A stretch of 53,651 bases of DNA from Oscillospiraceae bacterium (GTDB lineage Bacteria; Bacillota; Clostridia; UBA1381). Numbering within the stretch: the stretch's first letter is position 1; the number at the start of each line of letters is the position of its first letter. The notes under the pieces were generated by a model. The model worked only from the letters and a program-made list of their open reading frames with translations. It was not told where the DNA came from and did no database searches. Shown here piece after piece: positions 1 to 53,651 of this stretch. A program made the position numbers and the translations under genes. The stretch spans positions 1 through 53,651 of the forward strand of contig JAFLUC010000005.1 in assembly GCA_022509005.1 (NCBI GenBank), read 5' to 3'.

Positions 1-55
1 GAGCACTTGACTTTTAATCAAGTTGTCCCGGGTTCGATTCCCGGATGACTCACCA
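1..55 (+). tRNA. tRNA-Lys (anticodon UUU), 3' part
   Basis: Only the 3' part of the gene is in the window. An anticodon stem (CTTGA pairing with TCAAG) encloses the seven-base loop CTTTTAA at 11-17, giving anticodon TTT at 13-15. The T arm is intact at 28-44 (CCGGG, loop TTCGATT, CCCGG). The acceptor strand ends in an encoded CCA at 53-55. A terminator follows at once. The neighbouring truncated integrase suggests that the 3' end of this tRNA has served as an integration site. Confidence 0.95.
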
Positions 56-60
56 AGTCA

Positions 61-95
61 AAAACCTCGCAGCCATGCGGTCTGCGGGGTTTTTG
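61..95 (+). terminator. Rho-independent terminator after tRNA-Lys
   Basis: The stem is ACCTCGCAG pairing with CTGCGGGGT (one G-T pair), with a short loop and then a run of T. It starts six bases after the CCA end and would stop the tRNA transcript. Confidence 0.85.
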
Positions 96-101
96 CATTT
101 T

Positions 102-160
102 GCGTCAGATGTAGATTACACTCTTGCATCTAACGCAACATCTAACCGATTTGCATCTTA
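102..160. repeat. CATCTAAC repeats and inverted repeat at the broken integrase end
   Basis: CATCTAAC occurs at 127-134 and 139-146, with a diverged copy (CATCTTA) at 154-160. GCGTCAGATG at 102-111 is an almost perfect inverted match (9 of 10) to CATCTAACGC at 127-136. The cluster lies exactly where the integrase reading frame loses family resemblance, next to the tRNA. It could be remnants of integrase arm-type or attachment sites; that is inference. Confidence 0.4.
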
Positions 161-605
161 TTTCCGCGCTTAGCCGGAAAACCAGTGCTGCGCCATATGC
201 GTTTTGTTTTACCGTATTTATCTCTGTAACCGTTGCCGGAGACATATCCGAAATTGAGTTTACGAACGCTTGTAATATTTCTTTATTAAGTTTTTTTAAT
301 GATATATTTTCAAAAAACGGTTTGATGTAGTTGTTTATGTGCCGTTCATATAATTTTATCGTGCTCAGCTTCAGCTTAGCTTTCTTTGACTCTAAATACC
401 ATAAAATCCAATCAGATACAATTGTATTTGTGGATTTCAGCCTTTCTGATTCTGGGCGATTCTGCATTTTTATTCGTATCTCGCCATAGGTTTTAGCATA
501 TACGAATTTATATTTTGCTTTGCCGGCGGTATCGTAGTCCGATATATATCGGCCTTCCCAACGTCCATCCTTGCGTTTATATATATTTTCACCTCTGCGT
601 GACAT
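105..605 (-). pseudogene. Truncated tyrosine-recombinase integrase
   Basis: This is the N-terminal part of a phage or ICE-type tyrosine recombinase, 166 codons from an ATG at 605 with an AAGGAGG site upstream. The first ~50 residues (MSRRGENIYKRKDGRWEGRY) are the AP2-like arm-binding domain. The next ~80 residues form the SAM-like core-binding domain, with the usual 'TIKLYERHINNYIKPFFENI' pattern. Family resemblance stops around residue 130, and the last ~35 codons run into repeats. The whole catalytic domain with the R-H-R-Y residues is missing; intact relatives are about 370-400 residues. It points towards the tRNA-Lys gene, the usual arrangement for a tRNA-integrating element, so it is probably the scar of a decayed element. 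Confidence 0.8.
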
Positions 606-753
606 AAAGTTCCCTCCTTGAAGTTTTGTCATTTTAACTGAAATTTTGACGGCAAATAGGATAAAAAGCCTATTTCTTGGCGATTCTAACATATCAGATG
701 AACTATAGTTAAGAATTTCTACAATTATCATGGTTTATTTGCATAAAAAAGAC

Positions 754-782
754 TTGCATTGACTGTATAAATGTGATATAAT
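754..782 (+). promoter_or_regulatory. Sigma-A promoter, extended -10
   Basis: TTGCAT (754-759), a 17-base spacer and TATAAT (777-782), with TG one base upstream of the -10. It faces the helicase remnant. No other clear promoter was seen before the polysaccharide genes, so read-through from here is possible. Confidence 0.65.
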
Positions 783-806
783 ACATAAAAGTGTCTATAA
801 TTTATC

Positions 807-833
807 TTTCGTAAAGTATAAAGTTTTACGAAA
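807..833. promoter_or_regulatory. Dyad just downstream of promoter (possible operator or leader hairpin)
   Basis: TTTCGTAAA at 807-815 is a perfect inverted match to TTTACGAAA at 825-833, separated by nine bases. It starts about 25 bases after the -10 box and ends about 28 bases before the helicase start. The position fits a repressor site or a 5'-UTR hairpin. No T run follows, so it is not a standard terminator. Confidence 0.4.
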
Positions 834-860
834 CAGAGTATATGTGAAAGGGTGGTAGTG

Positions 861-1253
861 GTGGAGATAGAACTGTATGAGCATAATCTTGAAGCGTATA
901 ATACTGCAAAGGCTATGCTTCATATAACAGGCAAAGCGGTCATTGTTCATCCCACCGGAACTGGAAAATCTTTCATTGGCTTCAAGTTTGCGGAGGATAA
1001 CCCGGATAAACACATATTGTGGCTTACGCCGAGCTAGTATATTGTAAAAACTCAGCTTGAGAACCTGAAAAAAAGAGGGTGGCAGCAGAGCTACAAATAT
1101 TTATGTGAGTATTACAAAAAATACGGTAATACGATGGTTTCCCAAATCGTATGTTACAGAAAAAGGATTCAAGCTCAATTATTGGATTAGTGGTCAGAGA
1201 AAAGCATATAAAAAGGTGCTTTAGATAGGGAGCGTATTGTGTTTTTGGAGTAA
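861..1253 (+). pseudogene. Broken DEAD/DEAH helicase with helicase-associated domain
   Basis: From a GTG at 861 (AAAGGG site nine bases upstream) the frame reads an N-terminal helicase segment with Walker A motif HPTGTGKS and then LWLTPS. A TAG follows at 1036, where relatives have a sense codon. The same frame continues with YIVKTQLENLKK and then jumps to a helicase-associated repeat (WQQSYKYLCEYYKKYGNTMV). That repeat continues in a second frame as SYVTEKGFKLNYWISGQRKA and in a third as ALDRERIVFLE. The gene thus has a nonsense codon, a large internal deletion (motor motifs II-VI are absent) and at least two frameshifts. Intact relatives are element-borne helicases several times longer. Confidence 0.75.
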
Positions 1254-1298
1254 ATTGGAGTTATTTGATTCAGCAAAGATAAGGTCGGAGGGTGTTAT

Positions 1299-1492
1299 AT
1301 GGACTCAAAATCAGATATGAAACTGTGTCCGCGCTGTAAGACGGATATGAGACATATTTGTATGATGATAAGAGTCCGATATGCCCATATTTAGGTGGTC
1401 ACAACGGACAAGCCTGTGGTTATTTTGTTGAAATGGATGTGTCATGCGAAGAGGAGAATGACGAATGGAACAGCAGGTTAAAGAAAATTTAA
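1299..1492 (+). pseudogene. Small zinc-ribbon protein, frameshifted
   Basis: An ATG at 1299 with a GGAGGG site upstream reads MDSKSDMKLCPRCKTDMRHIC and ends after 31 codons at 1394. Another frame from 1361 continues with YDDKSPICPYLGGHNGQACG and stays open to 1492. Together they give one CxxC pair (CPRC) plus later cysteines (CPYLGG, ACG), as in a small zinc ribbon of about 60 residues. Its tail overlaps the start of the sugar transferase. A single indel between 1345 and 1365 explains the split. No function is assignable. Confidence 0.4.
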
Positions 1493-2169
1493 TAGCGAAG
1501 CGGTATCCTGAAGCATGGAAAAATCGTCATATAAGATATACACCATTGCCCAAAGAAGAACAAAAGCCGATATACGATTTTTTCAAGAGAGCGTTTGATA
1601 TAGCTGCAGCGTTCTGTGCGCTTATCCTTCTGTCATGGGTTATAGGACTTGCGGCCCTTGCAATAAAGCTTGAAGACGGAGGTCCGGTTATATATTCACA
1701 AGTACGGGTGGGCAAGGACGGACGTTTATTTAAGATGTACAAAATGCGTTCAATGCGCGTGGGTGCAGAAAAAATGAAAAAGATACTTTTGGATCAAAAC
1801 GAGATGGACGGTCCTGTATTTAAAATGGAAAATGATCCCAGAATTACAAATGTTGGAAAATGGTTACGGCGAAGTAGTATCGACGAGCTGCCCCAATGCT
1901 TAAACATTCTAAAGGGAGACATGAGCATTGTAGGACCGCGACCACCGCTCGGTCATGAAGTGATGCAGTATGATGAATATGCGATGCGTAGACTTACGGT
2001 AAAACCGGGATTAACTTGCTACTGGCAGTGCAGTGGCAGAAGCGATATTGATTTTGACGAGTGGATGCAGCTCGATAATAAGTACATAAATGAGCGCGGG
2101 ATGTGGACAGATATAAAGATGATATTTAAAACAATTCCGGCGGTATTTAAAAGTGACGGAGCATGTTGA
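1465..2169 (+). CDS. Initiating sugar-phosphate transferase (polyprenyl-phosphate glycosyl-1-P transferase)
   Basis: Transfers a sugar 1-phosphate from a nucleotide sugar to undecaprenyl phosphate, the first step of the polysaccharide repeat, at the inner face of the membrane. The 234-residue protein has the compact PglC/WcaJ-core architecture: a hydrophobic re-entrant helix at about 44-66 and the family core with KMRSMR, the catalytic Asp140-Glu141 pair in SSIDELPQ, and MSIVGPRPPL. It lacks the multi-span N-terminal region of the long WbaP-type enzymes. A GAGGAG site precedes the ATG. It opens the polysaccharide cluster. The donor sugar cannot be read from the sequence. A fragment of a second such enzyme lies just downstream. 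Confidence 0.9.
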   Translation: MEQQVKENLIAKRYPEAWKNRHIRYTPLPKEEQKPIYDFFKRAFDIAAAFCALILLSWVIGLAALAIKLEDGGPVIYSQVRVGKDGRLFKMYKMRSMRVGAEKMKKILLDQNEMDGPVFKMENDPRITNVGKWLRRSSIDELPQCLNILKGDMSIVGPRPPLGHEVMQYDEYAMRRLTVKPGLTCYWQCSGRSDIDFDEWMQLDNKYINERGMWTDIKMIFKTIPAVFKSDGAC

Positions 2170-2178
2170 GGAGTACAT

Positions 2179-2280
2179 ATGGATTATAAAGCGGTAAAGG
2201 GATATATGTCTGTAATAGGTCCGCGCCCGATCTTGCAGAAAGAACTTGAACTAGTAGTAAAGCGCAATGGCGCTCAGTAA
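2179..2280 (+). pseudogene. Remnant of a second sugar transferase
   Basis: This 33-codon open frame reads MDYKAVKGYMSVIGPRPILQ and then a short tail. The segment matches the KGDMSIVGPRP core of the gene before it but is not a copy of it. Nothing else of the protein is present. It is best read as what is left of a second initiating transferase after recombination, which suggests that the first gene of the cluster has been swapped. Confidence 0.6.
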
Positions 2281-2298
2281 TACATAGGAGTATACGAA

Positions 2299-3228
2299 AT
2301 GGTTACTAGTATAATTATACCTACACTAAATGCTGGCGACAGGATAGTAAGATTATTGCAGTCAATAATGGATCAGACTGTTGTGCCTGATGAGATATTG
2401 ATTCTTGATTCGGAATCAACGGATGATACTGTTGAAAAATGTTGCAGATATGAAAAGGTTAAGGTATACCATATCAAAAGAAGCGAGTTTGATCATGGCG
2501 GAACCCGGGATTACGGCATGAGTAAGTCCAAAGGGGATATTGTCTTTTACTTGACCGATGATGCAGTGATAATGGAAAACGATTATATAGAAAGTATGTT
2601 GAACTACTTTGAAGATGAGGATGTTGCATTGGTCACCGGGAGACAGGTCGCAAGACCTGAGGCGACAGAAATAGAAAGACTGACAAGAGAATATAATTAT
2701 CCGGACAAATTACTTATCCGAACCAAGAAAGATATAAGTAAGTTAGGGATAAAAGCCTTTTTTGCTTCGGATGTCTGTTCAGCATACAGAAAATCATTCT
2801 ATTATGCTGTTGGTGGGTTTGAATCGCCTATACTTATAAGCGAAGACATGTTAATAGCGGCGCAATTTCTTTTTGCAAATATGAAGATAGTATATGCACC
2901 TGAAGCAAAAGTAATACATTCACATTCATATACGCTAAAGCAACAGTTTTCGCGTAACTTTGATATAGGAGTGGTTTTGGCACAGCATGAGGATATTTTT
3001 GAAGGAATACCTGTTCAGTCGGAGGGTATTCGTATGGTTAGATGGGTTATGCGGGAGCTGTTAAGGCATTTTAGGTTTATAAGCATGGTTCATTATATAT
3101 TCGAATGTGCCGCTAAGCTTCTGGGGAATAAGATGGGGATGAATTACGATAATCTTTCTATGAAAACTGTTATGGCATGTACAATGAACAAGAAGTTTTG
3201 GGAGAAGGATGATATAAGATGTTTATAA
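2299..3228 (+). CDS. GT2 glycosyltransferase, rhamnosyltransferase-like
   Basis: A 309-residue GT-A enzyme that probably adds a sugar to the lipid-linked repeat at the cytoplasmic face. The N-terminal nucleotide-binding fold starts with TSIIIPTLNAGDRI; LILDSESTDDT follows at about residue 35. The segment FDHGGTRDYG is typical of rhamnosyltransferases in this family. TDDA near residue 85 takes the place of the DXD motif, and SEDMLIA near 195 is the likely catalytic acidic region. The C-terminal ~90 residues are an amphipathic membrane-associated helical region. The rhamnose donor genes lie downstream, which supports dTDP-rhamnose as donor by inference. It overlaps the polymerase by 10 bases, implying coupled translation. 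Confidence 0.85.
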   Translation: MVTSIIIPTLNAGDRIVRLLQSIMDQTVVPDEILILDSESTDDTVEKCCRYEKVKVYHIKRSEFDHGGTRDYGMSKSKGDIVFYLTDDAVIMENDYIESMLNYFEDEDVALVTGRQVARPEATEIERLTREYNYPDKLLIRTKKDISKLGIKAFFASDVCSAYRKSFYYAVGGFESPILISEDMLIAAQFLFANMKIVYAPEAKVIHSHSYTLKQQFSRNFDIGVVLAQHEDIFEGIPVQSEGIRMVRWVMRELLRHFRFISMVHYIFECAAKLLGNKMGMNYDNLSMKTVMACTMNKKFWEKDDIRCL

Positions 3229-4442
3229 CGCTTTTGTTGGCTTTGTATGTGGCGCAGTTATTTATTGTAAAGCCGGGATCGGATATTTCGCAGAGATTCG
3301 GAAAAATGAATACATATACAAAATTTGGTCTCACTTATTCAGCAATTGTATGTTTGTTAATATTGGCATGGATGATGTGGCGTTTGTTCAGAAGAGGAAG
3401 TGAATTCGGAAAAAACACCAAGGACACCAGAAGTATAATTTTATTGTCTATGTTGCTCATTTCAGGTATAATAGCGAGTCTTGCAAATGGCGTCATGCCG
3501 CAGTTTGACTATATAATGAAATTGATTATGCCTTTCATGGTTTTCTATTATATAAAATATGCATGCAAAGAAAAGGAGTTTGAAAGGCTGCCTGGATTGA
3601 TTTTAATTATAAATATAACAATGGTAGTACAGATAATTGTATGTAAGGCAATAACCGGTCATTTCTCGGCAAGTACATATTATACATATATTGGTACAGA
3701 AGAGTATTTTGGATATTACAACAGTCCTCATCCGCTATCTGCTTTGTTGGGGTTGTTCTCCGTATGGAATATATATTCAATACATCGCAAGCAGACTTTG
3801 GTTCTGAATATCGTGCTGTTTACTGCTAATATTCTGTTAGTTGTACTTCTCGGTGTAAGAACGTACATGGCAGCAGTCGCACTGTCTATAATTGTAATGA
3901 TAGCGTATGGAACAAGAAATTCAAAATACAGATCATTTACAATAATAGCATTGATCTTTGTTGCGATAGCCGGCTTAATAATATACTTCAATATGGATAA
4001 GATATTTGCTGGGACACGATTGGATTCAAGCGTTAACACGTCAGAGATAACTTCAGGAAGAAACGGGAGATGGAAGCAGGATATGAATTATTATTTACAT
4101 GAATACAATTTCCTGCAGCAGATTTTCGGCAAAGGATTTGGTGCTATAAACAATGTAAATATAAAGCTTAGAATAGGAAACATAAATTCGCTTAACGCAA
4201 TTATTGATCTGCTTATGGATAATGGCGTTGTTGGTCTGCTGTTGCTTGTAGCATCATATAAAGATGTAGTTAAATATTGTGTCGGAAGAAATATGGAGTA
4301 TGCTCAGGTTGGAATTATTGCTGTTATAGCAACAGGATTAATGATCAACAATATTCTTCCTTATGTTACCATAATGCCTATGGCGATAATCATGATGCTT
4401 TTAATAAACAGGAATAAATCAACAATACCGGAAAGGAAATAA
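3219..4442 (+). CDS. Wzy-like O-antigen/capsule polymerase
   Basis: A 407-residue polytopic membrane protein with about ten hydrophobic helices and a long loop around residues 265-330, the usual layout of Wzy/RfaL-type polymerases. These proteins join lipid-linked repeats on the outer face of the membrane. Sequence conservation in the family is poor, so the call rests on topology, length and position between glycosyltransferases. The loop has SGRNGRW and a GFGAINN-like segment seen in many polymerases. It starts inside the preceding gene and ends two bases before the next, so it belongs to the same transcript. An O-antigen ligase-type enzyme is the alternative. Confidence 0.75.
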   Translation: MFITLLLALYVAQLFIVKPGSDISQRFGKMNTYTKFGLTYSAIVCLLILAWMMWRLFRRGSEFGKNTKDTRSIILLSMLLISGIIASLANGVMPQFDYIMKLIMPFMVFYYIKYACKEKEFERLPGLILIINITMVVQIIVCKAITGHFSASTYYTYIGTEEYFGYYNSPHPLSALLGLFSVWNIYSIHRKQTLVLNIVLFTANILLVVLLGVRTYMAAVALSIIVMIAYGTRNSKYRSFTIIALIFVAIAGLIIYFNMDKIFAGTRLDSSVNTSEITSGRNGRWKQDMNYYLHEYNFLQQIFGKGFGAINNVNIKLRIGNINSLNAIIDLLMDNGVVGLLLLVASYKDVVKYCVGRNMEYAQVGIIAVIATGLMINNILPYVTIMPMAIIMMLLINRNKSTIPERK

Positions 4443-4444
4443 AA

Positions 4445-5506
4445 ATGCAGATACTTGCTATAAATCTGCCTCAGTTTCATTCGATACCTGAAAATGATGA
4501 ATGGTGGGGCAAAGGATTTACCGAATGGGTAAATGTAAAAAAGGCAAAGCCGTTATACAAAGGGCATGTACAGCCTTTGGTTCCGTATAACAATAATTAC
4601 TATGATTTATCAAGAGCAGATGATATGATCGCCCAAGCAAATCTTGCAAAGGAATACGGGATAGGTGGATTTGTTTATTACCATTATTGGTTTAATGGAA
4701 AAAAGCTGCTTGAAAAGCCTTGTGAGCTGCTGCTTGAGCATCCGGAAGCAGATATTGACTTCTGCTTCTGCTGGGCAAATGAACCGTGGACAAGAGCATG
4801 GGACGGAAAGAATAAGCAGGTCATTATGCCGCAGACTTTTGGCGGCAGAGAAGACTGGGAAGCGCATTTACAGTATTTTCTGAAGTTTTTCAGCGATGAC
4901 AGGTATATCAAAAAAAATAATAAGCCAATGCTTTTTATATATTCTCCAAGCCGCATACCGCATTTTGAGGATATGATGGAATACTGGAATAAAAGAATCA
5001 AGGAGTATGGCTTTGACGGCATTTATCTTGTAGAGTACATAAGTACAATGAATCCTGATGCTTTCAGTAAGTATTCAGAGGCTGTAATGGAGTTTGAGCC
5101 GTTATTCACTTGCAGGTTTGGTATATCAAACATAAAAAAAGCGAAAAGATTACTGTGCAAAAAACTAAAGACTTTAGATGTTTTGGATTATGATTATATT
5201 TGGAAAAAGGTGATTGAACGGAACAGAACATATGGCGGCAGAGAGATATTCAGCGGAGCCTTGAGCGGATGGGATAACACTCCGCGCAAGGGGAAGGCAG
5301 GAATGGTTATAAAGAACGGTTCTCCTGAAAAATTTGAAAAGTACCTTAATCAGCTTGTTGACACCGTGCGTCAGGACGGATCTAAGGACTATATGGTTAT
5401 AAACGCATGGAATGAGTGGGGAGAGGGCGCGATTTTAGAGCCGACAAAGCAGGATAGTTACAAGTATCTGGAGGCTATAAAGCGTATTTCCGAAAGAATA
5501 AGATAA
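4445..5506 (+). CDS. WbsX-like (GH99-like) polysaccharide enzyme
   Basis: A 353-residue soluble protein of the WbsX family (Pfam Glyco_tran_WbsX), found in O-antigen and capsule loci and related in fold to GH99 endo-mannosidases. Characteristic segments are the start ILAINLPQFHSIPENDEWWG, then GFTEWVNVKKAKPLY, YYHYWFNGKKLLE and CFCWANEPWTRAWDG, and near the end INAWNEWGEGAILEPT. No signal peptide is visible, so it acts in the cytoplasm. The exact reaction of this family is not established: it is called a glycosyltransferase in polysaccharide loci, while its fold is hydrolase-like. A GAAAGGA site precedes the ATG. Confidence 0.85.
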   Translation: MQILAINLPQFHSIPENDEWWGKGFTEWVNVKKAKPLYKGHVQPLVPYNNNYYDLSRADDMIAQANLAKEYGIGGFVYYHYWFNGKKLLEKPCELLLEHPEADIDFCFCWANEPWTRAWDGKNKQVIMPQTFGGREDWEAHLQYFLKFFSDDRYIKKNNKPMLFIYSPSRIPHFEDMMEYWNKRIKEYGFDGIYLVEYISTMNPDAFSKYSEAVMEFEPLFTCRFGISNIKKAKRLLCKKLKTLDVLDYDYIWKKVIERNRTYGGREIFSGALSGWDNTPRKGKAGMVIKNGSPEKFEKYLNQLVDTVRQDGSKDYMVINAWNEWGEGAILEPTKQDSYKYLEAIKRISERIR

Positions 5507-5518
5507 GGATGTCGTATT

Positions 5519-6769
5519 ATGCAGAAGAAGGAACTGTTCGAAAGGGTATATAACACAGATTTCAGCGGGCTTGAAGACTTTGATCCTGTTATGGTTCATT
5601 TGCTGGGATTATCAAAGTTGCCCAAAGCAGGCTATTCCTTAAAAAAAATGATATACAGTGCTGTAGGCATTAAGTATACCTTCAAAAAGAACAGCGGTTC
5701 GGCAAAAAAGCTTTTTATTTTTTCAAGCTCTTATATGAACCGCAAAGATTACAAGTCGTGTTTTGATTCTCTCACAGCTCTTATAGATGATGCGGTAATC
5801 GTAAAGGCGGAAAGGAAATGGCATATTTCGCCGACTTCTATAATAAGGCTTTTTAAGAGTTTTGCATGGTATAAAAAACTGAAAAATTTAAATATACAGC
5901 AAAAGATGTTCATTATTTCTCAGCTTTACGAGGGATATAATTCATTAAAGAATATACAGAAGCTTACGCAAAATGAAGAGATTACTGTCTGCACAACCTT
6001 CTGTGATACACACTTAGTGGACAGCCTTGCTGCAGAATATTTCAATAAGCTTGATGTGACGACGGTAACTCTGCAGCATGGTCATTTTGCGGATGTTCCG
6101 GAAATTGATGATTACAGCACAAGAATTCATTTTACTAAATGTATAAGTGATTATTTGCTTACATTTGGCGAGTACACAAATGAGCAGGCTGTCCGATGCG
6201 GCATGAATGAGGGTAGAGTAAGAGCGCTCGGAATGCTGAAGCATATAGGGAAAGTGGCTCCAGGTGAGCTTAAGCTAAGCAGAACCAATACCTTTGGTGT
6301 TATTATGAGCTTTGATAAAGAACGCAAAGCTAATATTGCCATGCTTAAAATTGCAAATGAATTTGCTTCAATATCAGGGATGGAATATATTGTACGTTTT
6401 CACCCGAGCAGTAACCCGGATGATTATATTGGGTTTATAGATAAAACCTATGGCAGCAATCCTAAGCTTAGCATGGATGAGTTCTCTTACAGATCGGAGT
6501 TTCTGATGATTGGTAAGAGTACCATGTTCATAGAAATGATGTATGATCTTAAGCCGGCATTTATATATGCGTCGGAGCCTGCTGAGGATTCTTTTCCGGG
6601 AATAGATTGGTGTAAGTTTAAAAATTCTGAGAATTTGAATCATATATATCAGAGTATATTCGAAGATACGGAAAAGCTTAAAGGATACGTATTTGATACG
6701 AGAGATAAGCTGTGCAGAATAAATAATGTTGCAGAAAATTATATTGAGTTCTATAAGGGATTAGATTGA
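5519..6769 (+). CDS. GT-B-like polysaccharide transferase
   Basis: A 416-residue cytoplasmic protein with no membrane segments. The C-terminal half carries features of the CDP-glycerol glycerophosphotransferase and capsule-synthesis GT-B families: LQHGHF near residue 185, a nucleotide-binding-like RFHPSSNPDD near 293, and SEFLMIGKSTMFIEMMYDLKPAF near 325, which matches the Ser/Thr-rich donor-site loop. The N-terminal ~140 residues are not recognisable. It probably transfers a sugar or polyol phosphate in repeat assembly, but the substrate cannot be inferred. It lies between the WbsX-like gene and a nucleotidyltransferase-like gene, 12 and 24 bases away, in the same operon. Confidence 0.65.
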   Translation: MQKKELFERVYNTDFSGLEDFDPVMVHLLGLSKLPKAGYSLKKMIYSAVGIKYTFKKNSGSAKKLFIFSSSYMNRKDYKSCFDSLTALIDDAVIVKAERKWHISPTSIIRLFKSFAWYKKLKNLNIQQKMFIISQLYEGYNSLKNIQKLTQNEEITVCTTFCDTHLVDSLAAEYFNKLDVTTVTLQHGHFADVPEIDDYSTRIHFTKCISDYLLTFGEYTNEQAVRCGMNEGRVRALGMLKHIGKVAPGELKLSRTNTFGVIMSFDKERKANIAMLKIANEFASISGMEYIVRFHPSSNPDDYIGFIDKTYGSNPKLSMDEFSYRSEFLMIGKSTMFIEMMYDLKPAFIYASEPAEDSFPGIDWCKFKNSENLNHIYQSIFEDTEKLKGYVFDTRDKLCRINNVAENYIEFYKGLD

Positions 6770-6793
6770 TTTGGTTGGAAAGGGTAGTGAGTT

Positions 6794-7972
6794 ATGAAGG
6801 AATTGGAAAGATATATTATTAGTTTGGTCAAATCTGAATTAAATGATAAATCGCCCGTTCCTCTGCCAGACGGTATAACATACGATGATATTATGAGTTT
6901 TGCGAGTCGCAATAAGCTTGACAATATTGTGTATCGGTCACTAAGCAGAATATATGATGATTTTGCCGATAAATATTGCACTGTTTTTGATCAAACTATT
7001 ATGGTGGAAGCAGTTCAGCAGCTTGAGCTTGATGCGGTTATTGAGATGTTTTCAGAAAACAGGATTTCTCATTTGCCTATGAAGGGCAGTATATTAAAAA
7101 ATATGTATCCTATGCCTGATATGCGTCAGCAAGGAGATATTGATATTCTTGTACATAAGAAGGACTTGATAAAGGGCAGAGAGCTTCTCATAGGACTTGG
7201 ATATACCTTCAAAGAGCATGATGCGTATGAAGGGCATGATGTGTTTTATAAGGATAAAATAATATGTCTTGAGCTTCATGGTGATATGCTGAAGCCTGCA
7301 GATAGGGGATTTAAGCGCTATCATGATATTTGGGGAAGAGCATATAAGAGAGAAGGCAGTGAATATTGCTATGGTATCCCAAAGGAGGATATATATATAT
7401 TTATGATGCTGCATCTTATAAAACATCTGACAGAAGGCGGTGCCGGTATCAGAATGCTGATAGATATATGGCTGATGGATGAAAAATGGGGGCATGAGCT
7501 TAATTATAAGTCAATTGAGAAATATGCATCTAAAATCGGTGTTTTGAAAGCGTTCAATAACATCAGGGAAATTGCGGATTTCTGGTTTGGTAATTCACAA
7601 GTGATTTCATCATCAGCTGAAAAATTGGGTGAATATATTCTTAACAGTGATATTTACGGAAGCAAGGACGAAAAGCATTTCATTGAGTATTCGCGCTATG
7701 AAGGAATGGACAGAAGCGCATGGGCGAGATTTAAAAATGCTTTTTTCAGAGTATTTAAACGATATAATCTCATGCGTAAGGAATATGATGTTTTAAATAA
7801 ATATCCATGGTTGCTGCCAATAATGTGGGTGCACAGGCTGTTTAGGATTGTGTTTACCCAAAGAGAAAAGATCACAGATACTCATGCGGAATATGCGGGA
7901 ATAGATAAAGAAAAGTTGGAAGCGGCAATTGAATATAATAAGCAACTAAAAGCGCTTGTAGGCGTTGAATAA
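6794..7972 (+). CDS. Nucleotidyltransferase-family protein (NTP_transf_5-like)
   Basis: A 392-residue protein of the group named 'uncharacterised nucleotidyltransferase' (Pfam NTP_transf_5), common in capsule loci. The core around residues 95-160 has LPMKGSILKNMYP, then the metal-binding pattern RQQGDIDILV with GD and DID acidic residues, and CLELHGDM with a third acidic strand. That is the layout of the polymerase-beta nucleotidyltransferase fold. The rest is helical with no membrane segment. Substrate and product are unknown. It directly precedes a CMP-sugar synthetase-like gene by 14 bases, so the two may act on related intermediates; this is inference. An AAAGGG site precedes the ATG. Confidence 0.75.
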   Translation: MKELERYIISLVKSELNDKSPVPLPDGITYDDIMSFASRNKLDNIVYRSLSRIYDDFADKYCTVFDQTIMVEAVQQLELDAVIEMFSENRISHLPMKGSILKNMYPMPDMRQQGDIDILVHKKDLIKGRELLIGLGYTFKEHDAYEGHDVFYKDKIICLELHGDMLKPADRGFKRYHDIWGRAYKREGSEYCYGIPKEDIYIFMMLHLIKHLTEGGAGIRMLIDIWLMDEKWGHELNYKSIEKYASKIGVLKAFNNIREIADFWFGNSQVISSSAEKLGEYILNSDIYGSKDEKHFIEYSRYEGMDRSAWARFKNAFFRVFKRYNLMRKEYDVLNKYPWLLPIMWVHRLFRIVFTQREKITDTHAEYAGIDKEKLEAAIEYNKQLKALVGVE

Positions 7973-7986
7973 ATAGGAGAAATATT

Positions 7987-8643
7987 ATGAACATTAAAGC
8001 ATTAGTGGCTGTTCGTTCAGGATCGCAAAGAGTAAAAAATAAGAATATCAGACCATTTGCGGGAAGCACGTTGCTCGAGATCAAGCTTGAACAGCTAAAG
8101 AGGATCCCTGAGCTGGATGGTATCGTTGTTAACTCAAATGATGATGAAATGCTGAGAATTGCATCTGAAATGGGTTGTGAAACGGTTAAAAGAGATCCCT
8201 ATTATGCAAGTAATGAGGTTTCAATGAGCGATGTTTATGCAAATATGGCAGAAAACTGTGACTGTGATGTTATAGCTTATATAAATGTAACAAATCCGCT
8301 TATTGAGGACAGCACTATTTCTGCCGCGATCAAAACATATGAAGAGAATGCCGGAAGTTTCGACTCTTTGAATTCGGCTCATCTTGTTAAGGAATTTATG
8401 TTTAAGGACAACCTTCCTATAAACTATGACCTTCGTCATCAGCCGCGCAGCCAGGATCTCCCGGATATTTATGCGTTGAATTTTGCTGTGAGTATAATTT
8501 CAAGAGAGAAAATGATCGAGTGCAAGAATGTTGTCGGATATAAACCCTATATATACGGAATAGACGAAGTCGAAGCAACTGATATAGATAATCCGATAGA
8601 TTTTGAATTTGCTGAGTTTGTATATAAGAAGAAGCACGTATGA
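7987..8643 (+). CDS. CMP-sugar synthetase-like cytidylyltransferase
   Basis: A 218-residue acylneuraminate/Kdo-type cytidylyltransferase, which would couple CMP to an acidic sugar using CTP. The signature ALVAVRSGSQRVKNKNIRPF at residues 5-24 is the nucleotide-binding loop. VNSNDDEMLRIA and YINVTNPLIEDSTI follow the family order, and a C-terminal IDEVEATDID segment resembles the usual metal-binding IDxxxDW end. No sialic-acid, pseudaminic, legionaminic or Kdo synthase (NeuB/NeuC/KdsA type) is visible nearby, so the sugar is unknown. It overlaps the next gene by four bases (ATGA). Confidence 0.8.
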   Translation: MNIKALVAVRSGSQRVKNKNIRPFAGSTLLEIKLEQLKRIPELDGIVVNSNDDEMLRIASEMGCETVKRDPYYASNEVSMSDVYANMAENCDCDVIAYINVTNPLIEDSTISAAIKTYEENAGSFDSLNSAHLVKEFMFKDNLPINYDLRHQPRSQDLPDIYALNFAVSIISREKMIECKNVVGYKPYIYGIDEVEATDIDNPIDFEFAEFVYKKKHV

Positions 8644-9671
8644 GGATATCTATTATAATACCTGTTTATAACACAGATAAGACCTTTCTGGACCAATGTG
8701 TACATAGTATACTAAATCAGAGTGTGACAGATGTGGAGGTTCTTATAGTAGACGATGGTTCAGAAAATGTCTGTGCGACTCAGTGTGATTCATACGCTGA
8801 ACACGATAACCGCGTAAAGGTGTTTCATATCCGTAACTGCGGTGTAGCAAAAGCGAGGAATTTTGGGATTGATCATGCTGAGGGCGAATGGATAGCCTTT
8901 GCTGACAGTGATGATTGGTTTGAGAACGATGCGTTTTCTGTTATAGGTGATAATCTTGATAGTGATATTGATATGCTGATATTCGATTCCTACAGAAGAA
9001 CCGGAGATCTGACCGAGCATAATCATTATTTTGAGTCAGAAACTATATTTGAAGGCGACGACAAGGATAAGCTTCAGTTACAGGCATTGTGGAAGTATGT
9101 GTGCGATGGTTATTATCCGAAATACAATACAGTGGGAACTCCGTGGGGTAAGATCATACGTGCGGATATAATAAAGAATGCGAAGCTGCATTTTCCTGAG
9201 AACATGAAAATTCGTGAGGATATGATTTTTATTTTATATGCAATACAGAATAGCGGAAATATAAAATATATTCGGAATGAGCTATATAATTATCGTATCC
9301 ATAGTGAGTCTGCAATGAATATAAAGCGGTCTCCAGAAGAAGAATATGAAATACGTCACAGAATTTCATCAGAGGTCAGGACTTTTAATAAAACATTCAA
9401 TAAAGCGGGACTCTTCGAAGCCGCGTATAATATTCATTTGCTGAATGAGGCAATGGCTGTTTGCAGATTGTATCATGGCGATAAAAGTAAACTGGCTTCA
9501 AGATTAAGGGAAGAACCGTATATAACAGCGATAAAAAAAGCGGATGTTAAATATCTGGATTCGATGACAAAGCTAAAAAAGTCATTTTTGGTACATGAAA
9601 ATTACAACATGCTGTATTTAATGGAGAGATCAATAGACATCGCAAAAAAAATAAAGCATTTGATAAAATAG
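8640..9671 (+). CDS. GT2 glycosyltransferase
   Basis: A 343-residue GT-A enzyme for repeat-unit assembly. The nucleotide-binding part begins [15 protein letters not shown], followed by [14 protein letters not shown]. The DXD-type metal site is [10 protein letters not shown] near residues 87-96, and the catalytic region [11 protein letters not shown] is near 200. The C-terminal ~90 residues are charged and helical with no clear membrane span. Donor and acceptor cannot be told. It is translationally coupled to the cytidylyltransferase upstream and is 14 bases from rfbA, whose AGGAGG ribosome site is very strong. Confidence 0.88.
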
Positions 9672-9685
9672 AGGAGGACAATCCC

Positions 9686-10576
9686 ATGAAAGGAATTATT
9701 TTAGCCGGAGGGTCGGGCACACGTTTGTATCCGCTGACAATGGTAACATCAAAGCAGCTTTTGCCAATATATGATAAGCCGATGATATATTACCCTATGT
9801 CGGTTTTGATGCGCGCGGGAATAAGAGATATTTTGATTATCTCAACCCCTCTGGATACTCCGAGATTCAAAGAGCTTTTAAAGGACGGCTCACAGTTTGG
9901 CGTCAATCTTTCGTATGAGGTTCAGCCTTCGCCAGATGGACTTGCGCAGGCATTTATAATCGGTGCGGATTTCATAGGTGATGATACTGTAGCTATGGTT
10001 TTGGGTGACAATATATTTGCAGGTCACGGGCTGAGAAAAAGACTTAAAGAGGCTGTGAATAATGCCGAAAACGGCAAGGGCGCGACTGTTTTCGGTTACT
10101 ATGTTGATGATCCTGAGCGGTTTGGAATTGTTGAGTTTGACGAGAACGGCAAAGCAATATCAATTGAAGAAAAGCCTGAAAAACCAAAGAGCAACTATTG
10201 TGTTACAGGGTTGTATTTCTATGATAACAGGGTAGTAGAATATGCAAAGAATCTTAAACCATCCGCACGAGGTGAGCTTGAAATAACAGATCTTAACAGA
10301 ATATATCTTGAAAGCGGTGAACTGAATGTTGAGCTTTTAGGGCAGGGCTTCACATGGCTTGACACGGGAACGCATGAGAGCCTTGTGGATGCTACAAACT
10401 TCGTTAAAACCGTTGAAACGCATCAGCACAGAAAGATCGCTTGCCTTGAGGAAATAGCATATCTCAACGGATGGATAACAGAGGATGAGGTATTAAAGGT
10501 TTATGAGGTATTAAAGAAGAATCAGTACGGACAGTACCTTAAGGATATTCTGGACGGAAAGTATCTTGACAGCTGA
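9686..10576 (+). CDS. rfbA: Glucose-1-phosphate thymidylyltransferase
   Basis: First enzyme of dTDP-L-rhamnose synthesis: dTTP plus glucose 1-phosphate gives dTDP-glucose. The 296-residue length is typical. The signature [11 protein letters not shown] is at residues 8-18, followed by [15 protein letters not shown], then [10 protein letters not shown] for metal and sugar binding and [10 protein letters not shown]. It begins a tight four-gene set with rfbB, rfbD and rfbC (spacers 15 bases, then one-base overlaps). The order A-B-D-C with touching genes suggests fixed stoichiometry. It is the best conserved part of the cluster and leaves little doubt that rhamnose is in the polymer. Confidence 0.97.
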
Positions 10577-10591
10577 TATAAGGAGTATAAA

Positions 10592-11617
10592 ATGGCTAAG
10601 ACTATAATAGTAACAGGTGGTGCGGGTTTTATAGGAAGCAACTTTGTGTTTCTTATGTTAAAGGAGCACTCGGACTACAGAATAATATGCTTGGACAAGC
10701 TTACATACGCGGGCAATCTTTCAACATTAGAGCCTGTGATGAATAATCCTAATTTCAGATTTGTAAAGGCGGATATTTGTGACAGAGAAGCCGTATACAA
10801 GCTGTTTGAGGAGGAGAAGCCGGATATAGTTGTGAATTTTGCGGCGGAGTCTCATGTAGACCGCTCTATTGAGGATCCGGGCATATTTTTACAGACTAAT
10901 ATCATGGGAACTGCAACGCTTATGGATGCGTGTCGGAAATACGGAATAGAGCGTTATCATCAGGTATCAACAGACGAGGTTTACGGTGATTTACCGCTTG
11001 ACCGTCCTGACCTGTTCTTTACAGAGGAAACACCGATACATACCTCAAGTCCGTACTCGTCATCAAAAGCCGCGGCTGATCTGCTGGTTTTGGCATATCA
11101 CAGAACTTATGGTCTGCCAGTAACGATCTCACGCTGCTCAAATAATTACGGACCATATCATTTCCCTGAAAAGCTTATTCCACTTATGATAGCGAATGCA
11201 CTGGCGGACAAGCCGTTGCCGGTATATGGCGAGGGACTGAATGTTCGAGACTGGCTTTATGTTGAGGATCATTGCAAAGCGATAGATCTGATCATTCATA
11301 ACGGCAGAGTAGGTGAGGTATATAACATAGGCGGTCACAATGAAAAGACAAATATCTATATAGTAAAGAAAATTTTGGAGTTACTGGATAAGCCGGAAAG
11401 CTTAATTACATATGTAACAGACAGAAAGGGTCATGATCTGCGTTATGCCATAGATCCGACAAAAATACATAATGAGCTTGGATGGCTGCCGGAAACAATG
11501 TTTGATGACGGCATAGTTAAAACAGTACAGTGGTATCTTGATAATAAAGACTGGTGGGAGAACATCATCAGCGGTGAATATCAGGATTATTATGAGAGAA
11601 TGTATGGTGACCGATAA
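10592..11617 (+). CDS. rfbB: dTDP-glucose 4,6-dehydratase
   Basis: Second step of dTDP-L-rhamnose synthesis: an NAD-dependent dehydration of dTDP-glucose to the 4-keto-6-deoxy sugar. The 341-residue short-chain dehydrogenase has the Rossmann motif [10 protein letters not shown] at residues 8-17, [21 protein letters not shown] with the dehydratase-specific D-E pair, and the catalytic YSSSKAA. The C-terminal substrate region includes [15 protein letters not shown]. An AAGGAG site precedes the ATG. The stop overlaps the rfbD start (TAATG), so translation is coupled. Confidence 0.97.
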
Positions 11618-12501
11618 TGAAAGTATTAGTAACAGGTGTAGCAGGACAGCTTGGCTATGATGTTATGGGTGAGCTGCAACGGCGCGGTCATAACGGAATA
11701 GGAACGGATATCGCAGAGGTAAGCGGTATGATGTTTATCAGATTAGATATAACAGACAGTGAAGCGGTGGAGAGAGTAATATCAGAAACAAAACCGGATG
11801 CAGTGGTACACTGTGCCGCATGGACGGCTGTTGACGCGGCAGAGGATGAGGAAAACCAGGCAAAGGTATATTCAATAAACGTAACCGGAACAGAGAATAT
11901 ATCGAAGTCATGTAAAAAACACGGCTGCAAGATGATCTATATAAGTACAGATTACGTTTTTAACGGTCAGGGAACAGAACCGTGGCAGCCGGACTGCAAG
12001 GATTATGCACCGCTTAATGTTTATGGACAGAGCAAGCTTGACGGCGAAAAGGCTGTTATTGAGAATCTTGATAAGTATTTTATCATACGCATTGCATGGG
12101 TATTTGGCAAAAACGGAAGTAACTTTATAAAGACAATGCTGAATGTCGGAAAAAAATATGACACAGTTAGAGTGGTAAATGATCAGATTGGTACACCTAC
12201 ATATACATATGATCTTGCGCGATTATTGGTCGATGTGATAGAAACTGAAAAATACGGTTATTATCATGCGACAAATGAGGGCGGATATATAAGCTGGTAT
12301 GATTTTACATGCGAAATTTTCAGACAGGCAGGATACACAACAAATATTATTCCTGTAACAACAGAGGAATACGGCTTGTCAAAAGCGGCAAGACCTTTTA
12401 ACAGCCGTTTGGATAAGAACAAGCTGAAAGAGACTGGATTTGAGCCTCTTCCGGCATGGCAGGACGCATTGAAAAGGTATTTAAAGGAGATTGAATATTA
12501 A
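11617..12501 (+). CDS. rfbD: dTDP-4-dehydrorhamnose reductase
   Basis: Last step of dTDP-L-rhamnose synthesis: NAD(P)H-dependent reduction of dTDP-4-keto-rhamnose. The 294-residue SDR protein has the cofactor loop GVAGQLGYDV at residues 7-16, CAAWTAVDAAEDE, ISTDYVFNG and the catalytic YGQSKLDGE. The C-terminal substrate part has RPFNSRLDKNKL, typical of RmlD. It shares its first base with the end of rfbB and its last with the start of rfbC. Here rfbD precedes rfbC, a common alternative order. Confidence 0.97.
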   Translation: MKVLVTGVAGQLGYDVMGELQRRGHNGIGTDIAEVSGMMFIRLDITDSEAVERVISETKPDAVVHCAAWTAVDAAEDEENQAKVYSINVTGTENISKSCKKHGCKMIYISTDYVFNGQGTEPWQPDCKDYAPLNVYGQSKLDGEKAVIENLDKYFIIRIAWVFGKNGSNFIKTMLNVGKKYDTVRVVNDQIGTPTYTYDLARLLVDVIETEKYGYYHATNEGGYISWYDFTCEIFRQAGYTTNIIPVTTEEYGLSKAARPFNSRLDKNKLKETGFEPLPAWQDALKRYLKEIEY

Positions 12502-13103
12502 TGGGACAGATAAAGGTAACAAAAGCGCCTATTGAGGGCTTGTACATAATTGAGCCGACTGTTCATGGTGACAGTCGCGGTTATTTTACAGAAACATATA
12601 ACCAAAACGATATGCGCGAGGCAGGGCTGGATATGGTATTTGTTCAGGATAATCAAAGCATGTCAACAAAAGGCGTTCTGCGCGGACTTCATTTTCAGAA
12701 GGAATTTCCTCAGGGAAAGCTTGTGCGTGTAATCAAAGGCAGCGTGTTCGATGTGGCAGTAGATTTGAGAAGCGGCAGCGATACCTACGGCAAATGGTTC
12801 GGTGTTGAGCTTACAGAGGAGAATAAAAAGCAGTTTTATATTTCCGAAGGATTTGCGCATGGTTTTCTTGTGCTGAGTGATACTGCTGAATTTTGCTATA
12901 AAGTAACGGACTTCTATCATCCGGGCGATGAGGGCGGTCTTGCATGGAACGATCCGGAAATAGGTATAGAATGGCCTCAGTTAACTGGTAAATACAATGG
13001 CACCGCATCGGCGGAAGGTTATGCGCTTTCTGACGGTTCACCTCTTAATTTGAGTGACAAGGATCAGAAGTGGCTGGGCTTGAGGGATACGTTCAAGTTT
13101 TAA
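12501..13103 (+). CDS. rfbC: dTDP-4-dehydrorhamnose 3,5-epimerase
   Basis: Third step of dTDP-L-rhamnose synthesis: double epimerisation at C3 and C5 of the keto sugar. The 200-residue cupin protein shows PTVHGDSRGYFTETYN near residue 20, the substrate and catalytic region RGLHFQKEFPQGKLVRVIKG with the family histidine, and FAHGFLVLSD near 118. It is the last of the four rhamnose genes. The next gene follows after 26 bases, with its own AGAGG site. Confidence 0.97.
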   Translation: MGQIKVTKAPIEGLYIIEPTVHGDSRGYFTETYNQNDMREAGLDMVFVQDNQSMSTKGVLRGLHFQKEFPQGKLVRVIKGSVFDVAVDLRSGSDTYGKWFGVELTEENKKQFYISEGFAHGFLVLSDTAEFCYKVTDFYHPGDEGGLAWNDPEIGIEWPQLTGKYNGTASAEGYALSDGSPLNLSDKDQKWLGLRDTFKF

Positions 13104-13129
13104 TTATTCTGCTGAGAGGATGATTGGGA

Positions 13130-14362
13130 ATGGATACAAAGGATCTGATTAAAATAATATATCACAATGTAAGAAATACATATAAGTATCTTATGCATCC
13201 GGCAAAGAAACGCCGAAATCCCAAAATAAACATTATATTTCTTGTTGTCAGAACGAATGTATGGAATTCAGTTAAATCAATTTATGACGCAGCTAAGAGA
13301 AATGACAAGATCAATACATATGTTGTTGCATTACAGTCATATCATAATGGCGAGATAGATTCAGAAGATAGCAGCGTATACGAATTTTGCAAAACTATCG
13401 ACAGCAACACAATAAAAGCTTATAACCCTGAAACAAAAACGTATTATGATTTGGAAGAACTAAAACCAGACTATATATTTCTTAATGTGCCGTATGACGA
13501 AGAATATCCGGAACCATACAAATCGGAAAGGCTTTCTCGCATAGCTAAGCTTTGTTATGCATCCTACGGATATACCATAAAGAAAAGTAAATTGCAGAAA
13601 ATTACGGTGCGGCCAAGTATAATGAGATATGTGTCATTTATTTTTGCGTGTAATAATATTATGTACGGCTATTACAGAAAGCGTATGATACTTACTGAGC
13701 TTGTAAGCGGCAAGCGGTTATATAATATAGGATTTCCCAGATTTGACATATACAAAAATCTTGCTTATAAAGAGAGCGAATATAAAACAATAATGTGGCT
13801 TCCTCGCTGGACAACGGAAAGTCAGGTGGCGCAGGGAAATGAGCCAAGCAGCTTTTTTAAATTAAAGGACAAAATTCTTGATTATATAGATAATAATCCG
13901 AAGTGTGAACTTATAGTACGGCCTCATCCTAAGGCGTTTGAAAACTATATTAAGAATAATATGATGACTGAAACCGAAGTTACGGCATATAAGGAAAGAA
14001 TAGAGGCTGCAGACAATGTCAGTTATGATACAAATCCGTCATACTACGAAAATCTTATTAAGTCAGATATTCTTATTGCCGATTTTACATCTATACTTGC
14101 AGAGTATTTTGTTACAGGCAGACCGATCATATATTTTGGAAATGGCGATAATTATCCTCCGGAGCATAGAGGGATGTATGAATCTTTCTACCACGTAGAT
14201 TCATGGGAGATGGCGAAAGGCATTTTAAATGATTTAATAAACGGCATAGATTATAAGAAAGAACAGAGAGAACAGGCCGTATCAGATTTCATGAAGGACA
14301 AGCCGCATAATGTGGGCGAGCATATAATAAATATATTGGTTAATAAATATAAAAAGGAGTAA
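13130..14362 (+). CDS. CDP-glycerol/polyol-phosphate transferase-like protein (TagB/TagF family)
   Basis: A 410-residue cytoplasmic protein of the CDP-glycerol glycerophosphotransferase family, which in relatives moves glycerol or ribitol phosphate from the CDP form onto a growing polymer. The C-terminal half has the family's donor-site features: GFPRFDIYK, LWLPRW-type WLPRWT near residue 224, LIVRPHPKAFENY with the conserved RPHP near 262, and SDILIADFTSILAEYFVTG with the DFTS pair near 315. ATG 13130 is preferred over an upstream TTG at 13124 because AGAGG sits 10 bases before it. With TagD and a second family member at 20194, it argues for polyol phosphate in the product. Confidence 0.8.
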   Translation: MDTKDLIKIIYHNVRNTYKYLMHPAKKRRNPKINIIFLVVRTNVWNSVKSIYDAAKRNDKINTYVVALQSYHNGEIDSEDSSVYEFCKTIDSNTIKAYNPETKTYYDLEELKPDYIFLNVPYDEEYPEPYKSERLSRIAKLCYASYGYTIKKSKLQKITVRPSIMRYVSFIFACNNIMYGYYRKRMILTELVSGKRLYNIGFPRFDIYKNLAYKESEYKTIMWLPRWTTESQVAQGNEPSSFFKLKDKILDYIDNNPKCELIVRPHPKAFENYIKNNMMTETEVTAYKERIEAADNVSYDTNPSYYENLIKSDILIADFTSILAEYFVTGRPIIYFGNGDNYPPEHRGMYESFYHVDSWEMAKGILNDLINGIDYKKEQREQAVSDFMKDKPHNVGEHIINILVNKYKKE

Positions 14363-14364
14363 AC

Positions 14365-16104
14365 ATGATATACGGAGCAGTTTTAGCAGGTGGTATAGGT
14401 AAGCGCGTTGAGCGTTATTCCATACCAAAGCAGTTTATCACAATAGGCGGAATCCCTATCATAGTTCTGACATTGCAGCAGTTCCTTAAAAATAAAAGGC
14501 TGGATATAATATATGTAGCTGTTCATAAGGATTGGATTGTTTATGCGGAGAAACTGTTCAACAACAGCTTTTCCAAGGAGGAACTGAGTAGAGTTCGCAT
14601 AGTTTCGGGCGGAAAGGAACGGCTTGATTCCTTTACAAATATAATGGATGATATCATAGAAAGAACAGGATTGAACGGTGATGATGTTCTTATATGTCAT
14701 GATTCGGTACGTCCGTTTGTAAGGCAGCAGATGATAGATGATTGCATCTCTGCAACTATGGAGGAAAAGTTGGCTCTTACTGTAGTGCCTGTAACAGATA
14801 CTATACATACCGCGTACGTGGATGAAGCGTTTCTTGACGGCACTCTGGACAGAAATGGCTTGTATAACGGTCAAACTCCGTCGGGTTTCAACCTGAAACT
14901 TTTGCACGATTCTGTAACTCAATTCAGCGACGAGGAAAAAAAGAGGGTAACAGGAACGACGCAGCTTATGCTTAAGCTCGGATATAAGATAAAAATAGTG
15001 AATGGGCATACGAGCAATTTCAAAATCACTACTGATAATGATCTTGATGTTGCAGACCGGGTTATGCGTTCGGTTTCAAAAACAAGAGGAACACAGCTTC
15101 TTGACTGCACCCTTCGCGATGGTGGAATTGTGATAGGCTTTGACTTTGGGCTTGAAAGGATGCAGAAAATAAAGAGCTGTCTTGAAAATGCGGGTGTTGA
15201 GTATATAGAATGTGGTTATATAAACGAAAAGACGGGCAGCAAGGAAGGGCGTACATGCTTTGATAATGAACAGAGCATAAAGGATACTTTACTTAAAACC
15301 GGTAAAAAACCGGGAGTTACATATGTTGCCATGATTGATTACGGCACATTCGACCTGAATAAGCTGCAGCCGGCGGATGAAAATGGGATCGACGGCATAC
15401 GCTATGCTTTTCATAAGGAGAACTGGCACGAGTCGATAGCGGCAGCAAAGACTATTATAGAAAAGGGTTATGATTTATATATACAGCCGATGGTATCGGT
15501 GAGATATTCAGATGAGGAATTCAGAGAACTTATATCATGTTGTAATAATGAGCTGCCTGAAGCAAAGGCTTTTTATATTGTGGATAGCTTCGGACAGATG
15601 GATAATATGATGTTGCTGCATAAGCTTGAAATAGCTGATCGCTATGTAAGCGATACTATGAAGATAGGTTTTCATGCGCATAATAACCGCCAAATGGCAT
15701 TTTCCAACGCGTGCGCTATGATAAATTATCCTGCAAAACATGAGCTGATGCTTGACGCAAGTATTATGGGTATGGGTAAGGGTGCCGGCAATTTGTGCAC
15801 TGAGCTTGTAATGCCCGTACTTATAGCAGAGGGCAGCAGTTATAGTACCGTTGAGATCTACGATGAAATATCAAGCTATTTCTCGGAGGTAATAAAAACA
15901 AACCCATGGGGATATTGTCTTGATTATTATCTTTCATCCTTATATGGCTGCACACCAAGCTATATATCAATATTCGTTAAGGATAAGCGAGTAACAACGG
16001 ATATTCTTGTAGACCTACTTAAAAATATGCCTGCTGAAAAGAAGGCAGCGTGTGACAAATCTTTTGCAGCGGAATATCTGAAAGAGTTTTTTGGAGAATT
16101 GTAA
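14365..16104 (+). CDS. Fusion: IspD/TarI-like cytidylyltransferase + DRE-TIM aldolase-type domain
   Basis: A 579-residue two-domain protein. Residues 1-235 are an IspD/TarI-type cytidylyltransferase: VLAGGIGKRVERYSIPKQF at 6-24, CHDSVRPFVR near 112, and TNDNDLD-like TTDNDLDVADR near 225. Such enzymes couple CTP to a polyol phosphate or methylerythritol phosphate. Residues ~240-579 resemble the DRE-TIM metallolyase/aldolase family (4-hydroxy-2-oxovalerate aldolase, HMG-CoA lyase, isopropylmalate synthase): LLDCTLRDGG, the metal-binding GFHAHNNRQMA and DASIMGMGKGAGN. The likely product is a CDP-activated compound whose carbon skeleton is made or cut by the second domain; this is inference. The 2-hydroxyacid dehydrogenase at 17157 is a plausible partner. 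The AAGGAG site is clear. Confidence 0.85.
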   Translation: MIYGAVLAGGIGKRVERYSIPKQFITIGGIPIIVLTLQQFLKNKRLDIIYVAVHKDWIVYAEKLFNNSFSKEELSRVRIVSGGKERLDSFTNIMDDIIERTGLNGDDVLICHDSVRPFVRQQMIDDCISATMEEKLALTVVPVTDTIHTAYVDEAFLDGTLDRNGLYNGQTPSGFNLKLLHDSVTQFSDEEKKRVTGTTQLMLKLGYKIKIVNGHTSNFKITTDNDLDVADRVMRSVSKTRGTQLLDCTLRDGGIVIGFDFGLERMQKIKSCLENAGVEYIECGYINEKTGSKEGRTCFDNEQSIKDTLLKTGKKPGVTYVAMIDYGTFDLNKLQPADENGIDGIRYAFHKENWHESIAAAKTIIEKGYDLYIQPMVSVRYSDEEFRELISCCNNELPEAKAFYIVDSFGQMDNMMLLHKLEIADRYVSDTMKIGFHAHNNRQMAFSNACAMINYPAKHELMLDASIMGMGKGAGNLCTELVMPVLIAEGSSYSTVEIYDEISSYFSEVIKTNPWGYCLDYYLSSLYGCTPSYISIFVKDKRVTTDILVDLLKNMPAEKKAACDKSFAAEYLKEFFGEL

Positions 16105-16114
16105 GAGGTATGCC

Positions 16115-17160
16115 ATGGGTTTAGAGCAGATGCTTAAATACAGAAACAGTATATACGGATTTTGTGCGATTTGGATTGTGTTGTTTCATGTATATGGAGG
16201 GCCAGAGAAAGAACTTTCAATTGTTGGTAATTTAATCTCGTGCGGTAATATGGGAGTAGATATTTTTCTCTTTCTTTCTGGTGTGTGTCTTTCGCTTTCC
16301 TTTAAATCAAAAAAAGCATTGACTATATCAGCTATTTCAAGAAAAGAGTAGCGAGAGTGGTAATTCCGTATTTTATTATTGCAACACCATATTGGATATG
16401 GAAATGTATTATTGAAGTTCCAAAGGAAACTGCCATTAAATCTTTTGCGCTGTTTCTTGGGGATGTTTCTTCGGCTACTTTTTGGTTGAGAGGCACTCAA
16501 ACCACTTGGTTTGTTTTTGCAATATGTACCTTCTATATATTTTTCCCTTTGATTTATAAAATCCTGAGAAGGAAAGATAAGATGGGAACACTTGTACTAA
16601 TCGGATGCTCGGTGATTTTTGCTGCAATATCTGATCATATTCCAATCGTGAGAAACAGTTCTATTATGTGGGCTAGGCTGCCGATATTTATTATAGGTGT
16701 CTTGTGCGGTATCAATATTGAGAAAATAAATTTTGACAGCAGATTAAAAGCGAAAAGATTAATAACAATATTGTCTTGGGCATTAATTGTGGTCTGTTGC
16801 GGTTGCTTTTCAATACGGAATACGATTAGTGCCCGTATTATTCTATGGTTCTCCTATGGAATCCTTGGATTGGCTGTGTTGGTATGTATTGCATCAATAC
16901 ATTGTGTAAAAATTGAGAAATGCAAAAATATTGTTGCCGCGTTTGATCGTTGGTTGGGATGGGTAGGGAACATATCCCTTGAAATGTATTTAGTACATAT
17001 TCCTCTTAGGCATTTGCTTAGATATTATGAGATTTTTGATCAATTGGGCTTATGGCTCTATGCGTTTTTACCATTAGTTACTTTGCCGATAGCACTTATA
17101 GGGAACAAGATTAGTACGCTTGTATCCAAAAAGATAAATCATATGGAGGCGTTTAAATGA
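16115..17160 (+). pseudogene. Acyltransferase-3 family O-acyltransferase, split by -1 frameshift at an A7 run
   Basis: The first frame starts at ATG 16115 (AAGAGG site) and holds the family start YRNSIYGFCAIWIVLFHVYG and GVDIFLFLSGVCLS. It stops at 16351. The second frame continues in the -1 register through SIDYISYFKKRVARVVIPYF to the stop at 17160. Joined at AAAAAAA (16309-16315), the product would be 348 residues with about ten membrane spans, normal for enzymes that move acetyl or other acyl groups onto sugars. The joint A AAA AAA fits a -1 slippery heptamer in the correct phase. Options are inactivation, phase variation, transcriptional or ribosomal slippage, or an assembly error. The last codons overlap the next gene (ATGA), as for an intact operon member. 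Confidence 0.8.
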
Positions 17161-18098
17161 GAGTATATTCTATATTCGATGATTTTGGAGAAGAACCGGT
17201 ACGAACGCTTGAAGCCGCAGGTATTTCTGTGAATGTTCATCCATTGGGCGTGCCGAGACCGGATTCTGTGCAGATAAAAAAAATACTGGAAGAGTACAAT
17301 GGAGTCATTATAGGAACATCCCAAAAACTGACTGAGGATATGTTTGAGAACATTATAAGCCCAAGGATTATAGGTACAGCTTCAGTAGGACTTGATCATA
17401 TCCGGATTCCCGATAATAAGAAGGATCTTATTACAGTGTTCAACACTCCAATGGCAAATGCTCAATCTGTGGCGGAATACACGATGGGCTGTGCTCTCGC
17501 TTGCTGTAAAAGGCTTGCTGAGGGGAGCGAACTGTACAGAGAGGGAAGAAACAACAAGGCGCTCGTAAGAAAGCCAGATGATCTGAGAGGAAAAACTCTC
17601 GGTGTTATCGGAGCGGGGAACATATCAAGACGGATTATGGAGTATGGACGATTCTTCGGTATGAACATTATCTGTTGGACAGCGCATCCGGAAAGACATG
17701 ATGAGATAAAAGAAATTGGTGTGCAATTTACCGGAATGGAGAAGCTTTTGGAAACAGCAGATGTTATATCTGTAAACCTTCCCAATAATGACGGGACGAA
17801 GAAATTGATTTCAAGAAAATGCGTTGACTTGATGAAGGATACCACAATTTTTATCAGCGTGTCCAGATTAGCGACGGTTGATAGCGTTGCGCTTTTTGAA
17901 AGAGCGGTAAAGAACAGCAGCTTTTATGTTTGTCTTGATATAGATGTCGATAAAAATGTGGTTGGTTCAATTCCGGATGTCCCCAATGTGTTGATAACGC
18001 CTCATATAGCAGGTGGAACTAATGAGACAAGGAAAAGAATGTTTATTGAAGTGGCAAGACAAATTGCTAATATAAATGGAGGCAAACATGATAAATAA
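17157..18098 (+). CDS. D-isomer-specific 2-hydroxyacid dehydrogenase
   Basis: A 313-residue NAD-dependent oxidoreductase interconverting a 2-keto acid and a D-2-hydroxy acid. The cofactor motif GVIGAGNISRRIMEYG lies at about 149-164. A substrate-binding ASVGLDHI is near 79, the catalytic Arg237 is in SVSRLATVDS, and His283 is in TPHIAGGT. Length and motif order are those of the phosphoglycerate/hydroxyacid dehydrogenase family. In this setting, close to an aldolase-type enzyme fused to a cytidylyltransferase, it may reduce the aldolase product before or after activation. The overlap with the acyltransferase (ATGA) places it in the same operon. Confidence 0.88.
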   Translation: MRVYSIFDDFGEEPVRTLEAAGISVNVHPLGVPRPDSVQIKKILEEYNGVIIGTSQKLTEDMFENIISPRIIGTASVGLDHIRIPDNKKDLITVFNTPMANAQSVAEYTMGCALACCKRLAEGSELYREGRNNKALVRKPDDLRGKTLGVIGAGNISRRIMEYGRFFGMNIICWTAHPERHDEIKEIGVQFTGMEKLLETADVISVNLPNNDGTKKLISRKCVDLMKDTTIFISVSRLATVDSVALFERAVKNSSFYVCLDIDVDKNVVGSIPDVPNVLITPHIAGGTNETRKRMFIEVARQIANINGGKHDK

Positions 18099-18645
18099 GA
18101 TAAAACGTTTTTTGGGATCTAAAATTCATAATTTCGTTTATTGGCATTTTAATTATGATCGGGTTGCAGAAAGAAAAATCAAGAAGTCTATAGACATTTG
18201 GCACAGAGGTAAGATTTTTAAACGCCTTAGAGCAGAAATGATGTGGTATAGTCTGGAGAAAAAATATACGACAAGTTATCCGCCCAGTATTACAATAGGT
18301 AAAAATCTTCGTATCGAGCACTGTATGGGAACAAGAATTGGACAAACAGCAGTTATTGGTGATAATGTGAGAATATACCAATATGTTAATATTATAGCAA
18401 AGGTTGTGGGAGATCAGGACAAATTAGATAAGGGTGAGAGAAGACATGCTAAAATCGGCAATAATGTGATTTTATCTGCCGGTTGTATGATTATTGGTCC
18501 GGTAACAATAGGTGATAATTGTATCATCGGGGCAAGAGCTTTGGTTACACATGATGTTCCTCCGAATTCGATTGTGATCGGTACGAATCAGATCAAGCCG
18601 AGAACCGCCGATCAAGTGGCACCAAAATATGCTACCAGAAAATAA
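18088..18645 (+). CDS. Serine acetyltransferase-like hexapeptide-repeat acyltransferase
   Basis: A 185-residue left-handed beta-helix acyltransferase of the CysE/WcaB type. A helical N-terminal ~70 residues precede hexapeptide repeats from PPSITIGKNLRIEH to SIVIGTNQIKP, including IGNNVILSAGCMIIGPVTIG. A typical catalytic histidine is present in the IEHCMGTRIG strand region. Such enzymes acetylate sugars or amino acids; in capsule clusters they usually modify a sugar hydroxyl or amine. ATG 18088 is chosen because GGAGG lies eight bases upstream; it overlaps the dehydrogenase by 11 bases. Confidence 0.82.
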   Translation: MINKIKRFLGSKIHNFVYWHFNYDRVAERKIKKSIDIWHRGKIFKRLRAEMMWYSLEKKYTTSYPPSITIGKNLRIEHCMGTRIGQTAVIGDNVRIYQYVNIIAKVVGDQDKLDKGERRHAKIGNNVILSAGCMIIGPVTIGDNCIIGARALVTHDVPPNSIVIGTNQIKPRTADQVAPKYATRK

Positions 18646-18717
18646 AAAGCTTTTAAATGGCGGTAGTGATTGTATTGCTTTTAGTAAAACAATACAGCAT
18701 TGAAGGAGAACAATTTG

Positions 18718-20163
18718 ATGGAAAAGCCGAGCGTAAAGAAAAATTTTATATACAATACATTTTTTCAAATATTAAGTGTTATAACCCCGTTTATAACGGC
18801 TCCGTATGTAGCGCGGGTCCTGGGTGCAAATGGAGTTGGAATATATAGCTATACGTCTTCCATACAAACATATTTTTCGATGTTTGCAACTTTGGGAACA
18901 GCCTCATATGGCGCAAGAGAAATTGCGAGAAATAGAGAAAACGCGCAGATGAGGAGTAAATTGTTTTGGGAAATTGAACTTATGACAGTTATAACAACTG
19001 TCATTTGTCTTGCAATATGGTTTACTCTGATATTATGCAGCAGCGCAAACAGAATTTACTATATTGTTCTGACGTTTAGTATATTGGCAACTCTGTTTGA
19101 TATATCCTGGTTTTTTACAGGTCTTGAACAGTTTAAGATTATTGTTATAAGGAATACTATTTTAAAAATTCTTGGTGTAATCTGCATTTTCCTATTTGTG
19201 AAAACAGAACATGATTTAGCAAAATACATACTTATTTTTTCAATGTCAAGCTTTTTATCAAGCTTGTCGGTATGGCCATATCTGAAACGGTATATAGTGA
19301 GGGTTTCGTTCAGAGATTTAAAAATATTACGGCATTTTAAAGAGACAATAGTTTATTTTATTCCGACTATATCCAGTTCGGTATATCTTGTATTAGATAA
19401 AACCCTTATAGGATTAATAACAAAAGAAAATTCTCAAAACGGATATTATCAACAAGCAGAAAAGATAATAGAAATTGCAAAGAATATTTCTTTCAGAGCT
19501 CTTAATGGAGTTATGGGAGTCCGAATGTCCTATCTGTTTGCTGAAAAAAAATTCAAAGAAATTCATATGAGAATAGAAAATTCTATAAATATTATTCTAT
19601 TTATGGGTATTGGATGTGCATTCGGAATATCCGGAATAGCAAAGGATTTTGTGCCTATATTTTACGGAGCCGGATATGAGGACGTAATATACTTATTATA
19701 TATTTTCTGTCCGGTTATAGTTATAACAGGTATAACTACATGTACGAGTTCACAATATTATGTGCCTGTTGGTAAACGCATGCAAAATACGAAGTATATT
19801 CTTGTTGGATCAGCTATTAATCTTATATTAAATATGATAGCCATCCCTAAGTTTAAATCATATGGCGCTGCGGTAGCAACAATTGCCGCTGAATTGGTTA
19901 TTTTAATTCTATATATAAAAAACAGCTCAGGATATATGCCCCCAAGATTGTTATTGAAAACTGGGTGGAAAAAATTGCTTGCCGGTTCTGTAATGTTTAC
20001 TGTGGTGGTATTGATCAGCTGTATTAAGCTCACACCTATAATAAAAGTTGCGGCAGAGATATCATGCGGAGCTGCAGTTTATATTATAATGTTGTTATTG
20101 CTGCGTGACCGGTGGTTTATTGGTCTGGCTAAAAATATGTTTGGAAAGATAAAAAGAAAATAA
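18718..20163 (+). CDS. Wzx-type polysaccharide flippase
   Basis: A 481-residue polytopic protein of the MOP/polysaccharide-transporter family. It would move the lipid-linked repeat from the inner to the outer face of the membrane. The N-terminal segment KNFIYNTFFQILSVITPFIT followed by APYVARVLGANGVGIYSYTS is the typical start of Firmicute Wzx proteins, and about 12-14 hydrophobic helices follow to residue ~470. An AAGGAG site nine bases upstream decides for ATG 18718 over an in-frame TTG at 18700. Together with the polymerase at 3219 it defines a Wzx/Wzy-dependent route. No chain-length regulator (Wzz/Wzd-Wze) is seen. Confidence 0.92.
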   Translation: MEKPSVKKNFIYNTFFQILSVITPFITAPYVARVLGANGVGIYSYTSSIQTYFSMFATLGTASYGAREIARNRENAQMRSKLFWEIELMTVITTVICLAIWFTLILCSSANRIYYIVLTFSILATLFDISWFFTGLEQFKIIVIRNTILKILGVICIFLFVKTEHDLAKYILIFSMSSFLSSLSVWPYLKRYIVRVSFRDLKILRHFKETIVYFIPTISSSVYLVLDKTLIGLITKENSQNGYYQQAEKIIEIAKNISFRALNGVMGVRMSYLFAEKKFKEIHMRIENSINIILFMGIGCAFGISGIAKDFVPIFYGAGYEDVIYLLYIFCPVIVITGITTCTSSQYYVPVGKRMQNTKYILVGSAINLILNMIAIPKFKSYGAAVATIAAELVILILYIKNSSGYMPPRLLLKTGWKKLLAGSVMFTVVVLISCIKLTPIIKVAAEISCGAAVYIIMLLLLRDRWFIGLAKNMFGKIKRK

Positions 20164-20193
20164 AAACATTATTTGTTGAGGGGAGTGTTGGTT

Positions 20194-21375
20194 ATGATAT
20201 ACATAAAGAGAATAATCAAAAAAATGTTTCAATTTATTTGTAGAATTATCCCTGTGAAGAGAAAGGTTGTAGCGAGCAGTTTTGGGGGCAAAAGATATGG
20301 AGATAACAGTAAAGCTATTATAGAGGCGTTGCATGAAATAGACAATTCTATTGATATAGTATGGATAAAGGATAATAAATACACTTACAGCGTTCCCAAC
20401 TATATAAGAGTGGTAAATAAGCAATCAATCATTAGAAGATATTATGAATACACAACGGCTAAGGTGTGGATTGATACACATTATCTGCCTACCGACTTAA
20501 TACGCAGAAAGAAACAGATGTTTATCGAAACGTGGCATGGCGGTTTATCAATAAAGAAAGTCGGATATGGAAATGCTGATTTCGAAAAAAACAATAAAAA
20601 AAATCCGGGAGCGGATCGCACAGCAAAATTTGCATCGGTATGTATTTCAAACTCATCGCATTTAGATCATGTATATCGTGATGAGCTTAATTATAAAGGT
20701 CCTATATATAAATGCGGGTATCCGAGAAATGATATTCTTTTTGCAGATAATAAAGAAATAAGAAAAAAGGTATGCAGATTTTATAATATTCCGGATAATA
20801 AAAAAATCATACTTTATGTGCCTACATTCAGAGATGGGGAGCGTAGCTATGACAGTGAAAAATTGTATAGATACTTATACGGAATAGATTTTGATCTGTT
20901 GTGCAGTAATATGTCAAAAAAGTTCAAAGGTGACTGGATCGTTTTGGTGAAGCTGCATCCCGGTTTGATTATGAGCGGGATCAATATATGTGACAGCAGT
21001 AACACCATAGATGCGACACAATATACCGACATACAGGATTTGATAATGGCTTGCGATATCTGCATCTCAGATTACTCAAGTACGATATTTGAAGCTGCTG
21101 TAAGAAAAGTACCATGTTTCACTTTTGCGCGGGATTTTGAACAATACAAGGAAAAACGTGGCGTGGAATTTGAAATGGAAGAATTGCCTTTTCCGTATGC
21201 GGTTGATAATGAGGAACTTATGCGAAATATTGCTGAATTTGATTATAATGACTATCTTAAAAAATGGGAAGAATTTAAAATAAAAACCGGATTGTATGAA
21301 ACAGGTCATGCTTCATATGATGTTGCAATGAAGATAAAGGATTATATTAACGGAAAACAGATAAGCTGGGATTAA
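20194..21375 (+). CDS. CDP-glycerol glycerophosphotransferase-like protein (TagF/TagB)
   Basis: A 393-residue protein matching the poly(glycerol-phosphate) transferase family along most of its length. Features include ASSFGGKRYGDNSKAI near residue 28, IETWHGGLSIKKVGYG near 110, GYPRNDILF near 180, YVPTFRDGE near 207, LVKLHPG near 249 and CDISDYSS-like ISDYSSTIFEAAVRK near 291. The last three regions are the CDP-glycerol binding site in TagF. It probably adds glycerol phosphate (or another CDP-polyol) to the polymer at the membrane. ATG 20194 has GAGGGGAG upstream; earlier TTG starts lie on or before that site. TagD follows 22 bases later and would supply the donor. Confidence 0.88.
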   Translation: MIYIKRIIKKMFQFICRIIPVKRKVVASSFGGKRYGDNSKAIIEALHEIDNSIDIVWIKDNKYTYSVPNYIRVVNKQSIIRRYYEYTTAKVWIDTHYLPTDLIRRKKQMFIETWHGGLSIKKVGYGNADFEKNNKKNPGADRTAKFASVCISNSSHLDHVYRDELNYKGPIYKCGYPRNDILFADNKEIRKKVCRFYNIPDNKKIILYVPTFRDGERSYDSEKLYRYLYGIDFDLLCSNMSKKFKGDWIVLVKLHPGLIMSGINICDSSNTIDATQYTDIQDLIMACDICISDYSSTIFEAAVRKVPCFTFARDFEQYKEKRGVEFEMEELPFPYAVDNEELMRNIAEFDYNDYLKKWEEFKIKTGLYETGHASYDVAMKIKDYINGKQISWD

Positions 21376-21397
21376 ATTATAGATTTCGGAGGAAAAA

Positions 21398-21787
21398 ATG
21401 AAGCGAGTAATTACATATGGCACGTTTGATTTATTACATTACGGACATATAAATTTGTTGAAGAGAGCAAAGGCATTGGGAGATTACCTTATTGTTGTTC
21501 TTTCAAGTGATGAGTTTAACTGGGTCGAGAAACAAAAGAGATGTTATTTTACATATGAACAGCGAAAGGCGTTATTAGAGGCGATACGCTATGTGGATAT
21601 GGTTATACCGGAAACAAATTGGGAACAAAAGAAAACGGATGTACATGAATATCACATAGATACATTCGTCATGGGCGATGATTGGGAGGGGAAATTTGAT
21701 TTCCTTAAGGATGAGGGAGTAGAAGTGGTGTATCTCCCACGTACCCCGGATATAAGCACGACTCAGATAAAACAGGACTTAAAATAA
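21398..21787 (+). CDS. tagD: Glycerol-3-phosphate cytidylyltransferase
   Basis: Makes CDP-glycerol from CTP and sn-glycerol 3-phosphate, the donor for glycerol-phosphate transferases. The protein has 129 residues, exactly the family size. It has TYGTFDLLHYGH with the HxGH nucleotide-binding motif at residues 14-17, then RYVDMVIPE, a GDDWEGKFD segment, and the C-terminal signature ISTTQIK. A CGGAGG site is eight bases upstream. With the transferases at 13130 and 20194 it shows that the cluster can add polyol phosphate, as in teichoic-acid-like polymers. Confidence 0.95.
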   Translation: MKRVITYGTFDLLHYGHINLLKRAKALGDYLIVVLSSDEFNWVEKQKRCYFTYEQRKALLEAIRYVDMVIPETNWEQKKTDVHEYHIDTFVMGDDWEGKFDFLKDEGVEVVYLPRTPDISTTQIKQDLK

Positions 21788-21806
21788 TATTCATACTTAA
21801 TATAAG

Positions 21807-22424
21807 ATGGATTTTTTGATACGAATAAAAAACGGGATCTTGTCTGCGACATATAAATATACAGGAGTTTCACTCATAATAGCTACTGTGTTTATGTTTA
21901 TGTATCTGTATATACGCCGTATAGGCGTAAAGAGAACTATACGGTTGTGGATAAGGCATCTTAAAACCGATAAGGAATTCAGAAGAGTTTTCTTTTTTGC
22001 GTTTTATACAGCAATGATAATCGGGCGCACTCTGTTTTGTAGAGAATATGAGGCACATCCGCTTAGACTTGTTATGCAGGGGTGGCAGCTGCGCAACTCA
22101 GATAATGTAGCCGATTCGCAAAGTATAGAAAATATTTTGTTGTTTATTCCGTTTACTTTGATCGGACTGTATGCCTTTGGTAATAGAATATTTCAAAGTC
22201 GGAAAAGAGGCCTGTTGATGATTATGGGGATTTCGGCTGTAACATCTTTTGGAGCGTCACTATTTATTGAGCTGTGTCAGATAATCTTCAAATGCGGAAC
22301 TTTTCAGGTCTCAGATCTTATATTCAATACATCGGGAGGCGTTATTGGCGGAATATTATATTGGTTTGTGAGTAAATTGCACCACAGGCAGAAAAAGGCT
22401 TCTGCCTGTGTTATACAAACTTAA
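21807..22424 (+). CDS. VanZ-like membrane protein
   Basis: A 205-residue membrane protein of the VanZ-like family, with about five hydrophobic segments (residues ~18-36, 60-76, 110-128, 138-160, 175-192). The conserved core reads SIENILLFIPFTLIGLYAFG, then ASLFIELCQIIFKCGTFQVSDLIFNTSGGVIGG, given here as two adjoining motifs. The best-known member affects glycopeptide resistance, but most members are uncharacterised and occur in wall or capsule loci. No good ribosome site is seen before ATG 21807. It is the last gene of the cluster, and its stop overlaps that of the convergent phage gene (TTAA, 22421-22424). Confidence 0.8.
   Translation: MDFLIRIKNGILSATYKYTGVSLIIATVFMFMYLYIRRIGVKRTIRLWIRHLKTDKEFRRVFFFAFYTAMIIGRTLFCREYEAHPLRLVMQGWQLRNSDNVADSQSIENILLFIPFTLIGLYAFGNRIFQSRKRGLLMIMGISAVTSFGASLFIELCQIIFKCGTFQVSDLIFNTSGGVIGGILYWFVSKLHHRQKKASACVIQT
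22383..22410. terminator. Inverted repeat between convergent genes (possible terminator)
   Basis: CACAGGCAGAA at 22383-22393 is perfectly complementary to TTCTGCCTGTG at 22400-22410, an 11-base stem with a 6-base loop, inside the 3' end of the VanZ-like gene. No long T run follows on either strand, so it is at best a weak terminator or an RNA 3'-end stabiliser. Confidence 0.45.
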
Positions 22425-23207
22425 CTGCTTTGATGGCGTATATTGACCTTTCCGGGAGAGATAGCATCTGTGAAGAAAATAATATTTGCACCGGGATACA
22501 ATAAAAAGAGTTGATCCCATATCTGCATGTCTGATATATCGGCTGATTGTCCAGAACTATTAAGTATGGCTTTTTTTATATCGGGATACACTGTTAAATA
22601 ATCATTCGGTGTCATTAAGGGGAATGGCGTATAAATCATTAGTTGCCGCGTTTCTGCTTCGCCGTCAATGTTCATGACTATTTTATATCCAAATGGCTCA
22701 TATTCGTCAGGTAAAGTGCCGCAGGTAAGCATAAGATCATTCAATACAGATTTACTATGTGTAAAGCGTATGTACCGTGTTGTGTTTCCTGTAGTGAAAG
22801 TGTTGACGGCTGTGTCTGTAAGTGTGCGAATATAGTTTTTGTTTTCGTCGTATTCGCAAGCTCTGATATCCCACTGGCCGCCTATAGCATTATTTGTCGA
22901 ATAAATGGTTCGTGGGTCAACTTCAATATAATCCGATGCAAACAGAACAACTGTATCGTTTAATACTAACTGTCCCGATATGCCAATTCGGCTGTTATTA
23001 ATGATGGCGGATTTATCAAACAGGTTCGCTGTTATAATTCCAACATTACCAGCTTCATTGCCGTAAAATGTGATTTCCTTTATCGTATGCTGTCTTGTTG
23101 CGCGTATCGTGAGTGGTGGCACACCGGACACAGTTCTGAGCATCTGCCTCAACTTGGAGGCGTGCTTTAGGTGCACACCGCCAAGAGGGTATTTCTATTG
23201 TACTCAT
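22421..23207 (-). pseudogene. Prophage tail-associated protein, frameshifted near its start
   Basis: The frame begins at ATG 23207 (AGGTGAT upstream) with MSTIEIPSW. One base later the family sequence moves to another frame and continues HLKHASKLRQMLRTVSGVPP, then TIKEITFYGNEAGNVG, down to 22421. A single extra base near 23180 separates the two. Combined length is about 260 residues. The opening 'SGxPPLTI...IKEITFYGN' is common to tail and tail-fibre-type proteins of clostridial siphoviruses. The later part resembles a receptor-binding or baseplate component but is not clearly assignable. No other tail genes are nearby, so it is remnant DNA. Confidence 0.6.
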
Positions 23208-23220
23208 ATTATCACCTCGC

Positions 23221-23505
23221 TTATCTGTCTGTGCGAATAACGGATATATAGCCGTCACCTCCAGATGTGATATATAGATTTTTGTCCAACCTTGAACAAA
23301 AATCATAGTAGAATGCGTCCTCAGTAAGCTTCATGCATTCGGAAGAGGTGTCGTTTTCGGCATAGCTTGCTTTGGGCGCGACGGAAATTATGCCGTCGGT
23401 TTGATTAAGAATATTAACGCTGTAGCCGGATTCGTACTGAATGCAATAGGTTTCTCTGGCTTGCGCGTTAATTGTGATTAGATTAGTTCCTTTGATAGTG
23501 TTCAT
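23221..23505 (-). CDS. Small phage-type protein
   Basis: 94 residues from ATG 23505 with AGGAAG upstream. There is no signal peptide or membrane segment, and the sequence looks beta-rich (NTIKGTNLITINAQARETYC, ending GGDGYISVIRTDR). It is transcribed with the tail-associated pseudogene, whose start lies 14 bases beyond this stop. Small proteins at this position in clostridial prophages sit between tail or baseplate genes. I do not recognise the family. Probably a non-functional leftover. Confidence 0.5.
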   Translation of the reverse strand: MNTIKGTNLITINAQARETYCIQYESGYSVNILNQTDGIISVAPKASYAENDTSSECMKLTEDAFYYDFCSRLDKNLYITSGGDGYISVIRTDR

Positions 23506-23536
23506 AATTTTTCTTCCTTTCATTTAATATAGGAGC

Positions 23537-23542
23537 ATTATA
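23537..23542 (-). promoter_or_regulatory. Extended -10 element for the phage-type genes
   Basis: On the minus strand TGTTATAAT gives a perfect -10 with an extended TG. No good -35 box lies 17 bases upstream. It is about 30 bases before ATG 23505. Confidence 0.4.
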
Positions 23543-23643
23543 ACATAAAAGAATATGAAAGTATATAAAATATAGGCCGCGCCGGTAAAAGAAATGCTTA
23601 TTCAAAAATAATACCGGATATATAAATATTTTCGGAGGTACAA

Positions 23644-24069
23644 ATGATTACAAAGAAACTTGTTGATAAAGATGGTTGGGAACAAATCCCGGTATATGGA
23701 GCTGTAATTGCAGGGGAGCCAACCGAGAACTATCCAATCGAAGGTGAATATGAAAAAATTTCGCCTAAACTTGCTTCGATGGGGGATATGTTTGCTATGC
23801 GCATATGGGGCGACAGCATGGAGCCTGAAATGCATGAGGGTGATGTTATCATTGTGCGCTCTCAGCATGATTGTGAAACCGGTGACACTGCTGTGGTTTC
23901 AGTAGGGGGGAATAAGGCAACCGTAAAAAAGATTGATATAAATGACAAACAGATTAATGTGATTCCGCTAAACGACAAATATCCGAATATACTCTATGAT
24001 AAAAACAATATTTCCGAAGATATAAAAATCATGGGTATTGTTGTTGAATTGAGAAAAAAATATAATTAA
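23644..24069 (+). CDS. S24 LexA/UmuD-like self-cleaving protein without DNA-binding domain
   Basis: A 141-residue protein, the size of UmuD and too short for a repressor. It has only the S24 peptidase part. A cleavage-like Ala23-Gly24 lies in VYGAVIAGEP. Ser58 is in GDSMEPEMHEGD and Lys95 in ATVKKI. The distances Ala-Ser (35) and Ser-Lys (37) equal those of E. coli LexA (Ala84, Ser119, Lys156), so the catalytic site should be complete. No helix-turn-helix is present, and no umuC-like polymerase gene is near. A CGGAGG site precedes the ATG. The next gene, 14 bases on, is an S24 protein with a helix-turn-helix but a defective catalytic site. A RecA-triggered regulatory partner or UmuD-like role is inference. 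Confidence 0.85.
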   Translation: MITKKLVDKDGWEQIPVYGAVIAGEPTENYPIEGEYEKISPKLASMGDMFAMRIWGDSMEPEMHEGDVIIVRSQHDCETGDTAVVSVGGNKATVKKIDINDKQINVIPLNDKYPNILYDKNNISEDIKIMGIVVELRKKYN

Positions 24070-24083
24070 ATCAGGTATGTAAG

Positions 24084-24662
24084 ATGAGAAAGCTTAGAGA
24101 ATTAAGATTAAAGAATGACATGCGGCAGGATGAATTGGCGAGATGTCTTGATGTGTCTCAGTCAACTATAAGTGATTGGGAGCGTGGTGTTACGAAGATA
24201 GATAGTGATGCCATGGTTAAAATAGCCGATTTTTTTGATGTATCTGTTGATTATCTTCTTGATATTGAACCGGAGAGTGCAAAAGAAATGAAAAAGTTTA
24301 TTATTTTGCCGATAAAGAACATAGAGGAGATATCGCCTGAAGGCATATTGTCGCCATACACCATTAAGAGGAATGAATATATATGCTTTTCGGTTATAGG
24401 CGATAGTATGGAGCCCGATATGAAAGATGGTGATATTGCAATCGTGAGGCTGGCTGATGAATATGAAACAGGGTCTATTGTGGCAATAGGGGTTGAAGAA
24501 GAATACCGGGCACTTCAGCATTTGACAGAGGTAGACACCGGAATTATATTAAAATCATTAAATCCTAAATATAATCTTATACCCTACAGCCACCGACAGC
24601 TCAATTCGCGGAATGTATACATAGCAGGCAGGCTTGTTGAGGTGCGGCGAAGATATCGGTAA
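24084..24662 (+). CDS. XRE-family repressor with degenerate S24 domain
   Basis: A 192-residue phage-type repressor. Residues 1-60 are a Cro/CI helix-turn-helix (MRQDELARCLDVSQSTISDW). Residues ~85-192 are an S24 domain with Ser108 in GDSMEPDMKDGD. At the position of the catalytic lysine (37 residues after the serine) there is Gln145, in YRALQHL. No Ala-Gly cleavage pair lies in the linker; the position 35 residues before the serine is Ile73-Ile74. Autocleavage therefore looks impossible, unlike normal CI or LexA. It is probably co-transcribed with the preceding HTH-less S24 gene. Likely a prophage-derived regulator, perhaps controlled in another way. Confidence 0.85.
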   Translation: MRKLRELRLKNDMRQDELARCLDVSQSTISDWERGVTKIDSDAMVKIADFFDVSVDYLLDIEPESAKEMKKFIILPIKNIEEISPEGILSPYTIKRNEYICFSVIGDSMEPDMKDGDIAIVRLADEYETGSIVAIGVEEEYRALQHLTEVDTGIILKSLNPKYNLIPYSHRQLNSRNVYIAGRLVEVRRRYR

Positions 24663-24704
24663 GTATCAAAAATATATGGACAGTCTGCAAATGTTGAAAG
24701 CAAT

Positions 24705-24724
24705 GGGCAGCTGATAGGCTGCCC
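24705..24724 (+). terminator. Short hairpin after the S24 repressor
   Basis: GGGCAGC at 24705-24711 pairs with GCTGCCC at 24718-24724 across a six-base loop. Only TATATC follows, not a T run, so termination would be weak. Confidence 0.35.
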
Positions 24725-24735
24725 TATATCATGCC

Positions 24736-24912
24736 CTATGCTACCTTGTCTTGGGTTTTACGTAAACTATTCAAAGCGCTGTTATACATTGAGGTTGACA
24801 TACTTTCAAGGCAGGCAACACCGTACCGTTTCAATACTGTATCCAGCGCAATGCCGGTTCTGATGAGCTCCTTATTGACGGCATTAATTTTTTCGGAGTA
24901 AAGTCCACTGCA
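24736..24912 (-). pseudogene. C-terminal fragment of a phage-type protein
   Basis: The minus strand reads an open segment of 58 codons ending at TAG 24738-24736, with no start codon suited to it. It includes SEKINAVNKELIRTGIALDT, then VLKRYGVACLESMSTSMY and ALNSLRKT. The pattern of two helices, then RYGV-x-x-L-x-x-M and a final Y-x-x-AL-x-x-L helix resembles the helical C-terminal module of phage single-strand annealing or related replication proteins. The family is uncertain. It fills most of the otherwise gene-free interval 24663-25052. With the tail and repressor genes it marks this stretch as prophage debris. Confidence 0.45.
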
Positions 24913-24982
24913 TTTTCCACTGTGGAATTTACTTTGGGAATTTAGTATACAAAAATTTATGGCCTTTAATATAGCAAAAATA

Positions 24983-25011
24983 TTGACTTTTTAGCATAGA
25001 TTTGTTATAAT
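24983..25011 (+). promoter_or_regulatory. Sigma-A promoter for the giant surface protein
   Basis: TTGACT (24983-24988), a 17-base spacer and a perfect TATAAT (25006-25011). Transcription would start near 25018, which excludes an in-frame ATG at 25017 as the start and supports ATG 25053, with AAGGAGG at 25038-25044. Confidence 0.85.
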
Positions 25012-25052
25012 ATTATATGTATACATATATACTCTGTAAGGAGGACGCATTT

Positions 25053-28000
25053 ATGAGAAGACATAATTCTGTTTTGAAAGATTTCATGTATAATCATAAT
25101 ATACATAAAAGATATATTGCATTTTTAACGGCACTGTCGCTGATGATTACGTTGGCGGTTCCCTTTGCTGTGACAAAGGAGGTGACGGCCGCAGATGATC
25201 CCAGTACCCCGTGGTTTGATGAGGCACTGGAGGATAAGCCGGACGGCGCTCATGGGCTGACAAAAGATGAGATTACAGGTGTGGACGTTTCTGTCAGCGG
25301 CAATGCCAGCGCTGAGTATGATGAGGAAAATAACAGATGGGTTATCCAAACCGAGGATGATCAGGTGAGCGCGACATTTAATCTTAGCTATACAATAGAT
25401 AACGATTCGATTTCATTAGATCAGCCATATCTCTACTATGAGATTCCCGAGGGCATAGAGATCCCCAAAGCTATTTTTGGTCAGACGGCGGCGGTTACCG
25501 ACCCGAACTTCAATGGGATTGCGGGTTACGTCTCCATCAACGAGGATGGTTTGCTGGTTATCAGGTTTACCGATGAGTATATTGAAGCGAAGCTGTCTGA
25601 TCCCGGCAAATCCGATGGTACAGTTACATTTTGGGGTACCATTTTCAGAGATGATACCGCAAGCGGAGATCGGGATATAGAGATTGGAGACACAGATATA
25701 AAATTCGAGTTCCCGGATAACAACTTTACCGTAACGAAAACAGGTAAAGCGGAGGAGGATTCATCTAACGGAAAGGCAGTTATTGACTGGGAAATAACAA
25801 TCAAGAATCAGTATGTAGGAGATGATGACAATAACTTAAACGGCTTCTGGTTGGAGGATCCGCGTTTTAAGAACGCGGTTGGCGGCACTGCAGGCATTGA
25901 AGTTACTCCCTCCGGTCTCGGAGAGTTTAAAACAAATCCTGACGGAAGCGTATATTATCAGTTTTACGATAACCTTGGAGCTGCACCGGACAAAGTAACC
26001 TTTAAGTTCAAAGAGGAGGTTGATTACAAGGATACCGGAAATACGGTTAGTAACACAGCCACGCTTTATGATGAAAAGGATGTAAAGGTGGATGACGATA
26101 AAAAGAGCGTTACCTTGGAGAAGACCGTTATCAAAAAAGGAGGTAAAGTTGAGTATACCGAAGCCGGTCAGGAAGATATCATTAATTGGACAGTTACCGT
26201 AAAGCGTCCTTATGGTCTTAGTCTTAAGGGCTATTATGTTGAGGACGAAGCGTTTAAGCATCTGACAAAGGAAGATATTAAATTAGACCCAAACATTGAT
26301 TTCACACTTGATCCGGATACCGGCAGAATCACATTTAACGGAGATGCCGATGAAGTTACTATCACCTACAAAACAAACGTAAAGGGTCAGGATGACGGTC
26401 TTGACAGAGGCGGTTTTGATGAGGAGAAGAGTAAGGGTAGGATAAAAAATAAATCTAAACTCCTCACCCCGAAAAAGGACGTAATAGAAGAGTCGGAGGG
26501 TTATGTAGACTATCAGAAAAAGTATCATATCGACTCCAAAACAGGTACATATGATCGTGTTAACAGTAAAATTACCTGGAATATCAAGGCAAGCGCGGAA
26601 GGCAATTTGACTCTTGACAACTATGAGTTGACAGATGCTGCTTTTGCGGATGAAAGCTTCAGCCCAAAAATCACGATAACTTTTAAGGATGGTCATCAGG
26701 CAACTGTTGAAGCTGCAACATTTCCGGCTACTATTGAATGTCCTTATGATGACACAACAGCTACAATAACAAAGGATGGCGATACATTAAAAATCGCGGG
26801 TGATGTAAAAAGCATTGACATTACCTATGCGACAGCAGTCAGTGATGAGCAAAAAAACAGCGGCGAACTCATTTACAATGAAGTCACAGACAAGGATGGC
26901 GATGGCGTGACTTCAGATGGTGTAGACGTTAAAAACAGACATTCCACAAAAAAGAAGTATCTTAGATCAAACACAGTTACCGATGAGAAAAACGGCATTT
27001 GGTATTTCGATCCCGAAGGCGGCGATTTGACAAGAACCATGTATTGGCAGATCGATATGGTAAGTGATACAGGATTTAAAGATTATACTTTGACAGATAA
27101 TTTAACGGATAAGCCCGCATATGCTGATCATTATATTAACAAAGATAGTATCGTAGTTACGGCGTATACGGATAATACCTCGGAATACAGTGGAAATGGT
27201 GAAAAATTAAAACCCGGTACAGATTATACTATCGAATGGACTCCCAACGAGAGTAATCCAACCGGATTTGTAATTCATTTTAATGAAAGCGTGGATAATG
27301 CAAACTTCCACTATGTAAAGGTGACCTATAACAGCACATTCACCATTCATGTCGATCAAATTCCTGAGGATGCGTATGACGAGAACGGACAGATTAAAAT
27401 TAACTTCAAAAATAAAGCAAACGACAGTGAGGCTGATCACGAGTACGTTATTCAGGATAAAACCCACGTTGCAAAAACTAAACTGACACTCAAGAAGGTT
27501 TGGAATGACGGCGGTAATACCACCAAGCGTAAGGACATTACATATCGTTTGCAGCGCAGACTCGTTCCGGGCGGTAAATGGGAAACGATTTACTGGGATG
27601 ACGCGGCAAATGAAGGTAAAGGTGATTGGGTTGTTGACCCGACCAACAAGCATACCGATACGCTGACTGCCGATGATAATGAGATAGACGGCAGCGACGA
27701 TATCTGGACTAAGGTGATAGAGAATCTTCCGAAGGATACGGAAAAGCATGACAGCCTTTATTACTATCGTGTGTTAGAGGTTTCCGTTGACGGATATACC
27801 ACCGTTTATGAAGACGATATTGATACGACTGGTGTTACAGGCGGAGACTTTACAATCACCAACAACCTGGAAAGAGGTCTCGAGAAATCAATCATCGGAA
27901 AAAACGGTAAGATTAGCGATGGTGCCACTATTAATCTCAATGATTTAGAGAAGTGGACAGATGCTGATGGAGTGGAGTGCTATATTATCAGGTATCATAT

Positions 28001-31000
28001 TGACGTGGCAACCTATGACGGACAGAGATATACACTGACAGACAAGATTCCCGAAGGGTTCACTTTAATACACAAACCAGACCTTGGATGGGGTGAAGAG
28101 TCGGATCATTATCCGTTATATTGTCAAAAAGGCACGTTGACACCTATGTATTATAGGGAACTAGACGCACAGGATTTCCAGAATGGTAACTATCATTATG
28201 ATGAAGACAATAGAATAGTCTACTTTGGTCTTTATTATGAAGTTACTTATATTGAATATGAAATCAAGATACCGGTTAAAGAATTGGAAGAAAAGGTTGC
28301 GGACAGCAAAAAAGGTTTTGCTGTCGAGAACTATGTTTCAGATGAGTCCGGAACATCAAGCTCCGTAAAGGTAACAATTACAGGCACTCCGCAGGCTACA
28401 ACTCCACCTGCAGAGGCTGGAACTATTAAGAAGTCGGTAACTACTGCAAATGATAGTGAGAACTCCGGCGGCTTCCTGGCTACGAATAGTGAAATTTCGT
28501 ATTCTATCTATGTCAATAAGGATGGAAAGAAGCTCTCCAATGCAGATGAGTATGATATTGTTGACGATCTGAACTTCGGAGAGTTCACATTGATGGTAGA
28601 AGACCCGAACGGCAACGACTATGTTGGAAATGACGGAACAAGATATAGAGCGGAACATTATACAGCAGCACAAGCAAAAGAAATGCTTGAGGCGGGTCTG
28701 CTCGAGCTTACTGTTGAAGAAGTGATCGGCACTGATGCGGACGGCAAAGAGATCACAGCTCCGGTGTCAAACTATTCATACGTCTTTGATGACACTCCGA
28801 TGACATATGAAACATCAACGGTGACGTACACTTTCAGCAATAACCATGATTGGGATGCATATGGTGCTAAGGCCGGAGACGTGGTAACATTTACTGTAAC
28901 CGGTGAACCCGGGTATACAATTGGACCTTCGTGGTATGGTGGTCTTGATATTATGTGTGATGGCATAGTGTTTGAAACACTTACAGGAAGGACTTTTGAC
29001 AAAGATGGTAATCTGGAGTTTACCGCCACAATACCTGAAGGTATAACCGAAGGTCATATTCAAATTTATGATAATCAAGAAATAACAGGTATATCAGGTA
29101 CAGCTGTAAGAACTACCGCTATTGAAGCATCAGGCGCGAGACTCATAGTGACGGTACCGGACGAGAAGTATCTTAAGATTACTTATAGGTACAATATCAC
29201 CTGTGAAGGCGGAATTCTCACTGACAATAGTATGCTGACTGTTTCAAATAAGGTTTCGATGGATACCGGAACCACATCTGCAAGCGACCAGACAGATGAG
29301 GGCTCGTTCAGGGCATCCGGAGCGATCGGAACAATTACGAACAGCAGCTATCCGAAGGTTGTCAAGTACAATGTAGGTAACACTAATGAAAAGCTGTCCG
29401 GCTCTGAGTTCTACGTTGCCCGTTGGGAAACGGATGCGGACGGTCAGAATGGTAAGTGGGTTTTTGCGGTAATTAGTGAGGAACCTAAATTCAGCTCTGA
29501 TAAGACCGACAGCGAAGGTCATCCGATTGATGGATACTATGACCTGGATTTCAAAAACAAAGATTATTCGACAACGGGTGAAGATATCCCACAGAGCTTA
29601 CTGGATGCAGAAAAAACCGGAACAAATGCAACACTCAGCTTTGGTGAAGATGATTATAAATACGACACCAATAAAGTCAACATGGAGTCGAAATATCTGT
29701 ATAAGTTTATTGAGATCAAGGCTCCAGATAATTATGAAGCGTGGGATGAGCAGGTCAGCGGTATTGCGGTCACGAACGAAACAAAGTATTCCAATCTGAA
29801 GGATTTGCTGGCGGCTTACCTGAAAAGTCCGGATTCCTTTAAAAATAGTGCCTACCATAATCTGCTTAGTAATTTTGTGTATGTGCATTACTATAGATTC
29901 GGTACGGATGAAGTTTCAGGACCACAGGATGCATTGAAAAAGATGGAGACTATTCCGCTCGGCGGAACGATCGGCATTCCTAACGATAAGCTGATTAAGA
30001 TCTCAGCTCAAAAAACATGGGATGGCTCCCTGTCGGACGTGGAGGTCACCTTTAAGCTGTACTGGTCCTATACAAAATCAAGCTCAGGTATCCCGGCTGA
30101 CGCCAAGGAAGCCAAAGCGGCTGATCTGGGTCTGTCAGCTCTTGAGAATCCGAAAACGGTTTCGGATAACGGTAAAGCCGTATGGGAAAATCTGCCTAAC
30201 GGTAAGGATGACAAACCGATTTACTACTATGTGAAGGAAACCTCATATAAGGTGAACGGCGTGACCTACACGTTGCAGTCTGACGGCACATATAAGGATG
30301 CGGACGGAAATGAAGGCATCTATAGTCCGACCTATACCGGAAACGGAGCAAATAAGGATACCACAATCAAGGTAACGAACTCTGCCGGTCTTCTGGTGTA
30401 TAAGGTATGGAAATACTCCGACGGAAGCATTATGGATGAGAAGGATTGGCCGGTAAAACAGATTAAATTTAAGCTGTACGGCAAAAAGGACGGCAAGGAG
30501 GAGCAGATTAAAAACCCGGATTCCAAAGACGGTATGTTTATTTTAGCCGCTAAGGACTGGGAATGTTCAATAAATGCAAGTCTTCTTGCGGGCTATACTT
30601 CTTTCCGAGTGGAAGAGGATAAGGACGAAGTGAAGCTGTATGGCTATACCATTTCTTATACATATAACGTCAACGGCAAAACAGGTGCAATCACGATTAC
30701 AAACAAGAACACCAAGCCAACCAGCGTTGATGTTTCTGTGGAGAAGAAGTGGATTGATAGTGACTCTTCGGAGCGTCCTAAATCAATTACATTGGATCTG
30801 TATCAGACTACCGTATATCAAAATGCCGTTGACCGGTCGACTACGGTGGACGACAATACTAAACTGATTAAGACTGTAACCTTACCCGGCGAGGAAGGTA
30901 CAGTGATTGATCCGGAAACCGGTAGCTGGTCATGGACATATGAGAACCAGCCTTATGAGGACAGCAACAGCAATAGATATTACTACTACTTTGTCGAAAG

Positions 31001-33596
31001 GTCGGTAGATGGTTACTCGGCAAAATACGACAGAACAGATCGTTCTAATTCGCAGTCAGTTACCATCACGAACACATCGGATGACATGCTTGTGGATAAG
31101 GTATGGAAGGATGCGGACGGAAATCTGATAGATGTAACAGACAAGGAAATCGAGATTGAGATCTACTACGATAAAAATCAACAACCGGTGACATACAGAA
31201 CTTTTAGCTCAGGTCCGTTAAATTCTGTTGGAAAAATGATGTTCAACAGTCCGTTTGGTATAAGCACGATGAGCGCTCCTTCAAAATCGGATCTTAAGGT
31301 TTATGCATTAGGCGATTCGATTACAGCTGGTTATGGGGCGTGGAATAATTCTTATCCTGACCAATTAAAGGAGATGTTAATAAAAGACGGATACACAAAT
31401 GCAGAGGTAACCAATTCTGGTGTATCAGGAGAAAAAATAGAGGAAATAGAGAAGAGGGTTCCGGAGAAGCTGGATTATGATATTACAACGATTATTGCGG
31501 GAACAAATAATCTGCTGAATACAAATGAAACAATAGCTGAAATGAGAGACCGCATGGTATCCCTGATCAACAATGTGTTCAAATCAGGCGATGATGATCA
31601 TGTTGTATTCGTAGGCAGTGTGCCGAGGATGACTGAGCTTAGCTGGCCTTGGAGAAAAGGCTATAGCACCGATCCTGCATATGGAAATAAATTCGGTACC
31701 GAAGAAGCTTTGCAGGATGCATGGGATAGCCTTGTCACCGACTACAACACGATGCTGTATAATCTTGTTTGTGAATATCAAGATAATGGTGACTATAAAG
31801 GCAGAATTTACTATTTAGATACCTATTCCGCTGTTGGCGATAAATTAGATGATGGCGTTCATCCGACTGCGCAGGGCTATATGAATATTGCTAATAAGTT
31901 CAAATCTGCAATAGACAGCTACTTCGACAAGACAATCGAAAATGACCCATCTCCTGACGAGGCCGGCAACGGTGACAATACCGGCGGCAATGAGGGTGAC
32001 AATACCGGTGGCGGAAACACCGGCGGCGATGGCGACAATACCGGTGGCGGAAACACCGGCGGCGGTGACAACACCGGCGGCGATGGCGACAATACCGGTG
32101 GCGGTAACACCGGCGGAGGTACAACAGGCGGTGTAACGGCGAAGGGATACCCTGCTGACTTCTTCAACGAGGATGGCGACATCAATCGTGATAAATACAC
32201 GACGTACTCCATAAACGGTCAGAGCAGCATTAAGATCAAGTCCACAGACGAAAATGTGACTGTGGGTGAAGATGGAATATGGCACTTCCAGTTCAGTGGT
32301 CTCCCTAAATATGACACAGACGGAAATGAAATGATCTACTACGTAGTGGAAAAGTCCATCGATGGCTATACAACGTCGTATGATAGAGACGCGGAAACCG
32401 GAAAGATTACCATCACTAACCAAAAAGAGCCGGAGAGCGGCATAGATATCGAAAAGATATGGAAGGAGAAGGACGGCACGGAAGCGTCCGGAAACGCTGA
32501 GCCGACATCGGCGGACTCGATTACGGTTACACTGACTCGAACGAGAACAGCGAAAGCAACACCGGAACCGACCCCAACGCCGGAAGTAACCCCGACACCG
32601 GGTACAGAAGAGACACCGACAGCAACTCCGACAGCGTCACCGACGCCAACACCAACACCAACACCAACGCCAACACCAACACCAACGCCAACACCAACAC
32701 CAACACCAACACCGGGCACGGATCCGGATGTTGTACCTGATAATCATGACGGTAACTTTATGGTATTCAATATTGGTGATACGCAACCAACCAATATAGC
32801 CGTAGTACTTTATGGTGAGTATAGCAGCACGCCACCATCGTTTAGTTTCGAGGTTTCTCACGATGGTTGGGGCTGGGGTGGTTGGCTTGCTAAATTTGGT
32901 TCATACACAAATAACGGTTCGGCCGTGTGGGAAGATAGTGCATGGGTTGTAAAATTAGACTCTGTAATAGACATATCATCCTTAAGCAGTTACGCAAGTA
33001 TTGATATAGTGTGCTATGCGACTAATGATGGTGGTGCCCATGTTAAAGATGTTCGCTTCTATTATGGCGACACATCCACGCAGAGCATAGCATCCACCAA
33101 TGCACAGATGCTTCCGAACATACCGTCAATGTACGGAACCGCAGATGTCAGCGACGCAGCAGCTCCAATTGATGCTGCGGGAAATCCTGATGTAGAGGAA
33201 TTGACAATCACAATCTCTCGTGATGACGATAAGGACGGCAAGTGGACCACGATCAGTGACGAGGATAGACAGAAGCTCAAAGAGTTCTGCTTGTTGGATG
33301 ACGATAAGTATGAGTACAGCTATACCATTAAAGAGGTCTCATCACTTGAAGACTATGAAGCGTCGTATTTCATAGACGGTGAGCCAATAGGCGATGGAGG
33401 ATTTAAGCTTAACAGCAATTCCAAGGTCACGGTAACGGTTGTAAACACCAAGACCACGGATACCGAATATCCTGATGTCGATCTCCCCAATACTGGCGGT
33501 ATTGGATTCCCGTTTGTGGCTGCTGGCGCGGCTATTGCGGGATTGGCATTGGCTATGTCACGGAAAAAGCGTAAGCGTTACAGCAGTGGCAAGTAA
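25053..33596 (+). CDS. Giant LPXTG-anchored Cna_B-repeat adhesin with embedded SGNH hydrolase domain
   Basis: A 2,847-residue wall-anchored surface protein. A long signal peptide ends near residue 46 (ALSLMITLAVPFAVTKEVTA). Residues ~55-225 look like an adhesive beta-sandwich. Several ~115-residue beta domains follow to ~800 (GKAVIDWEITIK, QEDIINWTVTVK, NSKITWNIKA). Cna_B-like domains lie at about 806-935, 1648-1780, 1780-1890, 1892-2010 and from 2011. The domain from 2011 is broken by an SGNH hydrolase: Ser2089 in GDSIT, GTNN at 2150-2153, Asp2267 and His2270 in DGVHP. A Gly/Asn linker follows, and the domain resumes near 2404. The last is broken by a Pro/Thr stalk and a beta-sandwich at ~2560-2680. 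The sorting signal LPNTG is at 2811-2815, then a hydrophobic helix and a KKRKR tail. Cna_B domains usually form isopeptide bonds. Probably adhesion plus ester hydrolysis. Confidence 0.92.
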   Translation: MRRHNSVLKDFMYNHNIHKRYIAFLTALSLMITLAVPFAVTKEVTAADDPSTPWFDEALEDKPDGAHGLTKDEITGVDVSVSGNASAEYDEENNRWVIQTEDDQVSATFNLSYTIDNDSISLDQPYLYYEIPEGIEIPKAIFGQTAAVTDPNFNGIAGYVSINEDGLLVIRFTDEYIEAKLSDPGKSDGTVTFWGTIFRDDTASGDRDIEIGDTDIKFEFPDNNFTVTKTGKAEEDSSNGKAVIDWEITIKNQYVGDDDNNLNGFWLEDPRFKNAVGGTAGIEVTPSGLGEFKTNPDGSVYYQFYDNLGAAPDKVTFKFKEEVDYKDTGNTVSNTATLYDEKDVKVDDDKKSVTLEKTVIKKGGKVEYTEAGQEDIINWTVTVKRPYGLSLKGYYVEDEAFKHLTKEDIKLDPNIDFTLDPDTGRITFNGDADEVTITYKTNVKGQDDGLDRGGFDEEKSKGRIKNKSKLLTPKKDVIEESEGYVDYQKKYHIDSKTGTYDRVNSKITWNIKASAEGNLTLDNYELTDAAFADESFSPKITITFKDGHQATVEAATFPATIECPYDDTTATITKDGDTLKIAGDVKSIDITYATAVSDEQKNSGELIYNEVTDKDGDGVTSDGVDVKNRHSTKKKYLRSNTVTDEKNGIWYFDPEGGDLTRTMYWQIDMVSDTGFKDYTLTDNLTDKPAYADHYINKDSIVVTAYTDNTSEYSGNGEKLKPGTDYTIEWTPNESNPTGFVIHFNESVDNANFHYVKVTYNSTFTIHVDQIPEDAYDENGQIKINFKNKANDSEADHEYVIQDKTHVAKTKLTLKKVWNDGGNTTKRKDITYRLQRRLVPGGKWETIYWDDAANEGKGDWVVDPTNKHTDTLTADDNEIDGSDDIWTKVIENLPKDTEKHDSLYYYRVLEVSVDGYTTVYEDDIDTTGVTGGDFTITNNLERGLEKSIIGKNGKISDGATINLNDLEKWTDADGVECYIIRYHIDVATYDGQRYTLTDKIPEGFTLIHKPDLGWGEESDHYPLYCQKGTLTPMYYRELDAQDFQNGNYHYDEDNRIVYFGLYYEVTYIEYEIKIPVKELEEKVADSKKGFAVENYVSDESGTSSSVKVTITGTPQATTPPAEAGTIKKSVTTANDSENSGGFLATNSEISYSIYVNKDGKKLSNADEYDIVDDLNFGEFTLMVEDPNGNDYVGNDGTRYRAEHYTAAQAKEMLEAGLLELTVEEVIGTDADGKEITAPVSNYSYVFDDTPMTYETSTVTYTFSNNHDWDAYGAKAGDVVTFTVTGEPGYTIGPSWYGGLDIMCDGIVFETLTGRTFDKDGNLEFTATIPEGITEGHIQIYDNQEITGISGTAVRTTAIEASGARLIVTVPDEKYLKITYRYNITCEGGILTDNSMLTVSNKVSMDTGTTSASDQTDEGSFRASGAIGTITNSSYPKVVKYNVGNTNEKLSGSEFYVARWETDADGQNGKWVFAVISEEPKFSSDKTDSEGHPIDGYYDLDFKNKDYSTTGEDIPQSLLDAEKTGTNATLSFGEDDYKYDTNKVNMESKYLYKFIEIKAPDNYEAWDEQVSGIAVTNETKYSNLKDLLAAYLKSPDSFKNSAYHNLLSNFVYVHYYRFGTDEVSGPQDALKKMETIPLGGTIGIPNDKLIKISAQKTWDGSLSDVEVTFKLYWSYTKSSSGIPADAKEAKAADLGLSALENPKTVSDNGKAVWENLPNGKDDKPIYYYVKETSYKVNGVTYTLQSDGTYKDADGNEGIYSPTYTGNGANKDTTIKVTNSAGLLVYKVWKYSDGSIMDEKDWPVKQIKFKLYGKKDGKEEQIKNPDSKDGMFILAAKDWECSINASLLAGYTSFRVEEDKDEVKLYGYTISYTYNVNGKTGAITITNKNTKPTSVDVSVEKKWIDSDSSERPKSITLDLYQTTVYQNAVDRSTTVDDNTKLIKTVTLPGEEGTVIDPETGSWSWTYENQPYEDSNSNRYYYYFVERSVDGYSAKYDRTDRSNSQSVTITNTSDDMLVDKVWKDADGNLIDVTDKEIEIEIYYDKNQQPVTYRTFSSGPLNSVGKMMFNSPFGISTMSAPSKSDLKVYALGDSITAGYGAWNNSYPDQLKEMLIKDGYTNAEVTNSGVSGEKIEEIEKRVPEKLDYDITTIIAGTNNLLNTNETIAEMRDRMVSLINNVFKSGDDDHVVFVGSVPRMTELSWPWRKGYSTDPAYGNKFGTEEALQDAWDSLVTDYNTMLYNLVCEYQDNGDYKGRIYYLDTYSAVGDKLDDGVHPTAQGYMNIANKFKSAIDSYFDKTIENDPSPDEAGNGDNTGGNEGDNTGGGNTGGDGDNTGGGNTGGGDNTGGDGDNTGGGNTGGGTTGGVTAKGYPADFFNEDGDINRDKYTTYSINGQSSIKIKSTDENVTVGEDGIWHFQFSGLPKYDTDGNEMIYYVVEKSIDGYTTSYDRDAETGKITITNQKEPESGIDIEKIWKEKDGTEASGNAEPTSADSITVTLTRTRTAKATPEPTPTPEVTPTPGTEETPTATPTASPTPTPTPTPTPTPTPTPTPTPTPTPGTDPDVVPDNHDGNFMVFNIGDTQPTNIAVVLYGEYSSTPPSFSFEVSHDGWGWGGWLAKFGSYTNNGSAVWEDSAWVVKLDSVIDISSLSSYASIDIVCYATNDGGAHVKDVRFYYGDTSTQSIASTNAQMLPNIPSMYGTADVSDAAAPIDAAGNPDVEELTITISRDDDKDGKWTTISDEDRQKLKEFCLLDDDKYEYSYTIKEVSSLEDYEASYFIDGEPIGDGGFKLNSNSKVTVTVVNTKTTDTEYPDVDLPNTGGIGFPFVAAGAAIAGLALAMSRKKRKRYSSGK
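31964..32130 (+). repeat. Tandem repeat coding a Gly/Asn-rich linker
   Basis: Units such as GGTGGCGGAAACACCGGCGG and GGCGATGGCGACAATACCGG alternate, encoding GGGNTGGDGDNTGG-type linkers after the SGNH domain. Unit length varies in multiples of three, so changes in copy number would keep the frame. Confidence 0.85.
32559..32720 (+). repeat. Pro/Thr-coding repeat (PTPT stalk)
   Basis: Repeats of CCAACACCAACG and close variants encode a run of alternating Pro and Thr, preceded by looser PT-rich sequence. In surface proteins such runs make an extended, often glycosylated stalk. The six-base periodicity is prone to in-frame slippage. Confidence 0.88.
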
Positions 33597-33644
33597 AGCA
33601 TATTATATGCCGATGTGAAATGCACAAAAAATTACAAAAGAAGA

Positions 33645-33684
33645 GGGCGTATCAGAACTAATTAGTTTTGATACGCCCCTTTTA
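33645..33684. terminator. Bidirectional terminator between the adhesin and the sensor kinase
   Basis: GGGCGTATCA at 33645-33654 pairs with TGATACGCCC at 33669-33678, and the middle is also nearly palindromic. CTTTT follows on the plus strand and CTCTTCTTTT on the minus strand. It serves both convergent genes. Confidence 0.85.
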
Positions 33685-33706
33685 ATTGCGAAGATCATCT
33701 GTTTTG

Positions 33707-35122
33707 TTATTCCACCTCTAATGTGAATTCAAAGGTGATCGTGCTTGTATTCCCGTCTTCGTCGGGCTTGCAGTCAACGGTTATCGTCTGGTTGTGCAGA
33801 CGGATAATGTTCTGAACAAGCGACAATCCGAGCCCGGCGCCGGTACGATCCTTCGCGCGCGATTGGTCAGTTTTATAGAATCGATCAAATAAGTGACGGA
33901 TATCATTTTCGTCTATATTGTCTCCCTTGTTGGAAACAGTTATATGAGCTTTTCCGCCTGTGATCGAGGTTTTTATATCGATTGTTGAGCCGTTATGACT
34001 AAACTTTATCGCATTATCGAGAAGATTTATAATTACACGCTTAATCTGATCCTTGTCACCGAGTGTTTTCAGATTTTCGGGTCGGAAATCAACTTCAACA
34101 TCAAGATTTTTATCATTTATCCTGTTTTCAAGGCTTATAAGGCACACACATATAAGCTCGGTTATATCAAATGCGGTTATATCAAGCTTAAATGAATCCG
34201 ATTGCATTTTTGACATATCCAGCATATCGTTTACAAGCTTTGTAAGTCTGGTTGATTCATCAAAAACTATTCTCAGGTACTCTTCGCGTTTTTCGCCAGC
34301 AATTGTACCGTCAAGCATACCTTGAACAAACCCGGAAATACTTGTCATAGGTGTTCTGAGCTCGTGAGACACGTCCGAAATGAAACGCTGTCGGTTGTTT
34401 TCGACCTTCTCTATTGAGCTTGCCATAAAATTAAAGGTCGAGGCAAGCTGTCCGATCTCATCCCGGCTTGTTATATCAACGCGTTCCCCGAAACTGCCGG
34501 AGGCTATCATCCGGGCCGTTTTATTTATTTTCACGATTGGCGCTGAAATTTTTCTGGCCTGTATATATACTATAATAAATGCAAACAGCAGTGAAACAAG
34601 CGCTGAGAATATGAACATCAGGAGCAGCTCGAGAACTGTATGCCGTAAATCTGCTATGCTTTTGTTGAAAAGAATCGCGCCTATTACATTATCCTTATAG
34701 TGGAGCGGAAATGCAACTGTGAGCACTTTGCTTTTGTAAAAACCACCGAAATCGGATTTGTGTACTGTTATCCTGTTTTTTTCAATACAATCAAGTACAG
34801 CATCAGGCACATACGGTATAGCGCATGTGCTGTCAAACACCTCACCATCTCTGTTTACAACCGTAATATCTGAATCAATCAGTTTACTCCACGAGTCAAG
34901 AAAACGACTGTATGCGCGGGCGGAGAGCGCGTCAGTTTGTTCAATCTGAAGGGTTGCGGTCCAGTATTCAATAGACCGCGCAACCGATGACGTCGTTTCA
35001 ATCTGTTTACGCTCGGTAAAACGTGAAAACAGAAGCGTCATTGAGGTTGTTATTATAGAAATAACAAAAACCAAAAGTATGGCATATGTCCAGAACATAC
35101 GCCCGAAAATACTTTTGAACAT
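33707..35122 (-). CDS. Sensor histidine kinase
   Basis: A 471-residue membrane kinase. Transmembrane helices at about 10-32 and 163-187 flank an extracellular domain of ~130 residues. A HAMP linker follows (KISAPIVKINKTARMIASGS), then the HisKA dimer region with phospho-accepting His253 in DVSHELRTPMTS. The ATPase domain has NLLDNAIKFS (N box), FDRFYKTDQSRA (F box) and GAGLGLSLV (G2 box). It phosphorylates the response regulator encoded one base upstream (TGATATG junction). The extracellular stimulus is unknown. The PhoR/WalK-like layout suggests an envelope signal; neighbours suggest surface-related targets, by inference only. Confidence 0.93.
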   Translation of the reverse strand: MFKSIFGRMFWTYAILLVFVISIITTSMTLLFSRFTERKQIETTSSVARSIEYWTATLQIEQTDALSARAYSRFLDSWSKLIDSDITVVNRDGEVFDSTCAIPYVPDAVLDCIEKNRITVHKSDFGGFYKSKVLTVAFPLHYKDNVIGAILFNKSIADLRHTVLELLLMFIFSALVSLLFAFIIVYIQARKISAPIVKINKTARMIASGSFGERVDITSRDEIGQLASTFNFMASSIEKVENNRQRFISDVSHELRTPMTSISGFVQGMLDGTIAGEKREEYLRIVFDESTRLTKLVNDMLDMSKMQSDSFKLDITAFDITELICVCLISLENRINDKNLDVEVDFRPENLKTLGDKDQIKRVIINLLDNAIKFSHNGSTIDIKTSITGGKAHITVSNKGDNIDENDIRHLFDRFYKTDQSRAKDRTGAGLGLSLVQNIIRLHNQTITVDCKPDEDGNTSTITFEFTLEVE

Positions 35123-35123
35123 A

Positions 35124-35810
35124 TCAGCGTACCTCGAACTTGTAGCCTACACCCCATACGGTCTTAAGCTGCCAGTTAGCTTCAACCCCTTCAAGCTTTT
35201 CACGCAGACGCTTGATATGCACGTCAACGGTACGTGAGTCGCCGAAATAGTCAAAGCCCCATACCTCTTCAAGAAGCTGTTCTCTTGTGAACACTCGGTT
35301 CGGATTTGAGGCAAGGAAATATAACAGTTCAAGTTCCTTAGGTGGTATTTCAAAAATATGTCCGTCAATTTTCAGCTCATAGTTCGTAAGGCTTACTTCA
35401 AGCTTGTCAAATTCTATGCATTTGTTGTTATTGCCTGTAGTTTTGCTGTCGGTTCGGCGCAATATCGCTTTAACTCGTGCTATAAGCTCCTTTGGCTCAA
35501 AGGGTTTTACGATATAGTCATCCGCGCCAAGCTCTAAGCTGAGTACCTTGTCAAACGTTTCGCCTTTAGCCGTGAGCATAATTATAGGCACATCAGAGGT
35601 TTTGCGTATTTCTCGGCAAACCTCATTGCCATCTATTTCCGGCATCATTATATCAAGAATTAACAGAGCGGGATTCTCTTTTTTGAAAACATCAAGCGCC
35701 TCTCGGCCGTTATGAGCTGTGCATACTGTGTAATCCTCTTTTTCAAGATATAGCTTTATAAGCTTAACAATGTTGATATCATCGTCAACTATCAATATTT
35801 TAGCAGCCAT
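35124..35810 (-). CDS. OmpR/PhoB-family response regulator
   Basis: A 228-residue two-domain regulator. The receiver has the acidic pair D9-D10, phosphorylation site Asp53 in LLILDIMMPE, the switch Thr in MLTAKG and Lys in YIVKPFEP. The C-terminal winged helix has PPKELELLYFLASNPNRVFT, then EEVWGFDYFGDSRTVDVHI and a final TVWGVGYKFE. Start ATG 35810 is chosen over GTG 35819 because AAGGA lies 10 bases before it but directly on the GTG. It is the partner of the downstream kinase and binds DNA when phosphorylated. Targets are unknown; the gene diverges from the LytTR regulator. Confidence 0.94.
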   Translation of the reverse strand: MAAKILIVDDDINIVKLIKLYLEKEDYTVCTAHNGREALDVFKKENPALLILDIMMPEIDGNEVCREIRKTSDVPIIMLTAKGETFDKVLSLELGADDYIVKPFEPKELIARVKAILRRTDSKTTGNNNKCIEFDKLEVSLTNYELKIDGHIFEIPPKELELLYFLASNPNRVFTREQLLEEVWGFDYFGDSRTVDVHIKRLREKLEGVEANWQLKTVWGVGYKFEVR

Positions 35811-35845
35811 CTTTTTCACATCCTTAAAAGTTATTAGATACCGTT

Positions 35846-35851
35846 ATTATA
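35846..35851 (-). promoter_or_regulatory. Extended -10 promoter for the two-component operon
   Basis: On the minus strand TGATATAAT gives a perfect TATAAT with extended TG. The -35 region is only a T-rich run. The start point would be near 35839, about 29 bases before ATG 35810. Confidence 0.55.
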
Positions 35852-36023
35852 TCATATACAAGAAAAATAAAAAAGAGGTTTTGGTTAATTTTTTTAAAAC
35901 AAATTGTAAATATTGTAAAAAAAATCCGCCAATTCCGGCCTTTAAATACAGACTGTAATTCCTTCACCGCCCCGTGAAAATTAATATTTCTTGGCATTTT
36001 AAATAGGAATTGATAAAAATATC

Positions 36024-36052
36024 TTGTGCTTTTTGTAAAAATGTGATATGAT
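36024..36052 (+). promoter_or_regulatory. Promoter for the LytTR-Hsp70 block
   Basis: TTGTGC (36024-36029), a 17-base spacer and TATGAT (36047-36052), with TG one base upstream of the -10. Transcription would start near 36059. The rest of 35852-36023 is AT-rich with no recognisable element. Confidence 0.65.
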
Positions 36053-36098
36053 ATTATTGTATATTTAAGGATTTAAATTGTGTAAAGAAGATGGGAAA

Positions 36099-36830
36099 AT
36101 GATAAGCGTATTTATGTATTTAGAAAACAGGACTGATCATGAGGTCTTACGGGCATATTTTATCAAATATTTTCGGAATGTGAAACGTACCTATAAAATA
36201 ACTTCATGTATAAAATACAGTGATGCCGCGGCTTATCTGGGAAAATCCTGTGCAAATGATGATATTTTTATTTTTGATTTCAGCAATTTTGAAAAGGGCG
36301 CTGCTCTTGCAAAGCAATTTTACAGTAAAAACCCCCTTGGAACATGGGTTTTTATCGGCGGAGACGTAAGTTCTCTGCTCAGGGTTTTGCCGCTTAGACC
36401 ATCCGCGTACATAGGAAAAACAGAAAATCCCGAGTCAGTTAATAGTATTATCAGTGTTCTTCACCGCCAATGTGAAAGAAAACAGAAAAAAACAAGATTT
36501 ACATTTAAGTATGATGGAGATTGGATGCAGATTCCGTACGATAATATAAATTACTTTGAAAGCAGCGCAAAAAAGGTTATATTACATATGGCAAAGAGCG
36601 ATACAAAGTATTATTTCACCGAAAAGTTAGATAATATATCCGATATTATGCCGGACTTTTTCAACCGATGCCATCAGAGCTATCTGGTCAATATGAATAT
36701 GATTAAGCAGCTTGATTCCAAGAGTCATGCTTTTGTTATGATTAATAATGACGAGGTCTGGATAAGCCGCCGTTTATATACAGAGTCAAAGAATAAATAT
36801 GAGGCATTCATGAGAGATAAAAACAACTGA
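36099..36830 (+). CDS. LytTR transcription factor with pseudo-receiver domain
   Basis: A 243-residue regulator. Residues ~1-125 look like a receiver fold that has kept an aspartate at the end of strand 3 (IFIFDFSNF) and a lysine-like residue at strand 5 (AYIGKTENPE) but lacks the acidic pair after strand 1 (ISVFMYLEN). Phosphorylation is therefore doubtful. Residues ~140-240 are a LytTR DNA-binding domain: QIPYDNINYFESSAKKVILH, FFNRCHQSYLVNMNMIKQLD, then EVWISRRLYTESKNKY. ATG 36099 is preferred to a TTG at 36078, though both have weak ribosome sites. The gene leads the Hsp70/dynamin block by 29 bases, so it is probably its regulator, perhaps autoregulatory. Confidence 0.85.
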   Translation: MISVFMYLENRTDHEVLRAYFIKYFRNVKRTYKITSCIKYSDAAAYLGKSCANDDIFIFDFSNFEKGAALAKQFYSKNPLGTWVFIGGDVSSLLRVLPLRPSAYIGKTENPESVNSIISVLHRQCERKQKKTRFTFKYDGDWMQIPYDNINYFESSAKKVILHMAKSDTKYYFTEKLDNISDIMPDFFNRCHQSYLVNMNMIKQLDSKSHAFVMINNDEVWISRRLYTESKNKYEAFMRDKNN

Positions 36831-36859
36831 TTTATTAACACAGATCGGAGGATAAATAA

Positions 36860-38635
36860 ATGATAGTCGGAATAGATATAGGAACGAGCTATTCATGCGC
36901 CGGCAGAGTAAACGGTGAGGGTAAGGTTGAGCCGGTTGAGCTCAGTACGGCCATCAGCATGTACGGCAGTAAATATTCACTGCCGTCTGCGGTATTTGTA
37001 GATGATGGCGGAAATGTGCAGGTAGGACAGGCTGCAATAAACAGCCGCGGTATAAAACCTCAGAATTTTATTATGGAGTTCAAGCGTTTGCTGGGTCAGA
37101 AAACTCCCGTTTATTTAGGCGAAAAGGAGTTTATGCCGGAGGATCTTTATACCGAACTGTTCCGACATATAAAAAAGCAGACGGAAAGAATCGGCGGCGA
37201 GCCGATTGAAAAGGCGTATGTGACATATCCGGCGTCTTTTCAGGAAACAAAAAAGAAAAAAATAGTATCTGCGGCAAAAAGGGCAGGGCTGTTTAATGTG
37301 GAGCTGGTGGATGAGCCGACATCCGCGGCTATGTGCTACTGTGCGACAGGTGATTTACAGGACGGGCAGACAGTGCTTATCTATGACTTCGGCGGCGGAA
37401 CATTTGATGTATCGCTGGTAAAGTATGAGAATAACAGTTTCACTTTGCCCACACACCCGTTAGGTTTAGAGCGCTGCGGCGGAATTGATGTAGACAGAGC
37501 AATTTATAACAATATGACCGCTGCTGTAAACAATGCAGCTCCGGAATTTCTTGAGAAAATAAGCGGACTGCCACGCAAGCGGTTTGAAAGCCAGCTTGCT
37601 GAAAAAGCAGTGAAAGCAAAGCATCATCTGACGCAATACGGAGAATTCAGTGATGTAATATCTACAGGTCCCTTTGATGACGGCATCCCGTATACACTCA
37701 GCCGTGAAAAGCTTGAGAGTATGATAGCAGGAATAGTAGGTAATACCATAACGGTATGCCGTGATATTCTAAGTCGTGCCGGTCTTAAGGTCCATGAGCT
37801 TGCAGGAATACTTATGGTCGGCGGAACCAGCCGCATTCCGCTCGTTCGCCGTATGACGGAACTGTTCGCGGGAGATGTGCCTGTAATATACAGTATTGAT
37901 CCGGAGCTTGCGGTAGCGCAGGGTGCGGTTTTATATGAGGAATATAAGAAAGAGCATAATGCCGGGGAGATACATAATAAAGACACAGAACATATTGATA
38001 ATGAAGAAAAAATTAATGCAGCTGCGGAGCTGCTGAAAAGGACAGCGGAGCAGGGGAATGCGGGTGCGCAATGCGAATTGGGCTATTGGTATAACACCGG
38101 AACAGAGGTATCCGAAGATAAAACAGAGGCTGTGAGATGGTACCGGAAAGCAGCGGAGCAGGGTCATGCTATAGCTCAATTCAATCTGGGCTTTTGCTGC
38201 TTTAACGGATATGGTGTGAAAGAGGATAAAGGCGAGGCTGTGAGATGGTATAAAGCGTCGGCCGAACAAGGAAATGCGGATGCGCAATGTAATCTGGGTA
38301 TTTGTTATGCTAATGGGATGGGCGCACCTGAAGATAAAACAGAGGCTGTAAGATGGTATCGGAAAGCAGCGGAACAAGGTCACGCTATGGCGCAATACAA
38401 TCTGGGTGTTTGCTACGAAGACGGAATAGGAGTACACACGGATAAAACAGAGGCTGTGAGATGGTATCAGGCAGCTGCGGAACAAGGTAATGCCACAGCG
38501 CAAAACTATCTTGGTATTTGCTATGAATACGGAATAGGGATACATGAAGATAAAAGAGAAGCTTTAAAATGGTATGGCAAGGCTGCACAGCAGGGGGATG
38601 AGGATGCCCGGAAAAACCTTTTACGTTTGAGATAA
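36860..38635 (+). CDS. Hsp70-type ATPase fused to Sel1 repeats
   Basis: A 591-residue protein. Residues 1-365 are a complete Hsp70 nucleotide-binding domain: phosphate loop VGIDIGTSYSCAG, TYPASFQETKKKKI, VDEPTSAAM, second phosphate loop LIYDFGGGTFDVSLV and adenosine loop GILMVGGTSRIPLV. The beta substrate-binding domain and lid of DnaK are missing. After a charged linker (~366-390), five 36-residue Sel1 repeats run to the C terminus, with the pattern AEAVRWYRKAAEQGxAxAQxNLGxCY. Sel1 repeats bind other proteins, so they may select the client or partner. It would bind ATP in the cytosol. A GrpE-like gene at 42617 could be the exchange factor; no J-protein is seen. A GGAGG site precedes the ATG. 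Confidence 0.92.
   Translation: MIVGIDIGTSYSCAGRVNGEGKVEPVELSTAISMYGSKYSLPSAVFVDDGGNVQVGQAAINSRGIKPQNFIMEFKRLLGQKTPVYLGEKEFMPEDLYTELFRHIKKQTERIGGEPIEKAYVTYPASFQETKKKKIVSAAKRAGLFNVELVDEPTSAAMCYCATGDLQDGQTVLIYDFGGGTFDVSLVKYENNSFTLPTHPLGLERCGGIDVDRAIYNNMTAAVNNAAPEFLEKISGLPRKRFESQLAEKAVKAKHHLTQYGEFSDVISTGPFDDGIPYTLSREKLESMIAGIVGNTITVCRDILSRAGLKVHELAGILMVGGTSRIPLVRRMTELFAGDVPVIYSIDPELAVAQGAVLYEEYKKEHNAGEIHNKDTEHIDNEEKINAAAELLKRTAEQGNAGAQCELGYWYNTGTEVSEDKTEAVRWYRKAAEQGHAIAQFNLGFCCFNGYGVKEDKGEAVRWYKASAEQGNADAQCNLGICYANGMGAPEDKTEAVRWYRKAAEQGHAMAQYNLGVCYEDGIGVHTDKTEAVRWYQAAAEQGNATAQNYLGICYEYGIGIHEDKREALKWYGKAAQQGDEDARKNLLRLR
38044..38623 (+). repeat. 108-bp tandem repeat coding Sel1 units
   Basis: The string AGGCTGTGAGATGGTA recurs with a period of 108 bases (near 38127, 38235, 38343, 38451 and, more diverged, 38559), giving five 36-residue units. 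The near identity of units at DNA level suggests recent unit duplication or exchange. Confidence 0.85.
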
Positions 38636-38697
38636 ATGTTCCCAATGATATGTTTTAGTCCGAATTTACCCCAAAAAGCTCCGAATTTGCCAAAATC

Positions 38698-38726
38698 ATG
38701 ACAAAATCAAAAAATGATGTTAAAAT
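38698..38726 (+). promoter_or_regulatory. Promoter for the C39-like gene
   Basis: ATGACA (38698-38703), a 17-base spacer and TAAAAT (38721-38726) preceded by TG. Transcription from near 38733 excludes an upstream in-frame ATG at 38714. It gives the second half of the Hsp70/dynamin block its own promoter, although no terminator separates the halves. Confidence 0.65.
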
Positions 38727-38770
38727 GGGAACATCAAAAAACACAAAACAAAAACAAGGGGGAAACAATT

Positions 38771-39976
38771 ATGTTTGACAATTTATTAGATAATCTGATT
38801 GATTATGTAGAGGGCTTTTTAGGTGATGATGACGAAAACAATACGGATGATGATTTTAAAGAGGAAGAAGATTTTATATCAGACACCGGCCATGGCTCTG
38901 ACTCTGACGATGACGGATTTTTATTCGAGGAGTCCGTTGATATTGACGGCGATGGGATTATAGACGGCGTGACGACTTATGAGGACATCGATGGTGATGG
39001 AGTTGCAGATATTGCCACTACATATCTGGATACAGACGGTGATGGAATGATTGATTCAGCAACCTCATATCAGGACACAGATGGTGACGGAATTATTGAT
39101 ACTGTTTCCGTGAGCGAATATCTGGATACCGATGACGATGGTATTATGGATTCATTTGTGACGGACTCATATTATGATATTGATGGAGACGGTACTGTTG
39201 ATATACATGAAACGGAGATTTTGTCAGATGATTATCATGCCGTAATTACAGAGGCAGACATGGACAACGACGGTGAGGCGGATTATATTGTAGTCCAGGA
39301 AGATCTGGATGGAGACGGGATCGTTGACAATTCTGAGGTGATCCCGACCGCGACAGATTATCCTTATGATATAGATGACATAACAGATAATGTTGGGAAT
39401 GCCCCTGCTTATGAACAGTTTGATCCTGATAACTGTGACCTTGATGATATAATCGGCGACCCGGGTGCAGCGATGGACTCATGGCATGTCCAGGAGACTA
39501 GTTCCAGTTGCGCAGTAGCTTCACAGGAATTCATTCTTGAACAGCTGACCGGCTATGAGTTCGATGAGGCAGATCTCAGAGACTTTGCTGAGACAAACGG
39601 CTGGTATGATCCGGATGGCGGCACCTCTATGAGAGATGTAGGTAATATACTTGAGGCTGCGGGACTCGAGGTTGAGCGCAGCACCGGAAATTCTATTACT
39701 GATATTGAGAACTGTCTTGAAAACGGCGGTCAGATTATAGTAGGTGTTGACGCATATGAGCTTTGGGATGGTGAAAGCAACGACTTTTACTTGCCGGGAG
39801 ACGGCGCAAATCATGCGATCCAGGTAATCGGCGTTGATCACAGTGACCCGTCAGAGCCGATGGTGATCATTAACGATTCCGGCACGGCAAACGGCGGCGG
39901 AGCGATGGTATCCCTGGATGTGTTTATGGACGCGTGGGAGGACAGCGGCTATTTCATGGTAGAAGCATATGCTTAA
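38771..39976 (+). CDS. C39-like cysteine peptidase with acidic calcium-type repeats
   Basis: A 401-residue very acidic protein. Residues ~55-190 contain at least seven DxDGDG(x)xD loops (for example DIDGDGIIDG, DTDGDGMIDS), which in EF-hand, dockerin or thrombospondin-3 proteins bind calcium. Residues ~235-400 look like a papain-fold C39_2-type peptidase: Cys247 in SSSCAVASQEFIL, His348 in NHAIQVIGVD and Asn368/Asp369 in VIINDSG. No signal peptide or membrane helix is visible, so either it acts in the cytosol or its export is not Sec-dependent. Start ATG 38771 has AAGGGGG nine bases upstream and fits the promoter. Calcium-type repeats on an apparently internal peptidase are odd. Substrate unknown. 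Confidence 0.8.
   Translation: MFDNLLDNLIDYVEGFLGDDDENNTDDDFKEEEDFISDTGHGSDSDDDGFLFEESVDIDGDGIIDGVTTYEDIDGDGVADIATTYLDTDGDGMIDSATSYQDTDGDGIIDTVSVSEYLDTDDDGIMDSFVTDSYYDIDGDGTVDIHETEILSDDYHAVITEADMDNDGEADYIVVQEDLDGDGIVDNSEVIPTATDYPYDIDDITDNVGNAPAYEQFDPDNCDLDDIIGDPGAAMDSWHVQETSSSCAVASQEFILEQLTGYEFDEADLRDFAETNGWYDPDGGTSMRDVGNILEAAGLEVERSTGNSITDIENCLENGGQIIVGVDAYELWDGESNDFYLPGDGANHAIQVIGVDHSDPSEPMVIINDSGTANGGGAMVSLDVFMDAWEDSGYFMVEAYA
38936..39330 (+). repeat. Degenerate repeat coding DxDGDG loops
   Basis: Units like GATATCGATGGTGATGGAG and GATACAGACGGTGATGGAAT recur every ~42-60 bases and encode the acidic loops of the C39-like protein. Confidence 0.75.
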
Positions 39977-40003
39977 TATTTATTTGTGAAAGGATTAATT
40001 GTT

Positions 40004-40555
40004 ATGGAAAACAAAGCATTTGAAAATATTTCAATTAAAAAAATCATAAAGGAGTTCAATAGCGGAGAATTTCGCCGAAGTTCCATTCCTCTGGAGGTTG
40101 TGTCAGGCTGGCCGTGTCTTAGCAGATTAGGAAAAACTCTTTGTCTGACAATTCCGTATTTTTCACGCAAGGCCGTCGACAAAAAAGCTGCGCTATATCC
40201 GATTTATTGTTCCGTAACCATTCCTTTGGGCAATCCGGAAAAAATCGTAGATTACACGCTTTATCCTATTCAGAAGGAGTGGAAGGACGTAGATTATAAG
40301 AAGCCTGTGGGATATTTTAAGCATGAGGCGTTAAATGATGTAGCCACAAAGGGCGAATATACGGCTCTTCGTGACGAGCTTTACGGTTACATAGATGAAA
40401 TGGCGAAGTCGATAATAAACGGTAAGCCATTTGAGCAGGCAGAGGCCGCATCAAAGCTTTTCTCAAAGCTGATGGAGCCGGGCTTATACCCGTATTATCT
40501 CAGAATTAACAAAAAGTTTTATTCATTTTTCTGTGAGAACAAAGAGGAACAATAA
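40004..40555 (+). CDS. Protein of unknown function in the Hsp70/dynamin block
   Basis: I do not recognise this 183-residue protein. It has no signal peptide or membrane span. The N-terminal 20 residues are charged, and a mixed middle holds SGWPCLSRLGKTLCLTIPYF, then YPIYCSVTIPLGNPEKIVDY. The C-terminal ~70 residues are helical (ELYGYIDEMAKSIINGKPFE). The strand pattern in the middle suggests a compact alpha/beta domain. ATG 40004 is chosen because GAAAGGA lies 8-10 bases upstream. Its stop overlaps the next start (TAATG), so it is made together with the first dynamin-like GTPase and may bind it. This is inference from position only. Confidence 0.75.
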   Translation: MENKAFENISIKKIIKEFNSGEFRRSSIPLEVVSGWPCLSRLGKTLCLTIPYFSRKAVDKKAALYPIYCSVTIPLGNPEKIVDYTLYPIQKEWKDVDYKKPVGYFKHEALNDVATKGEYTALRDELYGYIDEMAKSIINGKPFEQAEAASKLFSKLMEPGLYPYYLRINKKFYSFFCENKEEQ

Positions 40556-42540
40556 TGGAAAATACATTCTTCCGGCTTAAAAATGACGCGCGTAAATTAA
40601 TGCTTGAGAGCGGAAAACTTGCCGAGGCACTCAAGTATGATACTTCCAAAGAGAGGATAGACGATATAATTAAGGAATTTGATAAAAAGGACATGATGGT
40701 TGTTGCTGTCGGAGAGGCGAGACGCGGTAAGTCGTCATTGCTCAATGCGCTCTTAAATGAGACGGAAACGATTTTTCCTGTAGATCTCAATGTGTGCACC
40801 AATGTTGTGACAATCGTGCGGTATAGCGAGACCGAGCAAATCAGCGCCTTAATTAATGACCCATCGGCACCGGACGGCTCGCGTATTGAGAGGATTACCA
40901 GACAGCAGATTTCTGAATATGTTTCCGAGCAGGGCAATCCCAACAACTATAAGGATGTGCAGTGCCTTGATGTGGCAATCCCGAATGAGGCATTGAAAGA
41001 CGGTGCAGTCTTTGTGGATACTCCCGGTGTGGGCAGTCTTAATCCTATCCATGCTGAGGTTACGTATTCATTCCTGCCAAATGCCGACCTGATTATTTTT
41101 GTCACGGATTCACTCTCGGGTATGACAGAAACAGAGCTGAAATTCCTTGAACGCGGCTACAAATCATGTCCCAATATCGTTTTTGCCCTCACAAAGAAGG
41201 ATCTGAATGTCGATTATCAGGAAATAGCAAATGATAACAAGGCAAAGATAAAGTCTAAGATATCCATGGAAGAGGAGGACATAAAAATTCTGCCTGTTTC
41301 CAGTATGGCAAAGCTAAGATACCTTTCCAAAGGAAATAAGAGCATGTATAAAAACAGCGGCTTTATAGAATTTGAGAAAACCATATGGGATACTATAGCA
41401 AAAACAAGGGCTAAAAGCGTTATACTTCCGTTCATAGTCGAAACAGAGCAGGAACTGAATAAAATATCAAATAATATAGTAGCTCAGCATAAGCTGCTCA
41501 GCTCTGATAAAGAAAACACCGGTAAGCTTATCGAGAAGCTGCAAAAGGAGATCGACAAGCTTCAGCAGTTTGATGATGAAAGCGCAGAATGGCGGACGCG
41601 ACTGAACCTGAGTTATATGGATATTTCTAACGACGCGACGGACAAAATTCAAAAGATCGGCAATCAGACAAAAAAGATCTATATGGACGCATCAAATCAG
41701 CTGGGAGTAAAAATTTGCAAGGCACAGAATTATACACAGGTTCTTCAGATGATAAACCAATATCTCAGCGAATGCACGATCAGCTTGCGTGATGATATTT
41801 TATATGCGTTTGCCGAGCTTATTGAACGCACAAACATGAGTCTTGGTCTTGATATTGATATTGACAAGAAATTTGTGGACAGGATTCAGTTTGTTTCGGA
41901 AGATCCGGAGATCAGGTTCAGGAAGAAAACCGTAAGCGAACAGGTTATATCCAGGGGTAGAACTATCAGCCTGAACACAGGAGGCATTACAACTATCACT
42001 TCAATAATCGGTGGAATTGCCGGATTTATTTTTGGAGGAGGCCCGGTGGGAATTACAGCAGGAACGAATCTGGGCGCTGTGATAGGAGCAGTTATCGGAG
42101 CCGGAAATGCGGCAACGGTGCTTATCAGCCGGCATGATATGACAGATGTGTCGGCAGTCAATACCGCTTTTAATCAGATGATATCTTCCCAGACAACAAG
42201 TATGACAAAAAATGTCAACAGGGCTCTCGCCGAACTCAAAGAATCGTTAATTTCTGATTTTGCGAAGAAAATCAGGATGCGTAAAACAGAAACGCAGCAG
42301 AATATCAACCGCAGCAGAGAAAATATAAACCTTAAGAAAAATGAGATTCCACAAAAGCGGGCGGCGCTCAAGGAACAGAATGACCGTATTAACGCGCAGC
42401 TCAATGCTATAATTAAAATGGAAAAAGCAATTGAAACCTTCAGCCCTGCACCGGTAAAACAAATCCCGGTAATACCTGCTCCACGGGCGGAGGAGGAAGA
42501 AAAAAAAGATAATGATCCCATAGATTATGGATTTATATGA
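40555..42540 (+). CDS. Dynamin-like GTPase 1 (membrane-associated)
   Basis: A 661-residue dynamin-superfamily GTPase. G1 is GEARRGKSS at 53-61, followed by a G2-type region with conserved Thr (CTNVVTIV). G3 is DTPGVG from 155, and G4 is TKKD at 213-216. Long helical segments follow (LIEKLQKEIDKLQQF and beyond), as in the stalk of bacterial dynamin-like proteins. A Gly/Ile-rich hydrophobic stretch at ~472-525 (GGIAGFIFGGGPVGITAG) corresponds in position to the membrane paddle of BDLP. The C-terminal ~100 residues are a coiled coil with an acidic tail. It probably binds and remodels membrane in a GTP-dependent way, likely with the second GTPase at 43321. It shares a TAATG junction with the gene before. 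Confidence 0.88.
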   Translation: MENTFFRLKNDARKLMLESGKLAEALKYDTSKERIDDIIKEFDKKDMMVVAVGEARRGKSSLLNALLNETETIFPVDLNVCTNVVTIVRYSETEQISALINDPSAPDGSRIERITRQQISEYVSEQGNPNNYKDVQCLDVAIPNEALKDGAVFVDTPGVGSLNPIHAEVTYSFLPNADLIIFVTDSLSGMTETELKFLERGYKSCPNIVFALTKKDLNVDYQEIANDNKAKIKSKISMEEEDIKILPVSSMAKLRYLSKGNKSMYKNSGFIEFEKTIWDTIAKTRAKSVILPFIVETEQELNKISNNIVAQHKLLSSDKENTGKLIEKLQKEIDKLQQFDDESAEWRTRLNLSYMDISNDATDKIQKIGNQTKKIYMDASNQLGVKICKAQNYTQVLQMINQYLSECTISLRDDILYAFAELIERTNMSLGLDIDIDKKFVDRIQFVSEDPEIRFRKKTVSEQVISRGRTISLNTGGITTITSIIGGIAGFIFGGGPVGITAGTNLGAVIGAVIGAGNAATVLISRHDMTDVSAVNTAFNQMISSQTTSMTKNVNRALAELKESLISDFAKKIRMRKTETQQNINRSRENINLKKNEIPQKRAALKEQNDRINAQLNAIIKMEKAIETFSPAPVKQIPVIPAPRAEEEEKKDNDPIDYGFI

Positions 42541-42616
42541 GTGTGCGGAGGTTTATCAATAAGACGGAGGGCACATAGCCGGCCGAAAGTTTAGATTAGT
42601 GAAGGGATATAACACA

Positions 42617-43306
42617 ATGAAAAAAACAGATTCCAAATATAAAAAAATGGGCATATTCCGGGATAATTTCGTCAAGCTGATGTCTCTTTGCGGAACAGAA
42701 GACGAAAAGGAGGAGATCGCTCTGCCGCCGAAGCGTGGTTGGCTCATGGAAAGACTTTTTCCGGATAAGGGATTTTACAGCTTTCTTGACCAGCTCAACG
42801 AACAGACAATAAAGGCTATTGACGTAATGAAGGAGAAAAATATTGATCTCTGGAACAGCAGTCAGAATGAGGAGGAGCTTGCAAGACTGCAGGATGAACT
42901 GGAAGCTTTGCAAAGAGATTATAAGACAGAGGCGATCATAAGCCCGGAGTCTGAAAAAAATCATATGCAAAAAAAGAATGATACGTTGGTTGAAAGTCTG
43001 ATTGAGCTTCGTGATGACCTATATGCCCGCAGAGAACTAATAAGAATGGATAATCCCGATAATACTGATGCTTTGAAGCTTATAGAATTTGAACTCAAAG
43101 CTACAAGGCGCGTTATGGAAAAGGCGGGAATAACAGTTATGGAGGACAGCGGCGTATTCAACGGCAGCAGGCAGACAGTTGCCAATACAATAGAAACAGA
43201 CGATCCGTCTCTTAACAACCATATAGAATCGGTATTCAGACCGGGCTATATGGCTGATGGCGAAGTGCTGCGCGGACAGGAAGTCACGGTTTACGTTCTG
43301 AAATAA
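42617..43306 (+). CDS. GrpE-like nucleotide exchange factor
   Basis: A 229-residue protein. The C-terminal half resembles GrpE: a helix LIELRDDLYARRELIRMDNP at ~127-150, then KLIEFELKATRRVMEKAGIT. The beta end NHIESVFRPGYMADGEVLRG at ~203-222 matches the GrpE signature in which an RPGY-x-x-x-G-x-VLR strand ends the protein. The N-terminal ~115 residues are unrelated to canonical GrpE and may bind a partner. GrpE releases ADP from Hsp70, so its presence close to an Hsp70 ATPase is meaningful. A housekeeping GrpE should lie beside dnaK and dnaJ elsewhere. ATG 42617 is chosen because AAGGGA precedes it by nine bases. Confidence 0.75.
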   Translation: MKKTDSKYKKMGIFRDNFVKLMSLCGTEDEKEEIALPPKRGWLMERLFPDKGFYSFLDQLNEQTIKAIDVMKEKNIDLWNSSQNEEELARLQDELEALQRDYKTEAIISPESEKNHMQKKNDTLVESLIELRDDLYARRELIRMDNPDNTDALKLIEFELKATRRVMEKAGITVMEDSGVFNGSRQTVANTIETDDPSLNNHIESVFRPGYMADGEVLRGQEVTVYVLK

Positions 43307-43320
43307 AGGAGAAAGAGGAT

Positions 43321-44874
43321 ATGTCTTTAAAGTCAGATGTATATAGGTTGCTCAATGACACGCAGCTGATTTGCGCCGATATTCCTGAGGCATACACATT
43401 ATACAGCGAAATTGAGAAAATGAAGGAGCGCCTTAACCAGCCTTTGCGCGCTGCGATCGTAGGAATTATGAAGGCGGGAAAGTCCACCTTTATGAATGCT
43501 CTTATGGGAAAAAATATTGTGGGTGTGGGTACGCTTGAGACCACATATACTGTCAGTTGGTTTAAATATGCCGATGAACCGAGTCTTACAATCTATTTCA
43601 GAAACGGTGAAGAACGCTGTGCTCCCTTTGAGGAACTGGAAAAATGGTCGGTCAGGGAATCAGGCAATCCCGAGATAGATAATGTAAAATATCTGGTAAT
43701 AAATTATCCCAGCGATATTTTGAAAAAGATCGAGTTTATCGACACCCCCGGACTTAATTCTGTCTATGGCACAGACGCGCAGAATACTCTTGACTTTCTT
43801 GCGATAAGAAGCTCAGAGGAAACCGTGGCTGAGGCGTCTATGGCTGACGCGGTAATATATGCCTTTAATCGGTCTTTGGCGGGGGAGGATGCCCGTGTTC
43901 TGCAATCGTTCCATGCAGGGGATTTTTCAAATCATTCGCCTCTTAACTCGATAGGTATTCTCACGAAGGTGGACATGACCGGTGCGATTTATGACTGGCC
44001 CGATGGTTCTCCTGTAAAAGGAGCTGAGGTTATTGTCAATGCCAGTATGGCAAATCCGATGATTAAAAAGATATTGTACGCGATATTTCCTGTTTGCTCA
44101 GTAGCGGTTGAAGGATGTTCGGTATTGACTGAAGAGGACTGGGATGTGCTCGGGAATATTTCGCATACCGATCCGGAAATGCTTATGGATCTTTTATGGG
44201 ATGCGACCGAATTTTCTGTGAGTGAGAATGAGGAGTTTATGGTACTCGGATCTCCGGCCATCAGAAGGCGTCTCATAGACGTGCTGGGCCAGTATGGGAT
44301 TTTCGAGCTTGCCAGACAGCTCCGTGAAGGCAGGAGTCCTGATGAAGCGCGGCAAATACTTACTGATAAATGCGGAATAACAGCTGTGAAAGACGTTATT
44401 CTCAGCCATTTCGGCAACAGAACCTTTATAATAAAGGTAGGATATATATTCAATCATCTTCGCGCTTTGGTTGAACGGTTTGAAAAAGATCCCGTCACCG
44501 GATTTGCTCTTAAGAATATCTGTTATGAGCTTAAAAATAACATTGACGATATATTGTCAAATCAGCAGAGAATGCAGGAACTGAAAGTCGTACAGATGTA
44601 TTATAACGAGCAGCTCGTCTTTAACAGCGATATTGAAAAGGAAGATTTTCTTCATATAACCGGCGAATACGGACAGAGTGTAGAGGATAGGCTCGGAGTT
44701 GACGGAACATGTTCAATAAGGGAGTTGAAAAAGATTGCCGGAAAGAAAATGGCACAATGGCGGTATAATGCCAATAGTTTTATGGGCAATCATTATTATA
44801 TAGAGGCCGCTAATATAATTACAAGATCGTATGAGCATATATTTTATGCGCTCAACGCGCTTGACGAGGTTTAA
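43321..44874 (+). CDS. Dynamin-like GTPase 2
   Basis: A 517-residue dynamin-family GTPase. G1 is GIMKAGKST at 48-56, G2 TTYTV near 78, G3 DTPGLNS from 141 and G4 TKVD at 215-218. About 200 helical residues follow, but no hydrophobic paddle-like stretch, unlike the 661-residue partner. This suggests a pair in which one GTPase carries the membrane anchor and the other assembles with it, as in known tandem bacterial dynamin-like proteins. It ends the block; a strong terminator starts 32 bases later. An AAAGGAG site lies upstream of the ATG. Confidence 0.88.
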   Translation: MSLKSDVYRLLNDTQLICADIPEAYTLYSEIEKMKERLNQPLRAAIVGIMKAGKSTFMNALMGKNIVGVGTLETTYTVSWFKYADEPSLTIYFRNGEERCAPFEELEKWSVRESGNPEIDNVKYLVINYPSDILKKIEFIDTPGLNSVYGTDAQNTLDFLAIRSSEETVAEASMADAVIYAFNRSLAGEDARVLQSFHAGDFSNHSPLNSIGILTKVDMTGAIYDWPDGSPVKGAEVIVNASMANPMIKKILYAIFPVCSVAVEGCSVLTEEDWDVLGNISHTDPEMLMDLLWDATEFSVSENEEFMVLGSPAIRRRLIDVLGQYGIFELARQLREGRSPDEARQILTDKCGITAVKDVILSHFGNRTFIIKVGYIFNHLRALVERFEKDPVTGFALKNICYELKNNIDDILSNQQRMQELKVVQMYYNEQLVFNSDIEKEDFLHITGEYGQSVEDRLGVDGTCSIRELKKIAGKKMAQWRYNANSFMGNHYYIEAANIITRSYEHIFYALNALDEV

Positions 44875-44906
44875 ATGATAATAGGAATGAGTGTCCGTAA
44901 AAGGAC

Positions 44907-44945
44907 AAAACAGCGGTGATCACATACTGAACCCGCTGTTTTATT
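44907..44945 (+). terminator. Terminator ending the Hsp70/dynamin block
   Basis: AAAACAGCGG at 44907-44916 pairs with CCGCTGTTTT at 44933-44942, followed by ATT. A 10-base stem with a T-rich end. Confidence 0.85.
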
Positions 44946-44963
44946 TACTGCTGTAAATACGGG

Positions 44964-44992
44964 TTGCAATTTTGGTAAATTTATGTTATACT
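44964..44992 (+). promoter_or_regulatory. Promoter for the FG-GAP lipoprotein operon
   Basis: TTGCAA (44964-44969), a 17-base spacer and TATACT (44987-44992), with TG upstream of the -10. Transcription would start near 44999, about 32 bases before the small ORF at 45031. Confidence 0.7.
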
Positions 44993-45030
44993 TGTAAAAT
45001 AAAATAAAAATTGAAGGGTATGAATGCGAT

Positions 45031-45138
45031 ATGAAGATATTAAAGAGCATTTTTACATTTATTATATATCTCGTAATGTTCATCCTTGTGTGTATATTCT
45101 TCACAGGGAACGGCGCGTTTATTTATGAGGGATTTTGA
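45031..45138 (+). CDS. Small membrane protein, 35 residues
   Basis: An ATG at 45031 reads a positively charged start (MKILKSIF) and one hydrophobic helix of ~22 residues (TFIIYLVMFILVCIFFTG), ending GNGAFIYEGF. The promoter at 44964 and a GAAGGG site upstream support translation. It ends one base before the lipoprotein start, so it may be a translational leader or a small membrane partner of the lipoprotein. No known family recognised. Confidence 0.55.
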   Translation: MKILKSIFTFIIYLVMFILVCIFFTGNGAFIYEGF

Positions 45139-45139
45139 T

Positions 45140-48064
45140 ATGAAAAAAATCATAGCATGTATTGTGGCTGTAGCTGTTGCGGTTGCCTGCGGAGTGCTTT
45201 TTGTTTCGTGTGATAAGAACACAGTTGAGGCGGACGGCTCTGCAAATGTGAGGGCGCTTGCCGCGGGCGATGGAGCAGCGGCTCAGGAAACATATAATCA
45301 GCTTTGCGAGGGATTGATTGCAAATATAGACGTATCGATCGCAAAGACAGTGCAGGAGCTTGATAGGTTTGATATAATATATCTCTCGGACGGTGCAGAG
45401 ATCGAACCATCCGCCGTTGAAAGCTATGTTTATAACGGCGGTACGGTAGTTATTGATAATGACCTTGTAATGGAATTCTCAAACGAATTTCTCGGAGCGG
45501 AGGAGATTATTAATATTGAAGGGTGTCCGGTGGATCTGTCATATCCTGAAACGGACGCGGATTTGCAAGATATAAGCGATATTTTATATAATTATACAAG
45601 TGTTCTTAAGGATTATGAGAATTTTGATAAGTATGCTGAATACAGCTATGGTGTGGGTATCCTGCCTTCAACTGCCGAGACTATTGCCGCGTATAACGAT
45701 ATTGCGATATATACGGTAAATCGGTATGGTTCGGGAAATGTATTCATAACAAACCCGCTGCTGCCAGGCAAATATACCGTTTCCTCACTTAGTGAGCAGG
45801 AAGAGGGGGAACCGCTTGCATATACAACAGTAAGCGCCGGGTCGCTTTTAAGAAGCTATTACGCGGAATATGTTTCAAAGCAAAAATATGGATTTGCGAT
45901 TGAAAGAACATTCGGCTCATTCGGTTCAAGACCGGCGGCATGGGAGTTGCATTATGAGGATATAACGGGAATCCAGAACGATTCGCTTGAGGAGTTTGCA
46001 AAGCAGTGTATGGCAGAGTGGCAGATACCGTCATATACTCTCGCAAGAAACTTCTATACATGGTTCAAGCGCGCTGAAAGTCTGACATATCTCGAATATG
46101 ACGGCACTAAAGCAAAAAATGACGCATATGAGGGCGTGTATTGCAGCGGAACGCATGTAGTAACGAGCGGGAAATGGCTTGAGCTTGATTATTATGATGA
46201 TACGGAGAGCTATTTTGAGGATGACACACAATATACAAAGCGTCTTTATCCGTGTCCGATAGACTGGAATGAGGACGGAACAGTTGATTTTATATGCGGC
46301 AGCGCAGACGGCAGATTCTATTATTTTGAGGGCAGGGGTATGAACGGTAATTTTGAGACCGGTATAGCCACTCTTCTTACTGACCCTGACGGCGAGCCGT
46401 TAAGCTCAGGCGCGTATTCGTCGCCTGTGATATATGATATCGACGGTGACGGCAGAGGCGAGTTGATCTCCGGCGGAGAGGACGGACTGATAAAACAGTA
46501 CAGATCTCTTAAAACAGATGAAAACCCTTCATCTCTTGCTTTTGAGGAAGAGGGAACAATACTTGAGACCGGACTTTCAGACTGTATGATCGATATAGGT
46601 GATCTTAACGGAGACGGAAAGCCGGATCTCGCCGTAGGCTCGCGCATAGGCGAAATGCGTATATATTTCGGGCACAGCAACGAAAGCTATGACCTTGTGT
46701 TTGATGACTATACCATAGTAAACACAGATCAGGCATGGGCATCGCCGTGTATATATAACGGTGAGCTTTACGGCGGTACGCTTGAGGGCTATATAGCTCA
46801 TTATGAGTGGAACGGCGAAAGCTATGACCTTGTGGGCTATATTGAATCAGATACCGTTTCAAGGCGCGGAAACAACAGGGTTTCGATCGGCATGAACAGT
46901 GTGCCGAGATTTGCGGATCTGGATAAAGACGGCAAGGATGAGCTTGTATGCGGAAGCCTTGAATACGGAATGGCATACCCTATAGACAGCCCGTACTTCC
47001 CGGTTGAAGAGGAACTGAAAAAGCAGATAGAATTCTGCAAGAATAACAATATCTATATTGGTGTTCACGGATTTACAAACAAATATGCGTCTCCCGAACA
47101 GGAGAAGGCCGAGCTTCGAATGCATAAGACTGCTTTTGATAAGTATGACATGGCATGGAACGGCAGCGGCGCAAATCAGCATACATGGTTTACAAGTCAG
47201 TATGGTTACGACAAGAGCAATGCTGACGGATATAATCCGTCATATAACGGAACATTCAAGGCACAGCGCGATTCAGGGCTGCTGTGGAACAGCGGCTTCA
47301 CACCGCCGGAAAGCAATCAGGTTCCGCAGAGCAGTGCGGAAAATGCGATCCCGATGCCGATATATATGCCCGATACGGATTTCCTTGCAATGCAGGTTTC
47401 AAATACACCGCATGGCAACGGTAAATATTCATATCTCAGCGTAACATACGGTATGCCTATGCTGTTCTATAATCATTGCGATTATATCTATGATAAGGGT
47501 GAGAGAACGGAACAGAAAAAGGCTATAAATAAGGTATCAAAGCTTGTTGATGACTATGATTATGTGTTTGTAACGGAGGGTCAGATGGCAAAAGCCGTTG
47601 CGGCATCATATAATACCGAGGTAAAAGCGGAAATACGGAACGGTGATATAATCATAAGCGGCGAGGTGAAGGATTTGTCGCGCGATTTGTATGATACCGA
47701 TTTTGCCGACAGCGTGGGCGTGAAAGTCATATTTGCAGACGGCAAAAAGGCTGAGGACTATACTTCCGATGCGGCTGTACAGAAGGTCCGGAATGATGCG
47801 TTTTATGTGACGCTTGATAAGACCGTTACGATAAGCGATAAGAACATAAAAAAGAACATGAGCGTAATGGAGATCAATATACCAGCGAAGGTAAAGGTGA
47901 CAGCCGATACGGCAGAAATTGATTTCAAAGAGGATGGACTCATGTGCGTAAGAGTGGAAGGTAATGCCACTACATCAACGGACGGGTGGACGGTAAGCAG
48001 TAATGACGGCGATACCGTATTCAGAAAGTTCGGAAAAGCTGAAAAACTGAAAATAGTTAGATAA
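45140..48064 (+). CDS. FG-GAP/VCBS-repeat lipoprotein
   Basis: A 974-residue exported protein. The signal segment KKIIACIVAVAVAVACGVLF ends in FVSC, an imperfect lipobox, so lipid attachment at Cys24 is likely. Residues ~25-330 look like an alpha/beta enzyme domain. Residues ~365-610 hold at least four FG-GAP blades: DWNEDGTVDFICGS, DIDGDGRGELISGG, DLNGDGKPDLAVGS, DLDKDGKDELVCGS. This is a calcium-binding beta-propeller. From ~625 the enzyme-like part seems to resume (IYIGVHGFTNKY, MLFYNHCDYIY), in the style of a polysaccharide-deacetylase-type domain, so the propeller may be inserted in it; uncertain. The C-terminal ~130 residues are beta-rich. Start ATG 45140 is the one with a signal peptide. 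Probably acts on or binds envelope glycans. Confidence 0.8.
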   Translation: MKKIIACIVAVAVAVACGVLFVSCDKNTVEADGSANVRALAAGDGAAAQETYNQLCEGLIANIDVSIAKTVQELDRFDIIYLSDGAEIEPSAVESYVYNGGTVVIDNDLVMEFSNEFLGAEEIINIEGCPVDLSYPETDADLQDISDILYNYTSVLKDYENFDKYAEYSYGVGILPSTAETIAAYNDIAIYTVNRYGSGNVFITNPLLPGKYTVSSLSEQEEGEPLAYTTVSAGSLLRSYYAEYVSKQKYGFAIERTFGSFGSRPAAWELHYEDITGIQNDSLEEFAKQCMAEWQIPSYTLARNFYTWFKRAESLTYLEYDGTKAKNDAYEGVYCSGTHVVTSGKWLELDYYDDTESYFEDDTQYTKRLYPCPIDWNEDGTVDFICGSADGRFYYFEGRGMNGNFETGIATLLTDPDGEPLSSGAYSSPVIYDIDGDGRGELISGGEDGLIKQYRSLKTDENPSSLAFEEEGTILETGLSDCMIDIGDLNGDGKPDLAVGSRIGEMRIYFGHSNESYDLVFDDYTIVNTDQAWASPCIYNGELYGGTLEGYIAHYEWNGESYDLVGYIESDTVSRRGNNRVSIGMNSVPRFADLDKDGKDELVCGSLEYGMAYPIDSPYFPVEEELKKQIEFCKNNNIYIGVHGFTNKYASPEQEKAELRMHKTAFDKYDMAWNGSGANQHTWFTSQYGYDKSNADGYNPSYNGTFKAQRDSGLLWNSGFTPPESNQVPQSSAENAIPMPIYMPDTDFLAMQVSNTPHGNGKYSYLSVTYGMPMLFYNHCDYIYDKGERTEQKKAINKVSKLVDDYDYVFVTEGQMAKAVAASYNTEVKAEIRNGDIIISGEVKDLSRDLYDTDFADSVGVKVIFADGKKAEDYTSDAAVQKVRNDAFYVTLDKTVTISDKNIKKNMSVMEINIPAKVKVTADTAEIDFKEDGLMCVRVEGNATTSTDGWTVSSNDGDTVFRKFGKAEKLKIVR

Positions 48065-48071
48065 AAAGAGT

Positions 48072-48098
48072 GCTTGCGGGGCTTTGAATCCCGCAAGC
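48072..48098. terminator. Terminator between convergent genes
   Basis: GCTTGCGGG (48072-48080) pairs with CCCGCAAGC (48090-48098). On the minus strand it is followed by ACTCTTTTTAT, a good T run for the ylbJ-like gene. On the plus strand no T run follows, but the stem could still serve the lipoprotein transcript. Confidence 0.75.
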
Positions 48099-48100
48099 TC

Positions 48101-49165
48101 TCAGCGTTTCTGTATTATTATAAGCCGGCGGATAAGAAATAAAATAAACACAAATGCCGCTGATGCTGCTATAAGAAGCGGAATAACAGCGAAAGAGGCG
48201 GAAAGCATGTAGTCGCATCCGGAAAAAGTCGGAGCGCTTACCGGCATAATCCGCAGTACAGCGGCTGTGATTGCTGCTGCAATCATGCCGTGAAGACATT
48301 TTCCGAGCATATACGGTTTAAGGCTTAGTCCTGAACCGCTAACAGATGCCATGACCTGAATATGAACGCATAGCCCGGAGAAACCCAGGATAAATGCAGT
48401 AATAACAAGCTTTTCATAAATGCCGTAATCGAGCACTGACACCCTTAGCGTTCCTGTTGAGAATTCGCATATTCCCGAAACGATCGCGTAAAGCGCGGGA
48501 GAAAGCGGTAAAACGTCAAGAACCGCCCGGCAAAGCGCAGAGAAGAATATTATCGCGAAGCACACGGTTATGATATTTTTAGCAGCATTTGTAAGCGCGG
48601 TTGTAAATACTTCTGTAAGCGGCATTTCGGTTGTATCAAGCCGCATAGGCGGTGAATTATGCCGGTTTTTGCTATAGAAGCGAAAAGCTATACCGACAAG
48701 TAAAGAGGAGATTATATGTATAATATAAAGTGCAATGCCATAGATCGGTTTAGAATATATTGCTGTACCTACAGAGCCGATAATAAACAGAGGTCCTGAG
48801 TTGTTGCAGAATGCGAGAAGCCGCTCAGCCTCTGATTTTGACAGACTGCCACATTGATAAAGCTGTACCGCAGTTACGGCGCCGAGCGGAAAGCCGCTTA
48901 TTATGCCCAGGGCAAATGCCGCCGCACCTGATGGCGCAACATTAAAAAGCGGGCGCATAAATCCGCTTGCGGCTTTTGCAAGCACAGATCCGAAGCCGGA
49001 ATATATAAGGAGTCCCGAACAGACAAAGAACGGAAAAAGCGTAGGAATTATAATCTCATAGCACATTTCCATTGCAGCTCGTGTGTAATGTATAACAGAT
49101 CCGGCAAAGCGCAGCATAAAAATCACAGTCAGAATAACAGTTGTGCAGAATATTGTTTTTTTCAT
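48101..49165 (-). CDS. ylbJ: YlbJ-like sporulation membrane protein
   Basis: A 354-residue polytopic membrane protein with ~8-9 hydrophobic helices. It carries the Gate/nucleoside-recognition type repeats of the sporulation protein YlbJ: PTLFPFFVCSGLLIYSG near residue 42, GIISGFPLGAVTAVQLYQCG near 88 and LAFCNNSGPLFIIGSVG near 117. YlbJ relatives are needed during spore formation for coat or cortex functions. ATG 49165 is preferred; an alternative GTG lies at 49174, overlapping the probable ribosome site GGGTGA. It is on its own on the minus strand and ends at the shared terminator. With yqfC/yqfD it shows that the organism descends from spore formers. Confidence 0.85.
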   Translation of the reverse strand: MKKTIFCTTVILTVIFMLRFAGSVIHYTRAAMEMCYEIIIPTLFPFFVCSGLLIYSGFGSVLAKAASGFMRPLFNVAPSGAAAFALGIISGFPLGAVTAVQLYQCGSLSKSEAERLLAFCNNSGPLFIIGSVGTAIYSKPIYGIALYIIHIISSLLVGIAFRFYSKNRHNSPPMRLDTTEMPLTEVFTTALTNAAKNIITVCFAIIFFSALCRAVLDVLPLSPALYAIVSGICEFSTGTLRVSVLDYGIYEKLVITAFILGFSGLCVHIQVMASVSGSGLSLKPYMLGKCLHGMIAAAITAAVLRIMPVSAPTFSGCDYMLSASFAVIPLLIAASAAFVFILFLIRRLIIIQKR

Positions 49166-49215
49166 TTTTATCACCCGTATATTGTATGCAGACTAAATAT
49201 TTTATATGTTTTCTC

Positions 49216-49244
49216 TTGACATTTATCGACAAATATTATAAAAT
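49216..49244 (+). promoter_or_regulatory. Sigma-A promoter for the zinc-ribbon membrane protein
   Basis: Perfect TTGACA (49216-49221), a 17-base spacer and TAAAAT (49239-49244). Transcription would start near 49251, about 30 bases before the GTG start. Confidence 0.75.
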
Positions 49245-49282
49245 AATGTTATAAATTTAAATTCATGAAAGGATGAAGTATA

Positions 49283-49945
49283 GTGGGAAGATGTGCAAAA
49301 TGTGGAAGTGAAGTGACAGGTCCTGTATGTCAGATCTGCGGAACTCCCGTGCAAAACAATCAGTTTATGGGACAGCCGAACCAGTTTGGAGGATCGCAGC
49401 CGTTCGCTCAACAGAATCAGTATGGCGGGCAGCAGCCGTTCGGACAGATGAATCAGTTCGGAGGTCCCCAGCCGTATAGGCAGCCGGGAAAGATGAGAGG
49501 TGTGGAAATAGCCGGAATTATATTAATAATATTAAATGCGGTATTTGTAGCAATAATCACAGCAGTTACGCTATTTGCTGCCAGAGCGGCTTTGGCTGCA
49601 GAGATTGGTGAGATTCCAAAGATAGACATAATTTGCGCGGTATTATTCATAGCGGCGCATGTGCTATTAGCGGGTATCGGCGTAGTGATGTTAACTACCA
49701 AGAAGAAGCCTGCCGTTGCGCTGGTCATGGTGATTTTGCAGGCAGTGCTTGCTATTGTGGGTATAATTATAATCGCAATACTCGTTAGTCCGGGAGAAGA
49801 GATGGATTACGACAATTTAGAGGGAATTGCTTCAGCAGCAATCGGTATATTATGGTATCTTAGTGCAAGCTTAATTAGCAGCGTTTTATGGCTTGCAAGC
49901 TTAATATTGACAATTGTTGCTACAGCTACAAATAATAACAGATAA
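49283..49945 (+). CDS. Zinc-ribbon membrane protein with Gln/Gly/Phe-rich linker
   Basis: A 220-residue protein. Residues 1-22 form a zinc ribbon with two CxxC pairs (CAKCGSEVTGPVCQICG). Residues ~25-70 are a low-complexity Gln-Gly-Phe-Pro linker with repeats like NQFGGSQPFAQQNQYGGQQP. Residues ~75-215 contain four hydrophobic helices. Such 'zinc ribbon plus linker plus membrane helices' proteins are common in Clostridia and uncharacterised. The start is GTG 49283 with AAGGATGAAG upstream; no better ATG exists before the zinc ribbon. It is monocistronic, between a strong promoter and a strong terminator. No function is assigned. Confidence 0.8.
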   Translation: MGRCAKCGSEVTGPVCQICGTPVQNNQFMGQPNQFGGSQPFAQQNQYGGQQPFGQMNQFGGPQPYRQPGKMRGVEIAGIILIILNAVFVAIITAVTLFAARAALAAEIGEIPKIDIICAVLFIAAHVLLAGIGVVMLTTKKKPAVALVMVILQAVLAIVGIIIIAILVSPGEEMDYDNLEGIASAAIGILWYLSASLISSVLWLASLILTIVATATNNNR

Positions 49946-49968
49946 AATACATACGGCAAATAAGCAGA

Positions 49969-50007
49969 GAATTCACGGGTTTAATGTTCCGTGAATTCTT
50001 TTTTTTT
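49969..50007 (+). terminator. Strong Rho-independent terminator
   Basis: GAATTCACGG (49969-49978) pairs with CCGTGAATTC (49989-49998), followed by nine T. It isolates the preceding gene from yqfC. Confidence 0.95.
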
Positions 50008-50045
50008 ATTGCAATGAATATACTTTAATGTCGAGGGGGTGCGCA

Positions 50046-50348
50046 ATGAAAAAGTTTTCAGAGTTTCTGGCAGAACGTCTTGGTATGCCGAAGGATGTCA
50101 TGATGGATCTGCCGCGCATTTCAATATGCGGAGATAAGGAGATTTATATTGAGAACCATAAAGGACTTTTAGAGTATTCCGATAACATTATTCGTGTTAA
50201 AATGAATGACGGAATAATCGATATTTCAGGTACCGGACTGAGAATTATCATAATGGAACAGGATAGGATGGTTATTAACGGAATGCTGGAGAGTATAAAT
50301 TATGAAAAAATCGGGAGAAATCTGAAAAATGTTCAAAAAAATCTTTAA
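50046..50348 (+). CDS. yqfC: Sporulation protein YqfC
   Basis: A 100-residue YabP/YqfC-family protein, found in spore-forming Bacillota and, in Bacillus, made in the mother cell. The family pattern is clear: FLAERLGMPKDVMMDLPRIS, then YIENHKGLLEYSDNIIRVKM and GTGLRIIIMEQDRMVINGML. ATG 50046 is preferred to ATG 50028 because GAGGGGG lies directly before it and after the earlier ATG. It overlaps yqfD by 20 bases, as usual for this pair, and heads the yqfC-yqfD-phoH-ybeY-era run. Confidence 0.92.
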   Translation: MKKFSEFLAERLGMPKDVMMDLPRISICGDKEIYIENHKGLLEYSDNIIRVKMNDGIIDISGTGLRIIIMEQDRMVINGMLESINYEKIGRNLKNVQKNL

Positions 50349-51525
50349 ATTTGTAAATGGATATGTTATAATAAAAGTAACGGGCAAAAATAAAGAACGA
50401 TTTATTAATATGTGTCTTCATAATAATCTTGGAATTTACGATATTATTCCTTCAGGGGATGGAATTGTTATGAAGGCGGATCGCAGAGATTTCTTCCTTA
50501 TGCGGCGGCTGGTGCGAAAGTGCCGCGTGAATGTCCGCATTGTATCAAAGCATGGACTTATACTGCATCTTTCAAGATACAAACGAAGATACGGCTTTTT
50601 GATGTCCGGGTTATTGGTATGTATATTTTTTCTTATGCTTCCAAAGTATATATTATGTGTGGAAATAGACGGCATATACAGCGCGGACAGGGAAAAAATA
50701 ATGGAAATACTGCATGAGCACGGCGTTTATGTCGGCGCAAAAAAAAGCGAAATAGACGATTTATCGGAAATAAAAAATGCGGTAATATTTGGTGTAGACG
50801 GTGTGAACTGGGCATGGCTGTACAGTGAGGGCGCAAGAATGCGGCTTCAGATTCAGGAAAGCATATCCGCTCCCGAACTGCATGATACGACAACTCCTAC
50901 GGATATAATAGCTTCATGTGACGGTTGGGTAAGACGAGCGGATATATTTCGGGGTGAGCGGCATGTTAATGCCGGAATGGCAGTAACCGCAGGGCAGGTG
51001 CTTGTTTCGGGCAAGGTTGCGGCATTCCGTGAGGGCGATCCTGAAAAATATATGTATGTGCATTCGGACGCAAATATTATAGCCGACACAGTTCGTATTG
51101 AAACGGGAGATTTTTCCTCAAAGGAAACATTACGGATCAAAACCGGAAAATCAAAAACAAGGCTGTCGTTTGATGTTTTCGGAAAAAGACTTGATATGTT
51201 CCGCGATATAAGCTGCGGTTTTGGGGATTATGATACAGCTGTGGAAAGAAAAAATCTTGATATTCCCGTTATAGGATATTCGGGGCTGGGCGCTGAGGTT
51301 TACAGGATCGATGAAGTAACGATAACGGAGCGTGAGCTTACTGAAAACGAGGTGCTGGAAAGAGCAAGGGAGAAGCTTGAAGAAAAAATATGCTGCAAGC
51401 TCGGCAAGGGCGCAGTAAAGGAAAGCGAAGAACTTACATATAGTGCGGACAAAGGCATCTACCATGTAGAGCTGAGAATGCATTTAAGAGAAAACATAGG
51501 TGTGGAAATACCGATTGAGGAGTGA
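50329..51525 (+). CDS. yqfD: Sporulation protein YqfD
   Basis: A 398-residue sporulation protein that in Bacillus belongs to the mother-cell regulon. One membrane helix (GFLMSGLLVCIFFLMLPKYI, about residues 86-105) follows a cytoplasmic N-terminal domain with MKADRRDFFLMRRLVRKCRV. The large outer domain contains GVNWAWLYSEGARMRLQIQE, as in the YqfD family, and ends in a charged helix (LERAREKLEEKICCKLGKGA). Length and the overlap with yqfC agree with the family. Confidence 0.93.
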   Translation: MFKKIFKFVNGYVIIKVTGKNKERFINMCLHNNLGIYDIIPSGDGIVMKADRRDFFLMRRLVRKCRVNVRIVSKHGLILHLSRYKRRYGFLMSGLLVCIFFLMLPKYILCVEIDGIYSADREKIMEILHEHGVYVGAKKSEIDDLSEIKNAVIFGVDGVNWAWLYSEGARMRLQIQESISAPELHDTTTPTDIIASCDGWVRRADIFRGERHVNAGMAVTAGQVLVSGKVAAFREGDPEKYMYVHSDANIIADTVRIETGDFSSKETLRIKTGKSKTRLSFDVFGKRLDMFRDISCGFGDYDTAVERKNLDIPVIGYSGLGAEVYRIDEVTITERELTENEVLERAREKLEEKICCKLGKGAVKESEELTYSADKGIYHVELRMHLRENIGVEIPIEE

Positions 51526-51531
51526 AGATAT

Positions 51532-52512
51532 TTGATAAAACGAATGATAGAAGTACCGGAGAACATGGATGCGGCGGAGCTTTTCGGGCGCTTTGACACA
51601 AATATGAAGCTTATAGAAAAATCGTTCAATGTGAATGTGTCACTGCGCGAGGAGGGCGTGAGAATAACGGGCGAGGAGGACGCTGTCGAACGCTCTGGCG
51701 ACGTTATTCATATGCTCATAACAATGCTCTGTGACGGTGAGCGCATAGATGAGCAAAAGATCATGTATGCTATCTCAATGCAGCAGGAGGAGGGCGGAAT
51801 AGACGTTTCAAAGCTCGGCTCTGACTGTGTTGCAATAAATATAAAAGGGCAGCCAATAAAGACGAAGACATTCGGACAGAAGAAGTATGTTGAAGCTATT
51901 GATAAAAATACTATTGTATTCGGCATAGGCCCTGCCGGAACGGGTAAAACATATCTTGCGGTTGCAAAGGCTGTAATGGCGCTTAAAAGACGTGAGGTGA
52001 ACCGTATAATTCTTACAAGACCGGCTGTTGAGGCAGGAGAAAAGCTCGGATTTCTGCCGGGTGACTTGCAGAATAAGGTCGATCCTTATCTTCGTCCGTT
52101 ATATGACGGTATGTATGAGATGCTCGGCGGTGAGGGATTTCTGCGCTATCAGGAGCGCGGCATAATCGAGGTTGCGCCGCTTGCGTATATGCGAGGCAGA
52201 ACGCTTGATAACGCGTTTATCATTCTTGATGAAGCGCAGAATACAACGCCTGAGCAGATGAAAATGTTCCTGACCCGTATCGGCTACGGCTCGCACGCTA
52301 TTGTCACAGGAGATATAACGCAGATAGACCTGCCCGGAGACAAGCGTTCGGGACTTAAAGAGGCAATGCGTATCCTGGGCGGAATAGAGGGAATCGCGTT
52401 CTGTAAATTCACCGACAAGGACGTTGTCCGCCATCCGCTTGTACAAGCTATTATCAAGGCATATGCAAAATACGACGAAGAAAAAGAACGCAGAAAGAGG
52501 AAAGCGCAGTAA
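51532..52512 (+). CDS. phoH: PhoH-family ATPase
   Basis: A 326-residue PhoH-like P-loop ATPase (PhoH2/YbeZ group), thought to act in RNA metabolism together with YbeY. The N-terminal ~90 residues are a KH-like domain. Walker A is GPAGTGKTYLAVAKAV near 132, followed by LTRPAVEAGEKLGFLPGDL and Walker B FIILDEAQNTTPEQMKMFLT near 230. The C-terminal ~20 residues are highly basic and acidic. The start is TTG 51532, with GAGGAG nine bases upstream; the next ATG (51544) is too far from that site. It is followed after three bases by ybeY, its usual partner. Confidence 0.95.
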   Translation: MIKRMIEVPENMDAAELFGRFDTNMKLIEKSFNVNVSLREEGVRITGEEDAVERSGDVIHMLITMLCDGERIDEQKIMYAISMQQEEGGIDVSKLGSDCVAINIKGQPIKTKTFGQKKYVEAIDKNTIVFGIGPAGTGKTYLAVAKAVMALKRREVNRIILTRPAVEAGEKLGFLPGDLQNKVDPYLRPLYDGMYEMLGGEGFLRYQERGIIEVAPLAYMRGRTLDNAFIILDEAQNTTPEQMKMFLTRIGYGSHAIVTGDITQIDLPGDKRSGLKEAMRILGGIEGIAFCKFTDKDVVRHPLVQAIIKAYAKYDEEKERRKRKAQ

Positions 52513-52515
52513 TAT

Positions 52516-53007
52516 ATGGTTGAATTTATATTTGAAAACGAAACAAGCGAGGAATTTACAGAGGCGCAGCTTGAGGAATTAAAGCGTGTTGCAGAGACTG
52601 TCATGGAGGGTGAGGAATGTAATTTTGACGCGGAAATAAGCCTTACAATAACAGATAATGACGGAATACACGCAATAAACAAGGAATACCGCGGCATTGC
52701 CAGACCAACTGACGTGCTTTCATTTCCAATGCTTGAATTTGGCGAGGATGAGATAGACGCCGAATTTGAGACAGAGGACGGACTCGTTATGCTCGGCGAT
52801 ATTGTTATATCAATTGAGCGCGCAAGAGAGCAGGCTGAGGAGTTTGGTCATTCGCTCCGCCGAGAGCTGGCATTTTTAACGGCGCATTCAATGCTGCATC
52901 TTCTTGGCTGGGACCACGTAGATGATCCGGTGGGCGAAGCGTATATGATAGAAAAACAGAATAAAGCATTAAATAAATTAGGAATTACGAGGGAAATACA
53001 TGAATAA
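52516..53007 (+). CDS. ybeY: Endoribonuclease YbeY (16S rRNA maturation)
   Basis: A metal-dependent RNase needed for 16S rRNA 3'-end maturation and ribosome quality control. The 163-residue protein has the family signature with three metal-binding histidines in HSMLHLLGWDH (His124, His128, His134). Upstream are RGIARPTDVLSFPM near 57 and LGDIVISIERAREQAEEFGH near 95. It lies directly after phoH and overlaps era by eight bases. In many Bacillota a 7TM-HD (pgpH/yqfF) gene and dgkA-cdd lie in this run; they are absent here. Confidence 0.96.
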   Translation: MVEFIFENETSEEFTEAQLEELKRVAETVMEGEECNFDAEISLTITDNDGIHAINKEYRGIARPTDVLSFPMLEFGEDEIDAEFETEDGLVMLGDIVISIERAREQAEEFGHSLRRELAFLTAHSMLHLLGWDHVDDPVGEAYMIEKQNKALNKLGITREIHE

Positions 53008-53651
53008 AAATTTTAAATCAGGCTTTTCTGCGATAATCGGAATGCCGAACGTGGGAAAATCAACATTATTGAACGCGATAGCGGGGCAGAAAATCGCTAT
53101 AATTTCAGATAAGCCCCAGACTACCAGAAACAAGATTCTTGCGATATATCAGGCGGATGACGCGCAGATCATATTCACCGATACGCCGGGAATACATAAC
53201 CCGCATAACAAGCTCGGTGAATTTATGGTAAGAGCCGCGAATGAAAGTATGCGCGATACGGATGTTGTGATATTTGTTGTTGACGCGTCAAAGGGGATCC
53301 GGAGCAAGGAGCGGGAAATTGCGGAGAACATAGGCAAGCTCGGAATACCGGCTGTGCTTGTTATAAATAAGATAGACCTTGTAAAGAAGGAGGATTTATT
53401 ACCGCTGATCGCGGATTTTGCAAGCATGAATGATTTTGCCGATATTATTCCGATAAGCGCAAAAGACTCTGACGGAGTGAGTAGTCTGATTTCTATTATA
53501 AAGGATCATCTTGAGAGCGGACCGATGTTCTATGATGAAGACGCTGTAACAGACCAGCCGGAAAAGCAGATCGCGGCGGAGATCATACGTGAAAAAATGC
53601 TGTGGCTGCTTGAAGAGGAGGTTCCTCACGGTATAGCGATTGAGATCACAC
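53000..53651 (+). CDS. era: GTPase Era, 5' part
   Basis: Ribosome-assembly GTPase that checks 16S rRNA maturation. 217 codons are in the window; the C-terminal KH domain is beyond the edge. G1 is GMPNVGKST at about 14-22, G2 is the QTTRNK region, G3 DTPGIHNPHNKLGEFM, G4 NKID and G5 ISAK. The start at ATG 53000 overlaps ybeY, so the two are translated together. Confidence 0.96.
   Translation, partial: MNKNFKSGFSAIIGMPNVGKSTLLNAIAGQKIAIISDKPQTTRNKILAIYQADDAQIIFTDTPGIHNPHNKLGEFMVRAANESMRDTDVVIFVVDASKGIRSKEREIAENIGKLGIPAVLVINKIDLVKKEDLLPLIADFASMNDFADIIPISAKDSDGVSSLISIIKDHLESGPMFYDEDAVTDQPEKQIAAEIIREKMLWLLEEEVPHGIAIEIT

Follow-up and report, generated by a model that had tools for sequence, protein, structure and literature searches.

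A complete SGNH hydrolase inserted in a Cna_B domain of a predicted wall-anchored adhesin

Cna_B domains build the stalks of adhesins and pilins in Gram-positive bacteria, and ordinarily comprise about 90 residues. In an adhesin encoded on a 53,651-nucleotide stretch of DNA from an Oscillospiraceae bacterium (the window analysed here), the apparent halves of one such domain are instead separated by ~350 residues, a whole enzyme included. The locus thus raises the question of whether an SGNH hydrolase truly interrupts a single Cna_B domain and, if so, what an enzyme held in this manner might do at the cell surface.

The adhesin gene (25053-33596; this and all features below lie on the forward strand) is intact and forms a single open frame of 2,859 codons when counted from 25017, where the longest open reading frame begins. 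Residues are numbered from this position, such that residue n starts at nucleotide 25017+3(n-1). The ATG at 25053 is the likely start because it is preceded by AGGAGG and by a promoter-like site (TTGACT-17-TATAAT, 24983-25011) that agrees with 11 of 12 consensus bases, a consensus match only. A terminator-like hairpin followed by a T-rich stretch can be recognized by eye at 33645-33678. The N-terminus is, also by eye, hydrophobic and signal-like, and Pfam detects five Cna_B stretches in tandem arrangement (E 4e-19). At the C-terminus, an LPNTG cell-wall sorting signal is followed by a hydrophobic stretch and a basic tail (residues 2823-2859; 33483-33593). This region scores 19.1 bits against TIGR01167, above the cut-off of 15.9, while its PF00746 score falls under the cut-off of that family. 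With three sortase genes in the same genome, the protein carries each of the features by which a sortase-anchored (LPXTG) surface protein is predicted, namely the motif, the hydrophobic stretch, the basic tail and a genomic sortase.

Towards the C-terminal end of this chain, a Cna_B start block (DKVWKDADGNLIDVTD, residue 2027) is followed in a single frame by GDSIT (2099), GTNN (2162), DGVHP (2279), a linker and, at about residue 2426, the second Cna_B half (FSGLPKYDTDGNEMIYYVV), together spanning nucleotides ~31083-32420. The initial annotation had described precisely this succession of a Cna_B start, SGNH blocks, a Gly/Asn linker and a second Cna_B half, and each element was found in its place. 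The SGNH blocks are also beyond a chance occurrence. Across the whole protein, PF13472 matches with 57.2 bits (cut-off 32.9; E 4.1e-15) over positions 1-176 of 178, defining a domain at residues 2097-2288 (31305-31880). An AlphaFold2 model built from an SGNH alignment places most SGNH blocks at a pLDDT of 90-98, and its best match in the PDB is 4rw0 (Z 21.3, rmsd 1.9 over 170 residues). By both profile and model, the insert is a complete SGNH/GDSL hydrolase with the SGNH alpha/beta fold. It is connected to its surroundings by an entry linker (residues 2057-2089; 31185-31283) of mostly low pLDDT and by a Gly/Asn/Thr-rich exit linker of imperfect repeats (residues 2311-2372; 31947-32132; pLDDT 35-46).

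The Cna_B profile (PF05738) is interrupted between its positions 32 and 33. The N-terminal half (residues 2018-2056; 31068-31184) covers positions 3-32 and, taken alone (residues 2026-2056), scores 14.6 bits; the C-terminal half (residues 2411-2469; 32247-32423) covers positions 33-87 and scores 44.2 bits. When joined, the two reach 56.9 bits over positions 3-87 of 87, as opposed to 42.4 bits when the N-terminal half is shuffled before joining. The joined halves exceed the family cut-off of 22.3 bits, and in the natural sequence the C-terminal half alone passes it. A comparable result is obtained by HHalign with a profile of Cna_B domains taken from further genomes and contigs, where the joined halves score 63.7, compared with a mean of 50.5 (sd 1.0, maximum 56.2) for 100 shuffled N-terminal halves and with 52.0 for the best stretch of the insert substituted in their place. 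As this second profile was seeded with the joined halves, with the rows from the window removed afterwards, it is the Pfam comparison that serves as the independent test.

These data also bear on whether the hydrolase merely sits between two complete but divergent Cna_B domains, the arrangement that would contradict the initial annotation. A divergent, low-scoring Cna_B domain does occur elsewhere in the adhesin, at about residue 1791, and the two halves, folded without Cna_B relatives in the alignment, are modelled by AlphaFold2 at a pLDDT of mostly 46-67, too low to demonstrate a single sandwich. Each side, however, covers its own portion of the profile and no other, and residues 2057-2095 and 2373-2410, the stretches that two full domains would need, contain no Cna_B match. 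At the level of sequence, the complementarity of the halves, along with these unmatched flanks, argues for one interrupted Cna_B domain, and makes two separate domains very improbable. Even less probable is an assembly artefact in which two genes were fused at the exit linker. This linker is repetitive, and the assembly, in 151 contigs, is seemingly metagenomic, as are the named relatives, which are metagenome-assembled genomes. Yet the frame is unbroken over 8.5 kb, and a random join is unlikely to have left Cna_B halves that complement each other at profile positions 32/33.

The interrupted domain appears to retain the means of locking itself. Cna_B isopeptide bonds form between a first-strand Lys and either Asn or Asp in the final strand, assisted by a Glu (PMC7900414, PMC8092201). 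Lys2028, Glu2445 and Asn2468 align with the conserved isopeptide columns, the first in the N-terminal half and the other two in the C-terminal half, on either side of the insert; the Lys column is conserved in 35 of 38 rows. Accordingly, we infer an arrangement in which the serine esterase loops out after the first third of the Cna_B profile, while the two halves fold together around it into one sandwich. Lys2028 and Asn2468 would then form an intramolecular isopeptide bond with the assistance of Glu2445, covalently clamping the base of the esterase side arm. Since such a bond would close the base of the loop, a pulling force on the stalk should bypass the enzyme. The short entry linker and the long Gly/Asn exit linker may give the enzyme reach to its substrate, and sortase would attach the adhesin to the wall through LPNTG.

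The SGNH domain is expected to be catalytically competent. Ser2101 of Block I, Gly2138 of Block II, Asn2164 of Block III, and Asp2279 and His2282 of Block V are all intact, and each falls on an invariant or nearly invariant column on alignment to 29 SGNH domains. Block III reads GTNN instead of GxND, and no conserved relative was found in the sampled genomes, two points in favour of an inactive domain that acts only as a binding or spacer module in the stalk. However, a further SGNH domain, from the related genome L015, also has GTNN and, together with the preservation of the catalytic residues, this renders an inactive domain improbable. Of the surface-displayed esterase put forward by the initial annotation, what stands is a complete SGNH hydrolase with intact catalytic residues, nested in a Cna_B domain of a protein with a sortase-type anchor; its activity is a prediction from sequence.

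The likely substrate is less readily assigned. The SGNH model resembles the CE3 enzyme 2vpt (Z 20.4) and the CE2 enzyme 2wab (Z 19.1), but generic lipases and aryl esterases match equally well. In general, the fold fits lipases and TesA-type thioesterases about as well as it fits sialate O-acetylesterases and carbohydrate esterases (CE2, CE3, Axe2), and a peptidoglycan O-acetylesterase is also among the structural matches. Further, the domain shares no more than 14-27% identity with the other aligned SGNH domains, so a substrate is not transferable from them. More suggestive are the SGNH domains of congeners, which occur on proteins with GH43 and CBM4_9/CBM6, or with GH115, and a family member pairs SGNH with SASA, a further acetylesterase. 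At 60-70% identity, the neighbouring histidine kinase has its nearest named relatives in uncultured Clostridia, several of them originating from the gut or rumen of goats or cattle. These congener fusions (GH43, GH115) and ruminant-gut relatives tip the balance towards a plant glycan only indirectly, as a lean rather than a result.

The same architecture could instead serve another target, such as lipids, or glycans of the host or of bacteria (mucin sialic acid carrying O-acetyl groups, peptidoglycan or capsule). The sialate and peptidoglycan O-acetylesterases, thioesterases and lipases among the structural matches would allow for this, as would the polysaccharide synthesis genes that lie upstream of the adhesin gene. 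Against it, no sequence feature points to host or bacterial glycans or to lipids, and the SGNH domains of congeners accompany glycoside hydrolases of the xylan type; such a target is the most serious of the alternatives, but still rather unlikely. The reading we prefer, and to which we give somewhat better than even credence, is that of an O-acyl esterase displayed at the surface on an isopeptide-locked Cna_B socket, where it probably strips O-acetyl groups from glycans that the cell binds; acetylated polysaccharide of plant origin in the animal gut is the likeliest of these.

The initial annotation had suggested a search for other Cna_B proteins with the same insertion. None was recovered from 70 genomes of the family, 95 of the order (searched with SGNH alone), 391 and 390 of the class (overlapping samples) or 398 of the phylum, nor from the genome_contigs collection or viral contigs, and plasmids returned just one SGNH domain at 27% identity. 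A search of the order for an ortholog of the rest of the adhesin, which could reveal the site without its insert, found none for the N-terminal half, and in relatives the orthologous histidine kinase had no adhesin end visible next to it. In genome L074, an SGNH domain close to a giant Cna_B gene was set aside, as it lies in a separate frame; those large SGNH proteins of the family that were scanned proved to be glycan-active enzymes without a Cna_B match. Within the family, 10 of 70 genomes encode Cna_B and 68 of 70 encode SGNH, and thus both parts are ordinary; it is their combination that is rare among the genomes sampled. An empty search of these genomes does not establish uniqueness for a surface protein that evolves quickly.

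The last Cna_B-like domain of the adhesin seems to be split as well, on weaker evidence, by a Thr-Pro linker and a beta-rich module. This second split is absent from the initial annotation. Its first half (residues 2473-2513; 32433-32555) is detected by HHalign (E 8e-6), with no match reported by Pfam, and is followed by the Thr-Pro linker, recognized from its sequence and repeats (residues 2516-2570; 32562-32726). The beta-rich insert of ~120 residues (2568-2690; 32718-33086) has a low-confidence model and no relative in Pfam or the PDB; searches for relatives gave marginal matches only, and none in viral contigs. The second half (residues 2724-2812; 33186-33452) is weak, and was identified by eye from the motif YSYTIKEV...VTVVNTK. 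Joined, the two halves score 32.0 by HHalign, above the mean (27.6) yet below the maximum (36.3) obtained with shuffled second halves, and the model of this domain has a pLDDT of 48. The third-position GC is 0.39 in the SGNH insert and 0.36 in this second insert, compared with 0.51-0.58 in the surrounding Cna_B parts, a difference that says little on origin because similarly low values (0.41-0.42) are found in the gene's first half. A third insertion, suspected by eye at residues 1265-1376, was discarded as no family or structure match backs it.

The beta-rich module is possibly glycan-binding, which is a guess. Were this so, the Cna_B domains of the adhesin could be regarded as isopeptide-locked cargo sockets, consecutive ones carrying the esterase and the probable glycan-binding module to form a covalently clamped array for catalysis and binding along a single wall-anchored chain, comparable in function to a small cellulosome without dockerins. 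This wider proposal is tentative, and we hold it to be doubtful.

The adhesin shares with other Cna_B stalk proteins its profile, its Lys, Glu and Asn residues, its tandem layout and its LPXTG anchor. Likewise, it shares with SGNH/GDSL hydrolases such as the CE3 enzyme 2vpt and the CE2 enzymes 2wab and 2wao (Clostridium thermocellum) a complete domain, Blocks I, II, III and V, and the fold (Z ~19-21). It differs from these solved enzymes in sequence (~20% identity) and in being nested in a stalk domain rather than a free enzyme or terminal module. No SGNH or GDSL domain within a Cna_B domain was found in the literature searched, which was largely open-access. Domain insertion into the stalk domains of adhesins is known in principle; an SGNH hydrolase at such a site appears to be undescribed. 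In the tip pilins RrgA, GBS104 and SpaC, a vWA domain is inserted into a Cna-type domain. These sortase substrates likewise bear a functional domain on Cna-type domains, although their cargo is adhesive, the vWA domain with its two inserted arms (PMC5536039), whereas the cargo of this adhesin is a hydrolase. In PilVax, peptides are placed in loops of the isopeptide-forming pilin FctA (PMC7900414), a cargo that is engineered and short, while that of the adhesin is natural and a whole enzyme.

If the nested arrangement is correct, the SGNH domain represents a natural counterpart of these engineered pilin loop insertions, and an isopeptide-locked Cna_B domain tolerates, in nature, a whole enzyme between its strands. 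It would further point to a means of displaying enzymes on Gram-positive cells away from the force-bearing path of a stalk, and to an adhesin that may both hold its target and deacetylate it.

The last Cna_B-like domain of the adhesin, at 32433-33461 of the window, seems to be interrupted, as is the one that bears the SGNH hydrolase. The interrupting segments consist of a Thr-Pro linker and a β-rich stretch of approximately 120 amino acids, the latter of which matches no known family. A possible third insertion, recognized only by eye, is situated within another stalk domain at 28800-29144 (residues ~1262-1376, beginning NHDWDAYGAKAGDVV), and neither family nor structure comparison of this candidate returned a match.

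Upstream of the adhesin, a polysaccharide synthesis cluster (1465-21375) encodes a sugar transferase, a dTDP-rhamnose epimerase, a flippase, a CDP-glycerol glycerophosphotransferase and an IspD-HMGL fusion. A further gene cluster, at 36860-48064, encodes an HSP70-like protein that contains Sel1 repeats, together with a C39-like peptidase, a pair of dynamin-like GTPases and an FG-GAP protein.

In related genomes, large proteins (loci L011, L015 and L024) carry their SGNH domains close to the C-terminus, where the partner domains are GH43 with CBM4_9/CBM6, GH115, or SASA; one of these proteins combines two SGNH domains with CBM6. The adhesin's own genome encodes three further giant adhesins, namely L066 (contig C141; 3,658 aa), L067 (contig C130; 3,795 aa) and L068 (contig C116; at least 4,305 aa), which contain FctA, DUF7601, Cna_B, DUF5979, and BspA-like LRR or DUF285 domains. 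On contig C61 of the same genome, a Cna_B protein in a 533-aa frame is flanked by a sortase on either side (L076), and this arrangement of two sortases about a Cna_B protein is probably a pilus locus.

Follow-up and report, generated by a model that had tools for sequence, protein, structure and literature searches.

The window, a 53,651-nt stretch of contig JAFLUC010000005.1 from an Oscillospiraceae bacterium (class Clostridia), holds between positions 36099 and 44874 a single plus-strand block of seven genes, in the order LytTR, Hsp70-Sel1, C39, UNK, DLP1, GrpE-like and DLP2, followed by a hairpin. Its features are as follows:

36099..36830, plus strand: regulator of LytTR type that opens the block (PF04397, 7.2e-19)
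36860..38635, plus strand: Hsp70 ATPase domain, spanning roughly residues 1-366, followed in the same protein by Sel1 repeats (PF00012, 2.1e-52; PF08238, five repeats)
38771..39976 (ORF opens at 38714), plus strand: acidic DxDxDG-repeat protein with a C39/papain-like peptidase domain (PF13529, Peptidase_C39_2, 5.6e-7)
39491-39493 (Gln, in Q-x5-C), 39509-39511 (Cys), 39812-39814 (His) and 39875-39877 (Asp), plus strand: predicted catalytic residues of the C39 peptidase (alignment A1)
40004..40555, plus strand: UNK, 183 aa, a family-less partner of the C39 gene
40555..42540, plus strand: DLP1, IniA-type dynamin-like GTPase (PF00350, Dynamin_N, 5.3e-22)
42617..43306, plus strand: GrpE-like nucleotide exchange factor with an N-terminal extension (PF01025, 3.8e-12)
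43321..44874, plus strand: DLP2, second dynamin-like GTPase (PF00350, 1.4e-14)
about 44908-44941, plus strand: hairpin followed by T-rich sequence, a probable terminator (fold -26.4 kcal/mol, z -4.19)

A sequence-only reading of this DNA had described seven plus-strand genes running from a LytTR regulator to a terminator and encoding an Hsp70 ATPase domain without a substrate-binding domain, a probable GrpE-type factor, two dynamin-superfamily GTPases, an acidic C39-like peptidase and a protein of no evident family whose gene overlaps that of the first GTPase. All of this is borne out: the seven ORFs lie at the expected positions, the Pfam matches agree and the hairpin folds, although it is absent from the output of a consensus terminator scan. 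With the likely ATG starts (at 38771 for C39, 40004 for UNK and 42617 for GrpE), the intergenic gaps in block order are 29, 135, 27, -1, 76 and 14 bases, the negative value being the one base shared by UNK and DLP1. Purine runs resembling ribosome sites are visible by eye upstream of the block starts.

The best Pfam HSP70 match (PF00012) in the second gene stops at residue 358 and is followed directly by the Sel1 repeats, indicating that the protein has neither the canonical linker nor a substrate-binding domain; from its sequence we class it as an Hsp70-ATPase/Sel1 protein rather than a DnaK. Its nucleotide site is retained in alignment A7, as judged from what we take to be the ATP-site motifs. 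In a phylogenetic tree, all ten system Hsp70s stand apart from eight DnaKs (support 100/99) and occupy two distinct long branches, so that they may have been recruited separately. The GrpE-like protein matches PF01025 with 46.6 bits against a cut-off of 25.8, over residues 89-231 of the ORF opening at 42599, and a two-row profile of it matches E. coli GrpE in the GrpE-DnaK structure 1dkg (1.1e-6). These matches identify a GrpE-type factor, for which Hsp70 binding and ADP release are predicted. No J-domain gene is present within the block.

Both DLPs keep the GTPase motifs G1, G3 and G4 (alignments A3 and A4), which read GEARRGKSS, DTPG and TKKD in DLP1 and GIMKAGKST, DTPG and TKVD in DLP2. The best solved relative of DLP1 is IniA (6j72), at 2.9e-61 with actinobacterial rows in the profile and 2.4e-37 when these are left out; in the latter case IniA still outranks the Nostoc protein (3.4e-26). 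The A4 profile aligns IniA over 5-600, and A5, built without actinobacterial rows, over 6-344 only. The tree recovers a DLP1 clade and a DLP2 clade (support 100/100 for the latter), in which the two proteins fall together with their counterparts from Anabaena, Rhodococcus, Gordonia, Nocardia and Nonomuraea; DLP2 was placed through its gene position and its clade with actinobacterial partners, the comparison containing no IniC sequence. The dynamins of Aphanizomenonaceae, Lichenicola and genome G005 fall outside both pair clades and were not counted as relatives. DLP1 ends in a C-terminal tail closing with YGFI and has a Gly-rich hydrophobic stretch near residues 479-524, which had been described as paddle-like. 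The stretch exists, but its hydropathy peak (KD19 1.94 at residue 506) is modest for a membrane segment, and DLP2 peaks just as high in another part of its sequence (1.92 at residue 251), a peak not retained in genome G420 (1.15), so a paddle is only suggestive.

The C39 protein carries nine DxDxDG-type loops (motif count) N-terminal to its peptidase domain, which from the motif alone are possible Ca2+ sites. No signal peptide is apparent by eye, and hydropathy peaks at 0.75. The Cys, His and Asp are invariant in all eight rows of A1, and the oxyanion Gln is kept in the seven rows that cover it, the eighth beginning downstream. With the roles of these four residues presumed to be those in papain-like peptidases, the predicted catalytic residues are intact. 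Pfam finds no ABC transporter domain in the protein, which thus lacks the fusion typical of bacteriocin-processing C39 exporters. UNK (189-aa ORF) has nothing above cut-off in Pfam or NCBIfam. Six homologues were aligned; the best match of the UNK profile to PDB sequences has an E of 0.15, and AlphaFold2 models have mean pLDDT values of 52.5 (one sequence) and 43.1 (two sequences), too low for a fold search. Among 391 genomes of the class, C39 occurs in five and UNK adjoins it in four of them (hypergeometric 5e-9, kinship ignored); in the fifth, G313, where a LytTR gene also lies upstream of C39, the contig stops about 70 bases past the C39 gene end. Conversely, UNK is immediately 3′ of C39 in all four class genomes with a strong UNK match. 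A UNK match in G156 (6.3e-4) and C39 matches in G239 and G420:C16 were weak and partial and were set aside.

The entire seven-gene arrangement, with order and strand preserved, is found again in G420, a MAG from a different family, where the LytTR gene at the matching position is 55% identical and three Hsp70 copies are found. A single-protein scan of genome contigs returned one locus, the G420 contig; an alignment query would reach further. This repetition of order and strand in another family argues that the block is not a chance cluster. An ordinary dynamin pair lying by coincidence near unrelated chaperone and peptidase genes might be suspected, given that most component families are common and that the full set was found in two genomes only, the window and G420; synteny contradicts this, the gene order being repeated in another family and the association in three phyla, and we consider it very improbable. 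The claim of a co-inherited system holds in this respect: in seven searched genomes, an extra Hsp70 and a second GrpE are both present in the same two and both missing from the other five, that is, they travel together. C39 and UNK also accompany other dynamin genes, with no extra Hsp70 or GrpE, in G030, G386 and G440, the last having two Beta-lactamase2-domain proteins immediately upstream of C39.

Relatives of the DLP1/DLP2 pair share a block with Hsp70 in Cyanobacteriota and Actinomycetota, some with GrpE and many with C39. Hsp70 is in a block with the pair in eight of the nine cases with examined flanks (the window, G420, Anabaena, three Rhodococcus, Gordonia and Nocardia); the ninth is Nonomuraea, in which the 22 kb examined gave no Hsp70 match and the pair is flanked by two caspase-domain genes and an AAA-LuxR gene. 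The Anabaena plasmid has the order Hsp70, four other genes, C39, UNK, DLP1, DLP2, and its block includes a DO-GTPase1 gene (2.7e-15, above cut-off) and another gene with a sub-cut-off DO-GTPase2 match. The Rhodococcus plasmids carry the DLP pair, a repeat protein and an Hsp70 that has a hydrophobic stretch, probably a membrane segment, with C39 in WAY2 and R138; there, repeat and peptidase are encoded by separate genes. On all five plasmid records searched, every PF00012 match falls inside the block. GrpE is less regular. In R. erythropolis R138 a match lies between the two DLP genes at 21.5-22.3 bits, under the cut-off of 25.8; R. pyridinivorans has one above cut-off at a distance of some 7 kb from the DLP genes, and in Nocardia GrpE belongs to a dnaK operon immediately downstream of the pair, while three of six pair-carrying records searched (Anabaena, WAY2 and Gordonia) have no match. 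These GrpE absences, like the three class genomes above that have C39 and UNK without an extra Hsp70 or GrpE, speak against the co-occurrence that the sequence-only reading had set as its own test. DLP2 matched 54 records, 19 of which were excluded for coverage below 55%; of the 35 kept, eight have no C39 match. In 27 of the 28 C39-matching plasmid records, mostly near-copies, DLP2 lies 4.4-9.7 kb from C39, start to start. The DLP1 comparison covered 30 of 39 matching records, and the Hsp70 comparison 30 of 258.

An alternative is that Hsp70-Sel1 and GrpE serve only as a client chaperone for the peptidase or as a folder of an unstable DLP2, with no role in coat disassembly. Hsp70 and C39 are adjacent genes both in the window and in G420, and the poor stability of IniC prevented its study by the authors who worked on IniA, according to the accessible text (PMC6715688). 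C39 and UNK do without an extra Hsp70 or GrpE in G030, G386 and G440, however, and in the window, G420 and, by a sub-cut-off match, R138, it is the DLP genes that flank GrpE on either side. We hold this explanation to be rather improbable.

Among known systems, the block resembles mycobacterial iniBAC, with two adjacent dynamin genes and with IniA as the nearest solved structure to DLP1. iniBAC presumably lies close to dnaK in the M. tuberculosis map, a point not used as evidence here. Pfam and NCBIfam recognize neither IniB nor IniR in the block, which is led by a LytTR gene, and we did not class it as an iniBAC operon. In the accessible part of PMC5760070, a dnaK-like gene is present at the M. 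smegmatis iniBAC locus, wall-acting drugs induce iniBAC, and no GrpE, C39 peptidase, DxDGDG repeat or UNK is mentioned for it; IniA itself is described as a dynamin with GTP-dependent membrane fission (PMC6715688, accessible text). A cyanobacterial “chaperone clade” of dynamin-like proteins likewise has a DnaK-domain gene downstream of the dynamin gene, and its authors already proposed a dynamin-Hsp70 link, but the available sections name no GrpE, C39, repeat protein, UNK or link to Bacillota or Actinomycetota (PMC5827413). A neighbor of Nostoc BDLP1, B2IZD2, is a DLP with a DnaJ-like C terminus (PMC6104087, available part), a further sign that Hsp70 may act on paired dynamins, although its J domain is fused to the DLP, whereas the Hsp70/GrpE set is separate here. 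The bacterial DLP sets Cj-DLP1/2 of Campylobacter, whose operon has an HcpA-like beta-lactamase and for which membrane repair was proposed, and LeoA/LeoBC have more distant GTPases and no Hsp70, GrpE or C39 mentioned in the same part of that source (PMC6104087). The literature search found no published description of the full module. The sequence-only reading had called the system new, which is partly wrong, since the accessible texts of PMC5827413 and PMC5760070 already link dynamins with Hsp70.

Phage defense had also been suggested. The block could be a defense or programmed-death system in which invasion is sensed, the peptidase is the effector or switch, phage is stopped by a DLP pair that opens or reshapes the membrane, and Hsp70/GrpE keeps the complex inactive or assembles it. 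According to the accessible main text of PMC7159879, Hsp70 and GrpE are present in about 14% of GAP1-N2 DO-GTPase neighborhoods, chiefly those of actinobacteria and firmicutes, some of these Hsp70s lack a peptide-binding domain, and a partner is fused to DnaJ or TPR repeats; GTPases, Hsp70s with or without the peptide-binding domain, GrpE and TPR-type repeats thus come together in this class of conflict systems. This, together with the DO-GTPase genes in the Anabaena block, favors the defense explanation, as do the patchy distribution (C39 in 5/391 class genomes), the plasmid homes and the caspase-domain and AAA-LuxR neighbors of the Nonomuraea pair. The window GTPases are of dynamin type, however; Pfam shows no DO-GTPase or GAP1 match among eight window proteins, and the word dynamin is absent from that main text (PMC7159879). 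A PADLOC scan of eight window proteins gave LeoA to DLP2 (3.4e-7), PDC-M61B to Hsp70-Sel1 (4.6e-5) and nothing else; these matches are weak and single, the LeoA one counting slightly for defense, and the gene set fits no anti-phage system in that scan. Three pattern scans of viral contigs (64, 6 and 193 stretches) contained no relative, which says little about defense, and IniA, the nearest solved relative, is an envelope-stress protein. With its published precedent, we count defense as a serious rival, less likely than envelope repair.

Our best explanation, put forward tentatively and at somewhat short of an even chance, is an Ini-type paired-dynamin machine for envelope repair that has an Hsp70/GrpE cycle of its own as well as a papain-like protease; the block would then be, with the same reserve, an accessory operon serving a membrane-remodeling machine built around an old Ini-type pair of dynamin-like GTPases. 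The matches assign to the DLP pair a putative Hsp70 ATPase of its own, and a putative GrpE of its own here and in some actinobacteria, and to the peptidase a predicted intact site, fused to or adjoining a repeat of Ca2+-binding type. Equipped with a LytTR gene of its own, the operon would be switched on by envelope damage, and the DLP pair would assemble on the injured plasma membrane, where the damaged patch could be sealed or cut off. The Hsp70/GrpE cycle would dismantle the GTPase assembly for reuse, with the Sel1 repeats, replacing the substrate-binding domain, aiming Hsp70 at it. With Ca2+ or its acidic repeats as the gate, the peptidase may trim one of the DLPs or an envelope protein that has been damaged, and UNK is a probable adaptor linking peptidase and DLPs. 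We infer the Hsc70-like uncoating, the Ca2+ triggering, the substrates and the action of Hsp70 on the DLPs; Hsp70 and GrpE could instead serve the peptidase or another client.

A more elaborate version, which we find doubtful, is a self-contained repair machine with a Ca2+-unlocked, calpain-like peptidase, sealing or excision by the DLPs and coat stripping by Hsp70-Sel1/GrpE, of which iniBAC would be a reduced relative. Ca2+ entering through the breach would fill the cytosolic DxDGDG repeats and unlock the papain-like peptidase, and the Sel1 repeats would possibly read the conserved C-terminal tail of DLP1. In eukaryotes, Hsc70 uncoats clathrin and calpain acts in membrane repair; the likeness is one of mechanism only (coat removal and a Ca2+-controlled papain-like protease), and the block has no clathrin or J-domain gene.

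Taken together, the overlap of this rare gene set with those of distant bacteria suggests a dedicated machine, driven by chaperones, for the repair or defense of the cell membrane. In the window, a dynamin pair of the IniA/IniC type comes with its own Hsp70, GrpE, peptidase and small partner, and overlapping sets recur in three phyla, so that a few purified proteins would suffice to test whether a chaperone controls a bacterial dynamin. If such control is real, bacteria would have their own version of Hsp70-driven coat removal, and iniBAC would gain a wider family of fuller relatives.

The seven plus-strand ORFs that the sequence-only reading had placed at 36099-44874 were confirmed in position. 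The Pfam matches in this block are LytTR, HSP70 with five Sel1 repeats, Peptidase_C39_2 (C39, here a DxDxDG-repeat peptidase), two Dynamin_N (the dynamin-like GTPases DLP1 and DLP2) and GrpE, while UNK, whose gene overlaps that of DLP1, has no match over the cut-off in Pfam or NCBIfam; a PADLOC scan of the block gave weak hits to single proteins. The intergenic gaps are short, and the block is closed by a hairpin with a T-rich run. A separate full-length DnaK adjoins a GrpE on another contig of the same genome, so that the Hsp70 and GrpE of the block constitute a second pair. The G+C content of the block (43.0%) lies between those of its left (39.7%) and right (44.0%) flanks, and composition is thus no mark of foreign origin. 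The gene at 25017-33596, upstream, codes for a protein of 2859 aa in which Cna_B and GDSL-lipase domains are recognised; the gene at 45086-48064, past the terminator on the same strand, codes for one of 992 aa that contains FG-GAP repeats and has what looks by eye like a lipoprotein start.

The block is one unit. In G420, an uncultured Clostridia bacterium of another family (isolate ‘Lapin-021’), we found the same order and strand: LytTR (55% identity), three Hsp70-Sel1 genes (66-67%), C39 (67%), UNK (64%), DLP1 (57%), the GrpE-like gene (51%) and DLP2 (60%). Upstream of that operon (L067 834-5209) lie von Willebrand-type and macro-domain-like genes and one Sel1-repeat-like gene, read by eye. 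A second locus type, present in three genomes (G030, G386 and G440), consists of C39 and UNK followed by two or three dynamins that belong to other clades, two of these stretches being bounded by contig edges, before C39 in G030 and after the second dynamin in G386. In whole-genome searches, an additional Hsp70 and a second GrpE turned up in two of seven genomes, the window's own and G420; the other five have neither. This pattern, together with the second locus type, indicates that C39 and UNK accompany dynamin sets of at least two kinds, and that Hsp70 and GrpE accompany the DLP1/DLP2 pair. Near these second-type loci, a gene with a Bacterial toxin 50 (Ntox50) domain lies downstream of the dynamin trio in G030 (L013 426-1589), and two Beta-lactamase2-domain proteins, possible cell-wall sensors, are encoded directly upstream of C39 in G440 (L023 2057-6183); one of the two also gave a weak protein-kinase hit (6e-4) that falls short of the cut-off.

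The window's gene set is rare. DLP1 was matched in 3 of 70 genomes of the family, the proteins of the two besides the window's own falling outside the DLP1 clade. Within the order, 1 of 95 genomes gave a match to the GrpE-like protein, and within the class, 5 of 391 gave one to the C39 domain. UNK gave strong matches in four of those 391, all among the five C39-positive genomes, plus one weak partial match, and across 398 genomes of the phylum it was found in its own genome and in the same weak-match genome. G030, of the same family and outside the 391, also carries C39 and UNK.

Overlapping sets are widespread. On the Anabaena sp. 90 plasmid, Hsp70 is separated by four other genes from C39 (two DxDxDG loops), which is followed by UNK, DLP1 and DLP2. 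The DLP pair is also present on plasmids of Rhodococcus WAY2 and R138, together with an Hsp70 that has a hydrophobic stretch, probably a membrane segment, with a DxDxDG-repeat protein (8 loops in WAY2, 10 in R138) and with a separate, loop-free C39. The fusion of repeat and peptidase in the Bacillota loci and Anabaena is a sign of joint action. Between the two dynamin genes, the same place as in the window, R138 encodes a protein that begins with a hydrophobic segment at its N-terminus and matches GrpE in its C-terminal part (1.1e-4, 22.3 bits, short of the 25.8 cut-off). In R. pyridinivorans a 105-aa GrpE (39.7 bits, over the cut-off) is encoded next to the repeat protein and another Hsp70, at a distance of about 7 kb from the pair and on the opposite strand. 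In Nocardia farcinica (NZ_LN868939.1; L040 8041-15437), 242 bases separate an IniA/IniC-like pair from a downstream dnaK of the same strand, after which come grpE and dnaJ (the latter named by eye). In Gordonia terrae, Hsp70 accompanies the pair. GrpE was matched in three of six records searched whole, two over the cut-off, with no match in Anabaena, WAY2 or Gordonia; Hsp70 was present in 5/5 records searched, every match inside the block; around the Nonomuraea pair, the sequence that was read gave no match to Hsp70. DLP2 lies 4.4-9.7 kb from C39 in 27 of 28 plasmid records with a C39 match, and such a match is absent from 8 of 35 with a long DLP2 match; these records are mostly near-copies from Rhodococcus and Prescottella and thus represent few independent events. 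In Nonomuraea gerenzanensis (L028 5627-18946) the genes that flank the pair are two with caspase domains and one of AAA-LuxR type, a hint that dynamins and caspases are arranged together, and in the Aphanizomenonaceae TIOX110 plasmid (L041 1-13012) a lone dynamin gene directly follows a type III-B CRISPR cluster annotated with cas1 and cas2.

DLP1 and DLP2 (9 rows each) each form one side of a branch (support 95/94 and 100/100), and in both clades the window and G420 group with Anabaena, against Nocardia, then Nonomuraea, then Rhodococcus and Gordonia, several forks being below star level; the two seem to have been kept together as a pair. Ten system Hsp70s split from eight DnaKs (100/99; unrooted, third G420 copy left out), with actinobacterial and clostridial-cyanobacterial proteins on distinct long branches, so that the tree is no demonstration of one origin. 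IniA (6j72) ranks first for the DLP1 profile, with actinobacterial rows (2.9e-61) or with the rows restricted to the window, G420 and Anabaena (2.4e-37, ahead of the Nostoc protein at 3.4e-26). By gene position, DLP2 would be the IniC counterpart. IniA cuts membranes in a GTP-driven manner and was proposed by its authors to preserve plasma membrane integrity under wall-acting drugs (PMC6715688), and a dnaK-like gene is in print for the M. smegmatis iniBAC locus (PMC5760070). Also described are cyanobacterial dynamins of a ‘chaperone clade’, whose gene neighbours encode DnaK domains (PMC5827413), and a Nostoc DLP with a DnaJ-like tail (PMC6104087). Among the papers listed, as far as titles and abstract starts show, none connects this pair with GrpE, C39, UNK and the repeat protein.

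What the sequence shows for the block is its components, how they are linked and which active-site residues are predicted. The peptidase Cys, His and Asp are kept in 8/8 alignment rows, and the DxDxDG loops look like putative Ca2+ sites by motif. The Hsp70 keeps its ATP-site motifs and is devoid of linker and substrate-binding domain. DLP1 ends in YGFI after a variable linker in both the window and G420, and 4 of 30 ORFs examined, all in the Anabaena block (L027 12100-18184), end in WF (Trp-Phe), including Hsp70 and a DO-GTPase-family protein; we would guess that such tails are readable by Sel1 repeats or a partner.

The sequence-only reading had left envelope repair and phage defence side by side, and a defence system is the main rival to an envelope-stress machine. 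About 14% of GAP1-N2 DO-GTPase conflict systems have, like the block, Hsp70 and GrpE, and some of their Hsp70s are described as lacking the peptide-binding domain (PMC7159879). Two genes of the Anabaena block match DO-GTPases, one of them DO-GTPase1 (2.7e-15) and the other DO-GTPase2, the latter below the cut-off. No DO-GTPase or GAP1 match was found by Pfam in the window's block. CoCoNuT restriction systems also use Hsp70-like domains, but the main text of the paper on them mentions neither dynamin nor GrpE (PMC11090510). We favour the envelope-stress role, given the relation to IniA, the Beta-lactamase2-domain proteins next to C39 in G440 and the dnaK-operon neighbour of the pair in Nocardia. 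In such a role, the operon would be induced by envelope stress, the dynamin pair would act at the damaged membrane and be recycled by Hsp70-Sel1 and GrpE, and the repeat-peptidase, which UNK may link to the dynamins, would trim a partner, perhaps upon Ca2+ entry.
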